Source of the DNA: Ehretia macrophylla
Taxonomy: Eukaryota; Streptophyta; Magnoliopsida; Boraginales; Ehretiaceae
DNA length: 64,000 nt
Direction of reading: 5' to 3'
NCBI GenBank assembly: GCA_037974665.1
Contig: CM075768.1
Location: 4,428,501 to 4,492,500 of the forward strand
Notes under the pieces: generated by a model
Database searches by the model: none
Seen by the model: the letters and a program-made list of their open reading frames with translations, nothing else
What the model was told of the DNA's origin: nothing
Shown here: positions 1-64,000 of the stretch, one piece after another
Numbering within the stretch: position 1 is the stretch's first letter
How the letters are laid out: each line of letters opens with the position of its first letter
Program-made: the position numbers and the translations under genes

Positions 1-1825
1 TAACAACAATAACAATTGAGCAAATCAAGAAACAATGATAGCTTAGATAACCACACATTTAAAAGGATACATTTCACACAACCCCTATACTCCAATTTTC
101 ACTGGGTTTTCATTCACGATCCACGAACCATGATCATGATAACGATAAGCCGGCATAACCCCAAACACTCCAGTGGGTGTACTCCGGATGTACCCCGATA
201 ATCCTACGACCCAACATCCCCTGGAAAACTCAAGACTAGGCGAATAAGGGACTAGGGCACGGAGTTTGAATATCCACCGGCAAGCCCTCTGCCGCCCAGC
301 CGATATTCAACACATCTGCCCCTGACACTATGGTTGCGCAACCACTATGCAATGCACTTAAAAATGGTGAGTTAATAGCAATAATATAAGCATTAACACA
401 TAGGAGGATCAACAAAGTAGGTTGACCTCGAGGCAGTTAGAATAGAAGCAATTATATAAGCTAATAAGCAGTTTTACAAAGGGACATTTACAAAATAAGC
501 ATAAAATCATACCAAAAGCTCCAAATCAACTTGAAACCACATATAAACACTCAAGAAGTCATGCCATGGGTTTAGAAGTGTGAGTCAACCGAAATTGCAT
601 CTAAAACCCTTTATTTTTCAATCTATTTCTCTTCCAAACCAAGGTTAATGATTCCATTTTCAAGGGAAACTCTCCCAACCTTCTAATTAACCCTCAAGGT
701 ACCCTCTCAACCCTCTAACTCATTGAAACGCCCGCGATTACCCCGAAAGCCCCAAATTCCCTCTTATGGCTTTAAACTAAACATACCTTATCCGGGCTTC
801 AAACAAGGGTTATCAAAGCTTCTATAGTACCTAGGTAGCCTAAGAATACTAGAAGTGAAGCCCGAATCCACCCGGATTCGCATGAACCCCGAAACCCCTT
901 TGTTAAAGTTGGCTATTTCACGTTTTATGCGATTCTAGAGCAATTCAAGTGCACGGGGCCATTAGACTACCTTCATTAGCACCTAAGGCATCTATTAGGA
1001 GTATTGAATCAAGCTAATACGTGCAATTACACAAAACCCTAGAAAAATGTCACTATTCACCTCATAAATTCAAATGACGATTCCAACCGTTTAAAATGTG
1101 AACTAATAGCCCAAATGTGTTCTTTAGCACTTATATACAAGGTATAATAGCATAGATAAGCTTTGCAATAGCATTTGATAACATTTTCAACAAATCAAGA
1201 AAAATGTAACATTTTAGATATGCATAAAAAGTCATGAAAACCCTCACCAATTGCGCGTAGGGACTCTCGGGAGGCTAGCAAACACCCTAAACTACTTGCT
1301 CCTAGCTTGGCTTGGCTTGGCTTGAAGATTTGATGAGCAAAATCCTCTCATTCTCCTCCTATACTATTCTCGGATTTGCTACAGTGATTTTTCAGCATTT
1401 GCTCTCTTTTTTTTGTTTTGTTTTTATGAGCTAAATGGTCATGTGTTGAGTAGATATACTAAATGGCTAAGTTGGGTGATTAAATGGGTTACTAAAATGA
1501 GCGTTGTTAACTTTAAAACGAGCCTAAGGTGTGAAACATAGGCTAGCTAATTAAATCTCTAAGTTATGTTACGTAACACTATTCATTGAACTACGAAAAT
1601 CATTTTCTAAACGAGTGCTCCTATCGCTCCTAGCTCAATTGCACATTTTTCACATTCCTTTAACAATTAATATGATTTAATAAAAATGCTAATTCACTAA
1701 TATAATGCAGTTTAAAAATGGAATGAATAGTGACCAAGAAAGACAATAGGTAAAGCACATAATTTAATGCACAATTAATGGATGCAACATTTAAAAATGT
1801 GTATGGTAGAATCTCGGGCGTCACA
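1..1825 (-). repeat. 3' LTR of element D, left end outside window
   Basis: The minus-strand LTR ends on the plus strand in GGGCGTCACA at 1825, immediately followed by a PPT. It matches the second D LTR (2870-3725 plus 16731-18355) along its length; base 1 corresponds to about position 3537 of that copy, so roughly 670 bp lie outside the window. It contains a short GGCTT tandem near 1307-1325, the GC-rich block at 250-350 and the TGGTTGCGCAACCA palindrome shared with the A, B and G LTRs. No coding function is supported. Confidence 0.88.
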
Positions 1826-1842
1826 TCCTCTCCCCCTTAAAC
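1826..1842 (-). other. Polypurine tract of D
   Basis: Read on the minus strand this is TTTAAGGGGGAGAGGA directly abutting the LTR start TGTGACGCCC, the expected plus-strand primer for reverse transcription. Confidence 0.85.
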
Positions 1843-1843
1843 A

Positions 1844-1861
1844 AATTGCGTCCACGCAATT
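1844..1861. repeat. 18-nt inverted repeat next to PPT (D)
   Basis: AATTGCGTCCACGCAATT is a perfect 8-bp stem with a 2-nt loop, two bases from the PPT. The same repeat at the same place is part of the pol frame in A and B, but D has no coding sequence here. Confidence 0.8.
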
Positions 1862-2855
1862 CTTCTTCACAAGGGAACTCCACAACAACTGAAAACCAAC
1901 TCCGATTACTCGTCATCAATTGCTAAGCAAGAATACCATATACGAACTCTCGTGGGAGCTCATTAAGAAATTTCAGTAGTATTGCCTGCGAACCTCACGT
2001 AATAAGGCCAAATAAAGGCTTCAATAGAGATGCTACTTCGAAATCCAAATAAGAATCCCGCTGGCATGAATACCATAGAAGAATAGAATCCCAACTAACA
2101 GTGGCGAGAAAATACCAATAAGAATTTCGAGTACAAATACAGAAGATAATTCCATATAATAAGGCTGATTAGAATCCCAAACTAAGTCTTCCGAGTAATA
2201 CCAGCAAGAAAATACTAGAAGAATACTCAATAAGAAAACCGAGAGAACGGTCATATAGAAATCCCAAAGGAAGCCATTCATTTCTGATTACTGAGCGTAG
2301 AAGAATGCCTTGGAAGAAATCCCAATAACTGAGCTCCGCTTACAACATTCTCATTCCCGCTAATCCACACAACTTGGAGGGCTTGTTGCTAATCACTTCT
2401 CTTCAGGGGGAGGAATAAGTCTTTCTTACCATTTCAACGGGACATGTATGAATGCCAAGATATCACATTTACATATATATGTTTTAAACTATTATGCAAA
2501 CATGTTTATATAAGAGTTTATGAAACAGTGTAATCATCAAAGTCATTCAAGCACGACAATCAAGTCCATTATAACACAACTCAATCAAAGACTTTCAAAT
2601 GCACACATTACAAGCAACAATTCAAGCAATTAACAATTCACGAGGTCAATTTGATGCATAACCAGCCACTTTACTTCACTTAGCACACATTTAGCACGTA
2701 ACACATAATTATATCACTTAGGTGCACACATTCAATACAAGACACACAATCAAACATGCAGGCATACACTTTTAAGACACACTCTTAACAAGCACACATG
2801 CAAGGGTTACTACCCGATAGGCCGAGGACCCCTATCCCGGCTTAGAGCTAACTAA

Positions 2856-2867
2856 GCTCTGATACCA
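2856..2867 (-). other. Primer-binding site of D (tRNA-iMet)
   Basis: The minus strand reads TGGTATCAGAGC two bases inside the 5' LTR end, complementary to the 3' end of initiator methionine tRNA, the usual primer of this lineage. Confidence 0.88.
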
Positions 2868-2869
2868 CC

Positions 2870-3725
2870 TGTAACGCCCTGATCCCTCACGAGACCGGAG
2901 GCTCTAATAACCAAGCTATTCTAAACCCAATTCCAACCCAGTCTCAAAATTTTAGGGAAAAACGGACAGAGTTTTTCCTGTACTATGGACATTCTGAAAA
3001 CCTGTAAACACTCAATAAAGCCACATCATAACAAGACATTCATTTATAACTAAAGATCTTAGCTTTAAGGCCATCCGAGCCTTAAGACATACAAACAGTT
3101 TAGATACAGACAAGCATGCATTCATAACTTAACTTCTTTACAAAACTGCTTATCATGCCACTCCATGATAGCTTTTAAGTATTCTTAGAAATTGAAAACA
3201 ACCAGTCATTCACTCCCAAGCATGCGAAGCAGCTAATAGCAGAAATATAAGTTATTACATGCCATGGTTCTAAATCTACCACTACAACATCTATCCCTCA
3301 ATTTGCAAACTATATAATATACACATATCACTTAGGTTACAAAATAGAACATGAAGTAAAGAAAACAAGTCCTACTCTCATCAACAAGAACATAGTCCAC
3401 CTCAAGCAACTAGACATAGCAACTAATGCAACTCCTCCAACTGCGCCACCTGAAACATGTTAGCGAGGTATGAGCAACCACTGTTGCCCAGTGAGGGATA
3501 AGGTCCCGGGGTGTGCAATGCGACAAGTAATACAGTTAACAACAATAACAAGTGAGCAAATCAACAAACAGTGATAGTTTAAATAACCACATATTTGAAA
3601 GGATACATTTCTCATACACCATATACACCAATCTTCACTGGTCTTCATTCACGATCCACGACCCACGATCACGATCACGATAAGCCGGCATAACCCCAAA
3701 CACTCCAGTGGGTGTACTCCGGATG
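2870..3725 (-). repeat. 5' LTR of element D, part 1
   Basis: Begins TGTAACGCCC next to the primer site and is interrupted at 3725 by the E array. It continues at 16731, giving a reconstructed LTR length of 2481 bp. A CAG acceptor-like site near 3450 is present, but the acidic exon that follows it in the A/B LTRs is shortened and frame-broken here. Confidence 0.88.
3721..3725. repeat. TSD of E array, left copy
   Basis: GGATG precedes the first base of the array and recurs exactly after its last base at 16726-16730. Confidence 0.92.
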
Positions 3726-6159
3726 TGTCACGCCCCAACTCGACCCCTCTTACAATCAGTCAGGACGCAACGGGATTTCGGCAGTATAACGACAGTAAAT
3801 AGGACACCGAGGTTCCAAACCAACCTCATTAAACATCATACATCCAGCAACTCCTTAATTCAAACAACAACATACAACACAATCATAATATACAATAAAC
3901 CATCCTCGTTATACGCCTCCGTTCCAACATAACATACAATACCTCAACCTTATCATACATTTCAAAAATAAGTTGAGACATATTTACAACTTAACCGTAG
4001 ACAAAAGAAAGCCACTAAGTTAACACCATTTGGATCATCATCTTCCAACATCTATTACAATAAGAACCACAAAGCATATAAAAGTCTATTAAGCTAATAT
4101 ACATGACATTAAACAACATATAATCATGGATAAGACTCGGGAACATATGACTCGTCCACGTAAAGCACATTTTCCACATTCTCCTCTTCAGGAGGCACAT
4201 ACCCGTAATCCGGCTCTGCAACACCTGTGAGCATGCATTAATAGAGAGTGAGCTTATATACATAAGCCCAGTGAGGATCCGATAGATCTCGACAGTATTC
4301 ACTACGCTCCTTGGATTTAGTCCTTTGAGCAAGTAAACACACAACAACAATAATAACATAAATAAAGCTATCATCACATAACTATATAACCAATCAATAA
4401 GGATACTCTATTTGGTGTAGCTCCAAACGCCATCACGATCTCAACCGTTCTTCTTATAACTCCCCATTACTCACGCACCCGAGGTACCTCACTAGCCCCT
4501 TCCCTCCATGACATCTCCGTCATGCGAGCTGGGGGTAGCCTATGGCAGTCATGCCGGTTTCAACCCGACAGCCCGACGCTGCTCGAGAGGTGGCACACAC
4601 ATACCAAGGCTCCATTTCATCAATCATCATGCAAGCATAAATCGATCAATCAATTGGGAGATCAGCAACAAGAGTGCCCGATTCCCGCATTCAATAATAA
4701 TCAATCAATAACATCAATATAACATCAATATTAAATTAAACAACAAACAACGTAGTTAGATGACAAAGTAGGCCATCTAACCGGACATGCATAATATACA
4801 TAATTAAACTCTAAATTACTCAACAACAACTCACCATTCATCACTCGAACACTACCCAACCATCTAAGGCATCGTTCAAGAAATTAAAGAATGACAACCT
4901 AAACTTCTAAAATTCATAACTTACAATCTACTAATCCAAACATTGCCAAATCAGTTCCTATCACTCACCCATTCAACCTACTACATTAGCCCTCTCGGAA
5001 ATCCACCATAACACCTCCAAATCATGCCCGATAACCCTAAAACCCTAAGATGTCATGGCTGGATTTTCCGGATTTCACACAAACAATGTAATCGAAAATT
5101 CGGCATTACAACAGCGCTAACACATAATTATCAAGTATTTAGAAATCGACGGCAATCGATTTCGATCAACACAACTCATTTAATTCAACTTTGAACATTT
5201 TAATCAAAATTAAATACCCGGAAAATAAAAATTATGCTACATCCGACAGAAACTCGTAGTATTAGTATATAATGATCCCTAGCATGCAAGGAGCAATAAT
5301 CTAACATCAGATTTCAATTCTAACGGTTCAATCTTCATTTATACGCAAAAACACAAAAATGACATTTTGAGATCTAGAATTTTTCTCTCACCTTTGATCC
5401 GAAGTAAAGCTAGGAATGCGTGCAACAGGTGCCCAACAAGCGGAATCAAGCTCGGTTTGAAAAGATTCGGACTTTAAATGAGTTTTCTAAGGCAAAATTA
5501 CTTTGAAAATAAGTTGAATAAAATCTCTTTTTTTTCCCTAAGCTTTCACGGCTGCAAGGTGTGTGAAAATGTGGTGTTTTGCTTTGTTTCATTGTGTGTT
5601 GGTGATATATGCATGAAAGTCAACAAGTCAAATGAAAGTCAAAGTTGAAACTTTAGTATTTTTAGTGTTTTCTTGACTTTAAATGCATTTTCTTGATCAC
5701 CAAAGTTCAAAACATTTATTCAACACCCAAGCTAGCTCAAGTAAATTATTTTTAGGTGATAAGAAGTTTTACAATCAAACAATTTCACCCGAGTCGGCTT
5801 AAAACTCGATTTTCGCAAAAGTCGGTGTAAAAACCCTAATAAATTCTTAAGCCGATTTTAAAACCATTTTCATCAAACACAGGTCTATTAAAGTCCGTGG
5901 ACTAGGTCTAGAAGGGTTAAAAAGACCAGTTTCAAAATTATAGCGGACGTGTTTCGAAAATACTATTCACTGAAAATCGACGATAAAATTTCTGACTCCG
6001 TTTTTGATGAAAATTTCATGAATGCACATTTAGCACGTATTAGGAGTATTGAAATCAAAATTATAACTTTCTAGGTCCTATAGCACATAAACAGATCATA
6101 TGCACGCAAAACGAGGTAAAGCACGTAAAACGAGATAAGCAGGAAAGTGGGGTTTCACA
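3726..6159 (-). repeat. E array LTR 1 (outer, 3' LTR)
   Basis: Plus-strand ends TGTCACGCCCC and GGGGTTTCACA. It differs from LTR 3 at only about six positions that I could find and from LTR 2 at about nine. It carries the acidic exon-like frame at 4124-4224. Confidence 0.92.
4124..4224 (-). other. Putative LTR exon 2, acidic peptide (E LTR 1)
   Basis: On the minus strand a branch-point-like GCTCAC and a CAG acceptor precede 101 nt, which is phase 1 and 33 codons including the TGA stop. The peptide begins GVAEPDYGYVPPEEENV and ends YVDESYVPESYP. An ATG lies three codons before the acceptor in frame, so translation could also start locally. C, J and L LTRs encode clearly related peptides; C and J lack exactly three codons in the middle. 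No known domain is recognised. What precedes exon 2 in this family is not clear. Confidence 0.5.
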
Positions 6160-6176
6160 TTCTCCCCTCCTTAAAA
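6160..6176 (-). other. Polypurine tract of E, unit 1
   Basis: The minus strand reads TTTTAAGGAGGGGAGAA directly against the LTR start TGTGAAACCCC. Confidence 0.83.
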
Positions 6177-6177
6177 C

Positions 6178-6195
6178 AATTGCGTCCGCGCAATT
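6178..6195. repeat. 18-nt inverted repeat next to PPT (E unit 1)
   Basis: AATTGCGTCCGCGCAATT has a 7-bp stem and 4-nt loop, at the same distance from the PPT as in A, B and D although E encodes no protein here. Confidence 0.8.
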
Positions 6196-8329
6196 ATCGA
6201 ACTGATAGACAATTAAATCCTCAATCGTTATACTTAACAATACTTCTCTTAGTTCTCGTTTATCTCTTAGGATGACAACTAACCAAAGATCTCAAAAGAA
6301 CGAGCTCTGTTGACTGCAAGTTGAGGATCATAGTTCCAAGACAATCTCCAATTCATAATTCTCTCCTACTTAATATCTTATTGCATATGAAAGAAATCAC
6401 AACTCCAAAGTCCTAGCATGACACCACTAATTATCAATCATCTCCTACTACACAAAAGAGTTCTATGAACACCCCGAGGGTTTAAAAACTCATTCACGAT
6501 AACATGAATGATTATTGATCAAGGAAATATCTCAAAAGTGACATTTGTCAGAATATGGCTCTTATGAAATTTACAAGGAAATAAGAGTATGGAAAGTCAT
6601 ATTCGAGCCAACAATCAAGGGAACAAGAGGTCAAACAAGTTAGAGAATCAAGAGGTTAATAGTTTAATAAGGAAGCATGATAACTAAGATAAGAAATGTC
6701 TCAGCACCTTTTAGTTAAATAAGTACGAACAAAGGATAATGGCGAGTCAAAACAGTGCTGAGTATGTTGAACAAAAATTCCTGAACAAGTAGATATTTCA
6801 ATTCTCGATGATTGTTCAAAGAACCAACAAGTAAGTTGTACTTGAGGTGAAATAAAATTAAGAGATAAGAGATGATTAATTCAATAGAAAATATGAGTGT
6901 CAAGATAATGAGTATCTCAGCACGCAATAACCAAAGAAGTACGAATAAGAAATGATAACAATAGGACAGTGCCGAGTATATTGAATGAGCAATTACAAGC
7001 AAAGTAATGACTCAAGATTTAATAATGAAACAATAGGATTAACAAGGATCAACAAGAATGACAATGATGTACTTAGGTAGAGAGTACATCAAGCAGGTGA
7101 AATTCGAATAAGTAAAATGATATACCAAAGGAAACATTACTTTCAAATGAATAGTAATAGGATGAAATGGAATATTGAAATGAATGGCTAGAGATATAGA
7201 ATGAAATATAGAAGTCTCAAACCTTAACTCCAATAAGCGACATTGCTATAAGAAACAAATATGAATGTTAAGAATAGAAGCAATGTCAAATGAGTATAGG
7301 ATCCATTAATCCAATAAGCAAAACATTCAAGAAACAATTGATATGCTAGAAAAGTGTAACTCTCTCTCAAATAAGTGAGAATAGAGTAAAAGATAATAAG
7401 ACCGATAGAATTATGAAGCACAAGAAGGGTGTCCCACCTACACACTTAAACACCAACAAGTCAAATCCTATAATCTATCTTCCTCCAAATCAAGACACTA
7501 GGAGACCTAGAGAACCTAAGGAGTCACAACAATCACCAAACAAGATAAATCACTCCAAAATTTTACATTCCGTACCAGACCAATCACCAAACAAGACAAA
7601 TCACTGATTACCCAACAAGATTCACTAATGAAGACTCCAAAATCTAATAACACACTACAGATTCATATTAACCCATTATAACACAAAAGAATCCTCAATC
7701 AACAATTTAGAAAGTCATACCACCTAGAACTCAAAAGCTTGACGTAGGTAAGTAAATGTTCAGTCACCAAAATGCATTCTTATTTCCTCAAATAATTCTA
7801 TCTCCCAACAATTACATCCTCGAATAAAGTAACTTTAGTCAAGAATCACTCCAATTGTTTCCAAGGTTTAAAGATCAAAACTCCAAAATACCCATTAATA
7901 ATATAGCAATCCCAAATAGTAGAAATATTCACATGTTGTACCACAGTTCATTCCATTCACAAATATACATCACTAATTCCTCAAATAAATTCATTCTAAA
8001 ATAACCTCAAGGCAGTATAGTATGAGTTGAGACTCCAAAAATGTCTAATCACAACCTCACAGAAACCTCAACTTATGATTCATCTCCAAGTAATAATAAG
8101 TTAAACATGGCAACAAAAGTAATTATAATCATCAAGATACGTTGCTATTTCTTCGAACAACTTCATTCTCGCTAAAGGAACATCAAGATCAATCCACTAA
8201 GCCGAAACTAAAATCCATAAACATAACAATTAAAATCTAACTGATAAACTTCTAGGATAATAATAATTCAAAATCATGGCCTATCTCTATTTCCGAAAAT
8301 TCTTATAACCACCCTAGACATTAAAAGGT

Positions 8330-8920
8330 CACTCACGAGTTAAAACATGTATGCAACTATATCATATGAAAGACAAGTATAACGTAATACACAATTATCA
8401 TACAATGCAACATTATCACATAACACACAATTCAACATATAAGAAGCCAACATCACATAAACAGGTTATATCACAGAAGTAAGTTATAAACAATTAAAGT
8501 CACATAAGCAACAAACTTCACATAAGACAAGTTGATCACGTAACTCACATTGGTCACTTAAAGTACATTGAGCACCTAAAGCACGTTGTTTCACATAAGC
8601 TAGTTATAAACAATTAAAAGCACATAAACAACTAACTTCACACAAGGCACAAAATCACATAAAACACAATTGTCACATAATACACATTAATCACATAAAA
8701 CACAATTGTCACATAATGCACATTAATCACATAATGCACATTAATCACATAATGCACATTAATTACAACACATTGAGTACGTATAGCACGTTATCACATA
8801 AAACATATTGACCACATTAGTTCACTTAACACACAAGGCATATTGGTCACATAGAAAGTTAGACACATAAGTAAATTAATCACATAAACATATTAACATA
8901 TGTTTTACTTTTCTTTCACT
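8330..8920. repeat. CACATAA-rich short repeat tract, E interior 1
   Basis: Dozens of degenerate copies of CACATAA and CACATTAA, with an 18-bp unit (ATCACATAATGCACATTA) repeated head to tail near 8690-8765. The tract lies just inside the primer-binding site, so it would be the RNA leader of the element. Interior 2 has the same tract at about 13610-14200. Confidence 0.75.
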
Positions 8921-8988
8921 TAATACATACTTGCATGCTTAGACCACTACCCACATTCCGAGGATACCCCGGCTGACAGCTAACATGC

Positions 8989-9000
8989 GCTCTGATACCA
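8989..9000 (-). other. Primer-binding site of E, unit 1 (tRNA-iMet)
   Basis: The minus strand reads TGGTATCAGAGC, seven bases from the end of LTR 2. Confidence 0.87.
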
Positions 9001-9007
9001 CTTAAAC

Positions 9008-11442
9008 TGTCACGCCCCAACTCGACCCCTCTTACAATCAGTCAGGACGCAACGGGATTTCGGCAGTATAACGACAGTAAATAGGACACCGAGGTTCCAA
9101 ACCAACCTCATTAAACATCATACATCCAGCAACTCCTTAATTCAAACAACAACATACAACACAATCATAATATACAATAAACCATCCTCGTTATACGCCT
9201 CCGTTCCAACATAACATACAATACCTCAACCTTATCATACATTTCAAAAATAAGTTGAGACATATTTACAACTTAACCGTAGACAAAAGAAAGCCACTAA
9301 GTTAACACCATTTGGATCATCATCTTCCAACATCTATTACAATAAGAACCACAAAGCATATAAAAGTCTATTAAGCTAATATACATGACATTAAACAACA
9401 TATAATCATGGATAAGACTCGGGAACATATGACTCGTCCACGTAAAGCACATTTTCCACATTCTCCTCTTCAGGAGGCACATACCCGTAATCCGGCTCTG
9501 CAACACCTGTGAGCATGCATTAATAGAGAGTGAGCTTATATCCATAAGCCCAGTGAGGATCCGATAGATCTCGACAGTATTCACTACGCTCCTTGGATTT
9601 AGTCCTTTGAGCAAGTAAACACACAACAACAATAATAACATAAATAAAGCTATCATCACATAACTATATAACCAATCAATAAGGATACTCTATTTGGTGT
9701 AGCTCCAAACGCCATCACGATCTCAACCGTTCTTCTTATAACTCCCCATTACTCACGCACCCGAGGTACCTCACTAGCCCCTTCCCTCCATGACATCTCC
9801 GTCATGCGAGCTGGGGGTAGCCTATGGCAGTCATGCCGGTTTCAACCCGACAGCCCGACGCTGCCCGAGAGGTGGCACACACATACCAAGGCTCCATTTC
9901 ATCAATAATCATGCAACCATAATTCGATCAATCAATTGGGAGATCAGCAACAAGAGTGCCCGATTCCCGCATTCAATAATAATCAATCAATAACATCAAT
10001 ATAACATCAATATTAAATTAAACAACAAACAACGTAGTTAGATGACAAAGTAGGCCATCTAACCGGACATGCATAATATACATAATTAAACTCTAAATTA
10101 CTCAACAACAACTCACCATTCATCACTCGAACACTACCCAACCATCTAAGGCATCGTTCAAGAAATTAAAGAATGACAACCTAAACTTCTAAAATTCATA
10201 ACTTACAATCTACTAATCCAAACATTGCCAAATCAGTTCCTATCACTCACCCATTCAACCTACTACATTAGCCCTCTCGGAAATCCACCATAACACCTCC
10301 AAATCATGCCCGATAACCCTAAAACCCTAAGATGTCATGGCTGGATTTTCCGGATTTTCACACGAACAATGTAATCGAAAATTCGGCATTACAACAGCGC
10401 TAACACATAATTATCAAGTATTTAGAAATCGACGGCAATCGATTTCGATCAACACAACTCATTTAATTCAACTTTGAACATTTTAATCAAAATTAAATAC
10501 CCGAAAAATAAAAATTATGCTACATCCGACAGAAACTCGTAGTATTAGTATATAATGATCCCTAGCATGCAAGGAGCAATAATCTAACATCAGATTTCAA
10601 TTCTAACGGTTCAATCTTCATTTATACGCAAAAACACAAAAATGACATTTTGAGATCTAGAATTTTTCTCTCACCTTTGATCCGAAGTAAAGCTAGGAAT
10701 GCGTGCAACAGGTGCCCAACAAGCGGAATCAAGCTCGGTTTGAAAAGATTCGGACTTTAAATGAGTTTTCTAAGGCAAAATTACTTTGAAAATAAGTTGA
10801 ATAAAATCTCTTTTTTTTCCCTAAGCTTTCACGGCTGCAAGGTGTGTGAAAATGTGGTGTTTTGCTTTGTTTCATTGTGTGTTGGTGATATATGCATGAA
10901 AGTCAACAAGTCAAATGAAAGTCAAAGTTGAAACTTTAGTATTTTTAGTGTTTTCTTGACTTTAAATGCATTTTCTTGATCACCAAAGTTCAAAACATTT
11001 ATTCAACACCCAAGCTAGCTCAAGTAAATTATTTTTAGGTGATAAGAAGTTTTACAATCAAACAATTTCACCCGAGTCGGCTTAAAACTCGATTTTCGCA
11101 AAAGTCGGTGTAAAAACCCTAATAAATTCTTAAGCCGATTTTAAAACCATTTTCATCAAACACAGGTCTATTAAAGTCCGTGGACTAGGTCTAGAAGGGT
11201 TAAAAAGACCAGTTTCAAAATTATAGCGGATGTGTTTCGAAAATACTATTCACTGAAAATCGACGATAAAATTTCTGACTCCGTTTTTGATGAAAATTTC
11301 ATGAATGCACATTTAGCACGTATTAGGAGTATTGAAATCAAAATTATAACTTTCTAGGTCCTATAGCACATAAACAGATCATATGCACGCAAAACGAGGT
11401 AAAGCACGTAAAACGAGATAAGCAGGAAAGTGGGGTTTCACA
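9008..11442 (-). repeat. E array LTR 2 (shared middle LTR)
   Basis: Complete 2435-bp LTR flanked by an interior on both sides, serving as 5' LTR for one unit and 3' LTR for the other. It has private variants (around 9541, 9905-9925 and 10355-10365) absent from LTRs 1 and 3, so it is not a simple mosaic of the outer two. Confidence 0.92.
9406..9506 (-). other. Putative LTR exon 2, acidic peptide (E LTR 2)
   Basis: Same 101-nt frame as in LTR 1, with acceptor CAG, open phase and TGA stop unchanged. Confidence 0.48.
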
Positions 11443-11460
11443 TTCTCCCCTCCTTAAAAC

Positions 11461-11478
11461 AATTGCGTCCGCGCAATT
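11461..11478. repeat. 18-nt inverted repeat next to PPT (E unit 2)
   Basis: Identical to the copy at 6178-6195; its sequence is unchanged although the flanking bases differ between the two interiors. Confidence 0.8.
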
Positions 11479-14272
11479 CTCGAACTGACAGACAATTAAA
11501 TCCTCAATTGTTACACTTAATAATACTTCTCTTAGTTCTCATTTATCTCTTAGGATGACAACTAACCAAAGACCTCAAAAGAACAACCTCTGTTGACTGC
11601 AAGTTGACGATCATAGTTCCAAGACAATCTCCAATTCATAATTCTCTCCTACTTAATATCTTATTGCATATGAAAGAAATCACAACTCCAAAGTCCTAGC
11701 ATGACACCACTAATTATCAATCATCTCCTACTACACAAAAGAGTTCTATGAACACCCCGAGGGTTTAAAAACTCAATCACGATAACATGAATGATTATTG
11801 ATCAAGGAAATATCTCAAAAGTGACATTGGTCAGAATATGGCTCTTATGAAATTTACAAGGAAATAAGAGTATGGAAAGTCATATTCGAGCCAACAATCA
11901 AGGGAACAAGAGGTCAAACAAGTTAGAGAATCAAGAGGTTAATAGTTTAATAAGGAAGCATGATAACTAAGATAAGAAATGTCTCAGCACCTTTTAGTTA
12001 AATAAGTACGAACAAAGGATAATGGCGAGTCAAAACAGTGCTGAGTATGTTGAACAAAAATTCCTGAACAAGTAGATATTTCAATTCTCGATGATTGTTC
12101 AAAGAACCAACAAGTAAGTTGTACTTGAGGTGAAATAAAATTAAGAGATAAGAGATGATTAATTCAATAGAAAATATGAGTGTCAAGATAATGAGTATCT
12201 CAGCACGCAATAACCAAAGAAGTACGAATAAGAAATGATAACAATAGGACAGTGCCGAGTACTTTGAGTGAGCAATTACAAGCAAAGTAATGACTCAAGA
12301 TTTAATAATGAAACAATAGGATTAACAAGGATCAACAAGAATGATAATGATGGACTTAGGTAGGGAGTACATCAAGCAGGTGAAATTCGAATAAGTAAAA
12401 TGATATACCAAAGGAAACATTACTTTCAAATGAATAGTAATAGGATGAAATGGAATATTGAAATGAATGGCTAGAGATATAGAATGAAATATAGAAGTCT
12501 CAAACCTTAACTCCAATAAGCGACATTGCTATAAGAAACAAATATGAATGTTAAGAATAGAAGCAATGTCAAATGAGTATAGGATCCATTAATCCAATAA
12601 GCAAAACTTTCAAGAAACAATTGATATGCTAGAAAAGTGTAACTCTCTCTCAAATAAGTGAGAATAGAGTAAAAGATAATAAGACCGATAGAATTATGAA
12701 GCACAAGAAGGGTGTCCCACCTACACACTTAAACACCAACAATTCAAATCCTATAATCTATCTTCCTCCAAATCAAGACACTAAGGAGACCTAGAGAACC
12801 TAAGGAGTCATAACAATCACCAAACAAGATAAATCACTCCAAAATTTTACATTCCGTACCAGACCAATCACTAAACAAGATAAATCACCGATTACCCAAC
12901 AAGATTAACTAATGAGGACTCCAAAATCTGATAACGCAATACAGATTCATATTAACCCATTATAACACAAGCGAATCCTCAATCAACAATTTAGAAAGTC
13001 ATACCACCTAGAACTCAAAAGCTTGATGTAGGTAAGTAAATGTTCAGTCACCAAAATGCATTCTTATTTCCTCAAATAATTCTATCTCCAAACAATTACA
13101 TCTTCAATTAAAGTAACTTTAGTCAGGAATCACTCCAATTGTTTCCAAGGTTTAAAGATCAAAACTCCAAAATATCCATTAATAATATAGTAATCCCAAA
13201 TAGTAGAAATATTCACATGTTATACCACAGTTTATTCCATTCACAAATATACATCACTAATTCCTCAAATAAATTCATTCTAAAATAACCTCAAGGCAGT
13301 ATAGTATGAGTTGAGACTCAAAAAAAATTTAATCACAACCTCACAGAAACCTCAACTTATGATTCATCTCCAAGTAATAATAAGTTAAACATGGCAACAA
13401 AAGTAATTATAATCATCAAGATACGTTGCTATTTCTTCGAACAACTTCATTCTCTCTAAAGGAACATCAAGATCAATCCACTAAGCCGAAACTAAAATCC
13501 ATAAACATAACAATTAAAATCTAACTGATAAACTTCTAGGATAATAATAATTCAAAATCATGGCCTATCTCTATTTCCGAAAATTCTTATAACCACCCTA
13601 GACATTAAAAGGTCACTCACGAGTTAAAACATGTATGCAACTATATCATATGAAAGACAAGTATAACGTAATACACAATTATCATACAATGCAACATTAT
13701 CACATAACACACAATTCAACATATAAGAAGCCAACATCACATAAACAGGTTATATCACAGAAGTAAGTTATAAACAATTAAAGTCACATAAGCAACAAAC
13801 TTCACATAAGACAAGTTGATCACGTAACTCACATTGGTCACTTAAAGTACATTGAGCACCTAAAGCACGTTGTTTCACATAAGCTAGTTATAAACAATTA
13901 AAAGCACATAAACAACTAACTTCACACAAGGCACAAAATCACATAAAACACAATTGTCACATAATACACATTAATCACATAAAACACAATTGTCACATAA
14001 TACACATTAATCACATAATGCACATTAATCACATAATGCACATTAATTACAACACATTGAGTACGTATAGCACGTTATCACATAAAACATATTGACCACA
14101 TTAGTTCACTTAACACACAAGGCATATTGGTCACATAGAAAGTTAGACACATAAGTAAATTAATCACATAAACATATTAACATATGTTTTACTTTTCTTT
14201 CACTTAATACATACTTGCATGCTTAGACCACTACCCACATTCCGAGGATACCCCGGCTGACAGCTAACATGC

Positions 14273-14284
14273 GCTCTGATACCA
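14273..14284 (-). other. Primer-binding site of E, unit 2 (tRNA-iMet)
   Basis: The minus strand reads TGGTATCAGAGC beside LTR 3. Confidence 0.87.
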
Positions 14285-14291
14285 CTTAAAC

Positions 14292-16725
14292 TGTCACGCC
14301 CCAACTCGACCCCTCTTACAATCAGTCAGGACGCAACGGGATTTCGGCAGTATAACGACAGTAAATAGGACACCGAGGTTCCAAACCAACCTCATTAAAC
14401 ATCATACATCCAGCAACTCCTTAATTCAAACAACAACATACAACACAATCATAATATACAATAAACCATCCTCGTTATACGCCTCCGTTCCAACATAACA
14501 TACAATACCTCAACCTTATCATACATTTCAAAAATAAGTTGAGACATATTTACAACTTAACCGTAGACAAAAGAAAGCCACTAAGTTAACACCATTTGGA
14601 TCATCATCTTCCAACATCTATTACAATAAGAACCACAAAGCATATAAAAGTCTATTAAGCTAATATACATGACATTAAACAACATATAATCATGGATAAG
14701 ACTCGGGAACATATGACTCGTCCACGTAAAGCACATTTTCCACATTCTCCTCTTCAGGAGGCACATACCCGTAATCCGGCTCTGCAACACCTGTGAGCAT
14801 GCATTAATAGAGAGTGAGCTTATATACATAAGCCCAGTGAGGATCCGATAGATCTCGACAGTATTCACTACGCTCCTTGGATTTAGTCCTTTGAGCAAGT
14901 AAACACACAACAACAATAATAACATAAATAAAGCTATCATCACATAACTATATAACCAATCAATAAGGATACTCTATTTGGTGTAGCTCCAAACGCCATC
15001 ACGATCTCAACCGTTCTTCTTATAACTCCCCATTACTCACGCACCCGAGGTACCTCACTAGCCCCTTCCCTCCATGACATCTCCGTCATGCGAGCTGGGG
15101 GTAGCCTATGGCAGTCATGCCGGTTTCAACCCGACAGCCCGACGCTGCCCGAGAGGTGGCACACACATACCAAGGCTCCATTTCATCAATCATCATGCAA
15201 GCATAAATCGATCAATCAATTGGGAGATCAGCAACAAGAGTGCCCGATTCCCGCATTCAATAATAATCAATCAATAACATCAATATAACATCAATATTAA
15301 ATTAAACAACAAACAACGTAGTTAGATGACAAAGTAGGCCATCTAACCGGACATGCATAATATACATAATTAAACTCTAAATTACTCAACAACAACTCAC
15401 CATTCATCACTCGAACACTACCCAACCATCTAAGGCATCGTTCAAGAAATTAAAGAATGACAACCTAAACTTCTAAAATTCATAACTTACAATCTACTAA
15501 TCCAAACATTGCCAAATCAGTTCCTATCACTCACCCATTCAACCTACTACATTAGCCCTCTCGGAAATCCACCATAACACCTCCAAATCATGCCCGATAA
15601 CCCTAAAACCCTAAGATGTCATGGCTGGATTTTCCGGATTTCACACAAACAATGTAATCGAAAATTCGGCATTACAACAGCGCTAACACATAATTATCAA
15701 GTATTTAGAAATCGACGGCAATCGATTTCGATCAACACAACTCATTTAATTCAACTTTGAACATTTTAATCAAAATTAAATACCCGGAAAATAAAAATTA
15801 TGCTACATCCGACAGAAACTCGTAGTATTAGTATATAATGATCCCTAGCATGCAAGGAGCAATAATCTAACATCAGATTTCAATTCTAACGGTTCAATCT
15901 TCATTTATACGCAAAAACACAAAAATGACATTTTGAGATCTAGAATTTTTCTCTCACCTTTGATCCGAAGTAAAGCTAGGAATGCGTGCAACAGGTGCCC
16001 AACAAGCGGAATCAAGCTCGGTTTGAAAAGATTCGGACTTTAAATGAGTTTTCTAAGGCAAAATTACTTTGAAAATAAGTTGAATAAAATCTCTTTTTTT
16101 TCCCTAAGCTTTCACGGCTGCAAGGTGTGTGAAAATGTGGTGTTTTGCTTTGTTTCATTGTGTGTTGGTGATATATGCATGAAAGTCAACAAGTCAAATG
16201 AAAGTCAAAGTTGAAACTTTAGTATTTTTAGTGTTTTCTTGACTTTAAATGCATTTTCTTGATCACCAAAGTTCAAAACATTTATTCAACACCCAAGCTA
16301 GCTCAAGTAAATTATTTTTAGGTGATAAGAAGTTTTACAATCAAACAATTTCACCCGAGTCGGCTTAAAACTCGATTTTCGCAAAAGTCGGTGTAAAAAC
16401 CCTAATAAATTCTTAAGCCGATTTTAAAACCATTTTCATCAAACACAGGTCTATTAAAGTCTGTGGACTAGGTCTAGAAGGGTTAAAAAGACTAGTTTCA
16501 AAATTTTAGCGGACGTGTTTCGAAAACACTATTCACTGAAAATCGACGATAAAATTTCTGACTCCGTTTTTGATGAAAATTTCATGAATGCACATTTAGC
16601 ACGTATTAGGAGTATTGAAATCAAAATTATAACTTCCTAGGTCCTATAGCACATAAACAGATCATATGCACGCAAAACGAGGTAAAGCACGTAAAACGAG
16701 ATAAGCAGGAAAGTGGGGTTTCACA
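14292..16725 (-). repeat. E array LTR 3 (outer, 5' LTR)
   Basis: Complete 2434-bp LTR with the acidic exon-like frame at 14690-14790. It ends TTTCACA and is followed at once by the right GGATG duplication and the rest of the D LTR. Confidence 0.92.
14690..14790 (-). other. Putative LTR exon 2, acidic peptide (E LTR 3)
   Basis: Third copy of the 101-nt phase-1 frame described at 4124-4224, with the same start, acceptor and stop. Confidence 0.48.
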
Positions 16726-16730
16726 GGATG
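16726..16730. repeat. TSD of E array, right copy
   Basis: GGATG, identical to 3721-3725. Confidence 0.92.
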
Positions 16731-18355
16731 TACCCCGATAATCCTACGACCCAACATCCCCTGGAAATCTCTGGACCAGGCGAATGAGGGACTAGGGTAC
16801 GGAGTTTGAATATCCACCGGCAAGCCCTCTGCCGCCCAGCCGATATTCAACACATCCGCCCCTGACACTATGGTTGCGCAACCACTATGCAATGCACTTA
16901 AAAATGGTGAGTTAATAGCAATAATATAAGCATTAACACATAGGAGGATCAACAAAGTAGGTTGACCTCGAGGCAGTTAGAATAGAAGCAATTATATAAG
17001 CTAATAAGCAGTTTTACAAAGAGACATTTACAAAATAAGCATAGAATCATACCAAAAGCTCCAAATCAACTTGAAACCACATATAAACACTCAAGAAGTC
17101 ATGACATAGGTTTAGAAGTGTGAGTCAACCGAAATTGCACCTAAACCCCTTTATTTTTCAATCTATTTCTCTTCCAAACCAAGGTTAATGATTCCATTTT
17201 CAAGGGAAACTCTCCCAACCTTCTAACTAACCCTCAAGGTACCCTCTTAACCCTCTAACTCATTCAAACGCCCGCGATTACCCCGAAAGCTCCAAATTCC
17301 CTCTTATGGCTTTAAACTAAACATACCTTATCCTGGCTTCAAACAAGGGTTATCAAAGCTTATATAGCACCTAGGTAGCCTAAGAATACTAGAAGTGAAG
17401 CCCGAATCCACCCGGATTCGCATGAACCCCGAAATCCCTTTGTTAAAGTTGGCTATTTCACATTTTATGCGATTCTAGAGCAATTCAAGTGCACGGGGCT
17501 ATTAGACTACCTTCATTAGCACCTAAGGCATCTATTAAGAGTATTGAATCAAGCTAATACGTGCAATTACACAAAACCCTAGAAAAATGTCACTATTCAC
17601 CTCATAAATTCAAATGACGATTCCAACCGTTTAAAATGCGAACTAATAGCTCAAATGTGTTCTCTAGCACTTATATACAAGGTAGAATAGCATAGATAAG
17701 CTTTGCAATAGCATTTGATAACATTTTCAACAAACCAAGAGAAATGTAACATTTTAGATATGCATGAAAAGTCATGAAAACCCTCACCAATTGCGCATAG
17801 GGACTCTCGGGAGGCTAGCAAACACCCTAAACTACTTGCTTCTAGCTTGGCTTGGCTTGGCTTGAAGATTTGATGAGCAAAATCCTCTCATTCTCCTCCT
17901 ATACTATTCTCGGATTTGTTACAGTGATTTTTCAGCATTTACTTCTTTTTTTTTTATGAGCTAAATGGTCATGTGTTGAGTAGATATACTAAATGGCTAA
18001 GTTGGGTGATTAAATGGGTTACTAAAATGAGCGTTGTTAACTTTAAAACGAGCCTAAGGTGTGAAACATAGGCTAGCTAATTAAATCTCTAAGTTATGTT
18101 ACGTAACACTATTCATTGAACTACGAAAATCATTTTCTAAACGAGTGCTCCTATCGCTCCTAGCTCAATTGCACATTTTTCACATTCCTTTAACAATTAA
18201 TATGATTTAATAAAAATGCTAATTCACTAATATAATGCACTTTAAAAATGGAATGAATAGTGACCAAGAAAGACAACAGGTAAAACACATAATTTAATGC
18301 ACAATTAATGGATGCAACATTTAACAATGTGTATGGTAGAATCTCGGGCGTCACA
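16731..18355 (-). repeat. 5' LTR of element D, part 2
   Basis: Continues the D LTR without loss after the E array and ends in GGGCGTCACA. It contains the GC-rich block and the palindrome TGGTTGCGCAACCA. The exon-1-like frame ending LGRRI is present, but bases inserted just before the GT donor change the phase relative to A and B, so the split-gene reading is broken in D. Confidence 0.88.
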
Positions 18356-18798
18356 TATATTCTTGTAGTTGCAAGTTGAAAGTTGTTGGTTGTAATGTTA
18401 GCTTTGAGATATTATGGCTTGTAATAACTTTTAATTCTCCTTTTAGTTCTTGCATGCTTGAGGGTGTATGTTTAGAGGTGTTGATTTCAACTTCTAAAAT
18501 TGCTCTAATGTTATCATAGAATGGCATGTTAAAAAGGTTTAATGAAAAGTTAAGTTGGGTACATGCATGTGTGATTTGGAGTTGTGATTTGTCTCCTAGC
18601 TTGGATGGCCTTGAACCTTTGAATTTTAATTATAAAAGCTTGTTTTAGTATATTGTGGCTATTTTGAGCATTTACAGGTTTGAAAAATGTCCGCGGTACA
18701 TAGGAAACTCTGTCCGTTTTTCCCTAAAATTTTGAGACTGGGTTGAGAATAGCTTGGTTATTAGAGCCTCCGGTCTCGTGAGGGATCGGGGCGTTACA
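18356..18798 (+). repeat. LTR F, 3' end only
   Basis: Plus-strand sequence matching the last 440 bp of the G LTR, ending in GGGGCGTTACA. The first five bases (TATAT) may be the right TSD of D, whose left flank is outside the window. No primer-binding site follows, so this is a 3' LTR or solo LTR rather than a 5' LTR. Confidence 0.72.
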
Positions 18799-19020
18799 CT
18801 TATATCATGATTTTATTATTTGTTAGTTATATTGTTTGTATATTAGATTACTTAAATGATTACTTGGTTGTATATTAATTAAGTAAACTATGAGTTAGCT
18901 AACCTAGTTGGATAATTAATGAATGTTGTAGTTAAAGAGTAATTGAAATAACGTTTAACTTTATGTTCAAGGGGATTGAGAATGATTTGAAGCCAATCTT
19001 GCATTTTGGAGCTTGGTAGA
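18799..19020 (+). repeat. LTR G, left piece
   Basis: AT-rich plus-strand LTR sequence between the end of F and the start of A. Removing A joins it to 39088 to give a continuous LTR ending at 40283. Its last five bases (GTAGA) are the left TSD of A. Confidence 0.65.
19016..19020. repeat. TSD of element A, left copy
   Basis: GTAGA, repeated at 39083-39087. Confidence 0.9.
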
Positions 19021-20384
19021 TGTGACGCCCGAGATTTAGCCATGCATTTAATTACTGTTGCATCCCTTGTTTGCACATTTATTTCTGTGCCTTACTAACT
19101 GACTTTTGTGACTACTATTCACTCCATTTTTAAACTGCTTTCTATTAGTTAATTAACATTTTTATTAAATCATATTAATTGTAAAAGTAGTAGAAAAAAT
19201 GTGCATTTGAGCTAAAGGCGTTAGGAGGGCTCGTTTAGAAAATGATTTTTGTAGTTGAGTGAATAGTGTTACGTAACATAACTTAGAAATTTAATTAGCT
19301 AGCCTATGTTTTACACATTAGCCTCGTTTTGAGCTAGCAACGCGCATTAAAATAAACCACCTTAAGCACCCAAACTTAACCCACCTCAAGACTTACCTAT
19401 TAAAACATAACATAAGCACATTTTAGCACAAAACACAAAAATTTCAGCAGTGAACAGTGCCCCAAACCCGACAGCCCCTCTCTTGTGCATTTGGAGATTT
19501 TGCTTCATCAAATCATCAATTCAAGCCAAGCCAAGCCTTGAGCAACTAGTGTAGGGTGTTTGCAAGGTTCCTAGGTGCTCCTACGCGTATTGGTGAGGGA
19601 TTTCACGGCTTGTTTTTGCATTTCTAAATAGTTGTCAATTTTTTGATTTGTTGAAAATGTAATCAAATACTATTGTATGAGTTATCTATGCTAATATACC
19701 ATCTATATGAATGCTAGAGAACATATTTGAGCCGTCCTTTCGCAATTTAAACGGTTAGAATCGTTAGTTTGATTTTTAGGGTGAATAGTGACATTTTTTT
19801 TCTAGGGTTTTGTGTAATTGCTCGAATTAGCTTGATTTAATGCTCCTAATAGACGCCTTAGGTGCTAGTGAACGTAACCTAATAGCCCCGTGCACTTGCA
19901 TTGCCCTTAAATCGCCTAAAAATGGAAAATAGCCGACTTTAACTTGGGGCTTTTGGGGTTAATGCGAATCCGGGTGGATTCGGGCTTCAATTCTAGTATC
20001 CTTAGGCTACCTAGGTGCTATAGATGCCTTGATATCCCTTGTTTGAAGCCCGGACCATGTATGTGTGGTTTAAAGCCATAATAGGAAATTTGGGGCTTTC
20101 GGGGTAAACGCGGGCATTTGAATGAGTTAGAGGGTTGAGAGGGTACCTTGAGGGTTAGTTAGAAGGTTGGGAGAGTTTCCTTTGAAAATGAAATCATTAA
20201 CTTTGGTTTGGAAGAGAAATAGTTTGTAAAAGAAAGGGGTTTCAGTGCAATTTCGGTTGTCTCGCACTTCTAAACCCACGGCATGTCTTCTTGAGTGTTT
20301 ATATGTGTTATTAAGTTGATTTGGAGCTTTTGGTATAATTCTATGGCTATTTTGTAATGTCTCTTTGCAAAACTGCATATTTGC

Positions 20385-20392
20385 TTATATAA
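20385..20392 (+). promoter_or_regulatory. TATA-like box in A 5' LTR
   Basis: TTATATAA is kept at the equivalent place in A 3' LTR (37958), in both B LTRs (24685 and 32221) and in D. It is followed about 25 bp later by a block, CAACCTACTTTGTT, shared by many LTRs here. A start site just downstream is inferred, not shown. Confidence 0.5.
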
Positions 20393-20498
20393 TTGTTCTA
20401 TTCTGATTGCATCGAGGTCAACCTACTTTGTTGATCCTCATATGTGTTAATGCTTATATTATTGCTATTAACTTTCCATCGTTAAGTGCATTGCATAG

Positions 20499-20512
20499 TG
20501 GTTGCGCAACCA
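20499..20512. repeat. 14-bp LTR palindrome
   Basis: TGGTTGCGCAACCA is a perfect palindrome, also found in the B, D and A 3' LTRs and, apart from its last base context, in G near 39283. Confidence 0.7.
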
Positions 20513-20625
20513 TAGTGTCAGGGGCGGATGTGTTGAATATCGGCTGGGCGGCAGAGGGCTTGCCGGTGGATATTCAAACTCCGCACCCTATTCCCTCATT
20601 CGCCTGATCCGGAGAATGCCAGGGG

Positions 20626-21000
20626 ATGTTGGGTCGTAGGATTTGGGGTACATCCGGAGTACACCCACTGGAGTGATTGGGGTTATGTCGGCTTATCGTG
20701 ATCGTGCTCGTGGTTCGTGGATCGTGATTGAAGACCAGTGAAGATTGGTGTATAGGGGATTGTTGAAACGTATCTTTTTAAATGTGTGGTTATTTAAGTT
20801 ATCGTTGTTTCTTTAATTGTCTAAGTGTTACTGTTGTATAATTGTATTATATGTTGCATTGCACGCCCCAGGACTATATCCCTCACTGGGCAATAGTGGT
20901 TGCTCATACCTCGATATCTGTTTCAGGAGACGCTGAGGGTGATCCCCAGCTTGTTGATTTAGTTGAGGAAGAAGAAGTTCAGATTGAGCCTTTACCTTAG
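20626..21000 (+). other. Putative split LTR gene, A 5' LTR copy
   Basis: Candidate exon 1 runs from ATG 20626 to 20647 (seven codons, LGRR motif, plus one base) and ends at a GT donor at 20648. The 279-nt intron has a branch-point-like GCTCAT and ends TTTCAG at 20926. Exon 2 at 20927-21000 is 74 nt in matching phase, ends in TAG and encodes an acidic tail finishing EEEEVQIEPLP. In other copies the exon 1 frame is open for about 75 codons further upstream; here it has a TGA at 20605. No known domain is seen. A structured RNA leader is the main alternative. Confidence 0.42.
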
Positions 21001-21516
21001 TTGCTGTGCCTGATAGCTTGATGTGGTTAATGAATTTGCTGCTATGTGGAAAGTTCAACTAATTGATTTATGTACTATTTTGTGGCCTAAGGGCTATGTA
21101 TATGTTTATTGTGCAAATTGAAGGATAGTAGATTGTGGTGTAGAATTGGAAGCCATGTTTTGTAATAACTTTTATTCTTGCCTTTATTTCCTTGCATGCT
21201 TGGGAGTGGACGGTTAATGTAGAATGCATTATCCTTTAAGTTGTTTTATTGATTTCCTAGAATGTTATGATTATAAAACTATGCTAACAACAAGTTCTCG
21301 CATGCTTGTGTGTTTTGGAGCTATTGTGTACCATAAGGCTCGGATGGCCTTATAGCTATGTTGTTTAATTAAGAAAAACTTGTATTGTATTGTTGGGACT
21401 TTGTTTAAGTGTTTACAGGTTTTTGGAATGTCCACGGTACAGGGGAGACTCTGTCCGTGTGTCGGGTCTGGACTTAACCTTTAGCTTGGGGGTTGGGTCG
21501 GGGCGTGACATTTAAG

Positions 21517-21528
21517 TAGTATTAGAGC
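21517..21528 (+). other. Primer-binding site of A, mutated
   Basis: TAGTATTAGAGC differs from the tRNA-iMet match TGGTATCAGAGC at two positions, G to A and C to T, both typical of decay at methylated cytosines. Confidence 0.8.
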
Positions 21529-21868
21529 TATAGATTGCATGAAGCCGGGTTAAATTTCTCGGTCTGTGGGTAGAGATTTGTTATGTGATTTTGTGAATAC
21601 ATGAGTCCTTGATTTTGATTGACCTAAGTGAAATTTGAATAAGGAATGAACATGCTAGCATGGAAATAGAATATCAAGAGTCTAGAATGTCAAGTATGAT
21701 CTAGTGATTTATGTTTACTTCAAGAATGTGGAATATTTATTTGAACTTCTATGTACTTGACTTTGTGTGAATCTAATTGGACTTTTCTTTATGTGTTTAC
21801 TTATAAATTGCATATATATATATATATATATATACCTGTCATAATACTTTGCATTCTAGCTATTCGAG
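21529..21868 (+). other. A leader between primer site and gag
   Basis: About 340 bp of AT-rich untranslated leader. An AT dinucleotide run at about 21812-21834 is longer than the matching tract in B. No other feature is visible. Confidence 0.7.
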
Positions 21869-23568
21869 ATGGGGCCTCGCCGTCGTGCTGATAATCCGAA
21901 TGTTGGTGGAGAACCCGAGGGGGTTCATGGGCAAGAAGCTGAGGTGGCCGAAAATGCACCGCAGGTTCAAGAACCGAGCACTGCACAGATCTTGGCCACG
22001 ATGGCCACAGCTATGAACACTATCGCCCAGTTTGTTACACAACAGGGGCAGCCAGGGATCGTTGGAGGTAATCAGGCTGCGAGAGCCGGAGGTAGTGGTC
22101 CTACCGGAGGGAATCTGTATGATCGGTTTATACATCATGGGGCCTATACTTTCTTTGGGGAGCCGGACGATATGAAAGCTGAGATGTGGCTAAGGAAGTT
22201 TGAGAGAGTGGTTGCAATACTCGAGTGCCATGATGACAGGAAGATTACTTATGCTACTTTCTTTCTCGAGAGTGATGCTGAAGATTGGTGGAATACCATC
22301 AGTGAGAAATGGGGAGCTGAGGGAGGTCATCATTCGTGGGCCGACTTTGTCCGAGAATTTCGAGACAAGTATATATCGGTAGTTGCCCGCGAGAGGCGAC
22401 AAACTGAGTTCATAAACTTGAAGCAGGGAAGTATGACGGTAGATCAATACGAGGCTACTTTTACCCGGCTTTCCCGTTATGCACCAGCTTTAATTCAGCC
22501 GGAGGACATGAAGATCCAGAGGTTCATCCTGGGTTTGAGGAAGGATATTATGCTGAATTTGTCTTCAAATGATTTTCCTAACTATGCTGCAGTAATCCGA
22601 GCCGCCTCGAGATATGAGAAACGGAAGGCCGATGTGTTAGCCGAGACCAGTCAATCGAGTAAACAGTTTCAGTCTCAGAGTCAAGGGTACCAGGGGCAGG
22701 CTGTATCAGTTGGGCAGAGTTCACAGCCGAGGCAGACTCAGAGTTACACAGGGCCTACTCAGACTCAGGCACGACCAGTTCAGAGTCAGACTCAGAGTCA
22801 GTTTCGTCCAGCAGTTTCCCGTTCGCAGCAGGGTAGTTCAGCTACCTCTACTTACAGAGCTCCTTCGGGAGGCACTGTTGCAAGACGTCACCAGCAGTGC
22901 AGCTTCTGTCAGCGCCAGGGCCACACTGAGGATGTTTGTTGGAAGAAACATAACAAGTGTACAGGTTGCGGTAGTGATCAGCACAGGGTTAAAGACTGTC
23001 AGAAATTTAAGAACCCTAGGGGTCAGACATCAGCTCAGAACTCTCAGACCAGGGCACCAGCTGCAGCACCACCACCACGAGGTCAGGCCCGTGTATTTGC
23101 TTTGGATGCTGAGGAGCTTCCGGACACTACTGCTGTGGTAGAAGGTATTTTTCTTCTTAATGATCAGTCAGTTAAGGTTTTAATTGATTCCGGGGCTTCG
23201 CATTCTTTTATTACTCCTACTTGTGCACAAAATGATAAATTGAAACATGATAAATTGTTGCATGAGATTGTGGTTTATACTCCTATGGGTCCGAAGTTCG
23301 TTACTAGATCTATTTGCAGAGCATGTAGCATATTTATTGAGGGTCGTGTTTTTCCTGCTGATTTGATTATCCTACCCTTCAATGACTTTGAAATTATATT
23401 GGGGATGGACTGGTTAAGTAAATATTATGTCCAGCTTGATTGTAGAAAAAAGATTGTGTATCTAGAAATGCCTGACCAGCCCGTACTTAAAATAGTTGGT
23501 AGTAGAAAATCTACGGGAACTCCTATTATTTCTTCTATTAGGGCATCTAAATTATTGAGCAAGGGTTG
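21869..23568 (+). pseudogene. A gag-pol, first part: Gag and protease
   Basis: Begins at ATG 21869 (MGPRRRADN), the same start as in B. The order is a Gag core at residues ~95-235, a Gln/Ser-rich linker, two CCHC zinc knuckles (C-X2-C-X4-H-X4-C) and an aspartic protease with the DSGASHSFI motif and the ILGMDWL flap strand. The frame is open until B inserts in codon C of SKGC; it then reads 12 codons into the B LTR and stops at 23605. Translation resumes in the same frame after 33593, so the original gene was one gag-pol frame. Gag would form particles and bind RNA; protease would cleave the polyprotein. Confidence 0.93.
23564..23568. repeat. TSD of element B, left copy
   Basis: GGTTG, repeated at 33594-33598. 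Confidence 0.93.
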
Positions 23569-26059
23569 TGTCACGCCCCGACCCAACCCCCATGCTAAAG
23601 GTTAAGTCCGGACCCGACACACGGACAGAGTCTCCCCTGTACCGTGGACATTCTAAAAACCTGTAAATGCTAAAACAAGGTCCCAATAACACATGCAAGC
23701 TTTTCTTAATTAAACAATAAAGCTATGAGGCCATCCGAGCCTTATAGTACACAATATCTCCAAAACACACAAGCATGCGAGAACTAGTTGACAGCATAGT
23801 TTAATAATCATAACATTCTAGGAAATCAATAAAACAACTTAAGGGATGAAGCATTCTACATCAACTATCCACTCCCAAGCATGCAAGGAAATAAGGCAAG
23901 AATAAAAGTTATTACAGTTTGTAGACTTTCAAAGTCACAACCCAACCATCTAATCTTCGACTTATACAACAAGCATATACAAAGCCCTTGGGCTACAAAA
24001 TAGTACATAAAGTAATCAGATGAGTCTTCCACATAGCAACAAAATCATTAACCACCTCAAGTTATCAGACACAGCAACTAAGGTAAAGGCTCGATCTGAA
24101 CTTCTTCTTCCTCAACTAAATCAACAAGCTGGGGATCACCCTCAGCGTCTCCTGAAACAGATATCGAGGTATGAGCAACCACTGTTGCCCAGTGAGGGAT
24201 ATAGTCCCGGGGCGTGCAATGCAACAGATAATACAATTACACAACAATAACACTTTAACAATTTAAGAATCAATGATACTTAAATAACCACACAATTAAA
24301 AGGATACATTTCAACAATCCCCTATACACCCATCTTCACTGGTCTTCAATCACGATCCACGAACCACGAGCACGATCACGATAAGCCGGCATAACCCCAA
24401 TCACTCCAGTGGGTGTACTCCGGATGTACCCCGAATCCTACGACCCAACATCCCCTGGCAATCTCCGGACCAGGCGAATGAGGGAATAGGGCACGGAGTT
24501 TGAATATCCACCGGCAAGCCCTCTGCCGCCCAGCCGATATTCAACACATCCGCCCCGACACTATGGTTGCGCAACCACTATGCAATGCACTTAACGATGG
24601 CAAGTTAATAGCAATAATATAAGCGTTAACACATATGAGGATCAACAACGTAGGTTGACCTCGAGGCAATTAGCATAGAAGCAATTATATAAGCTAATAA
24701 GCAGTTTTACAAAGGGACATTTACAAAATAACCATAGAAGTATGCCAAAAGCTCCAAATCAACTTAATATCACATATAAACACTCAAGAAGTCATGCCGT
24801 GGGTTTAGAAATGTGAGACAACCGAAATTGTACTTAAACCCCTTTGTTTTTCGAACTATTTCTCTTCTAAACCAAAGTTAATGATTTCATTTTCAAAGGA
24901 AACTCTCCCAACCTTCTAACTAACCCCCAAGGTACCCTCTCAACCCTTGAACTCGATCAAATGCCCGTGTTTACCCCGAAAGCCCCAATTTCCCTCTTTT
25001 GGCTATAAACCACACCTACATTGTCCGGGCTTCAAACAAGGGATATCAAGGCATCTATAGCACCTAGGTAGCCTAAGGATACTAGAATTGAAGCCCGAAT
25101 CCACCCGGATTCGCATTAACACCAAAAGCCCCAACTTAAAGTCGGCTATTTTCCATTTTTAAGCAATTTAAGGGCAATGCAAGTACACGGGGCTATTAGG
25201 CTATCTTCACTAACACCTAAGGCATCTATTAGAAGCATTAAATCAAGCTAATTCGAGCAATTACGCAAAACCCTAGAAAAAACGTCACTATTCACCCTAA
25301 AAATTAAACTAACGATTCTAACCGTTTAAAAAGGGAAACAAGGGCTCAAATGTGTTCTCTAGCATTCATATAGATGGTATATTAGCATAGATAACAATTA
25401 CAATGGCATTTGATCACATTTTCAACAAATCAAGAAATTGACAACTATTTAGAAATGCAAAAACAAGCTATGAAATCCCTCACCACTACGCGTAGGAACA
25501 CCTAGGAGGCTTGAAGACACCCTAATCCACTTGCTCAAGGCTTGGCTTGGCTTGAATTGAAGAGTTGAAGATGGAAAAATGCTCCCAAAGGCAAATAGGG
25601 GCTGTCGGGTTTTTGGGGCTGCTGTTCAGCTTTCTATTTTTTTTTTTTTTTTTGCATTTTATGAGCTTAAATGTTAATATAAAGGGGTTAAGTTGAGGTG
25701 GGGTCCTTTGGGTGTTTAAGTGATCTAATAAAATGTGCGTAGTAAGCTTAGAAACGAGCCTAAGGTGGTAAAATATAAGCTAGCTAATTAATTACCTAAG
25801 TTAGTTACGTAACACTATTCATTCAATTACTAAAGTCATTTTCTAAACGAGCCTTCCTAACGCCTTAAGTTCAAATGCACATTTTTCCCACTACTTTTAC
25901 AATTAATATGATTTAATAAAAATGCTAATTAACTAATAGAAAGTAGTTTAAAAACGGAGTGAATAGTAGTCACAAAGTCAGTTAATAAGGCATAGAAGTA
26001 AATGCTCAAACAAGGGATGCAACAGTAATTAAATGCATGGCTAAAACCCGGGCGTCACA
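23569..26059 (-). repeat. 3' LTR of element B
   Basis: Plus-strand ends TGTCACGCCCC and GGGCGTCACA. It contains the TATA-like box at 24685-24692, the split-gene frame at 24078-24451 and a T run near 25640. Confidence 0.94.
24078..24451 (-). other. Putative split LTR gene, B 3' LTR copy
   Basis: On the minus strand ATG 24451 begins seven codons (LGRRIR motif) plus one base to 24430, then a GT donor. The acceptor CAG precedes exon 2 at 24151-24078 (74 nt, TAG stop) in matching phase. The exon 2 peptide begins DAEGDPQLVDL and ends EEVQIEPLP, as in A. Confidence 0.42.
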
Positions 26060-29000
26060 TCCTCTCCCCCTTAAACTAATTGCGTCCACGCAATTCTTAC
26101 ATGATTCGGCGAATAACTCTGGATACCGATCCCGCATCTGATCTTCCCTTTCCCACGTCGCATCCTCTACTCCGTGATGATCCCACAGAACTTTAACCAT
26201 CGGAATGCTTTTAGTCCTCAACTCCTGAACTCTCTGATCAACAATTCGAAGAGGTTTCTCGGTGTAGGTCAAAGTTTCACTGATCTCTAGCGGTTCCGGC
26301 TCAAGTATGTGAGAGGGATCTGGCTGATACTTCCGAAGCATGGAAACATGGAATACGTCATGAATTCTGCCCAGACTGGGAGGTAAAGCTAGACGGTAAG
26401 CCAAATCACCAACAGTTTCAGTTATCTCAAATGGTCCCACATATCGAGGACTGAGTTTACCTCCTTTACCATGCCGAATCAAACCCTTGCGAGGAGAAAT
26501 TTTCAGAAATACTCGATCCCCTACAGTAAATTTCAGATCACGACGGCGTCTATCTGCATAACTCTTTTGCCGGCTCTGTGCTGTAAGCATTCTTTTTCTG
26601 ATAAGCTGCACCTGATCAATCATTTTGTTCATTTCAGGTAAGAGAGTAGGGTCGATAGTCTTCATCTCACCAACATCATCCCAGTAGAGAGGAGACCGAC
26701 ATTTACGCCCATACAGTGCCTCATAAGGTGCCATACCAATAGTAGCTTGATAACTATTGTTGTAGGCGAACTCTGCTAGTGGCAAATATTTCTCCCAACT
26801 TTTACCGAAGTCCAAAATGCAAGCCCGTAACATATCCTCAAGGATCAAGATAGTTCTCTCGGATTGACCATCTGTCTGGGGATGATAAGCTGTACTGAAA
26901 TTCAAAGTCGTGCCCAAAGCTTTCTGAATCTTCTGCCAAAACTGAGATGTGAATCTGGGATCTCTATCCGACACGATACTCTTTGGAATTCCATGTAGTC
27001 GGACAACATTCTCAATATACAACTCCACCAGTTTATCAAGAGAATCAGACTTCTTTTTAGCAATAAAATGAGAAGTCTTGGTCAATCTATCCACAATAAC
27101 CCAGACTGAGTCGTTACCCCTCGAAGACCTCGGTAAATCGGATACGAAGTCCATAGTAATATGATCCCATTTCCAAACAGGAATAGCCAAAGGCTGCAAC
27201 AACCCTGCAGGTCTCTGATGTTCTGCTTTAACTTTCTGACAAGTAAGACATCGGGCAACATAGTCAGCAATTTCTCTCTTCATATTATTCCACCAGAAGT
27301 TCTGCTTCAAATCTTTATACATTTTCGTACTGCCTGGATGGATAGTATATCTGGAACTGTGTGCCTCAGCAAGAATATCCTTCTTCAGAGTTGGATCATT
27401 CGGAATACAGATTCTACCTTTGAATTTAAGAATACCATCGTCGTGCAGTTTGAAATCCGACTCTCCCCCTTTAGAATTCTCTAAGACTTTCAACAATTGA
27501 AGATCAGCCTGTTGAGCTTCTCGAATCCTGGATAACAACAGAGATTGAATCTGCAAACTTGCAAATTGAATACCAGAATTTGAAGTACTAGGCTTCCATA
27601 AGCACAATTCTTCCATGAATTCCCAATTCTTGATAATCAAGCTGGCAACAGTAGCCTTTCGGCTCAAAGCATCAGCAACAATATTGGCCTTACCTGGAAG
27701 ATAGTTAATAGTGCAGTTATAGTCCTCAAGTAATTCCAGCCAACGCCTCTGCCTCATGTTCAACTCTTTCTGGGAAAACGGATATTTCAAGCTCTTATGA
27801 TCTGTAAAGATTTCAAATTTGTTGCCCCAGAGATAATGACGCCATTTCTTTAATGCTAGAATGATAGCTGCAAGCTCAAGATCATGAGTCGGATAGTTGA
27901 GTTCATAAGGCTTTAGTTTCCTGGAAGCATAAGCAATAACCCTGCCATTCTGCATCAATACACAACCCAGACCTTCCTTCGAAGCATCACTATAGATCAT
28001 CAAATTATCATAACCCTCAGGTAAAGCAAGAATAGGAGCTGTAGTCAATCTCTTCTTCAATTCCTGGAAGCTGGCCTCACATTTATCATTCCAGTCAAAT
28101 ACTGTTTTCTTCTGAGTAAGCTGAGTTAAAGGCCCTGCAATCTTAGAGAAATCCTTTACAAACCTCCGATAATACCCAGCTAAACCAAGGAAGCTACGAA
28201 TTTCCGTGACAGTTTCAGGTCGTTTCCAAGATAACACAACTTCAATCTTCGCTGGATCAACAGAAATACCATCCTGCGAGATAATATGGCCAAGAAAAGC
28301 AACTTGCTTAAGCCAGAATTCACATTTGCTAAACTTTACAAATAACCGATGCTCCTGAAGTGTCTGTAACACAATTCTGAGATGCTGTTCATGTTCCGCC
28401 TCAGATTTAGAATAAACAAGGATATCATCAATAAATATGACTACAAATTGATCCAGATAAGGACGGAATACCCTCTGCATTAAATCCATGAATGCGGCGG
28501 GAGCATTAGTAAGACCAAACGGCAAGACAACAAACTCATAATGGCCATATCGAGTTCTGAAGGCAGTTTTAGGAACATCATCTTTCTTAATCCTCAGCTG
28601 ATAATAACCCTGCCTCAGATCAAATTTAGAGAATACCCTGGCGCCTTGCAACTGATCAAACAACTCTTCGATTAAAGGCAAAGGATATTTATTTTTGATG
28701 GTTACCTGATTAAGACCCCGATAATCGATGCATAGGCGAAGAGATCCGTCTTTCTTTTTAACGAAGAGAACTGGCGCACCCCACGGTGAAGAACTCGGCT
28801 GAATGAATCCCTTCTCAAGCAAGCCCTGCAATTGAACTTTCAATTCCTGCAACTCAGGCGGAGCCATTCTGTACGGAGTCCTAGAGACAGGGGAAGTCCC
28901 CGGCAACAAATCAATCATGAACTCTATCTCTCTATCAGGCGGTAACCCAGGTAATTCCTCAGGAAAGACCCCCGGAAACTCTCTCACGATAGGTACATCA

Positions 29001-30754
29001 TTCAATTTCAATTGATCCCCAGGTTGATTAATCAAATAAGCAAGATAAGCCTCACAACCCTTGCTCAATAATTTAGATGCCCTAATAGAAGAAATAATAG
29101 GAGTTCCCGTAGATTTTCTACTACCAACTATTTTAAGTACAGGCTGGTCAGGCATCTCTAGATACACAATCTTCTTTCTACAATCAAGCTGGGCATAATA
29201 TTTACTTAACCAGTCCATCCCCAATATAATTTCAAAGTCATTGAAGGGTAGGATAATCAAATCAGCAGGAAAAACACGACCTTCAATAAATATACTACAT
29301 GCTCTGCAAATAGACCTAGTAACAAACTTCGGACCCATAGGAGTATAGACCACAATCTCATGCAACAGTTTATCATGTTTCAATTTAGCATTTTGTGCAC
29401 AAGTAGGAGTAATAAAAGAATGCGAAGCCCCGGAATCAATTAAAACCTTAACTGATTGATCATTAAGAAGAAAAATACCTTCTACCACAACGGTAGTGTC
29501 CGGAAGCTCCTCGGCATCCAAAGCAAATACACGGGCCTGGCCTCGTGGTGGTGGTGCTGTAGCTGGGGCCCTGGTCTGAGAGTTCTGAGCTGATGTCTGA
29601 CCCCTAGGGTTCTTAAATTTCTGACAGTCTTTAACCCTGTGCTGATCACTGCCGCAACCTGTACACTTGTTATGTTTCTTCCAACAAACATCCTCAGTGT
29701 GGCCCTGGCGCTGACAGAAGCTGCACTGCTGGTGACGTCTTGCAACAGTGCCTCCCGAAGGAGCTCTGTAAGTAGAGGTAGCTGAACTACCCTGCTGCGA
29801 ACGGGAAACTGCTGGACGGAACTGACTCTGAGTCTGACTCTGAACTGGTCGTGCCTGAGTCTGAGTAGGCCCTGTGTAACTCTGAGTCTGTCTCGGCTGC
29901 GAACTCTGCCCAACTGATACAGCCTGCCCCTGGTACCCTTGACTCTGAGACTGAAACCGTTTACTCGATTGACTGGTCTCGGCTAACACATCGGCCTTCC
30001 GTTTCTCATATCTCGAGGCAGCTCGGACTACTGCAGCATAGTTAGGAAAATCATTTGAAGACAAGTTCAGCATAATATCTCTCCTCAAACCCATGATGAA
30101 CCTCTGAATCTTCATGTCCTCCGGCTGAATTAAAGCTGGTGCATAACGGGAAAGCCGGGTAAAAGTAGCCTCGTATTGATCTACCGTCATACTTCCCTGC
30201 CTCAAGTTTATGAACTCAGTTTGTCGCCTCTCGCGGGCAACTACCGATATATACTTGTCTCGAAATTCTCGGACAAAGTCGGCCCACGAATGATGACCTC
30301 CCTCAGCTCCCCATTTCTCACTGATGGTATTCCACCAATCTTCAGCATCACCCTCGAGAAGGAAAGTAGCATAAGTAATCTTCCTGTCATCATGGCACTC
30401 CAGTATCGCTGCCACTCTCTCGAACTTCCTTAGCCACATCTCAGCTTTCATATCGTCCGGCTCCCCAAAGAAAGTATAAGCCCCATGATGTATAAACCGA
30501 TCATACAGATTCCCTCCGGTAGGACCACTACCTCCGGCTCTCGCAGCCTGATTACCTGCAACGACCCCTGGTTGACCCTGTTGTGTAACAAACTGGGCGA
30601 TAGTGTTCATGGCTGTGGCCATCGTGGCCAAGATCTGTGCAGTGCTCGGTTCTTGAACCTGCGGTGCATTTTCGGCTACCTCAGCTTCTTGCCCACGAAC
30701 CCCCTCGGGTTCTCCACCAACATTCGGATTATCAGCACGACGACGAGGCCCCAT
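26006..30754 (-). CDS. gag-pol: B Gag-Pol polyprotein with chromodomain
   Basis: 1582 codons from ATG 30754; three bases upstream a GTG is in frame, but A starts at the same ATG. Domains in order: Gag core ~95-235; CCHC knuckles at C344/C347/H352/C357 and C364/C367/H372/C377; aspartic protease DSG 440-442; reverse transcriptase ~600-840 with FIDD (D776, D777); RNase H D923, E960, D985, D1028; integrase zinc finger H1132, H1139, C1169, C1172 and catalytic D1202, D1263, E1299 (DD35E); GPF motif ~1440; chromodomain ~1497-1548, which in this family is thought to target marked heterochromatin. No key catalytic residue is missing. The frame crosses the PPT and ends 54 nt inside the 3' LTR. The product would package, copy and integrate element RNA. 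Confidence 0.97.
26060..26076 (-). other. Polypurine tract of B
   Basis: The minus strand reads TTTAAGGGGGAGAGGA abutting the 3' LTR. It is also translated as part of the gag-pol tail (SLRGRG). Confidence 0.88.
26078..26095. repeat. 18-nt inverted repeat next to PPT (B)
   Basis: Perfect 8-bp stem, AATTGCGT with ACGCAATT, in the codons for NCVDAI near the end of gag-pol. Confidence 0.82.
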
Positions 30755-31086
30755 CACGAATAGCTAGAATGCAAAGTGTTATGACAGGTATATATGTATA
30801 TATGCAATTTATAAGTAAACATATAAAGAAAAGTCCAATTAGATTCACATAAAGTCAAGTACATAGGAATTCAAATAAATATTCCACATTCTTGAAGTAA
30901 ACATAAATCACTAGATCATACTTGACATTCTAGACTCTTGATATTCTATTTCCATGCTAGCATGTTCATTCCTTATTCAAATTTCACTTAGGTCAATCAA
31001 AATCAAAGACTCATGTATTCACAAAGTCACATAACAAATCTCTACCCACAGACCGAGAAATTTAACCCGGCTTCATGCAATCTATA
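30755..31086 (-). other. B leader between primer site and gag
   Basis: About 330 bp of AT-rich leader similar to that of A, with a shorter AT-dinucleotide tract near 30790. No open frame of note. Confidence 0.7.
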
Positions 31087-31098
31087 GCTCTGATACCA
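31087..31098 (-). other. Primer-binding site of B (tRNA-iMet)
   Basis: The minus strand is an exact TGGTATCAGAGC, six bases inside the 5' LTR end. Confidence 0.9.
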
Positions 31099-31613
31099 CT
31101 TAAATGTCACGCCCCGACCCAACCCCCATGCTAAAGGTTAAGTCCGGACCCGACACACGGACAGAGTCTCCCCTGTACCGTGGACATTCTAAAAACCTGT
31201 AAATGCTAAAACAAGGTCCCAATAACACATGCAAGCTTTTCTTAATTAAACAATAAAGCTATGAGGCCATCCGAGCCTTATAGTACACAATATCTCCAAA
31301 ACACACAAGCATGCGAGAACTAGTTGACAGCATAGTTTAATAATCATAACATTCTAGGAAATCAATAAAACAACTTAAGGGATGAAGCATTCTACATCAA
31401 CTATCCACTCCCAAGCATGCAAGGAAATAAGGCAAGAATAAAAGTTATTACAGTTTGTAGACTTTCAAAGTCACAACCCAACCATCTAATCTTCGACTTA
31501 TACAACAAGCATATACAAAGCCCTTGGGCTACAAACTAGTACATAAAGTAATCAGATGAGTCTTCCACATAGCAACAAAATCATTAACCACCTCAAGTTA
31601 TCAGACACAGCAA

Positions 31614-31987
31614 CTAAGGTAAAGGCTCGATCTGAACTTCTTCTTCCTCAACTAAATCAACAAGCTGGGGATCACCCTCAGCGTCTCCTGAAACAGATAT
31701 CGAGGTATGAGCAACCACTGTTGCCCAGTGAGGGATATAGTCCCGGGGCGTGCAATGCAACAGATAATACAATTACACAACAATAACACTTTAACAATTT
31801 AAGAATCAATGATACTTAAATAACCACACAATTAAAAGGATACATTTCAACAATCCCCTATACACCAATCTTCACTGGTCTTCAATCACGATCCACGAAC
31901 CACGAGCACGATCACGATAAGCCGGCATAACCCCAATCACTCCAGTGGGTGTACTCCGGATGTACCCCGAATCCTACGACCCAACAT
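31614..31987 (-). other. Putative split LTR gene, B 5' LTR copy
   Basis: ATG 31987, exon 1 end and GT donor at 31966/31965, acceptor CAG before 31687 and TAG stop at 31614-31616. Exon lengths and phase match the other B copy and A. This copy lies downstream of the TATA-like box in the promoter LTR of an intact element, so it is the best place to look for a spliced RNA. Confidence 0.45.
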
Positions 31988-32220
31988 CCCCTGGCAATCT
32001 CCGGACCAGGCGAATGAGGGAATAGGGCACGGAGTTTGAATATCCACCGGCAAGCCCTCTGCCGCCCAGCCGATATTCAACACATCCGCCCCGACACTAT
32101 GGTTGCGCAACCACTATGCAATGCACTTCACGATGGCAAGTTAATAGCAATAATATAAGCGTTAACACATATGAGGATCAACAAAGTAGGTTGACCTCGA
32201 GGCAATTAGCATAGAAGCAA

Positions 32221-32228
32221 TTATATAA
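32221..32228 (-). promoter_or_regulatory. TATA-like box in B 5' LTR
   Basis: TTATATAA, self-complementary, conserved with A and D and followed on the minus strand by the shared CAACCTACTTTGTT block. Confidence 0.5.
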
Positions 32229-33593
32229 GCTAATAAGCAGTTTTACAAAGGGACATTTACAAAATAACCATAGAAGTATGCCAAAAGCTCCAAATCAACT
32301 TAATATCACATATAAACACTCAAGAAGTCATGCCGTGGGTTTAGAAATGTGAGACAACCGAAATTGCACTTAAACCCCTTTGTTTTTCGAACTAGTTCTC
32401 TTCTAAACCAAAGTTAATGATTTCATTTTCAAAGGAAACTCTCCCAACCTTCTAACTAACCCCCAAGGTACCCTCTCAACCCTTGAACTCGATCAAATGC
32501 CCGTGTTTACCCCGAAAGCCCCAATTTCCCTCTTTTGGCTATAAACCACACCTACATTGTCCGGGCTTCAAACAAGGGATATCAAGGCATCTATAGCACC
32601 TAGGTAGCCTAAGGATACTAGAATTGAAGCCCGAATCCACCCGGAATTTCATTAACACCAAAAGCCCCAACTTAAAGTCGGCTATTTTCCATTTTTAGGC
32701 AATTTTAAGGCAATGCAAGTACACGGGGCTATTAGGCTATCTTCACTAACACCTAAGGCATCTATTAGAAGCATTAAATCAAGCTAATTCGAGCAATTAC
32801 GCAAAACCCTAGAAAAAACGTCACTATTCACCCTAAAAATTAAACTAACGATTCTAACCGTTTAAAAAGCGAAACAACGGCTCAAATGTGTTCTCTAGCA
32901 TTCATATAGATGGTATATTAGCATAGATAACAATTACAATGGCATTTGATCACATTTTCAACAAATCAAGAAATTGACAACTATTTAGAAATGCAAAAAC
33001 AAGCTATGAAATCCCTCACCACTACGCGTAGGAACACCTAGGAGGCTTGAAGACACCCTAATCCACTTGCTCAAGGCTTGGCTTGGCTTGAATTGAAGAG
33101 TTGAAGATGGAAAAATGCTCCCAAAGGCAAAGAGGGGCTGTCGGGTTTTTGGGGCTGCTGTTCAGCTTTCTATTTTTTTTTTTTTTTGCATTTTATGAGC
33201 TTAAATGTTAATATAAAGGGGTTAAGTTGAGGTGGGGTCCTTTGGGTGTTTAAGTGATCTAATAAAATGTGCGTAGTAAGCTTAGAAACGAGCCTAAGGT
33301 GGTAAAATATAAGCTAGCTAATTAATTACCTAAGTTAGTTACGTAACACTATTCATTCAATTACTAAAGTCATTTTCTAAACGAGCCTTCCTAACGCCTT
33401 AAGTTCAAATGCACATTTTTCCCACTACTTTTACAATTAATATGATTTAATAAAAATGCTAATTAACTAATAGAAAGTAGTTTAAAAACGGAGTGAATAG
33501 TAGTCACAAAGTCAGTTAATAAGGCATAGAAGTAAATGCGCAAACAAGGGATGCAACAGTAATTAAATGCATGGCTAAAACCCGGGCGTCACA

Positions 33594-33598
33594 GGTTG
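33594..33598. repeat. TSD of element B, right copy
   Basis: GGTTG, identical to 23564-23568; these bases are also part of A pol. Confidence 0.93.
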
Positions 33599-36557
33599 TG
33601 AGGCTTATTTTGCATATTTGATTAATCAACCTGGGGATCAATTGAAATTGAATGATGTACCTATCGTGAGAGAGTTTCCGGGGGTCTTTCCTGAGGAATT
33701 ACCTGGGTTACCGCCTGATAGAGAGATAGAGTTCATGATTGATTTATTGCCGGGGACTTCACCTATCTCTAGGACTCCATACAGAATGGCTCCACCTGAG
33801 TTGCAAGAATTGAAAGTTCAATTGCAGGGCTTGCTTGAGAAGGGATTCATTCAGCCGAGTTCTTCATCGTGGGGTGTGCCAGTTCTATTCATTAAAAAGA
33901 AAGACGGATCTCTTCGCCTATGCATTGATTATCGGGGTCTTAATCAGGTAACCATAAAAAATAAATATCCTTTGCCTTTAATCGAAGAATTATTTGATCA
34001 GTTGCAAGGCGCCAGGGTATTCTCTAAATTTGATCTGAGGCAGGGCTATTATCAACTGAGGATTAAGAAAGATGATGTTCCTAAAACTGCATTCAGAACT
34101 CGATATGGCCCTTATGAGTTTGTTGGCTTGCCGTTTGGCCTTACTAATGCTCCCGCCGCATTCATGGATTTAATGCAGAGGGTATTCCGTCCTTATCTGG
34201 ATCAATTTATGGTCATATTCATTGATGATATTCTTGTCTATTCTAAATCTGAAGTAGAGCATGAACAACATCTCAGAATTGTGTTGCAGACTCTTCAGGA
34301 ACATCAGTTATTTGCAAAGTTTAGCAAATGTGAATTCTGGCTTAAGCAAGTTGCTTTTCTTGGCCATATTATCTCGCAGGATGGTATTTCTGTTGATCCA
34401 GCGAAGATTGAAGTTGTGTTATCTTGGAAATGACCTGAAACTGTCACAGAGATTCGTAGCTTCCTTGGTTTAGCTAGGTATTATCGGAGGTTTGTCAAGG
34501 ATTTCTCTAAGATCGAAGGGCCTTTAACTCAACTTACTCAGAAGAAAACAGTATTTGACTGGAGTGATAAATGCGAGGCCAGCTTCCAGGAATTGAAGAA
34601 GAGATTGACTACAGCTCATATTCTTGCTTTACCTGAGGGTTATGATAATCTGGTGATCTATAGTGATGCTTCGAAGGAAGGCCTGGGTTGTGTATTGATG
34701 CAGAATGGCAGGGTTATTGCTTATGCTTCCAGGAAACTGAAGCCTTATGAACTCAACTATCCGACTCATGATCTTGAGCTTGCAGCTATCATTCTTGCAT
34801 TAAAGAAATGGCGTCATTATCTCTGGGGCAATAAATTTGAAATCTTCACCGATCATAAGAGCTTGAAATATCTGTTTTCACAGAAAGAGTTGAACATAAG
34901 GCAGAGGCGTTGGCTGGAATTACTTGAGGACTATAACTGCACCATTAACTATCTTCCAGGTAAGGCCAATATTGTTGCCGATGCTTTGAGCCGAAAGGCT
35001 ACTGTTGCTAGCTTGATTATCAAGAATTGGGAATTCATGGAAGAATTGTGCTTATGGAAGCCTAGTACTTCAAATTCTGGTATTCAATTTGCAAGTTTGC
35101 AGATTCAATCTCTGTTGTTATCCAGGATTCGAGAAGCTCAACAGGCTGATCTTCAATTGTTGAAAGTCTTAGAGAATTCTAAAGGGGGAGAGTCGGATTT
35201 CAAACTGCACGACGATGGTATTCTCAAATTCAAAGGTAGAATCTGTATTCCGAATGATCCAACTCTGAAGAAGGATATTCTTGCTGAGGCACACAGTTCT
35301 AGATATACTATCCATCCAGGCAGTACGAAAATGTATAAAGATTTGAAGCAGAATTTCTGGTGGAATAATATGAAGAGAGAAATTGCTGACTATGTTGCTC
35401 GATGCCTTACTTGTCAGAAAGTTAAAGCAGAACATCAGAGACCTGCAGGGTTGTTGCAACCTTTGGCTATTCCTGTTTGGAAATGGGATCATATTACTAT
35501 GGATTTCGTATCAGATTTACTGAGGTCTTCGAGGGGTAATGACTCAGTCTGGGTTATTGTGGATAGACTGACCAAGACTTCTCATTTTATTGCTAAAAAG
35601 AAGTCTGATTCTCTTGATAAACTGGCAGAGTTGTATATTGAGAATGTTGTCCGACTACATGGAATTCCAAAGAGTATCGTGTCAGATAGAGATCCCAGAT
35701 TCACATCTCAGTTCTGGCAGAAAATTCAGAAAGCTTTGGGCTCGAATTTGAATTTCAGTACAGCTTATCATCCTCAGACAGATGGTCAATCCGAGAGAAC
35801 TATCTTGATCCTTGAGGATATGTTACGGGCTTGTATTCTGGACTTCGGTAAGAGTTGGGAGAAGTATTTGCCGCTAGCAGAGTTCGCCTACAACAATAGT
35901 TACCAAGCTACTATTGGTATGGCTCCTTATGAGGCACTTTATGGGTGTAAATGCCGGTCTCCTCTCTACTGGGATAATGTTGGCGAGATGAAGACTATCG
36001 ACCCTACTTTCTTACGTGAAATGAACAAAATGATTGATCATGTGCAGGTTATCAGAAAAAGAATGCTTACAGCACAGAACGGGCAAAAGAGTTATGCTGA
36101 TAAACAACATAGTGATCTGAAATTTACTGTAGGGGACCAGGTATTTCTGAAAATTTCTCCTCGCAAGGGTTTGATTCGGCATGGTAAAGGAGGTAAACTC
36201 AGTCCTCGATATGTGGGACCATTTGAGATAACTGAAACTGTTGGTGATTTGGCTTACCGTCTAGCTTTACCTCCCAGTCTGGGCAGAATTCATAACGTAT
36301 TCCATGTTTCCATGCTTCGGAAGTATCAGCCAGATCCCTCTCACATACTTGAGCCGGAACCGGTGGAGATCAGTGAAACTTTGACCTACACAGAGAAACC
36401 TCTTCGAATTGTTGATCAGAAAGTTCAGGAGCTGAGGACTAAAAGCATTCTGATGGTTAAAGTTCTGTGGGATCATCACGGAGTAGAGGATGCGACATGG
36501 GAAAGAGAGGATTAGATGCGGGAACGGTATCCAGAGTTATTCGCCGAATCATGTAAG

Positions 36558-36575
36558 AATTGCGTGGACGCAATT
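36558..36575. repeat. 18-nt inverted repeat next to PPT (A)
   Basis: AATTGCGTGGACGCAATT, an 8-bp perfect stem, ending two bases before the TTTAAGGGGG of the PPT. Confidence 0.82.
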
Positions 36576-36577
36576 AG

Positions 36578-36593
36578 TTTAAGGGGGAGAGCA
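36578..36593 (+). other. Polypurine tract of A
   Basis: TTTAAGGGGGAGAGCA directly before TGTGACGCCC of the 3' LTR. Confidence 0.87.
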
Positions 36594-39082
36594 TGTGACG
36601 CCCGAGATTTAGCCATGCATTTAATTACTGTTGCATCCTTTGTTTGCGCATTTATTTCTGTGCCTTACTAACTGACTTTTGTGACTACTATTCACCCCGT
36701 TTTTAAACTGCTTTCTATTAGTTAATTAGCATTTTTATTAAATCATATTAATTGTAAAAGTAGTGGGAAAAATGTGCATTTGAGCTAAAGGCGTTAGGAG
36801 GGCTCGTTTAGAAAATGATTTTTGTAGTTGAGTGAATAGTGTTACGTAACATAACTTAGAAATTTAATTAGCTAGCCTATGTTTTACACATTAGCCTCGT
36901 TTTGAGCTAGCAACGCGCATTAAAATAAACCACCTTAAGCACCCAAACTTAACCCACCTCAAGACTTACCTATTAAAACATAACATAAGCACATTTTAGC
37001 ACAAAAACACAAAAATTTCAGCAGTGAACAGTGCCCCAAACCCGACAGCCCCTCTCTTGTGCATTTGGAGATTTTGCTTCATCAAATCATCAATTCAAGC
37101 CAAGCCAAGCCTTGAGCAACTAGTGTAGGGTGTTTGCAAGGTTCCTAGGTGCTCCTACGCGTATTGGTGAGGGATTTCACAGCTTGTTTTTGCATTTCTA
37201 ATTAGTTGTCAATTTCTTGATTTGTTGAAAATGTGATCAAGTGCTATTGTCTGAGTTATCTATGCTAATATACCATCTATATGAATGCTAGAGAACATAT
37301 TTGAGCCGTCGCTTCGCAATTTAAACGGTTAGAATCGTTAGTTTGATTTTTAGGATGAATAGTGACATTTTTTCTAGGGTTTTGTGTAATTGCTCGAATT
37401 AGCTTGATTTAATGCTCCTAATAGACGCCTTAGGTACTAGTGAAGGTAACCTAATAGCCCCGTGCACTTGCATTGCCCTTAAATCGCCTAAAAATAGAAA
37501 ATAGCCGACTTTAACTTGGGGCTTTTGGGGTTAATGCGAATCCGGGTGGATTCGGGCTTCAATTCTAGTATCCTTAGGCTACCTAGGTGCTATAGATGCC
37601 TTGATATCCCTTTGTTTGAAGCCCGGACAATGTATATGAGGTTTAAAGCCATAATAGGAAATTTGGGGCTTTCAGGGTAAACGCGGGCATTTGAATGAGT
37701 TAGAGGGTTGAGAGGGTACCTTGAGGGTTAGTTAGAAGGTTGGGAGAGTTTCCTTTGAAAATGAAATCATTAACTTTGGTTTGGAAGAGAAATAGTTTGT
37801 AAAATAAAGGGGTTTAAGTGCAATTTCGGTTGTCTCGCACTTCTAAACCCACGGCATGTCTTCTTGAGTGTTTATATGTGATATTAAGTTGATTTGGAGC
37901 TTTTGGTATAATTCTATGGCTATTTTGTAATGTCTCTTTGCAAAACTGCATATTTGCTTATATAATTGTTCTATTCTGATTGCATCGAGGTCAACCTACT
38001 TTGTTGATCCTCATATGTGTTAATGCTTATATTATTGCTATTAACTTTCCATCGTTGAGTGCATTGCATAGTGGTTGCGCAACCATAGTGTCAGGGGAGG
38101 ATGTGTTGAATATCGGCTGGGCGGCAGAGGGCTTGCCGGTGGATATTCAAACTCCGTACCCTATTCCCTCATTCGCCTGGTCCGGAGATTGCCAGGGGAT
38201 GTTGGGTCGTAGGATTTGGGGTACATCCGGAGTACACCCACTGGAGTGATTGGGGTTATGCCGGCTTATCGTGATCGTGCTCGTGGTTGGTAGATCGTGA
38301 TTGAAGACCAGTGAAGATTGCTGTATAGGGGATTGTTGAAACGTATCGTTTTAAATCTGTGGTTATTTAAGTTATCGTTGTTTCTTTAATTGTCTAAGTG
38401 TTACTGTTGTATAATTGTATTATATGTTGCATTGCACGCCCGGGACTATATCCCTCACTGGGCAACAGTGGTTGCTCATACCTCGATATCTGTTTCAGGA
38501 GACGCTGAGGGTGATCCCCAGCTTGTTGATTTAGTTGAGGAAGAAGAAGTTCAGATTGAGCCTTTACCTTAGTTGCTGTGCCTGATAGCTTGAGGTGGTT
38601 AATGAATTTGCTGCTATGTGGAAAGGTCAACTAATTGATTTATGTACTATTTTGTGGCCTAAGGGCTATGTATATGTTTATTGTGCAAATTGAAGGATAG
38701 TAGATTGTGGTGTAGAATTGGAAGCCATGTTTTGTAATAACTTTTATTCTTGCCTTTATTTCCTTGCATGCTTGGGAGTGGACGGTTAATGTAGAATGCA
38801 TTATCCTTTAAGTTGTTTTATTGATTTCCTAGAATGTTATGATTATAAAACTATGCTAACAACAAGTTCTCGCATGCTTGTGTGTTTTGGAGCTATTGTG
38901 TACCATAAGGCTTGGATGGCCTTATAGCTTTGTTGTTTAATTAAGAAAAACTTGTATTGTATTGTTGGGACTTTGTTTAAGTGTTTACAGGTTTTTGGAA
39001 TGTCCACGGTACAGGGGAGACTCTGTCCGTGTGTCGGGTCCGGACTTAACCTTTAGCTTGGGGGTTGGGTCGGGGCGTGATA
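36594..39082 (+). repeat. 3' LTR of element A
   Basis: 2489 bp. The last bases read GTGATA instead of GTGACA, a single change at the terminus, but the GTAGA duplication follows directly. Split-gene frame at 38199-38572. Confidence 0.92.
38199..38572 (+). other. Putative split LTR gene, A 3' LTR copy
   Basis: Exon 1 from ATG 38199 to 38220, GT donor at 38221, 278-nt intron, acceptor CAG ending 38498 and exon 2 at 38499-38572 (74 nt, TAG). The exon 1 frame is open upstream to an ATG at 37980, so a first exon of about 80 codons is also possible. Bases differ from the A 5' LTR copy, but frame, donor, acceptor and stop are kept. Confidence 0.43.
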
Positions 39083-39087
39083 GTAGA
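39083..39087. repeat. TSD of element A, right copy
   Basis: GTAGA, identical to 19016-19020. Confidence 0.9.
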
Positions 39088-40283
39088 GGTGAGAGAGTCT
39101 TCATCCTTATGTGCATAATAGTTTATTTACTTGTACATAGATTATGTGCCTTAATATAATTGTTAAACGATGTGCACTTATTATCTATATATTGTGTGTG
39201 AGGGCAACCTACTTTGTTATCCCTCAATCATGTGTTTATTGGGTTATTCTATTGTTATCATTTGAGTGCATTGCATCGTGGTTGCGCAACCATATGGGCA
39301 TGGTAGTGCCGTGGAAATCGGGCAGCATCGGGCTTACCGGTCTATCTCGGCTACCATGGTTGCCCAGTCCCTCTCTCGCTTGGGATGCCGCCCAGGGAGA
39401 GTTGGGTCGTAGGATTCGGGGTACATCCAGAGTACACCCATTTTGGAGTTATAAGGGGATGCCGGCTTATCGATAACAGTGTCATTATTACATCGGGATT
39501 TCAGTTCGTGGCTCGTGGTTCGTGATTGAAGAACAAGTGAATCGTATCCTTTTTAATGTGTTGTAACTTGTTATTTTGATTGTTCCTTAGTTGTTTTAAA
39601 TGCCTATTGAATTATCTGCTGCATTGCACGTCCTCGGTAGACCTTATCCCTCACTGACCAATTGTGATTGCTCATACCTCGCTAAACATGTTTCAGGTGA
39701 CGCAGTTGGAGGAGTTGCATTAGTTGCTGTGTCTAGTTACTTGAGGTGGACTATGTTCTTGTCGATGAGAGTAGAACTTGTTTGCTTTACTTTATGTTCT
39801 ATTTTGTAACCTAAGTGCTATGTGTATGTTATGTAGTTTGCAAATTGAAGAAGAGATGTTGTAGTCGTAGATTTGGAACCATGGCTTGTAATAACTTATG
39901 TTTCTATTTCTAGCTACTTTGCATGCTTGGGAGTGAATGTTCTGATGTATGTATGTTTTTCAATTTCTAAGAATGCTTAAAAGCTATCATGGAGTGGCAT
40001 GATAAGCGGTTTTGTAAAGAAGTTAAGTTATGAATGCCTACTTGTGTGTATCTAAACTGTTTGTATGTCTTAAGGCTCGGATGGCCTTAAAGTTGAGATC
40101 TTTATTTTGGAAATGGCTTTATTGTTGTTCTATAGCTTATTGAATGCTTACAGGTTTTCAAAATGTCCACGTTATAGGGAGACTCTGTCCGTTTTTCCTA
40201 AAATTTTGAGACCGGGTTGGAATTGGGTTGAGAATAGCTTGGTTATTAGAGCCTCCAGTTTTGTGAGGGATCGAGGCGTTACA
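39088..40283 (+). repeat. LTR G, right piece
   Basis: Continues G after A. It shows the GC-rich block, the TGGTTGCGCAACCA-type palindrome near 39283, the LGRRIRG-coding stretch followed by a GT donor near 39421, and an acceptor CAG near 39696; its exon 2 is shortened and out of phase compared with A. It ends GAGGCGTTACA at 40283, where the pol sequence of C resumes, so G sits inside C. Confidence 0.8.
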
Positions 40284-40423
40284 GCATTCTTGATCAGATG
40301 AAGCGAGAACTGAGATCGATGGTCAAGGTATTGTGGAAGCATCACGGTATTGAGGAAGCTACCTGGGAGAGGCGAGATCAGATGCAACAGCAGTACCCAG
40401 ATCTTTTCCTTTTAGCAAGTAAG

Positions 40424-40441
40424 AATTTCGGGGATGAAATT
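40424..40441. repeat. 18-nt inverted repeat next to PPT (C)
   Basis: AATTTCGGGGATGAAATT pairs AATTTC with GAAATT. Compared with A the fifth pair changes from G-C to T-A while pairing is kept, and length and distance to the PPT are the same. Confidence 0.75.
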
Positions 40442-40442
40442 T

Positions 40443-40459
40443 CTTTAAGGGGGGGAGAA
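40443..40459 (+). other. Polypurine tract of C
   Basis: CTTTAAGGGGGGGAGAA immediately before TGTGAGACCCC, the start of the LTR. Confidence 0.85.
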
Positions 40460-42894
40460 TGTGAGACCCCATATTTTGCCTAACCTCAATTTTTGTGTTT
40501 TGTCTCGTTTTGCGTGATTTGACCTGTTTATGTGTTATATGAGTCAAAATGTGTTAGAAATGTGATTTATATTCGTAATACACGCTATATGTGCATTCAT
40601 GAAATTTTTATAAAAAACAGAATCAGAAATTTTATCGCCGGTTTTAGTGAATAGTATTTTGAGCACTGTCCTCTAAAATTTTTACAGGGGTGTTTTAAAC
40701 ATTTTAAAACCTAGTCCTCGGGTATTTATAGACCCGTGTTTGATTAAAACGGATTTGGAATCGATTTTTGAATTTTAAAGGTTTTTACATTTTCTTTTGC
40801 AAGAAAATGAGTTTTAAGCCGATTCAGGCAAAAATGTTTTAATGTAAAACCCTTTGTCACCTAAAATATAATGTTTAGAATTAATTTAGGTGTCAATTTA
40901 ATAGTTGAGCAACAAATAGTCAATAAATGAATTAAAAGACTAGAAATAATTAAAAGACTAAATAAACTACTTTGACTTTCTTTTAAATTGTTTGACCTTA
41001 GCTTATATTGCATCAACACACAATAGAAAACACACAAAACACCATCACACACACACACATTCCGTGAGCCATAGGAGAGAAAAGAGAGCTTTGTTCAACA
41101 TTTTTTCAAAGCAAAATTTCATAGAAAAACCTAGTTTTTGTCCATAGCTTTTCAAACCGAGTTGGATTCCGCTTGTTGGGCACGTATTGTACTCATATCT
41201 AGGCTTGTTTCGAATCAAAGGTGAGAGAAAAATTCTAGATATCAAATGTCATTTTTTATGTTTTTGCGTGTAATTGCATTTTGAACAGTTAGAAAGTTGA
41301 ATTGAGGTTATATTATTACTCAGTGCATGCAAAGGATCGTTTATATGCGTTTATATAAGATTTGAACTGTTGTAGCAAGAATTTTTATTTTCGGGTATTA
41401 AAAGTTGAGTTATTAGCTATTTGGTGATTATTTTGAGTTATAGTAGTTGGAATCGATTGCCATCGATTTGTAAAAGTTTGTAAAATATGGGGTAGTGCCG
41501 TTGTAATGCCGAAATTTTGATTGAGATGTTGGTGCGAAAAACCAGAAATTTCAGCCTAGGTATATTGAGGTTTTAGGGCTGTTGGGCTTGATTTGGATGT
41601 ATTTTGGTTGGTTTCCGAGGGGGCTAATGTAGTTGATTAAATAAGTGAGTGATAGGAATTGGTTTAGAGTTGTTGGATTAGTAGAATGCAAGTTATGATT
41701 ATTTGAAGTTTAGGTTATCTTTCTTTAAAATATTGTTATATGCCTTTAGATGATCGGGTGGTGTTTGAGTGATTGAATTGTGAGTTGTTAATGGTTAGAT
41801 TAGGGTTTGGTTGTGTGTCTAATGCATGTTAAGTTGGGTGGCCTACTTTGTCATCTAACTTAGTTGTTTAGTTATCAATTGATTAATTGATGTTGTGTTG
41901 TTGTATTGTTATTAATTGATTGATGTATTATTGATTATTGATTATTGAATATTGATTATTGATGAACTGGGAGATAGTCAACGGAAAAGGTTGTCCTCTT
42001 GTGATTGATTGTTTATTATTATTGCTGAGTTTTGATATGCTTGTGCTACCTCTTGGGCGATATCGGGCTGTCGGGTTGAAAACGGCATGGCTATCAGAGG
42101 CAACCCTCATCTCGCATGGGCGGAGATGCCATGGAGGGCAGGGCTAGTGAGGTACCTCGGGTGTGTGTGTCATGGGGGTGATAAGAAGTTGGTTGAGATC
42201 GTGATGGCGTTTGGAGCTACACCAACTAGAGTATCCTTTATTGATTGGTCATTATAGTTATGTGCTTATATTGTTATTGATGTTTTATTGTGTGTTTACT
42301 ACTCAAAGGATCATTTCCAAGGAGTATAGTAAATACTGTTAGAGATCTATCGGATCCTCACTGGGCTTGTTTTATATAAGCTCACTCTCAATTATTGCAT
42401 GCATGCAGGTGTTACTAATTCTGACTATGGGTACGTGCCTCGTGAAGAGGAAAATGTGTTGTATGTGGATAAGTCTTATGTACAGGAGTCATCGCCATGA
42501 GATTATTTTAGTTGTTGTAAAACAATGTATTGTATAACCTACCTTAATATAAAGGCATATGTATGATGACTTAGTTGTCTTTATTTTGATCATGATTAGA
42601 TTACTAAGTTGGTTTTAATCTATTTTGAAATGTATGTATAGCCTATGTACTAAGTTGGAACGAAGGCGTATAACTATGAATGGGTTGTTGAAGGAATGAT
42701 TATTGTATAATATGGTTATGTTGTATGTTGTTAATTTAATTGAGGAGTTAATTGTTGAATGGTTTGTGGAGTTAGTTGTATGATATTGATAAGAGGTTGG
42801 TTTAGAGCCTCGGTGTCTTAATTACTGTCGTTATACTGTCGAAATTTCGTTGCGTCCTGACTGATCGTAGGAGGGGTTGAGTTGGGGCATGACA
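40460..42894 (+). repeat. 3' LTR of element C
   Basis: 2435 bp, TGTGAGACCCC to GGGGCATGACA. It is alignable to the E LTR from end to end although clearly diverged, and of nearly identical length. The exon-like frame is at 42409-42500. After its end the copia sequence continues, so C lies inside the copia element; GCAAC at 42895-42899 is the expected right TSD. Confidence 0.9.
42409..42500 (+). other. Putative LTR exon 2, acidic peptide (C LTR)
   Basis: Follows GCTCAC and a CAG acceptor. 92 nt in phase 1, ending TGA; the peptide begins GVTNSDYGYVPREEENV and ends YVDKSYVQESSP. It is three codons shorter than the E version by an in-frame gap. An ATG lies three codons before GV in frame. Confidence 0.5.
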
Positions 42895-43911
42895 GCAACC
42901 ACTATTCCTAATCTGTATGTTGATGACTTGTCTATCATAGTTGATGATATAAGTGATGTGATGTCGGTTAAAGTCTAGTCATATTAAATGTTCTCCATAC
43001 TTGGAAGATGTTATTAGTATCTCGAGAATTCGTAGCTATGGTGATAGTGCGAGGAGATTACTTAACATATTCCAAAGATTATACCTAGAGTGATCTTGAA
43101 GGTGTTCAAGATGGTTTTTCGAAAAGAAATCAAAGAAATAAATTATTGTCCTTGAGACAATGAATCCATCTCCGACGAATGATTTTCGAGAAACTCTAGC
43201 AACATAGTAAGCTTCGGATGAAATCATCATATGCTTGAGTAATAGATGACTTCATAAATTGCTAAGTACAACGTTTGACATTGTGCAAACTGTAAAGTGT
43301 TATGAGTGAATGTCAATCCTATCCTAATTGAGAATGTTGGATCATATTTGCATATATTTAAAGGTACTTTTGAACCACTTAAAATATATTCTATGGAGAA
43401 GATAAAATATGTGGTGACAGATTTAGCAGTTTAGATTTTGATCTGAAACCAATAATAGAATGTCTATTTCGGGATTTATGTTTAGTGGGAACACAATTAG
43501 TTAGAAAGGTTCTAAATGTACTGTATGTCCCATTATGTATATTATATCTTTAAAGAATTTGTTTGGATCAAGGTAATCATACAAGTTGATAATGGTTCTT
43601 ATCATTTAGTTGTGTTGCTTTTGTGTTACGACTATAATGGAGCTATTGTACAAGCTAAAGGAACTAGGGTCTCACAGTATGTCCAAACATTTGGAAAGGT
43701 GTTTTCATTTTCATATATTGTATCTGTAGCCTATAACAATATTGTTATATGTCCCTGCGAAAAAACGGCTACATCTGATGTAGTTGACCCATTTACCTTA
43801 GACATGAATTTGTCATAGCTTAGTCCACATCTTGTGAAGATTGATATGTGATATCATTGTGTGCTGCGCTAATGCTATATATATATCATAGCATTAGTGC
43901 AAGTGGGAGAT
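42895..43911 (+). pseudogene. Ty1/copia pol remnant: RT tail and RNase H
   Basis: Heavily decayed, with stops and shifts in all frames, but the order of copia motifs can be followed. A YVDDL reverse transcriptase motif lies near 42920, RIRSYGDSARRLL after it, and an RNase H stretch reads SISGFMF near 43460, FVWIKV near 43557 and YNGAIVQAKGTR near 43630. The end reads TSDVVDPFTLDMNLS, stopping at 43816-43818. A copia-type PPT follows (AAGTGGGAGATTG). The order and motifs fit the Ty1/copia lineage with NNGAIAQAKEPR-like RNase H ends. The 5' part is beyond C, outside the window. Confidence 0.85.
43900..43911 (+). other. Copia polypurine tract
   Basis: CAAGTGGGAGAT, the common copia plus-strand primer, ends where the LTR begins TGTTGGAGATATG. 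Confidence 0.8.
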
Positions 43912-45078
43912 TGTTGGAGATATGCCCTAATGCTATATAGTTAGATGACCTATTTTGGGGGTATGTTGAAATTAACTTGTACATAATGGCATTTACGTCT
44001 GTATGTTTGTTTACATATTAACTTGTTTGTGACGTTCATATTCTCCGTCATTCCTATTATATGAATGAGTCCTTAATATTTTTTGGAGAAGAAATATATT
44101 CTAAAAGAGTTTAGAATACGTTGGTATATTTCTTCGATATGATAAACATTCAAAATGATTCATAGCCCTCAGATTATTAGACCGGGACTAGAATAATCAA
44201 GTACGGGCTATCATATGTAAGTTACCTTTGATTAACATAGAGATGTTAATGATAAAGAATGGTGAGCCTTGTGCCATAACAACATAGGAATGCGACTAAC
44301 TTACATATGGGTGATTGTTAGTTGAACGAATCACTGAATGTGACCAGAATAACAAACTACATGACTTTGGATTAATAGTTTGTTATTCATTGCGAATTGT
44401 GCAAATTAATCCTTTGAATTGAGAAATCATGGCTGCCGGTTATATCAGGGGCTAAATACTGTGTCTGGACAATACCTGTCTTTCAAAATGTGGGTTACGG
44501 CCTTTCGCGTTTTAGTTTTGTAGTATGAACTGACATATAATTGTCAAGATAAGATCTGTTAACCTTCGACGTGAGGCGATGTCCTATGCGATCTTATTTT
44601 GGTTATTGAATGAGGAAGTCCTCGGCCGGGGCACATAACAGATGGAATGATGGAAAATGTTTTATAGGTGTCATCTCTCATTCCACCGAATATATTTATG
44701 CATAGAATTGTTTAGTCGACTTAATCGTATCATGGTCCCCACAACGATCGGGACATATTTAATGGACGGATCGGACTGCACGCTAATTCGCGACTATAAA
44801 TAGATTCATAAAAGTTGGACTTCATTACCGTATAAATTGTCATGATGCGCATATGTTGCTAGACGTAACTCTTGAACATGAGGGTATTCCGGAGAATGAC
44901 GGAGACATTCTCAGAATAGATTAAAAGTGTTGAATAGTCCCTCATCGCTATATTGTTATGAATCTAGAAAGTCACACACAAAAAGAGCATCAAGAATAAA
45001 GCAATTAACGAGCTTGATATTAAGTTAGAAACACGTTAAAGAGTTAACGTTGTTTATTTTGGACGTTAATAGTTAAGC

Positions 45079-45241
45079 GGGCCAAAAGTATAAATACTGA
45101 AAGTATTGGGGCTAAAGTACAAATACTGAAAGTATTGGGATCTAAGTACAAATACTAAAAGTAGTGGGGCCAAAGTGCAAATACTAAAAGTATTGGGGTC
45201 TAAGTACAAATACTGAAAGTGTTGGGGTCTAAGTGCAAATA
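45079..45241. repeat. 29-bp tandem array in copia LTR
   Basis: Five full degenerate units and a partial sixth, of the form GGGG-Y-TAAGTACAAATACTGAAAG. Confidence 0.88.
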
Positions 45242-45299
45242 GATTAAGGGGTCAATCTTCAATTAATTATTCTAAATGGGTTTAGAATTAATTAATGTT

Positions 45300-45415
45300 T
45301 GTCTTCACTAAAAGACAAAGCACTAAAAGACAAAACACTAAAAGACAAAACACAAAAGGACAAAAGACAACTTGCACTAAAAGACAAAGCACAAAAAGGC
45401 AAAGAACAAGTTGGC
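45300..45415. repeat. Short AAAAGACAAAGCACT repeats in copia LTR
   Basis: Repeated CACTAAAAGACAAA words of about 15 bp, degenerating to the right. Confidence 0.75.
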
Positions 45416-45512
45416 TTGGATATAAATATACATGTTTGACACTTGACAAAAGAATGATGTCTTGAGAAGACATAACATGCTACTTGTCACATGCCTACAC
45501 ATCTCAAAGCTC

Positions 45513-45520
45513 TATATAAA
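45513..45520 (+). promoter_or_regulatory. TATA-like box in copia LTR
   Basis: TATATAAA between the short repeats and the 200-bp duplication, a likely LTR promoter position. Only the motif supports it. Confidence 0.45.
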
Positions 45521-45644
45521 GGCCAACTATTCTACTCTTTTGTTGATGGATTTTTGGCCAACACAAGAGCAAAAAGATGAAGAAATTCTCTCATTTCTTT
45601 CATGGTATCTTCAGTCAAGTAAAGATAGGGTGGTAGAATTTTTC

Positions 45645-46035
45645 TCTTGCTTTTCTATTAATATACAAGCTTAGATCTATCACCGAGAAGCTAGCACATA
45701 TACTTGGTTGGTGGTGTTTGCCATTGGATGCTCATGTGTTTCGATATTTGACCTTTACACTTGTGAATGAGGCTAGTCCACTCTATCTACGAGATGAGAA
45801 CTATATCTTCTTCCTTGATGCTCTCGGCCAAAGCACGAAAAAAGATAAGTGTTATTCCTTTTGCTTTATAATTATATACAAGCTTATTTCTACTACTAAG
45901 TATCTAGCACATTAACTTAGTTTGTAGTAATAACTGTTGAATGCTTGTGTATTTTGATCTAGTGCCGTTATATGTGTGAAGAAGGCTTGTCCACACTGTA
46001 GCATCTTCGTCATGGTTCCACCTTCACTCGGCTAT
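45645..46035. repeat. Imperfect ~200-bp tandem duplication in copia LTR
   Basis: Two halves (about 45645-45840 and 45850-46035) share in order TATACAAGCTTA, CTAGCACAT, a GGATGCTCATGTGTTTCGAT-like block and AGGCTAGTCCAC, with many substitutions between them. Confidence 0.65.
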
Positions 46036-46236
46036 AAACAGAAGGTATGCCGTTTTACCTCTCGTTTACTTTATAGTATATTTGATAAATTATATGTTGC
46101 ATGTTGATTACCATGGACTTTACTTTAGAAATGCATGTGATTACAAAAGAATGTTGAAAATTTTAAAATGCTCAACACTTCCGCTTTAACTCTTTTATGT
46201 TGTGAATCACACGTTTCCGGGAACCGATCCCTTTCA

Positions 46237-46751
46237 ATACGTGGTCACCCACGGTAAACTCTAGATCACAACGACATCTATCTGCATAACTCTTTTGCCG
46301 ACTCTGTGCTGTAAGCATTCTCTTCTTGATAAGCTGCACATTATCAATCATTTTGTTCATCTCTGGTATCAAAGTAGGGCCAATAGTTTTCATCTCTCCA
46401 ACATCATCCCAATATAAAGAAGATTTGCATTTACGCCCATACAGTGCCTTATACGGTGCCATACCAATAGTGGCTTGGTAACTATTGTTATAGGTGAATT
46501 CTGCAAGTGGTAAATATCTATCCCAACTCTTACCAAAGTCTAGAATACAAGCTCGTAGCATATCCTCAAGTATTTTGATAGTTCTTTCAGATTGTTCGTT
46601 AGTTTACGGATGATATGATGTGCTGAAACTCAACGTTGTGCCTAAAGATTTCTGTATCTTTTGCCAAAACAGAGATGTGAATCTGGGATCTCTCTCGGAT
46701 ACAATACTCTTTGAAGTCCCGTGAAGTCTAACGATATTCTCAATGTACAGC
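46237..46751 (-). pseudogene. Gypsy H pol: integrase C-terminal half
   Basis: Minus-strand remnant of a Tekay-type element, joined in sense to 54149 once element I is removed. It covers integrase from the VRLHGTSKSIVSERDPRF region through the catalytic Glu (EQSERT) to DLEFTVGDHV, where the copia LTR begins. A stop replaces Gln in YHPQTDGQ. Bases 46747-46751 (ACAGC) are the left TSD of I. H is the outermost readable layer, receiving copia, I, J and K. Confidence 0.88.
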
Positions 46752-47945
46752 TGTGACGCCCGAGATCACTATCATAATTTCTATTAATTGTACATTCACT
46801 ATTTGTGCATTTTAAATGTGCCTTTTTATTTATTTCTTCTTTAATTACTATTCAACTCGATTTTCAACTACTTATTTTCTTTGAATTAACATTTTTCCTA
46901 AGCCATATTGTCTATTTGAGGAATTAGGGAAATCAGCATTTGAGCAATTCGCGTTAGAAGGGCTCATTTAGAAAATGTTTTAGCGGTTCAAGTGAATAGT
47001 AAAACATTACTTAGTAGGCGAAATGAAATTAATTGCATTGGATTTGTCTTAAGTAAGTTTTATAAGTTATTTTGGCTTATTTTTGTCATCAACCTAATGT
47101 ACAAATGCATAACATATTTTATATATACACATAAATATACATATGCATACATAATAACTAAAGAAAAACAAAAAATACACAAATTATCCTCCCCTCCCTA
47201 AACCCAAAAGTAGTGAAGGAGGAAAAGAAGAGGAAAAACTTCAATTTTTGCTTGCAAATCTCTATCTTGAGCTCATCTTAGCCTTCTACAAGTGCATTCA
47301 AGCCTTCACCAAGCTTCTAAACCTTGAATTGAGATGTAAAGATTGACCCCCAGCTCTTAGTCATAAAGGGTAAGGAGGAAGTGCAGTTGGAGGAGTTGCC
47401 TTGATTACTGTGTGCTTACTGCCTAAGGTTGGGGTGTTTGCTAGTTGAACTATGTGAAGATTTGTTTGTATTGTATTATGTTCTATTTTGAGCCTATGGG
47501 CTTATATATATTTGTGTAGTTGAAGGCTTGTAAAAGATAGATTGATGTAGTATGGTTGTGTAGTAGAGGCATGTAATAACTTATAACTCTGCTTACTATT
47601 TTGTTGCATGCTTGTATGATAATGAAGTTGGTTGGTTGATTAGCTTTAAATTATAAGAATGTTTAAATTATAATGTTAGAGTGGTAAGACAAGTAAATTA
47701 AAAAGAATAGATTTCAGTGGTTTCACCATGCATGCTTGTGTGTGATAATGTCTTGTTTTCCTTAAGGCTCCGATGGCCTTGAAGCTGGGAATTGGTGGAG
47801 TTGGGGTTAGAGATAGTTTTGGTTTGTATTTGTGGCTTTATTTGTTGTTTGCAGGTAACCAGATTGTCCATGGTACAGAGGAGACTCTGCCGTTTGTCGA
47901 GTTCGGACTTAGCCTTTTAGAGTGGGGTTGGGTCGGGGCATGACA
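46752..47945 (+). repeat. 5' LTR of element I
   Basis: 1194 bp, TGTGACGCCCGAGATCAC to GGGGCATGACA. It lacks the GC-rich block, the 14-bp palindrome and the donor-to-acceptor segment of the A-type LTR. It keeps a remnant of the acidic exon end (EVQLEELP then TGA near 47380-47403) and the common LTR tail with AAGGCTCCGATGGCCTT. Confidence 0.92.
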
Positions 47946-47951
47946 TTTAGG

Positions 47952-47963
47952 TGGTATCAGAGC
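47952..47963 (+). other. Primer-binding site of I (tRNA-iMet)
   Basis: TGGTATCAGAGC, exact match, six bases after the LTR. Confidence 0.9.
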
Positions 47964-50900
47964 TTATAGGATGCATCAGCCGGGATAGGTTTCTCGGTCT
48001 GTGGGCTAGAGGTCTATTATATGAAAATGTAATTGTGTGAAGTGTTTCTTTGATTGAATAAGTGAAAGATTGATTAAGTAAAGAACATGCTAGCATGAAA
48101 ATGAGAATATGAAATGTCTTCTATGAGTTACTGTATGAATGTGAAAAGTTTAGGATGAAAAGCATGATAAGTGACTTATGTGAAATTTTGTGCCTAAAAT
48201 GTTTATATGATCTTGTATGATTACATGTGAACTTATTTGTGTTTGTTCTTCTGTCGTTTATCTGTGGATTATGCATATATGCTTGTCATAATACTTTGCA
48301 TTCTAGTTATCCGAGATGAGGCCTCGTCGTCAGACTAGGAATCAGAATGCTGAGGATGAAGAAGTGGATCAACAGGCGATTAATGCACGGTTGACTACCG
48401 CAATAGGTCAGATTGCATAGATATTGTAGAGGCAGGTAGGTAATGTACCTACAGGTAATCCCGGACATGGACGAGGTGGGACAGAGGGATGTGACAATAA
48501 CTATCTTGAGAAATTCTTGCACCATCGCCCGTCTAGTTTTTTTGGAAAGCCTTTTGACATTTTGGCTGAGAGATAGATGAATAAGGTTGAGAAAATTCTT
48601 GTTGGCCTTGAGTACACCGATGCGAGGAAGATTGCTTATGCTGAATTTCTGCTCGAGGGGGATGCCGAGCAGTGGTAGCACACTGTGAAATCTAGGTAAG
48701 AAGTTGAAGCAACACCACAGACTTGGGCTGAGTTTGTCAGAGAGTTTCAAGAGAAATATATCATACAGACAGCCACAGAGAGACGGGAGGAAGAGTTTAT
48801 TTCTCTAAGGCAGGGCAGTATGACGGCTGATCAGTATGATGCTGCTTTTACCTGCTTATCCCTTTATGTACCAGTTTTAGTACAGCCAGAGAGCAAGAGG
48901 ATTCAGATGTTTATTAAGGGGTTGAGGCCCGATATTTCGTTCAACTTGTCTACTCAAGATTACACTACTTATGCAGCAGCAGTTAGGGTGGCTTCGAGAT
49001 ATGAGAAACGTAAGCTAGATATGTTTGGGGAGTCGAGTCAACCCAGTACGCGACCTCATCAGACGCAGAGTTAGGGATATCAGAGGCAGACTTACTCAGC
49101 TGGTCAGAGTCAGCAGCCGAGGCAGACTCAGAGTTTCACCTGACCTACTCAAACTCAGGCGCGACCTGTATAGAGTCAGAATCAGGGACAACCTTGTCTA
49201 GTTGTAGCATGATCACAAAAGGGTAGTTTAGCTACCTCCACGTACAGAGTTCCTACAGGAGGCACTACCTCAAAAAAAACCAGTAGTACAGCTTCTGCCA
49301 GCGTGGGAGACATACATAGGAGAATTGCAAGAGGAAATCAGGTAAGTGCACGGGTTGCAGAAGTGAGCAGCACTGAGTCAAGGATTTCCTTAAATATAAG
49401 AAACCTCAGGGGCAAACTTCAGGGCAGACGGATCAGACTAGAGCGGTAGGTACAGTGCCGGTACATCAAGCTCAGGCTTGAGCATTTGCTTTGGATGTGG
49501 AGGAGCTTTCGGATGCAACTACGGTGGTAGACGGTACTTTTCTTCTTAATGATCAGTCGGTTAAAGTTTTAATTGACTCCCAGGCTACACATTCATTTAT
49601 CACATCTGTTTGTGCACAAAATGCTAAATTGAAACATGATAAATTGTTGCATAAGATTGTGGTATATACACCTATGGGTCCGAAGTTTGTTACTGAGTCT
49701 ATTTGTAAGGCATGCAATATTTATATTGAGGGTTGCGTGTTTCCTACTGATTTGATTATTCTACCTTTTCGCGACTTTAAAATTATATTGGGGATGGATT
49801 GGTTGGGAAGATACTATGCACAACTTGATTGTAGGAAGAAGATTATAAAACTAGAAATTCCTGACCAGCCTGTAATTGAGATAGTTGGAAGTAGAAAATC
49901 AATTGGAACTCCTATAATTTCCTCTATTAAAGCATAAAAAATGTTGGGTAAGGGTTGTGAGGCGTATTTGGTCTATTTAATTAATCAACCTGGGGACAAA
50001 TTAAAACTGAATGAGGTGCCGATTGTAAAGGAGTTTCCGGGAGTGTTTCCCGAGACGTTATCGAGTTTGCCACCTGATAGAGAGATAGAGTTTGTGATTG
50101 ATTTACTGCCAGGGACCTCCCCTATCTCTAGGACTCCGTATAGAATGGCTCCCACTGAACTACGAGAGTTAAAGGTACAATTGCAAGGTTTACTTGAGAA
50201 ATGATTTATTCAGCCTAGTCCTTCTCCCTGGGGTGCACCAATCTTATTTGTTAAAAAGAAAGACGGATCCCTTCGTTTGTGTATTGATTACTAGGGACTC
50301 AATCAAGTGACAATAAGGAATAAGTATCATTTGCCTTTAATTGAAGAGTTATTTGATCAGCTACAGGGTGCAAACGTTTACTCCAAATTTGATCTAAGAC
50401 AGGGTTATTATCAGTTGAGAATCCGAAAGGATGATATGCCTAAAACTGCTTTTAGAACAAGATATGGTCACTATGAGTTTGTTGTGATGCCGTTTGGCTT
50501 GACTAATGCTTCTGCCGCATTTATGGATTTAATGCAGAGAGTATTCCGACCGTATCTGGACCAGTTTATGGTTATTTTTATTGATGATATTCTGGTATAC
50601 TCACAATCAAAGGCTGAGTACAAGTAACATTTGAGAATTGTGTTACAGACCTTGCTGGAGCATAAACTGTTTGCCAAATTTAACAAATGTGAATTCTGGT
50701 TGAAACAAGTTGCTTTTCTGGGTCACATAATTTCACAGGATGATATTTATGTTGATCCGGCAAAGATTAAGGTAGTATTTTCATGGAAACGGCCTCAGAC
50801 TGTTATCGAGATCCACAATTTTCTGGGTTTTGCAGGTTATTATAGAAGATTTGTCAAAGATTTCTCTAAAATTATTGGACCTTTGACTCACCTTACTCAA

Positions 50901-52916
50901 AAGAAGACTGTGTTTGATTGGAATGAGAAATGTAAGGCTAGCTTCCAGGAACTGAAGAAAAGGTTAACTACTGCTCATATTCTTGCTTTGCCCGATGGAA
51001 CTTACAACTTTGTGATCTATAGTGATGCTTCAAATGAGAGTTTAGGCTGTGTGTTGATACAGAATGGAAAACTAATTGTATATGCCTCAAGAAAATTGAA
51101 ACCCTATGAACTTAACTACCCTACGCATGATCTTGAGCTTGCAGCTATTATCTTTGCACTGAAGAAATGATGTCACTACTTATGGGGTAACAAATTTGAA
51201 ATTTTTACAGATCACAAGAGTCTGAAATATCTATTCTCGCAGAAAGAGTTGAATATGAGGCAGAGGCGTTTGTTAGAGCTACTTGAGAATTATAACTGCA
51301 CTATTAGTTATCTACTAGGTAAAGCCAATGTTGTTGCTGATGCTTTGAGCCGAAAGGCTACAGTTGCTAGTTTGATTGTCAAGAATTGGGAGTTCATGGA
51401 AGAGTTATGCTTGTAGAACCCAAAGACTTCAAATTCAGGCATTCAATTTGCAAGTCTACAAATTCAATCCTTGTTGTTGTCGAGAATTAGAGAAGCGCAG
51501 CAAACTGATCCTCAATTATTGAAAATCTTGGAAAAGTCAAAAGGGGGAAAGTCAGACTTTAAACTTCATGATGATGACATTCTTAGATTTAAAGGCAGAA
51601 TATGTATTCCAAGTGAACCAACATTAAAGAAAGAAATAATGGCAAAGGCATACAGTTCAAAGTATACTATCCACCTAGGTAGTACAAAGATGTATAGAGA
51701 TTTGAAACAGAACTTCTAGTGGAATAACATGAAAAGAGAGATTGCTGATTATGTAGCTAGATGCTTGACCTATCAAAAAGTTAAGGCTGAATATCAGAGA
51801 CCTGCAGGGTTATTATAACTATTGGCTATTCTAAATTGGAAATGGGACCACGTTACTATGGATTTCATGTTAGACTTGCCAAGATCTTTGAAGGGTAATG
51901 ATTCAGTGTGGTTTGTTATTGATAGACTGACCAAGACTTCTCACTTTATTGCTACGAAGAAAACAGATACTCTTGACAAGTTAGCTGAGTTGTATGTTGA
52001 GAATATTGTTAGACTTCACGGAACTCCAAAGAGTATTATGTCCGACAGAGATCCCAGGTTCACATCTCAGTTCTGGTAGAAGATTCAGAAAGCTTTAGGC
52101 ACAACGTTGAGCTTCAGCACATCATATCATCCGCAAACTGACGAACAATCTGAGATAACCATCAGAATACTTGAGGATATGTTATGAGCCTGCATTCTAG
52201 ACTTTGGTAAAAGTTGGGAGAGATTTTTCCGCTTGCAGAATTTGCCTATAACAATAGTTACCAAGCTACTATTGGTATGGTACCGTATGAGGCAATGTAT
52301 GGGTATAAGTGTAGATCTCCTTTATATTGGGATGAGGTTGGAGAGATGAAAACTATTGACCCTACTTTGATACCAGAGATGAACATAATGATTGATAATA
52401 TGCAGCTTATCAAGAAGAGAATGCTTACAACACAGAATCGGCAAAAGAGTTATGTAGATAGACATCGTCGTGATCTAGAGTTTACCGTGGGTGATCGGGT
52501 CTTTCTTAAAATCTCACCTCGTAAAGGTTTGATTCGACACGAAAAATGAGGGTAAACTCAGTTTGAGATATATGGGACCATTTGAGATAATTGATAAAGT
52601 TGGTGCATTGGCTTACAGATTAGCTTTGCCTCCTAGTTTAGGTAGACTTCATGATGTTTTCCATGTCTCAATGCTTTGAAAATATCAACCATATCCTTCT
52701 CATATTATTGAGTTAGAGCCGTTGAAGATCAGTGAGACTTTATCTTATACAAAGAGACCTTTTCGGGTTGTGGACTGGAAGGTTTAGGAACTTAGAACTA
52801 AAAGCATTCCGATGATTAAGATTCTATGGGATCATCACGGGTTGGAGGATGCTACATGGGAGATAGAGGATCAGATACGAGAAAGATATCTAGAGTTGTT
52901 CGCCGAATCATGTAAG

Positions 52917-52934
52917 AATTGTGTGGACGCAATT
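52917..52934. repeat. 18-nt inverted repeat next to PPT (I)
   Basis: AATTGTGTGGACGCAATT is the A-type repeat with one change that would leave a G-U pair in RNA. Confidence 0.7.
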
Positions 52935-52936
52935 AG

Positions 52937-52952
52937 TTTAAGGGGGAGAGGA
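52937..52952 (+). other. Polypurine tract of I
   Basis: TTTAAGGGGGAGAGGA immediately before the 3' LTR. Confidence 0.86.
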
Positions 52953-54143
52953 TGTGACGCCCGAGATCACTATCATACTTTCTATTAACTTTTACATTCG
53001 CTATTTTTGCATTTTAAATGTGCCTTTTATTTATTTCTTCTTTAGTTACTATTCAACTCGATTTTCAACTACTTATTTTCTTTGAATTAACATTTTTCCT
53101 CAGCTATATTATCTATTTGAGGAATTAGGGAAATGAGTATTTGAGCAATTCGTGTTAGGAGGGCTCATTTAGAAAATGTTTTAGCGGTTTGAGTGAATAG
53201 TAAAACATTAGTTAGTAGGCTAAATGAAATTAATTGCATTGGATTTGTCTTAAGTAGATTTTATAAGTTATTTTGGCTCATTTTTGTTGCCAACGTAATG
53301 TACAAATCCATAACATATTCTATATATACACATAAATATACATATGCATACAAATAACTAAAACAAAACAAAAAATACCCAAATCACCCCCCCAAAACCC
53401 AAGAGCAGCCAAGGAGGAAAAGAATAGGAAAAACTTCAATTTTTTCTTGCAAATTTTCATCTTGAGCTCATTTTAGCCTTTTACAAGTGCATTCAAGCCT
53501 TCACCAAGCTTCTAAACCTTGAATTGAGGTGCAGAGATTGACCCCTAGCTCTTAGTCATAGAGAGTGATGAGGAGGTGCAGTTGGAGGAGTTGCTTTGAT
53601 TACTGTGTGCTTACTGCCTGAGGTTGGAGTGTTTGCTAGTTGGACTATGTGAAGATTTGCTTGTATTGTATTATGTTCTATTTTGAGCCTATGGGCTTAT
53701 GTATATTTGTGTAGTTGAAGGCTTGTAAAAGATAGATTGATGTAGAATGGTTATGTAGTAGAGACATATAATAACTTATAACTCTACTTACTATTTTGTT
53801 GCATGCTTGTGTAATAATGAAGTTGGTTGATTGATTAGCTTTAAATTATAAGAATGTTTAAATGATAATGTTAAAGTGGTAAGACAAGTAGATTAAAAAG
53901 AATGGATTTCAGTGGTTTCACCATGCATGCTTGTGTGTGATAATGTCTTGTTTTGCTCAAGGCTCGGATGGCCTTGAAGTTGGGAATTGGTGGAGTTGGA
54001 GTTGGAGATAGTTGTGGTTTGTATTTGTGGCTTTATTTGCTGTTTGCAGGTAACCAGATTGTCTATGGTACATAGGAGAGACTCTGTTCGTTTGTCGAGT
54101 CCGGACTTAAACTTTTAGCGTGGGGTTGGGTCGGGGCGTGACA
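52953..54143 (+). repeat. 3' LTR of element I
   Basis: 1191 bp, matching the 5' LTR with scattered differences of a few percent by eye; an old insertion compared with B. Ends GGGGCGTGACA. Confidence 0.92.
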
Positions 54144-54148
54144 ACAGC
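54144..54148. repeat. TSD of element I, right copy
   Basis: ACAGC, identical to 46747-46751. Confidence 0.92.
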
Positions 54149-55137
54149 TCTGCTAGCTTGTCAAGGTTATCTGTCTTCTTTGTGAAAATAAAATGAGATG
54201 TTTTGGTCAATCTATCAACAACAACCCACAATGAATCATTACCCCTTGAAGATCTTGGCAAGTCTGACACGAAATTCATAGTAACGTGGTCCCATTTCCA
54301 ATTAGGAATAGCCAAAGGCTGCAATAACCCGGCAGGTCTCTAATGCTCAGCTTTAACTTTCTTACAGGTCAAGCATCTAGCTACACAGTCAGCAATATCT
54401 CTTTTCATGTTGTTCCACTAGAAGTTCTGTTTCAAATCTTTGTACATCTTTGTACTACTTGGGTGGATAGTATACTTTGAACTATGTGCCTCTTCCAGTA
54501 CTTCTTTCTTTAATGTTGGCTCACTTGGAATACAAATCCTGCCCTTAAATCTGAGAATGCCATCATCATGAAGTTTGAAATCCGACTCTCCCCCTTTTGA
54601 CTTTTTTGGGATTTTCAACAATTAAGGATCAGTTTGCTGTGCTTCTCTAATTCTCGACAACGATAAGGATTGACTATGTAAACTTGCGAATTGAATGCCC
54701 GAATTTGAAGTCTTTAGTTTCCGCAAGCATAATTCTTCCATGAACTTCCAATTCTTGATAATCAAACTGGCAACCGTAGCCTTTTAGCTCAAAGCATCAG
54801 TGACAATATTGGCCTTACCTGGTAGATAATTAATAGTGCAGTTATAATCCTCAAGTAGCTCCAAACAGCGCCTCTGCCTCATATTCAACTCTTTCTGTAA
54901 GAACGGATATTTCAGGCTATTGTGATTTGTGAAAATTTCAAATTTGTTACCCCAAAGATAGTGACACCATTTCTTTAGTGCAAAGATAACAGCTGCAAGC
55001 TCAAGATCGTGCGTAGGATAGCTAAGTTCATAGGGTTTCAATTTTCTTGAGGCATATGCAATCACTTTTCCATTATGCATCAACACACAGAGTAAACCCT
55101 CATTTGAAGCATCACTATAAATTACCAGATTATCAGT
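54149..55137 (-). pseudogene. Gypsy H pol: RNase H to integrase core
   Basis: Sense order from 55137 downwards: RNase H ([20 protein letters not shown] where A/B have FTDHKSL, so a catalytic Asp is lost), the linker LLKILE-like region, the integrase zinc finger region with a stop in CLTCQ-flanking sequence, and [20 protein letters not shown], where the catalytic Asp of TMDF is Asn. It continues across I into 46746. Several stops; non-functional. Bases 55133-55137 (TCAGT) are the left TSD of J. Confidence 0.88.
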
Positions 55138-57688
55138 TGTGAAACCCCAGATTTTACCTTTTCATAGAATTGATTGTTTTGACCTGTTTTTGTGGTATAT
55201 GAGTAAGAATACGTTAATTCTGTGATTTATATTCCTATTACATGCTATGTGTGCATTCATGAAATTTTCATCAAAATAAGCATTGAAAATTTTATCGTCG
55301 ATTTTTTGTGAATAGTGTTTTGAACGCATGTCCGCTAAAATTTTGACACGGGTTTTTAAGGATTTGAAAACCTAGTCCTTAGATATTAATAGACCCATGT
55401 TTGATAAAAATTGATTTTGAAACGGAATAGAAATTTAAATTGACTTTTCGGGCGAAAAGTAGCGTTTTTGAGCCAAATAGTGATTTCTTCTAAACCCGAT
55501 TCTTGCGTTGACTTTCATTGACCTAGCATATATTAAATACAAATTATATTTCATTTTAAATATTTCTAAAATGGCACCATTGAAAAATGTATTTAAAAGG
55601 CATTTGAAAAATAAATAATGTCTTTTAATTGTCTTTTGCAAAAATAAGCATTTTATTTCAACTGTATGCAAATATATGCATAGGAATATTAGTGATCCTA
55701 AAAAATAGTCCTACTAAATATATAGTATAAGTTAGATAGTATTTTATTTACTATTTTTGGCTAAAACAACTAAAAATAACTAAGTTTTTCAACTTTGACC
55801 AACTTATCTTGCATTGACCTTTGCTTATAACTATCAACACACACTAAAAATCAGCCAAAAATACCCCAAAAACACACACAATGCCGTGGCTCCTTGGAGG
55901 AGAAAGATGAAGGCATTTTCAAGGTTTTTCAAAGTATTTTTCTCATAGATTTTGCATTTCAAAGCCGAATTGAGTCATTCAAGGCTTGAAATTACTTGTT
56001 GGGCATCCATTCTATCTATTTCTAACCTTAGTTTGCATCAAAGGTGAGAGAAAAATTATAGATCTCAAAATGCTATTTTGTGTCATTTTCATATAATTGA
56101 ATTTTTATCCGATGAAATGTTAAACTGTTGTTAGATTGTTGCTTAGTGGATGCTAAGGATCGTTTATGTGCGTTTATATAAGTTTTGAAGTAGTAGCATG
56201 TATTTTTATTTTCTGGGTATTAAAGTTGGATTTTGAGTTCATTATTGAATAATTGTTGTTGTAGTGGTTGGAATTGGTTGGTGGTAGCTTCTAAAAGTTT
56301 GTTAATTATGGGGTAGTAATGTTGTAATGCCGAATTTTTGATTTGGATGTCGTGGTAAAAGTTTGGAAAATTCAGCCTTAGTGCATTGAGGAATTAAGGT
56401 TGTTGGGCTTATTTTGGATGGGTTATGGTTGTTTTTTGAGGGGGATAATGTAGATGCTTGAGTGGGTTAATGATAGAAATTGGTTTGGAGGTTATTGGAT
56501 TAGTAGATTGGAAGTTATGACTTTTAGAAGTTTGAGTAGTTTTTCTTTAAAAGTTGAAATATTGTCTTTGGTTGTTTGAGTGGTGTTTGAGTGATTGAAT
56601 CTCGGGTTGTTGATGGTTAGATTCAGGATTGGTTGTGTGGTTTAATGTATGTTAAGTTGGGTGGCCTATTTTGTCATCTAACTTAGTTGTTAGTTGTTTA
56701 TTTGATTAATTGTTGTTATGTTATTGAAATGATGTTAACTGATTGATTGTTGATGAGCTGGGAGATAGGAAACCTACTTTTGTTGTCCTCCTATGATATG
56801 AATGTTTAATATTATTGTCATGAGTCTTGATAAGTGTATGCCACCTCTCGGGCAGCATCGGGCTGTTGGGTTAAAAACGGCATGACTATCATAGACTACC
56901 CCAATTCATATGGGTGGATGTGCCATGGAGAGAGGGGTTAGTTGAGGTACCTCGAGTGTGTGAGTAATGGGGAGTTACAAGAAGATGGTTGTGATCGTGA
57001 TGGCATATGGAGCTACACCAACTAGAGTATCCTTATTGTTTGGTTATTGTATTTGTTATACTTATATTGATATTGATGTTCATTGTGTGTATACTGCTCA
57101 AAGGATGATTTCCAAGGGGTATAGTAAATACTTTTAAAAGATCTATCGAATCCTCACTGGGCTTGTTTTATATAAGCTCACTCTCATTCATTTTCTGTAT
57201 TCAGGTGTTACTAAGCCAGACTTTGTGTACATTCCTCAGGAAGCTGAGTATTTGCCTTACGTGGACAAGTCTTATGTGTCGGAGTCTTTTCCATGAGTTT
57301 GTCTTAGCGTTTGTAATATGTTGTATTATATAACTTACTTAAAGTTAAAGACATATGTAGTGCTAGTTTAGTAGTCTTTCTTTTGAACATGATTAGGTTG
57401 CTAGACTGGTTTGTAATCTATTTTGCAAATGTATGATATGTCCTATGGTCAATGTTGGAACGGAGGCGTATAATTTATGAATGAACTGATGAATAGTTGT
57501 TTAATATATGGCCATGGTTGTGTTATGTTATTGAAACAGTTGTGGAGTTGGTGTTGAATTTTGGAGTTGGTTGTATGAAGTTATAAAGGGTTGGTTTAGA
57601 GCCCTGATATACGTGTTACAGTTGTTATACTGCCGAAATTCTGTTGCGTCCTGACTGATTGTAAGGGGGGTCGAGTTGGGGCGTTACA
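55138..57688 (+). repeat. Solo LTR J
   Basis: 2551 bp from TGTGAAACCCC to GGGGCGTTACA, flanked on both sides by TCAGT, with no interior. H pol continues on both sides. It is of the C/E superfamily and moderately diverged from both. A solo LTR is the usual product of recombination between the two LTRs of one element. Confidence 0.93.
57205..57296 (+). other. Putative LTR exon 2, acidic peptide (J LTR)
   Basis: After GCTCAC and TTCAG, 92 nt in phase 1 ending in TGA. The peptide begins GVTKPDFVYIPQEAEYL and ends YVDKSYVSESFP, clearly related to E and C. J has CTG where C, E and L have the nearby ATG, so only the acceptor, not a local start, is common to all. Confidence 0.5.
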
Positions 57689-57693
57689 TCAGT
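57689..57693. repeat. TSD of solo LTR J, right copy
   Basis: TCAGT, identical to 55133-55137. Confidence 0.92.
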
Positions 57694-59459
57694 CCCCTCA
57701 AGCAGTGCAAGAATAAGAGCTGTGGTAAGTCTCTTCTTCAATTCCTGAAAACTCGCTTCATATTTGTCATCCCAGTTATACACTATTCTATTTTGAGTTA
57801 CGGAAGTCAATGGCCCAGCAATTTTTGAAAAGTCCTTAACAAAGCTCCAGCTAACTCAAGAAAACTACGAACCTCCGTAACGGTCTCGAGTCTTTTCCAT
57901 GCCATCACTGCCTTTACTTTTGAAGGATCAATCGAAATTCCTTCTTGAGAGATAATATGGCCTAAGAAAGCAACCTGCCTCAACTAGAATTCACACTTGC
58001 TAAATTTGGCAAACAATTTATGCTCTTGCAAAGTCTGCAACACAATTCTCAAGTGCTGCTCATGCTTAGCCTCAGATTTAGAATATACCAGTATATCATC
58101 AATAAAAATTACCACAAACTGGTCTAAATACGGCCGAAACACTCTCTATATCAAATCCATAAAAGCAGCTGGAGCATTTGTCAACCCAAATGGTAACACC
58201 ACAAATTCATAATGGCCATACCTGGTTCTGAAAGCTATTTTAGATACATCCTCCCTTTTAATCCTCAACTGATAATAGCCCTACCTCAAATCAAATTTAG
58301 AATATACCTTGGCACCCTGCAACTGATCAAACAATTCATCAATTAAAGGCAATGGATACTTATTTTTAATAGTCACCTGATTGAGACCCCGGTAATCAAT
58401 GCACAATCGGAGTGTACCATCTTTCTTCTTAACAAATAATATCGGTTCATCCCAAGGGGAAGAACTCGGTTGAATAAACCTTTTCTCAAGTAAGCCCTGC
58501 AACTGAACTTTCAATTCCTGTAATTCAGATGGAGCCATCCTATACGGAGTCCTAGAGATAGGTGTAGTTCCCGGCAATAAGTCAATCACAAATTCTATCT
58601 CTCTATCAGGTGGCAAACCAGGTAATTCTTCAAGAAATACCCTCGGAAACTCTTTCACTATAGGTACTTCATTCAATTTTAGCTTATCCACATGTTGATT
58701 AATCAAATAAGCCAAATATGCATCACAACCCTTACCCAACAGTTTAGTCGCTTTAATAGAAGAAATTATGTGAGTACCTGTGGATTTATGACTACTAACA
58801 ATCTCAATTACAAGTTGATTACGCATTTCTAACTTCACAAATTTTCTTCTACAATACAGATAAGCATAATGTTCACCCAACCAATCTATTCCCAAAATTA
58901 TTTCAAAGTCCTTAAAAGGAAAGATAATCAAATCAATAGGAAGGACTCGACCCTCAATACACAATTCACAAGTTTTACACACAGATTCAGTTAAAAACTT
59001 GGTACCCATAGGTGTGCCTACCTCAATCTTATAAGACAATTTATCAATCTTCAACGTAGAAAATTGTGTGCACATAGGTGTGATAAATGAGTGTGTAGCC
59101 CCGGTATCAAATAAAACTATGACTGATTTGTTATTGAGAAGAAAAGTACCTTCAATTACTGCGGTCGCCTCAGGAAGCTCCTCCTGATCTAAAGCAAATA
59201 CTCGGGTCTGTCCCCGAGGAACTGGTGCTGCAGTTGGTGCCCTGGTCTGAGTGCCCTAACCGGATGTCTGACCCTTGGCATTCTTGAATTTCAAACAATC
59301 CTTGACCCTGTGTTGGTTGCTACCGTATCTTGTGCACCTGTTCAATTTATTCCAGCAATTTTCCTTTGTATGGCCCTGGCACTGACAGAAGCTGCACTGC
59401 TGGTGACGTCTTGCAACAGTGCCTCCCGTAGGAGCTCTGTAAGTAGAGGTAACTGAACT
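57694..59459 (-). pseudogene. Gypsy H gag-pol: zinc knuckles, protease, RT
   Basis: Sense order from 59459 downwards: end of Gag with two CCHC knuckles (CSFCQCQGHTKENC; the second has CTRYGSNQHRVKDC, with a Cys changed to Tyr), protease near 59130-58870 (motif damaged at the DSG; flap ILGIDWLGE kept), RT from about 58700 with [11 protein letters not shown] and FIDDI-like sequence near 58110, and the start of RNase H near 57700. Stops and a short deletion near 57848 break it. The Gag start lies beyond K, outside the window. Confidence 0.9.
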
Positions 59460-61837
59460 TGTCACGCCCTGAACCCAACCTGCGTAAGACTAAGTCCGAG
59501 GGTAACCATTAATTTAATTACCAATCCATACTTAGTCAAATTTTCAACTTATTATTAGTTTCCTCGAAAATTGGGCAGCATAACGGCTGTACCGTGGACA
59601 AAATACTTTTCCTTTTTCCTTCAATCTGCAAACAGAAAAGCCACCATCTAAAATAGTTTTCCTTTTTCCTCAACATCACAATTCAAAACTCCAACATAAT
59701 TCATTCACTCACCAACATGATATAATCAATTAGAAGTTCAATATGAAAATATACATCTGTTACTTGCATTAAGATAAGGTTTTAACAATATCCAGATTAC
59801 CTCCTGATAGCCGACATGTAGCCAAGTACCCAAAAACAAAACCTGTTACGTGAGTCACTTGTATAATGGCTAACTAAGTCATTAAACCAAATTCTTGACC
59901 AATTATAACCAGTGACTATGTTAGTTCACTTATACAAGATCATGATATTAAAACTATTCATATACACAAAATAATATATACATTTAATTGTTCAAGTCAT
60001 CTAAGTCAACAATACACCCAAGAAAGGTATATATCACGCATCGGGCGCTTCCAATCCAGTATGCTGAGGATTATTCTCATAGTATTCTACAAACATCACC
60101 TCATTGCCTGAAAAGATGAACAAAGAGAGTGAGCTTATAACAACACTAAGCTCAGCGAGGGAGGAATCTAGGAAGGGTTTTCGAAAACAATTTTTCTTTT
60201 AAATAAACCTTTTTGTAAATCCGTGGATGCAATGCAAGCAAGATCTGCAGTCAATAAATAGTTTAAGTATACGTATTCAAGTCATATATCACATACGTAG
60301 TAAGAAACAACTTACTCTTTACAAGCGAGTCTGATTTAAGTAATGGTAACTAAGGTATTCGACATCTCATTCCTTATCTCTCCCAAATAGAGTATTTCGG
60401 ACAATACTCGAATCCTACGACCCAATTCTCCAAGGAAATCAAAGTTCCCGAGCGAGAGGGGAATACAAACCATGGTAGACATAAGATCACCGACACCCTG
60501 AGGATGTCCGGTGTAGTATGCAGACTACCATGCCAAGACTAGGTGGTTGCAACCCTTTTTGACACCATTTCAAGTTCAAGTTCACATAATACAAGCATTT
60601 GTAGCAATCAAATAAGCATCGAGTTCAAAACATTCACATAGTTATACATTTATAGCAAACCGGTAATTAATGAGCAACAAGCAATTTAATCCATGTAAAT
60701 GATCACACAAGCGTCCTAACATATCTAGAGGTCATATAATAACATTGCACATTAGTAGAAACTAATAACTTAGCCATTTAATCAAATACACTAAGCATTA
60801 GAACCTAACTAATCCATCTAAGCTAATGCCTAAACCACTGAAATGACCAAAGTTTGGTAAATCCGTTACCTATCTTTCTGAACTCCAAATACTCTATTTT
60901 TAGTATACAATTAAAGCTCTTCGAGTGTAAATAATTCTGGAATCAAGAAAAGCTCAATTCCGATCTAAATTGACAGAGTTATAACCAATTTAATGCATCT
61001 ATGTCTTGACTGTCCAGATTGAACACTATCCTAGGGTTATTTTGAAAATGGAAAATTCAGATACTTAAAACAATGGAATCCGACATTTTGTAACACATGA
61101 AAATTGTTCCTAACTGCCTAATATAGCTACTGTGAAAGTTTTGTTCGATTCCGAGGCCGTTTACTATTTTTAATGCACAAAAGAAAGTTAAGGCAATGAG
61201 TTGTCAGATTCAACAAAAATCTCATAACCTATTGTCTCATGTGTTTTTGAGCATGAAAACATTTTTTTCTCATGATGTGGCCAACTGAAGAAATGTTCCT
61301 CTATGAGTTTCTATATTTTCTGAATTTTCCAGATTTTTATAAAATCATCCAGTCATAAAAATGGGTTAAATTTTCTGGTTGGACAAATCTGTCCAGTAAA
61401 GTCATTTCAAAATTCTTGTATGTTCTTACTTCTAAATCATCAACAACAACTACTATACAACCAAACAACCTCTAGCATCCTAAATAAGAAACAATCAACC
61501 ATATTTACATATCTAGATACAAGCTTCATCATCATGATCATTCAAAAAATTCTAGCAACAAATCTTTGATTCAAACCATCAATAACAAGCTCCAACAACA
61601 TTTCAACCATGGATTTGCAATTATAAATCTATACAAGCCTCATAAAGCCATCAATATGCATTTCTATATCATAAATACTCATTTTGAAAGAACCTTCACC
61701 TTTGGTTTTGGTTGGAAATGCAAGAACTACCTTGATAATGGCTTATGACCACCTAGCAAGCTTGGATTTCAGCTTAGTTGTTGTTCTTCTTCACAAAGTC
61801 TTGCAAGGAAAAAGGTCAAAATACTCTCTAAGCTCCT
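59460..61837 (-). repeat. LTR K, interrupted by L
   Basis: Starts TGTCACGCCCTGAACCC inside H gag (flank GAACT) and is cut at 61837 by L. It is a distinct LTR family but shares landmarks with A: GTACCGTGGAC near the end, the LGRRIR-coding stretch near 60410-60440, and a GGTGGTTGCAACC version of the palindrome near 60541. No interior is visible, so solo LTR or element cannot be decided. Confidence 0.82.
60034..60107 (-). other. Putative LTR exon 2, acidic peptide (K LTR)
   Basis: On the minus strand GCTCAC and a pyrimidine run ending TTTTCAG precede 74 nt, the same length and phase as in A/B, ending in TGA. The peptide begins NEVMFVEYYENNPQ and ends GLEAPDA: acidic, but not alignable to A beyond that. 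The donor upstream (TTCGA then GTATTG) would not be in the matching phase, so K may be partly decayed. Confidence 0.42.
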
Positions 61838-62577
61838 TGTAACGCCACAACTTGACCCCTCCTACGATCAGTCAGGACGCAACGGAATTTTGGCAGTATA
61901 ACGACAGTAACACGGACATCAGGGCTCAAAACCAACCGTTTAGAACATCATACAACCAACTCCACAAACTACCAATCAACTCCACAATCAAGTTAACATC
62001 ATACATAGCAACCATATTATACATTAAGCATTTTTTCAACAATCCACTCATAGTTATACGCCTCCGTTCCAACATCAATCCATAGGCTACATCATACATT
62101 TCCAAAATAGTTTATAAGCCAGTCTAGCAACCTAATCAAGTTCAAAAGAAAGACTACTAAATTAGAAATATACATAAGTCTTATAATTGAGTAAGTTATA
62201 CTATATAACATATTACAACAACTAAGACAAACTCATGGCAACCGACTCCGACATACCAGACTCGTCCACATAAAGCACATTCTTAGCTTCCTGAGGCACG
62301 TACCCGTAATCTTGTTCAATATCACCTGTATGCATGCAATAATTGAGAGTGAGCTTATATTAAACAAGCCCAGTGAGGATTCGAAAAATCTCTTAACAGT
62401 ATTTGCTATACTCCTTGGAAATCATCCTTTGAGGAGTAAACACATAATAAACATCAATAACAATATATGCACAACAATGATAATAACCAATCACTAAGGA
62501 TGCTCTAGTTGGTGTAGCTCCAAACGCCATCATGATCTCAACCATTCTTCTTGTAACTCCCCATTACTCACGCACTC
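61838..62577 (-). repeat. LTR L, left part
   Basis: Minus-strand LTR of the C/E/J type beginning TGTAACGCC on the plus strand, inserted in K (flank CTCCT). It follows the E LTR closely up to CACGCACTC, where an unrelated pol segment starts. Confidence 0.88.
62222..62325 (-). other. Putative LTR exon 2, acidic peptide (L LTR)
   Basis: 104 nt in phase 1 after TACAG. The peptide begins GDIEQDYGYVPQEAKNV and has YVDESG before a slightly extended C-terminus ending in TAG. An ATG three codons before the acceptor is in frame, as in C and E. Confidence 0.48.
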
Positions 62578-63413
62578 CATTTTTGTGGAAACCACAATTG
62601 ACTCGGAAAGAGTTACTTTTTGCCACTACACAAGTCCAATCGACCTTGTTGTCTGAGTTACGAGAGGCTCAACAGAAGGACCAACAGTTTCAGAAGATTA
62701 AAGAAAGCAACACCGATATCAAGTTTCATGATGATGGTGTTTGGAGGTTTAGGAATCGAATTTGTATTCCTAATGAGCCAGAGCTGAAAAAGAAGATTCT
62801 TGAAGAAGCCCATAAATCAAGATACACTATTCACCCCGGTGGAACAAAGATGTACTGGGATTTAAAGCAACACTATTGGTGGAATAACATGAAGAGAGAG
62901 ATTGCAGAGTTTGTGGCACGGTGTTTGACTTGCCAGAGAGTCAAAGCGGAACATCAACGACCAGTAAGTTTACTTCAGCCGTTGGAAATTCCTCAATGGA
63001 ATTGGGAACATATAACTATGGACTTTGTTATGGACCTGCCCAGGTCACAAAAGGGTCATGACACCGTTTGGGTCATAGTGGATAGATTGACTAAGTCAGC
63101 GCACTTCTTACCGGTGAACATGGAGGATAGTCCTGAGAAGTTGGGAGATATGTATGTGGCGGAGATTATAAGATTGCATGGGATGCCTATGAGTATTGTA
63201 TCAGATAGGGATCCTCATTTTACTTCCTGATTTTGGAAGAGATTGCAAGAAGCTTTGGGAACGAAGTTGAGTTTCAGCACGGCTTATCACCCTCAGACTG
63301 ATGGACAATCTGAGATAACTATTCAGATTCTGGAGGATATATTGAGGGCGTGTGTTTTAGACTTCGGGAAAGGTTGGGAGAAATATCTGTCTTTGGCGGA
63401 GTTCGCTTATAAT
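62578..63413 (+). pseudogene. Integrase fragment of another gypsy inside LTR L
   Basis: 836 bp in sense opposite to the LTR, without LTR ends or a TSD. The frame runs from the RNase H-integrase linker (LLSELREAQQKDQQ) through the H-H-C-C finger ([16 protein letters not shown]) and the integrase core (TMDFVMDLPRS, SDRDPHF, TDGQSE) to LAEFAYN, with one stop at 63228-63230. It is a Tekay-like subfamily distinct from A, H and I. It replaces about 30 bp of LTR (the GAGGTACCTC region of E), with two or three bases shared at each junction, which suggests break repair or template switching. Confidence 0.85.
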
Positions 63414-64000
63414 GGCACCTTCGCCCATGCGAGCTGGAGGTAGTCTATGATAGTCATGTCGTTATCAACCCGACAGCCCAACGCTGCCCGAGAGGTGGCA
63501 CACACATACCAAGACTCATGACAATAATAATAATCAATCATATCTCAGGAGGACAACATATCAAGATGACTATCTCCCGGCTCATCAATAATCAATAATC
63601 AATTAATAACATTTCAACAACATATCATCAATTAAACAATTAACAACTCAATAACTAAGTTAGATGTTTAAGGACTAGTTTGAAAATTCTTATATAATTC
63701 ATGGATTAAATAAGTAGGAGTAGTATTTTACGTTACTCATTCATCTCTTCACCCCTTTATTAATCTTTTATTTGTGGGGTCAATATCCAATTTAACATCG
63801 GGATTATTACCCCGTTGGTCCTATATCTTTAACAGTTTTGTTAAGTAAGCCATCCAACTTAACATGCATTAATCCACTCAACCAAACCCGACTCCAACCA
63901 ACAACAACCCATAATTCACCGACTCAAACACTACCCAAACAACTAAAGACATTATCTCAACATTTAAAGAAAGACAACCCAAACTTCTAAAAGTCATAAC
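63414..64000 (-). repeat. LTR L, right part, to window end
   Basis: Resumes the E-like LTR order (GCGAGCTGG, CCCGACAGCCC, GCCCGAGAGGTGGC). It is interrupted by a short insertion at about 63667-63844 and runs out of the window. Confidence 0.85.
63667..63844. other. ~178-bp unclassified insertion in LTR L
   Basis: Absent from the matching place in the C, E and J LTRs. TTAA occurs at both edges (TTTAA at 63667, GTTAA at 63840), but I see no convincing terminal inverted repeat and no coding. It could be a small non-autonomous transposon or a remnant of one. Confidence 0.45.

Follow-up and report, generated by a model that had tools for sequence, protein, structure and literature searches.

Partly spliced transcripts have been described for several plant LTR retrotransposons, namely Ogre, EVADE, and the sunflower elements Tyran and Varan; as far as the accessible parts of these sources go, their introns are located in or between coding regions and outside the LTR leader (PMC12786077, PMC7730604, PMC6317226). 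In case of the barley Ty1/copia element BARE1, splicing of a 104-nt intron at the end of gag was demonstrated, and the part of the report available to us describes a U-rich plant intron as well as separate pools of spliced and replicating RNA (PMC3735527). According to the same part, the U-richness of plant introns exceeds that of their exons by about 15%, and DNA copies of the spliced subgenomic Gag RNA could not be amplified, BARE thus exemplifying spliced RNA that is not copied to DNA (PMC3735527). The locus described here resembles BARE1 in its U-rich candidate intron, in a possible separation of RNA pools, and in the zero count of spliced A-family copies, but its candidate intron is located inside the LTR and its splicing is putative. 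Tekay elements likewise carry additional coding sequence towards their 5′ end, and for some of their groups the accessible text reports one additional ORF of about 400 aa outside gag-pol (PMC11728184), whereas the ORF considered here comprises 20-32 codons within the LTR; no long 5′ ORF of the Tekay type (at least 150 aa) is present between LTR A5 and gag. What these partly accessible sources describe in LTR retrotransposons are long additional ORFs as well as introns situated within coding regions or between them (PMC12786077, PMC7730604, PMC7264820, PMC11728184, PMC3735527, PMC6317226), and no intron or micro-ORF inside an LTR leader was recognised among the matches listed in the open-access PMC literature. 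With its several hairpins and its palindrome, the present 5′ leader also recalls, by analogy, the leaders of Ty1 and retroviruses with their dimerisation and packaging hairpins.

The window, i.e., the whole analysed stretch of 64 kb at 4428501-4492500 of its contig, belongs presumably to a plant, judging by its retrotransposons, and contains the LTR retrotransposon element A (98.0% identity between its LTRs) and, nested in it on the opposite strand and splitting it, element B (99.3%). The frame of element B is uninterrupted over 1583 codons and, with four pieces tested, shows the domain order gag, protease, RT, RNase H, integrase, and chromodomain of Ty3/gypsy chromoviruses, with weak scores for the chromodomain (19.8 bits against a cut-off of 25.1) and for the integrase core (27.4 against 32.6). 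We presume that the name Tekay/Del applies to these elements. The primer site adjoining the LTR of B is TGGTATCAGAGC. Diverged LTRs of families C, E, F, and H with the same 3′ side occur within the window, and 20 random 10-kb stretches of the same genome (1.58 Gb, 20 contigs), from which all relatives were drawn, contributed additional A and F copies as well as families G, I, J, and K. At 3726-16725 on the minus strand, a tandem array with a period of about 5283 is made up of two internal regions and three F-type LTRs, which are about 99% alike and measure about 2434 nt each; the array apparently sits inside a C-type LTR. The D LTRs at 46752-47945 and 52953-54143 are shorter (about 1.19 kb); the one that was read contains the codons KEEVQLEELP followed by a stop, resembling the end of the acidic ORF described below, with no acceptor visible there. 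A search for known RNA families in 20000-22000 gave no match at E up to 1.

Table 1. Location of the features discussed, as positions in the window.
Feature	Position	Strand	Remarks
LTR A5 of element A	19021..21510	+	about 2.49 kb; partner LTR 36594-39082; 5-bp target repeat GTAGA
LTR B5 of element B	31105..33593	-	partner LTR 23569-26059; target repeat CAACC
TATA box TTATATAA	20385..20392	+	putative function
Hairpin 1	20414..20439	+	near the presumed RNA 5′ end; divergence drops from here on
Exon 1 of the preliminary description, 22 nt	A5 20626-20647; A3 38199-38220; B5 31987-31966; B3 24451-24430	+; +; -; -	doubtful as exon
Hairpin 4, inverted repeat	20645..20666	+	encloses the donor first proposed
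Preferred candidate intron, 157 nt	20770..20926	+	GTATCT to TTTCAG; from sequence comparison; splicing putative
Hairpin 5	20887..20906	+	covarying; 3′ arm carries the branch-point-like GCTCAT
Acidic exon 2 with stop, 74 nt	20927..21000; 38499-38572; 31614-31687; 24078-24151	+; +; -; -	
Exon-2 ORF homologue of the diverged family F (LTR F1)	42409..42500	+	

For the four LTRs of elements A and B, a split mini-gene had been proposed in a preliminary description. Its layout was recovered in all four: a 22-nt exon starting with ATG is directly followed by GTACATCC, the proposed donor, and a segment of 278 or 279 nt ending in TTTCAG leads to an in-phase, acidic exon of 74 nt. The predicted joined peptide MLGRRI[W/R]GDAEGDPQLVDLVEEEEVQIEPLP is the same in all four LTRs, and the TATA-like box is located 241 bp upstream of the ATG, close to the distance of about 240 given before. 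Exon 2 indeed follows in the exact phase in each of the four LTRs, but this is no more than expected by chance: since 17 of 45 GT sites between the presumed transcription start and 50 nt before the acceptor would join an ATG-started frame to exon 2, the phase match is a weak argument. Frame damage was scarce, with the joined frame intact in 31 of 32 A/B copies and frameshifted in one, and with the acceptor AG kept in 29 of the 31 frame-intact copies (TCAA in 2); due to the ranking of these copies by similarity to this region, however, the sample is biased toward intact copies, and we therefore rely on the four A/B LTRs, which were picked otherwise.

Splicing at the donor first proposed (position 20648) is doubtful. 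Among J-type copies, GTACATCC was found in 5 of 10; it also occurs in families A, B, C, E, and K, and is absent from G, H, I (I36), J39, and J41 among the families read. The arms of the enclosing inverted repeat vary jointly in J copies (GGGATAC/GTATCCC and GGGGTAC/GTACCCC), as judged by inspection. Strict patterns applied to 12 J-type copies found the neighbouring box in 10, the donor in 7, and the acceptor in 6; the 10 copies with the box are equally divided between GGGGTAC (5) and the -GATAC form (5), and in several of them the opposite arm is altered accordingly. The 121 nt 3′ of this donor are highly conserved and exon-like in composition, and the composition test classed 20648-20769 as not U-rich, i.e., as unlike a plant intron. 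In terms of strength the site fares better, as its match to U1 exceeds that of the alternative GTATC donor in 4 of the 5 LTRs having both (computed pairing of -5.3 kcal/mol compared to -1.3 to -4.0 kcal/mol), but distribution among families and conservation speak against it.

A different boundary is suggested by sequence divergence. Among the four A/B LTRs, variable sites amount to 5/121 before GTATC (20648-20768, 2.1% divergence), 16/112 from GTATC to hairpin 5 (20769-20880, 7.3%), 3/46 in hairpin 5 and the acceptor (3.3%), 3/74 in exon 2 (2.3%), 51/180 3′ of the stop (21001-21180, 15.1%), and 318/1364 in U3 (13.3%); 20414-20625 diverges by 4.0%. These LTRs were not chosen by similarity, the region borders were drawn after seeing the alignments, and C2 was aligned and left uncounted. 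Composition changes at the same position. In all 12 chosen LTRs, the segment from GTATC to the CAG of the acceptor, with starts set by hand (GTAAGT in H, GTATAG in I), resembles a U-rich intron between GC-richer exons, with a T content of 39-47% vs 21-32% in the preceding 120 nt and a GC content of 32-37% vs 39-56%. Because of these steps in divergence and composition, an intron, if any, is likelier to extend over 20770-20926 than over 20648-20926. The segment varies in length in K, some copies of which contain tandem duplications inside it.

The donor side of this candidate is not strong. GTATC(C/T) ranks 4 to 27 of 35-45 GT sites in nine LTRs, and except for the GTAAGT situated near the GTATC position in family H, the fit to the donor consensus is weak, while the acceptor side is conserved. 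From the GTATC donor, a frame opened by an ATG enters exon 2 only in K copies, J41, and the F copies L049 and L050. No such ATG exists in A5, E, H, I, J39, F1, F2, F4, F32, F34, F48a, and F48b, and a stop is located at or just 5′ of the junction in B, A34, A39, and G (B and G by eye). In case of K, the frame is open for 70-108 codons before GTATCC in all 21 copies read, which were picked by protein similarity (L043 at about 8930-9500, and L067-L086), and of 150 matches ranked by protein similarity, 139 have an open leader frame; the frame of J41 is unusual, being stop-free in 20 of 150 matches including J41 itself (both counted by hand). A conserved phase-1 donor in F was not retained, as three sites fit 12/12 sequences, yet the control phases 0 and 2 did equally well. 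One long exon-1 protein was not retained either: among the shared variants of K, 10 are synonymous and 24 are not, with 29% synonymous expected under neutrality, so that exon 1 of K is without a sign of amino-acid constraint.

A YAG/G acceptor occurs in every family read, and conservation of the acceptor side between families far exceeds that of its surroundings. Single copies lacking the AG are 2 of the 32 A/B copies, I39, L075 (K), and L088 (F); I39-I41 were read by eye only. Adjacent to the acceptor, hairpin 5 is formed by the arms TGGGCAAT...GTTGCTCA in A, TGAGTAAC...GTTACTCA in J39, TGAGTATACGT...GTGTATACTCA in I, and TGAGCTTA...TAAGCTCA in H. Covariation was scored for 13 chosen LTRs and then for 8, one per family; over these 8 families 55 of 56 cells are paired, and both sides changed in 3 of 7 pairs. 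Only 1 of 2000 shuffles was as good, a figure that is to be taken as a guide and not as a probability, because the sequences scored are those in which the stems had been detected. In A39, a single pair of hairpin 5 is altered in both arms. The branch-point-like sequence noticed before was confirmed as GCTCAY in the 3′ arm, the end of which lies 20-26 nt before the AG in 14 of the 19 chosen LTRs included in the hairpin search; for the remaining 5, the automatic search took another stem. A stable stem at this putative branch point could slow splicing.

Further upstream, homologues of hairpin 1 were observed in E, K, J, G, and F, in which CTACTTT is constant (CTATTTT in F2) and the arms differ yet remain largely complementary (7 LTRs). 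The palindrome GGTTGCGCAACC in the leader (20498-20514 and 39278-39294), represented by GGTTGCAACC in K, is a possible RNA dimerisation site. On the other side, TGTAATAACTT is conserved 3′ of exon 2 in A, B, C, E, and D and could be a poly(A) signal, in which case the whole element would fall inside a long R region.

Immediately 3′ of the acceptor, A (DAEGDPQLVDLVEEEEVQIEPLP), B, F (F4: VAEPDYGYVPPEEENVENVLYVDESYVPESYP), G (VVEADPLEVIEEEEQVEVFP), H (NEVMFVEYYENNPQHTGLEAPDA), and K (EEEQVQVPEDNVPNDEPLE) share an acidic ORF in the same phase; in C, E, I36, and J39 this ORF is degenerate (shortened or shifted). For three independent pairs of F, 17, 18, and 39 differences were counted at codon positions 1, 2, and 3, respectively (p=0.002), and no such bias was found in five other regions of F, namely the upstream leader, the intron-like segment, the hairpin, the pre-acceptor stretch, and the region after the stop. 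Within F, 20 of 21 pairs have a pN/pS of 0.22-0.59 and the remaining pair has 0.96; 9 nt are the sole length difference among the seven types. The codon-position test is based on F1, F2, F4, F32, F34, and F48a, leaving out F48b, L049-L054, L087-L090, and F3, the latter with a 1-nt insertion within the ORF. Between A and G, aligned codon by codon by hand, the differences are 4/8/15 by codon position with a pN/pS of about 0.37. Exon 2 of K is without codon bias (variable columns 6/5/7 by codon position, counted for 9 of the 21 copies and leaving out copies cut off, stopped or differing in length), and the A/B copies are too alike for a coding test. Thus the signature of a protein-coding small ORF, third-position excess together with low pN/pS, was detected in F and for A-G but not in K, and in the former two comparisons the acidic ORF looks coding. 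For A/B, translation of this micro-ORF is putative.

Neither the junction of the preliminary description nor the A-family GTATC junction was found as a spliced DNA copy in A-family LTRs, allowing up to 3 mismatches, vs 4,050 copies of the unspliced A-family acceptor as a control. One F and one K junction likewise yielded 0 spliced copies with up to 3 mismatches, here with no matched control and with patterns that fit a part of the subfamilies only. The intron-like segment is kept in six F copies that show other open frames. Intronless DNA copies as proof of splicing were recovered for none of the A-family, F or K junctions tried. Their absence indicates either that splicing is absent or that spliced RNA is not copied, and the zero count of the A family fits a leader that is never spliced equally well.

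As the best explanation we propose, tentatively and with a probability of roughly 0.4, a structured leader with a putative, mostly retained intron and an acidic micro-ORF. The transcribed part of the LTR would be a leader common to many related Ty3/gypsy families, with several hairpins followed by the U-rich intron-like segment and the short acidic ORF. Held in the covarying hairpin next to the YAG/G acceptor, the branch-point-like GCTCAY would keep splicing inefficient, so that unspliced RNA may stay whole as the replication template and a minor spliced fraction may be translated. That splicing takes place, which donor it uses, and that hairpin 5 regulates it is what we infer. Quite possibly, there is no splicing at all, and the leader is structured as in retroviruses for packaging, dimerisation or translation control, the acidic ORF being an uninterrupted short ORF that starts just 5′ of the acceptor-like CAGG. 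The covariation of hairpin 5, the zero count of spliced A-family copies, and the lack of strength of both candidate donors agree with this alternative, as does an unspliced in-frame ATG 9 nt upstream of the acceptor position in every F type read except F2, and further upstream in A5. However, the unspliced frame is without ATG in A3, B5, A34, A39, G34, G44, H, I36, J39, and K43, and YAG/G, the U-rich step, and the faster change of 20769-20880 would need another reason. No ATG is common between families, spliced or unspliced.

From the preliminary interpretation, the retained leader intron proposed here keeps a 3′-splice-site-like signal, seen in every family read, and an acidic ORF that is coding-like in F and A-G; exon 1 and its donor are doubtful. 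That the seven-codon exon 1 is joined at GTACATCC to the acidic exon, resulting in a 31-aa peptide, appears distinctly improbable, and this particular tiny first exon is probably not the real one: besides the patchy occurrence of the donor and the conserved, exon-like start of its intron, E lacks an ATG in this position, the joined frame is disrupted in A39, and no copy spliced at that junction was found. The largely intact joined frame of the biased A/B sample and the better U1 match are in its favour, and the 2 nt gained by exon 1 of C2 would restore the phase with exon 2 of the C type, which has itself changed phase (by eye, from two distinct C copies). Considering exon 2 as what is left of a formerly longer, older gene or as a purine-rich splicing enhancer, with the acidic frame mostly a by-product, would account for its degeneration in C, E, J39, and I36, for the GAA/GAG-rich runs in A, G, and K, and for the lack of codon bias in K, but is unlikely in view of the third-position excess in F and A-G.

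It is tempting to go beyond the mostly retained intron and to regard each LTR, including solo LTRs, as a complete two-exon micro-gene, with an acidic peptide selected across several diverged families and a branch-point-hiding hairpin that sets the ratio of spliced to genomic RNA; this we consider rather doubtful. The way in which LTR retrotransposons apportion a single RNA to translation and to replication is still an open question, and among plants it has been answered for few elements. A hairpin-gated intron inside the LTR, if true, would place this switch at a new site. Likewise, an acidic micro-ORF under selection within the LTR, with thousands of copies in the genome, would represent an overlooked class of transposon products.
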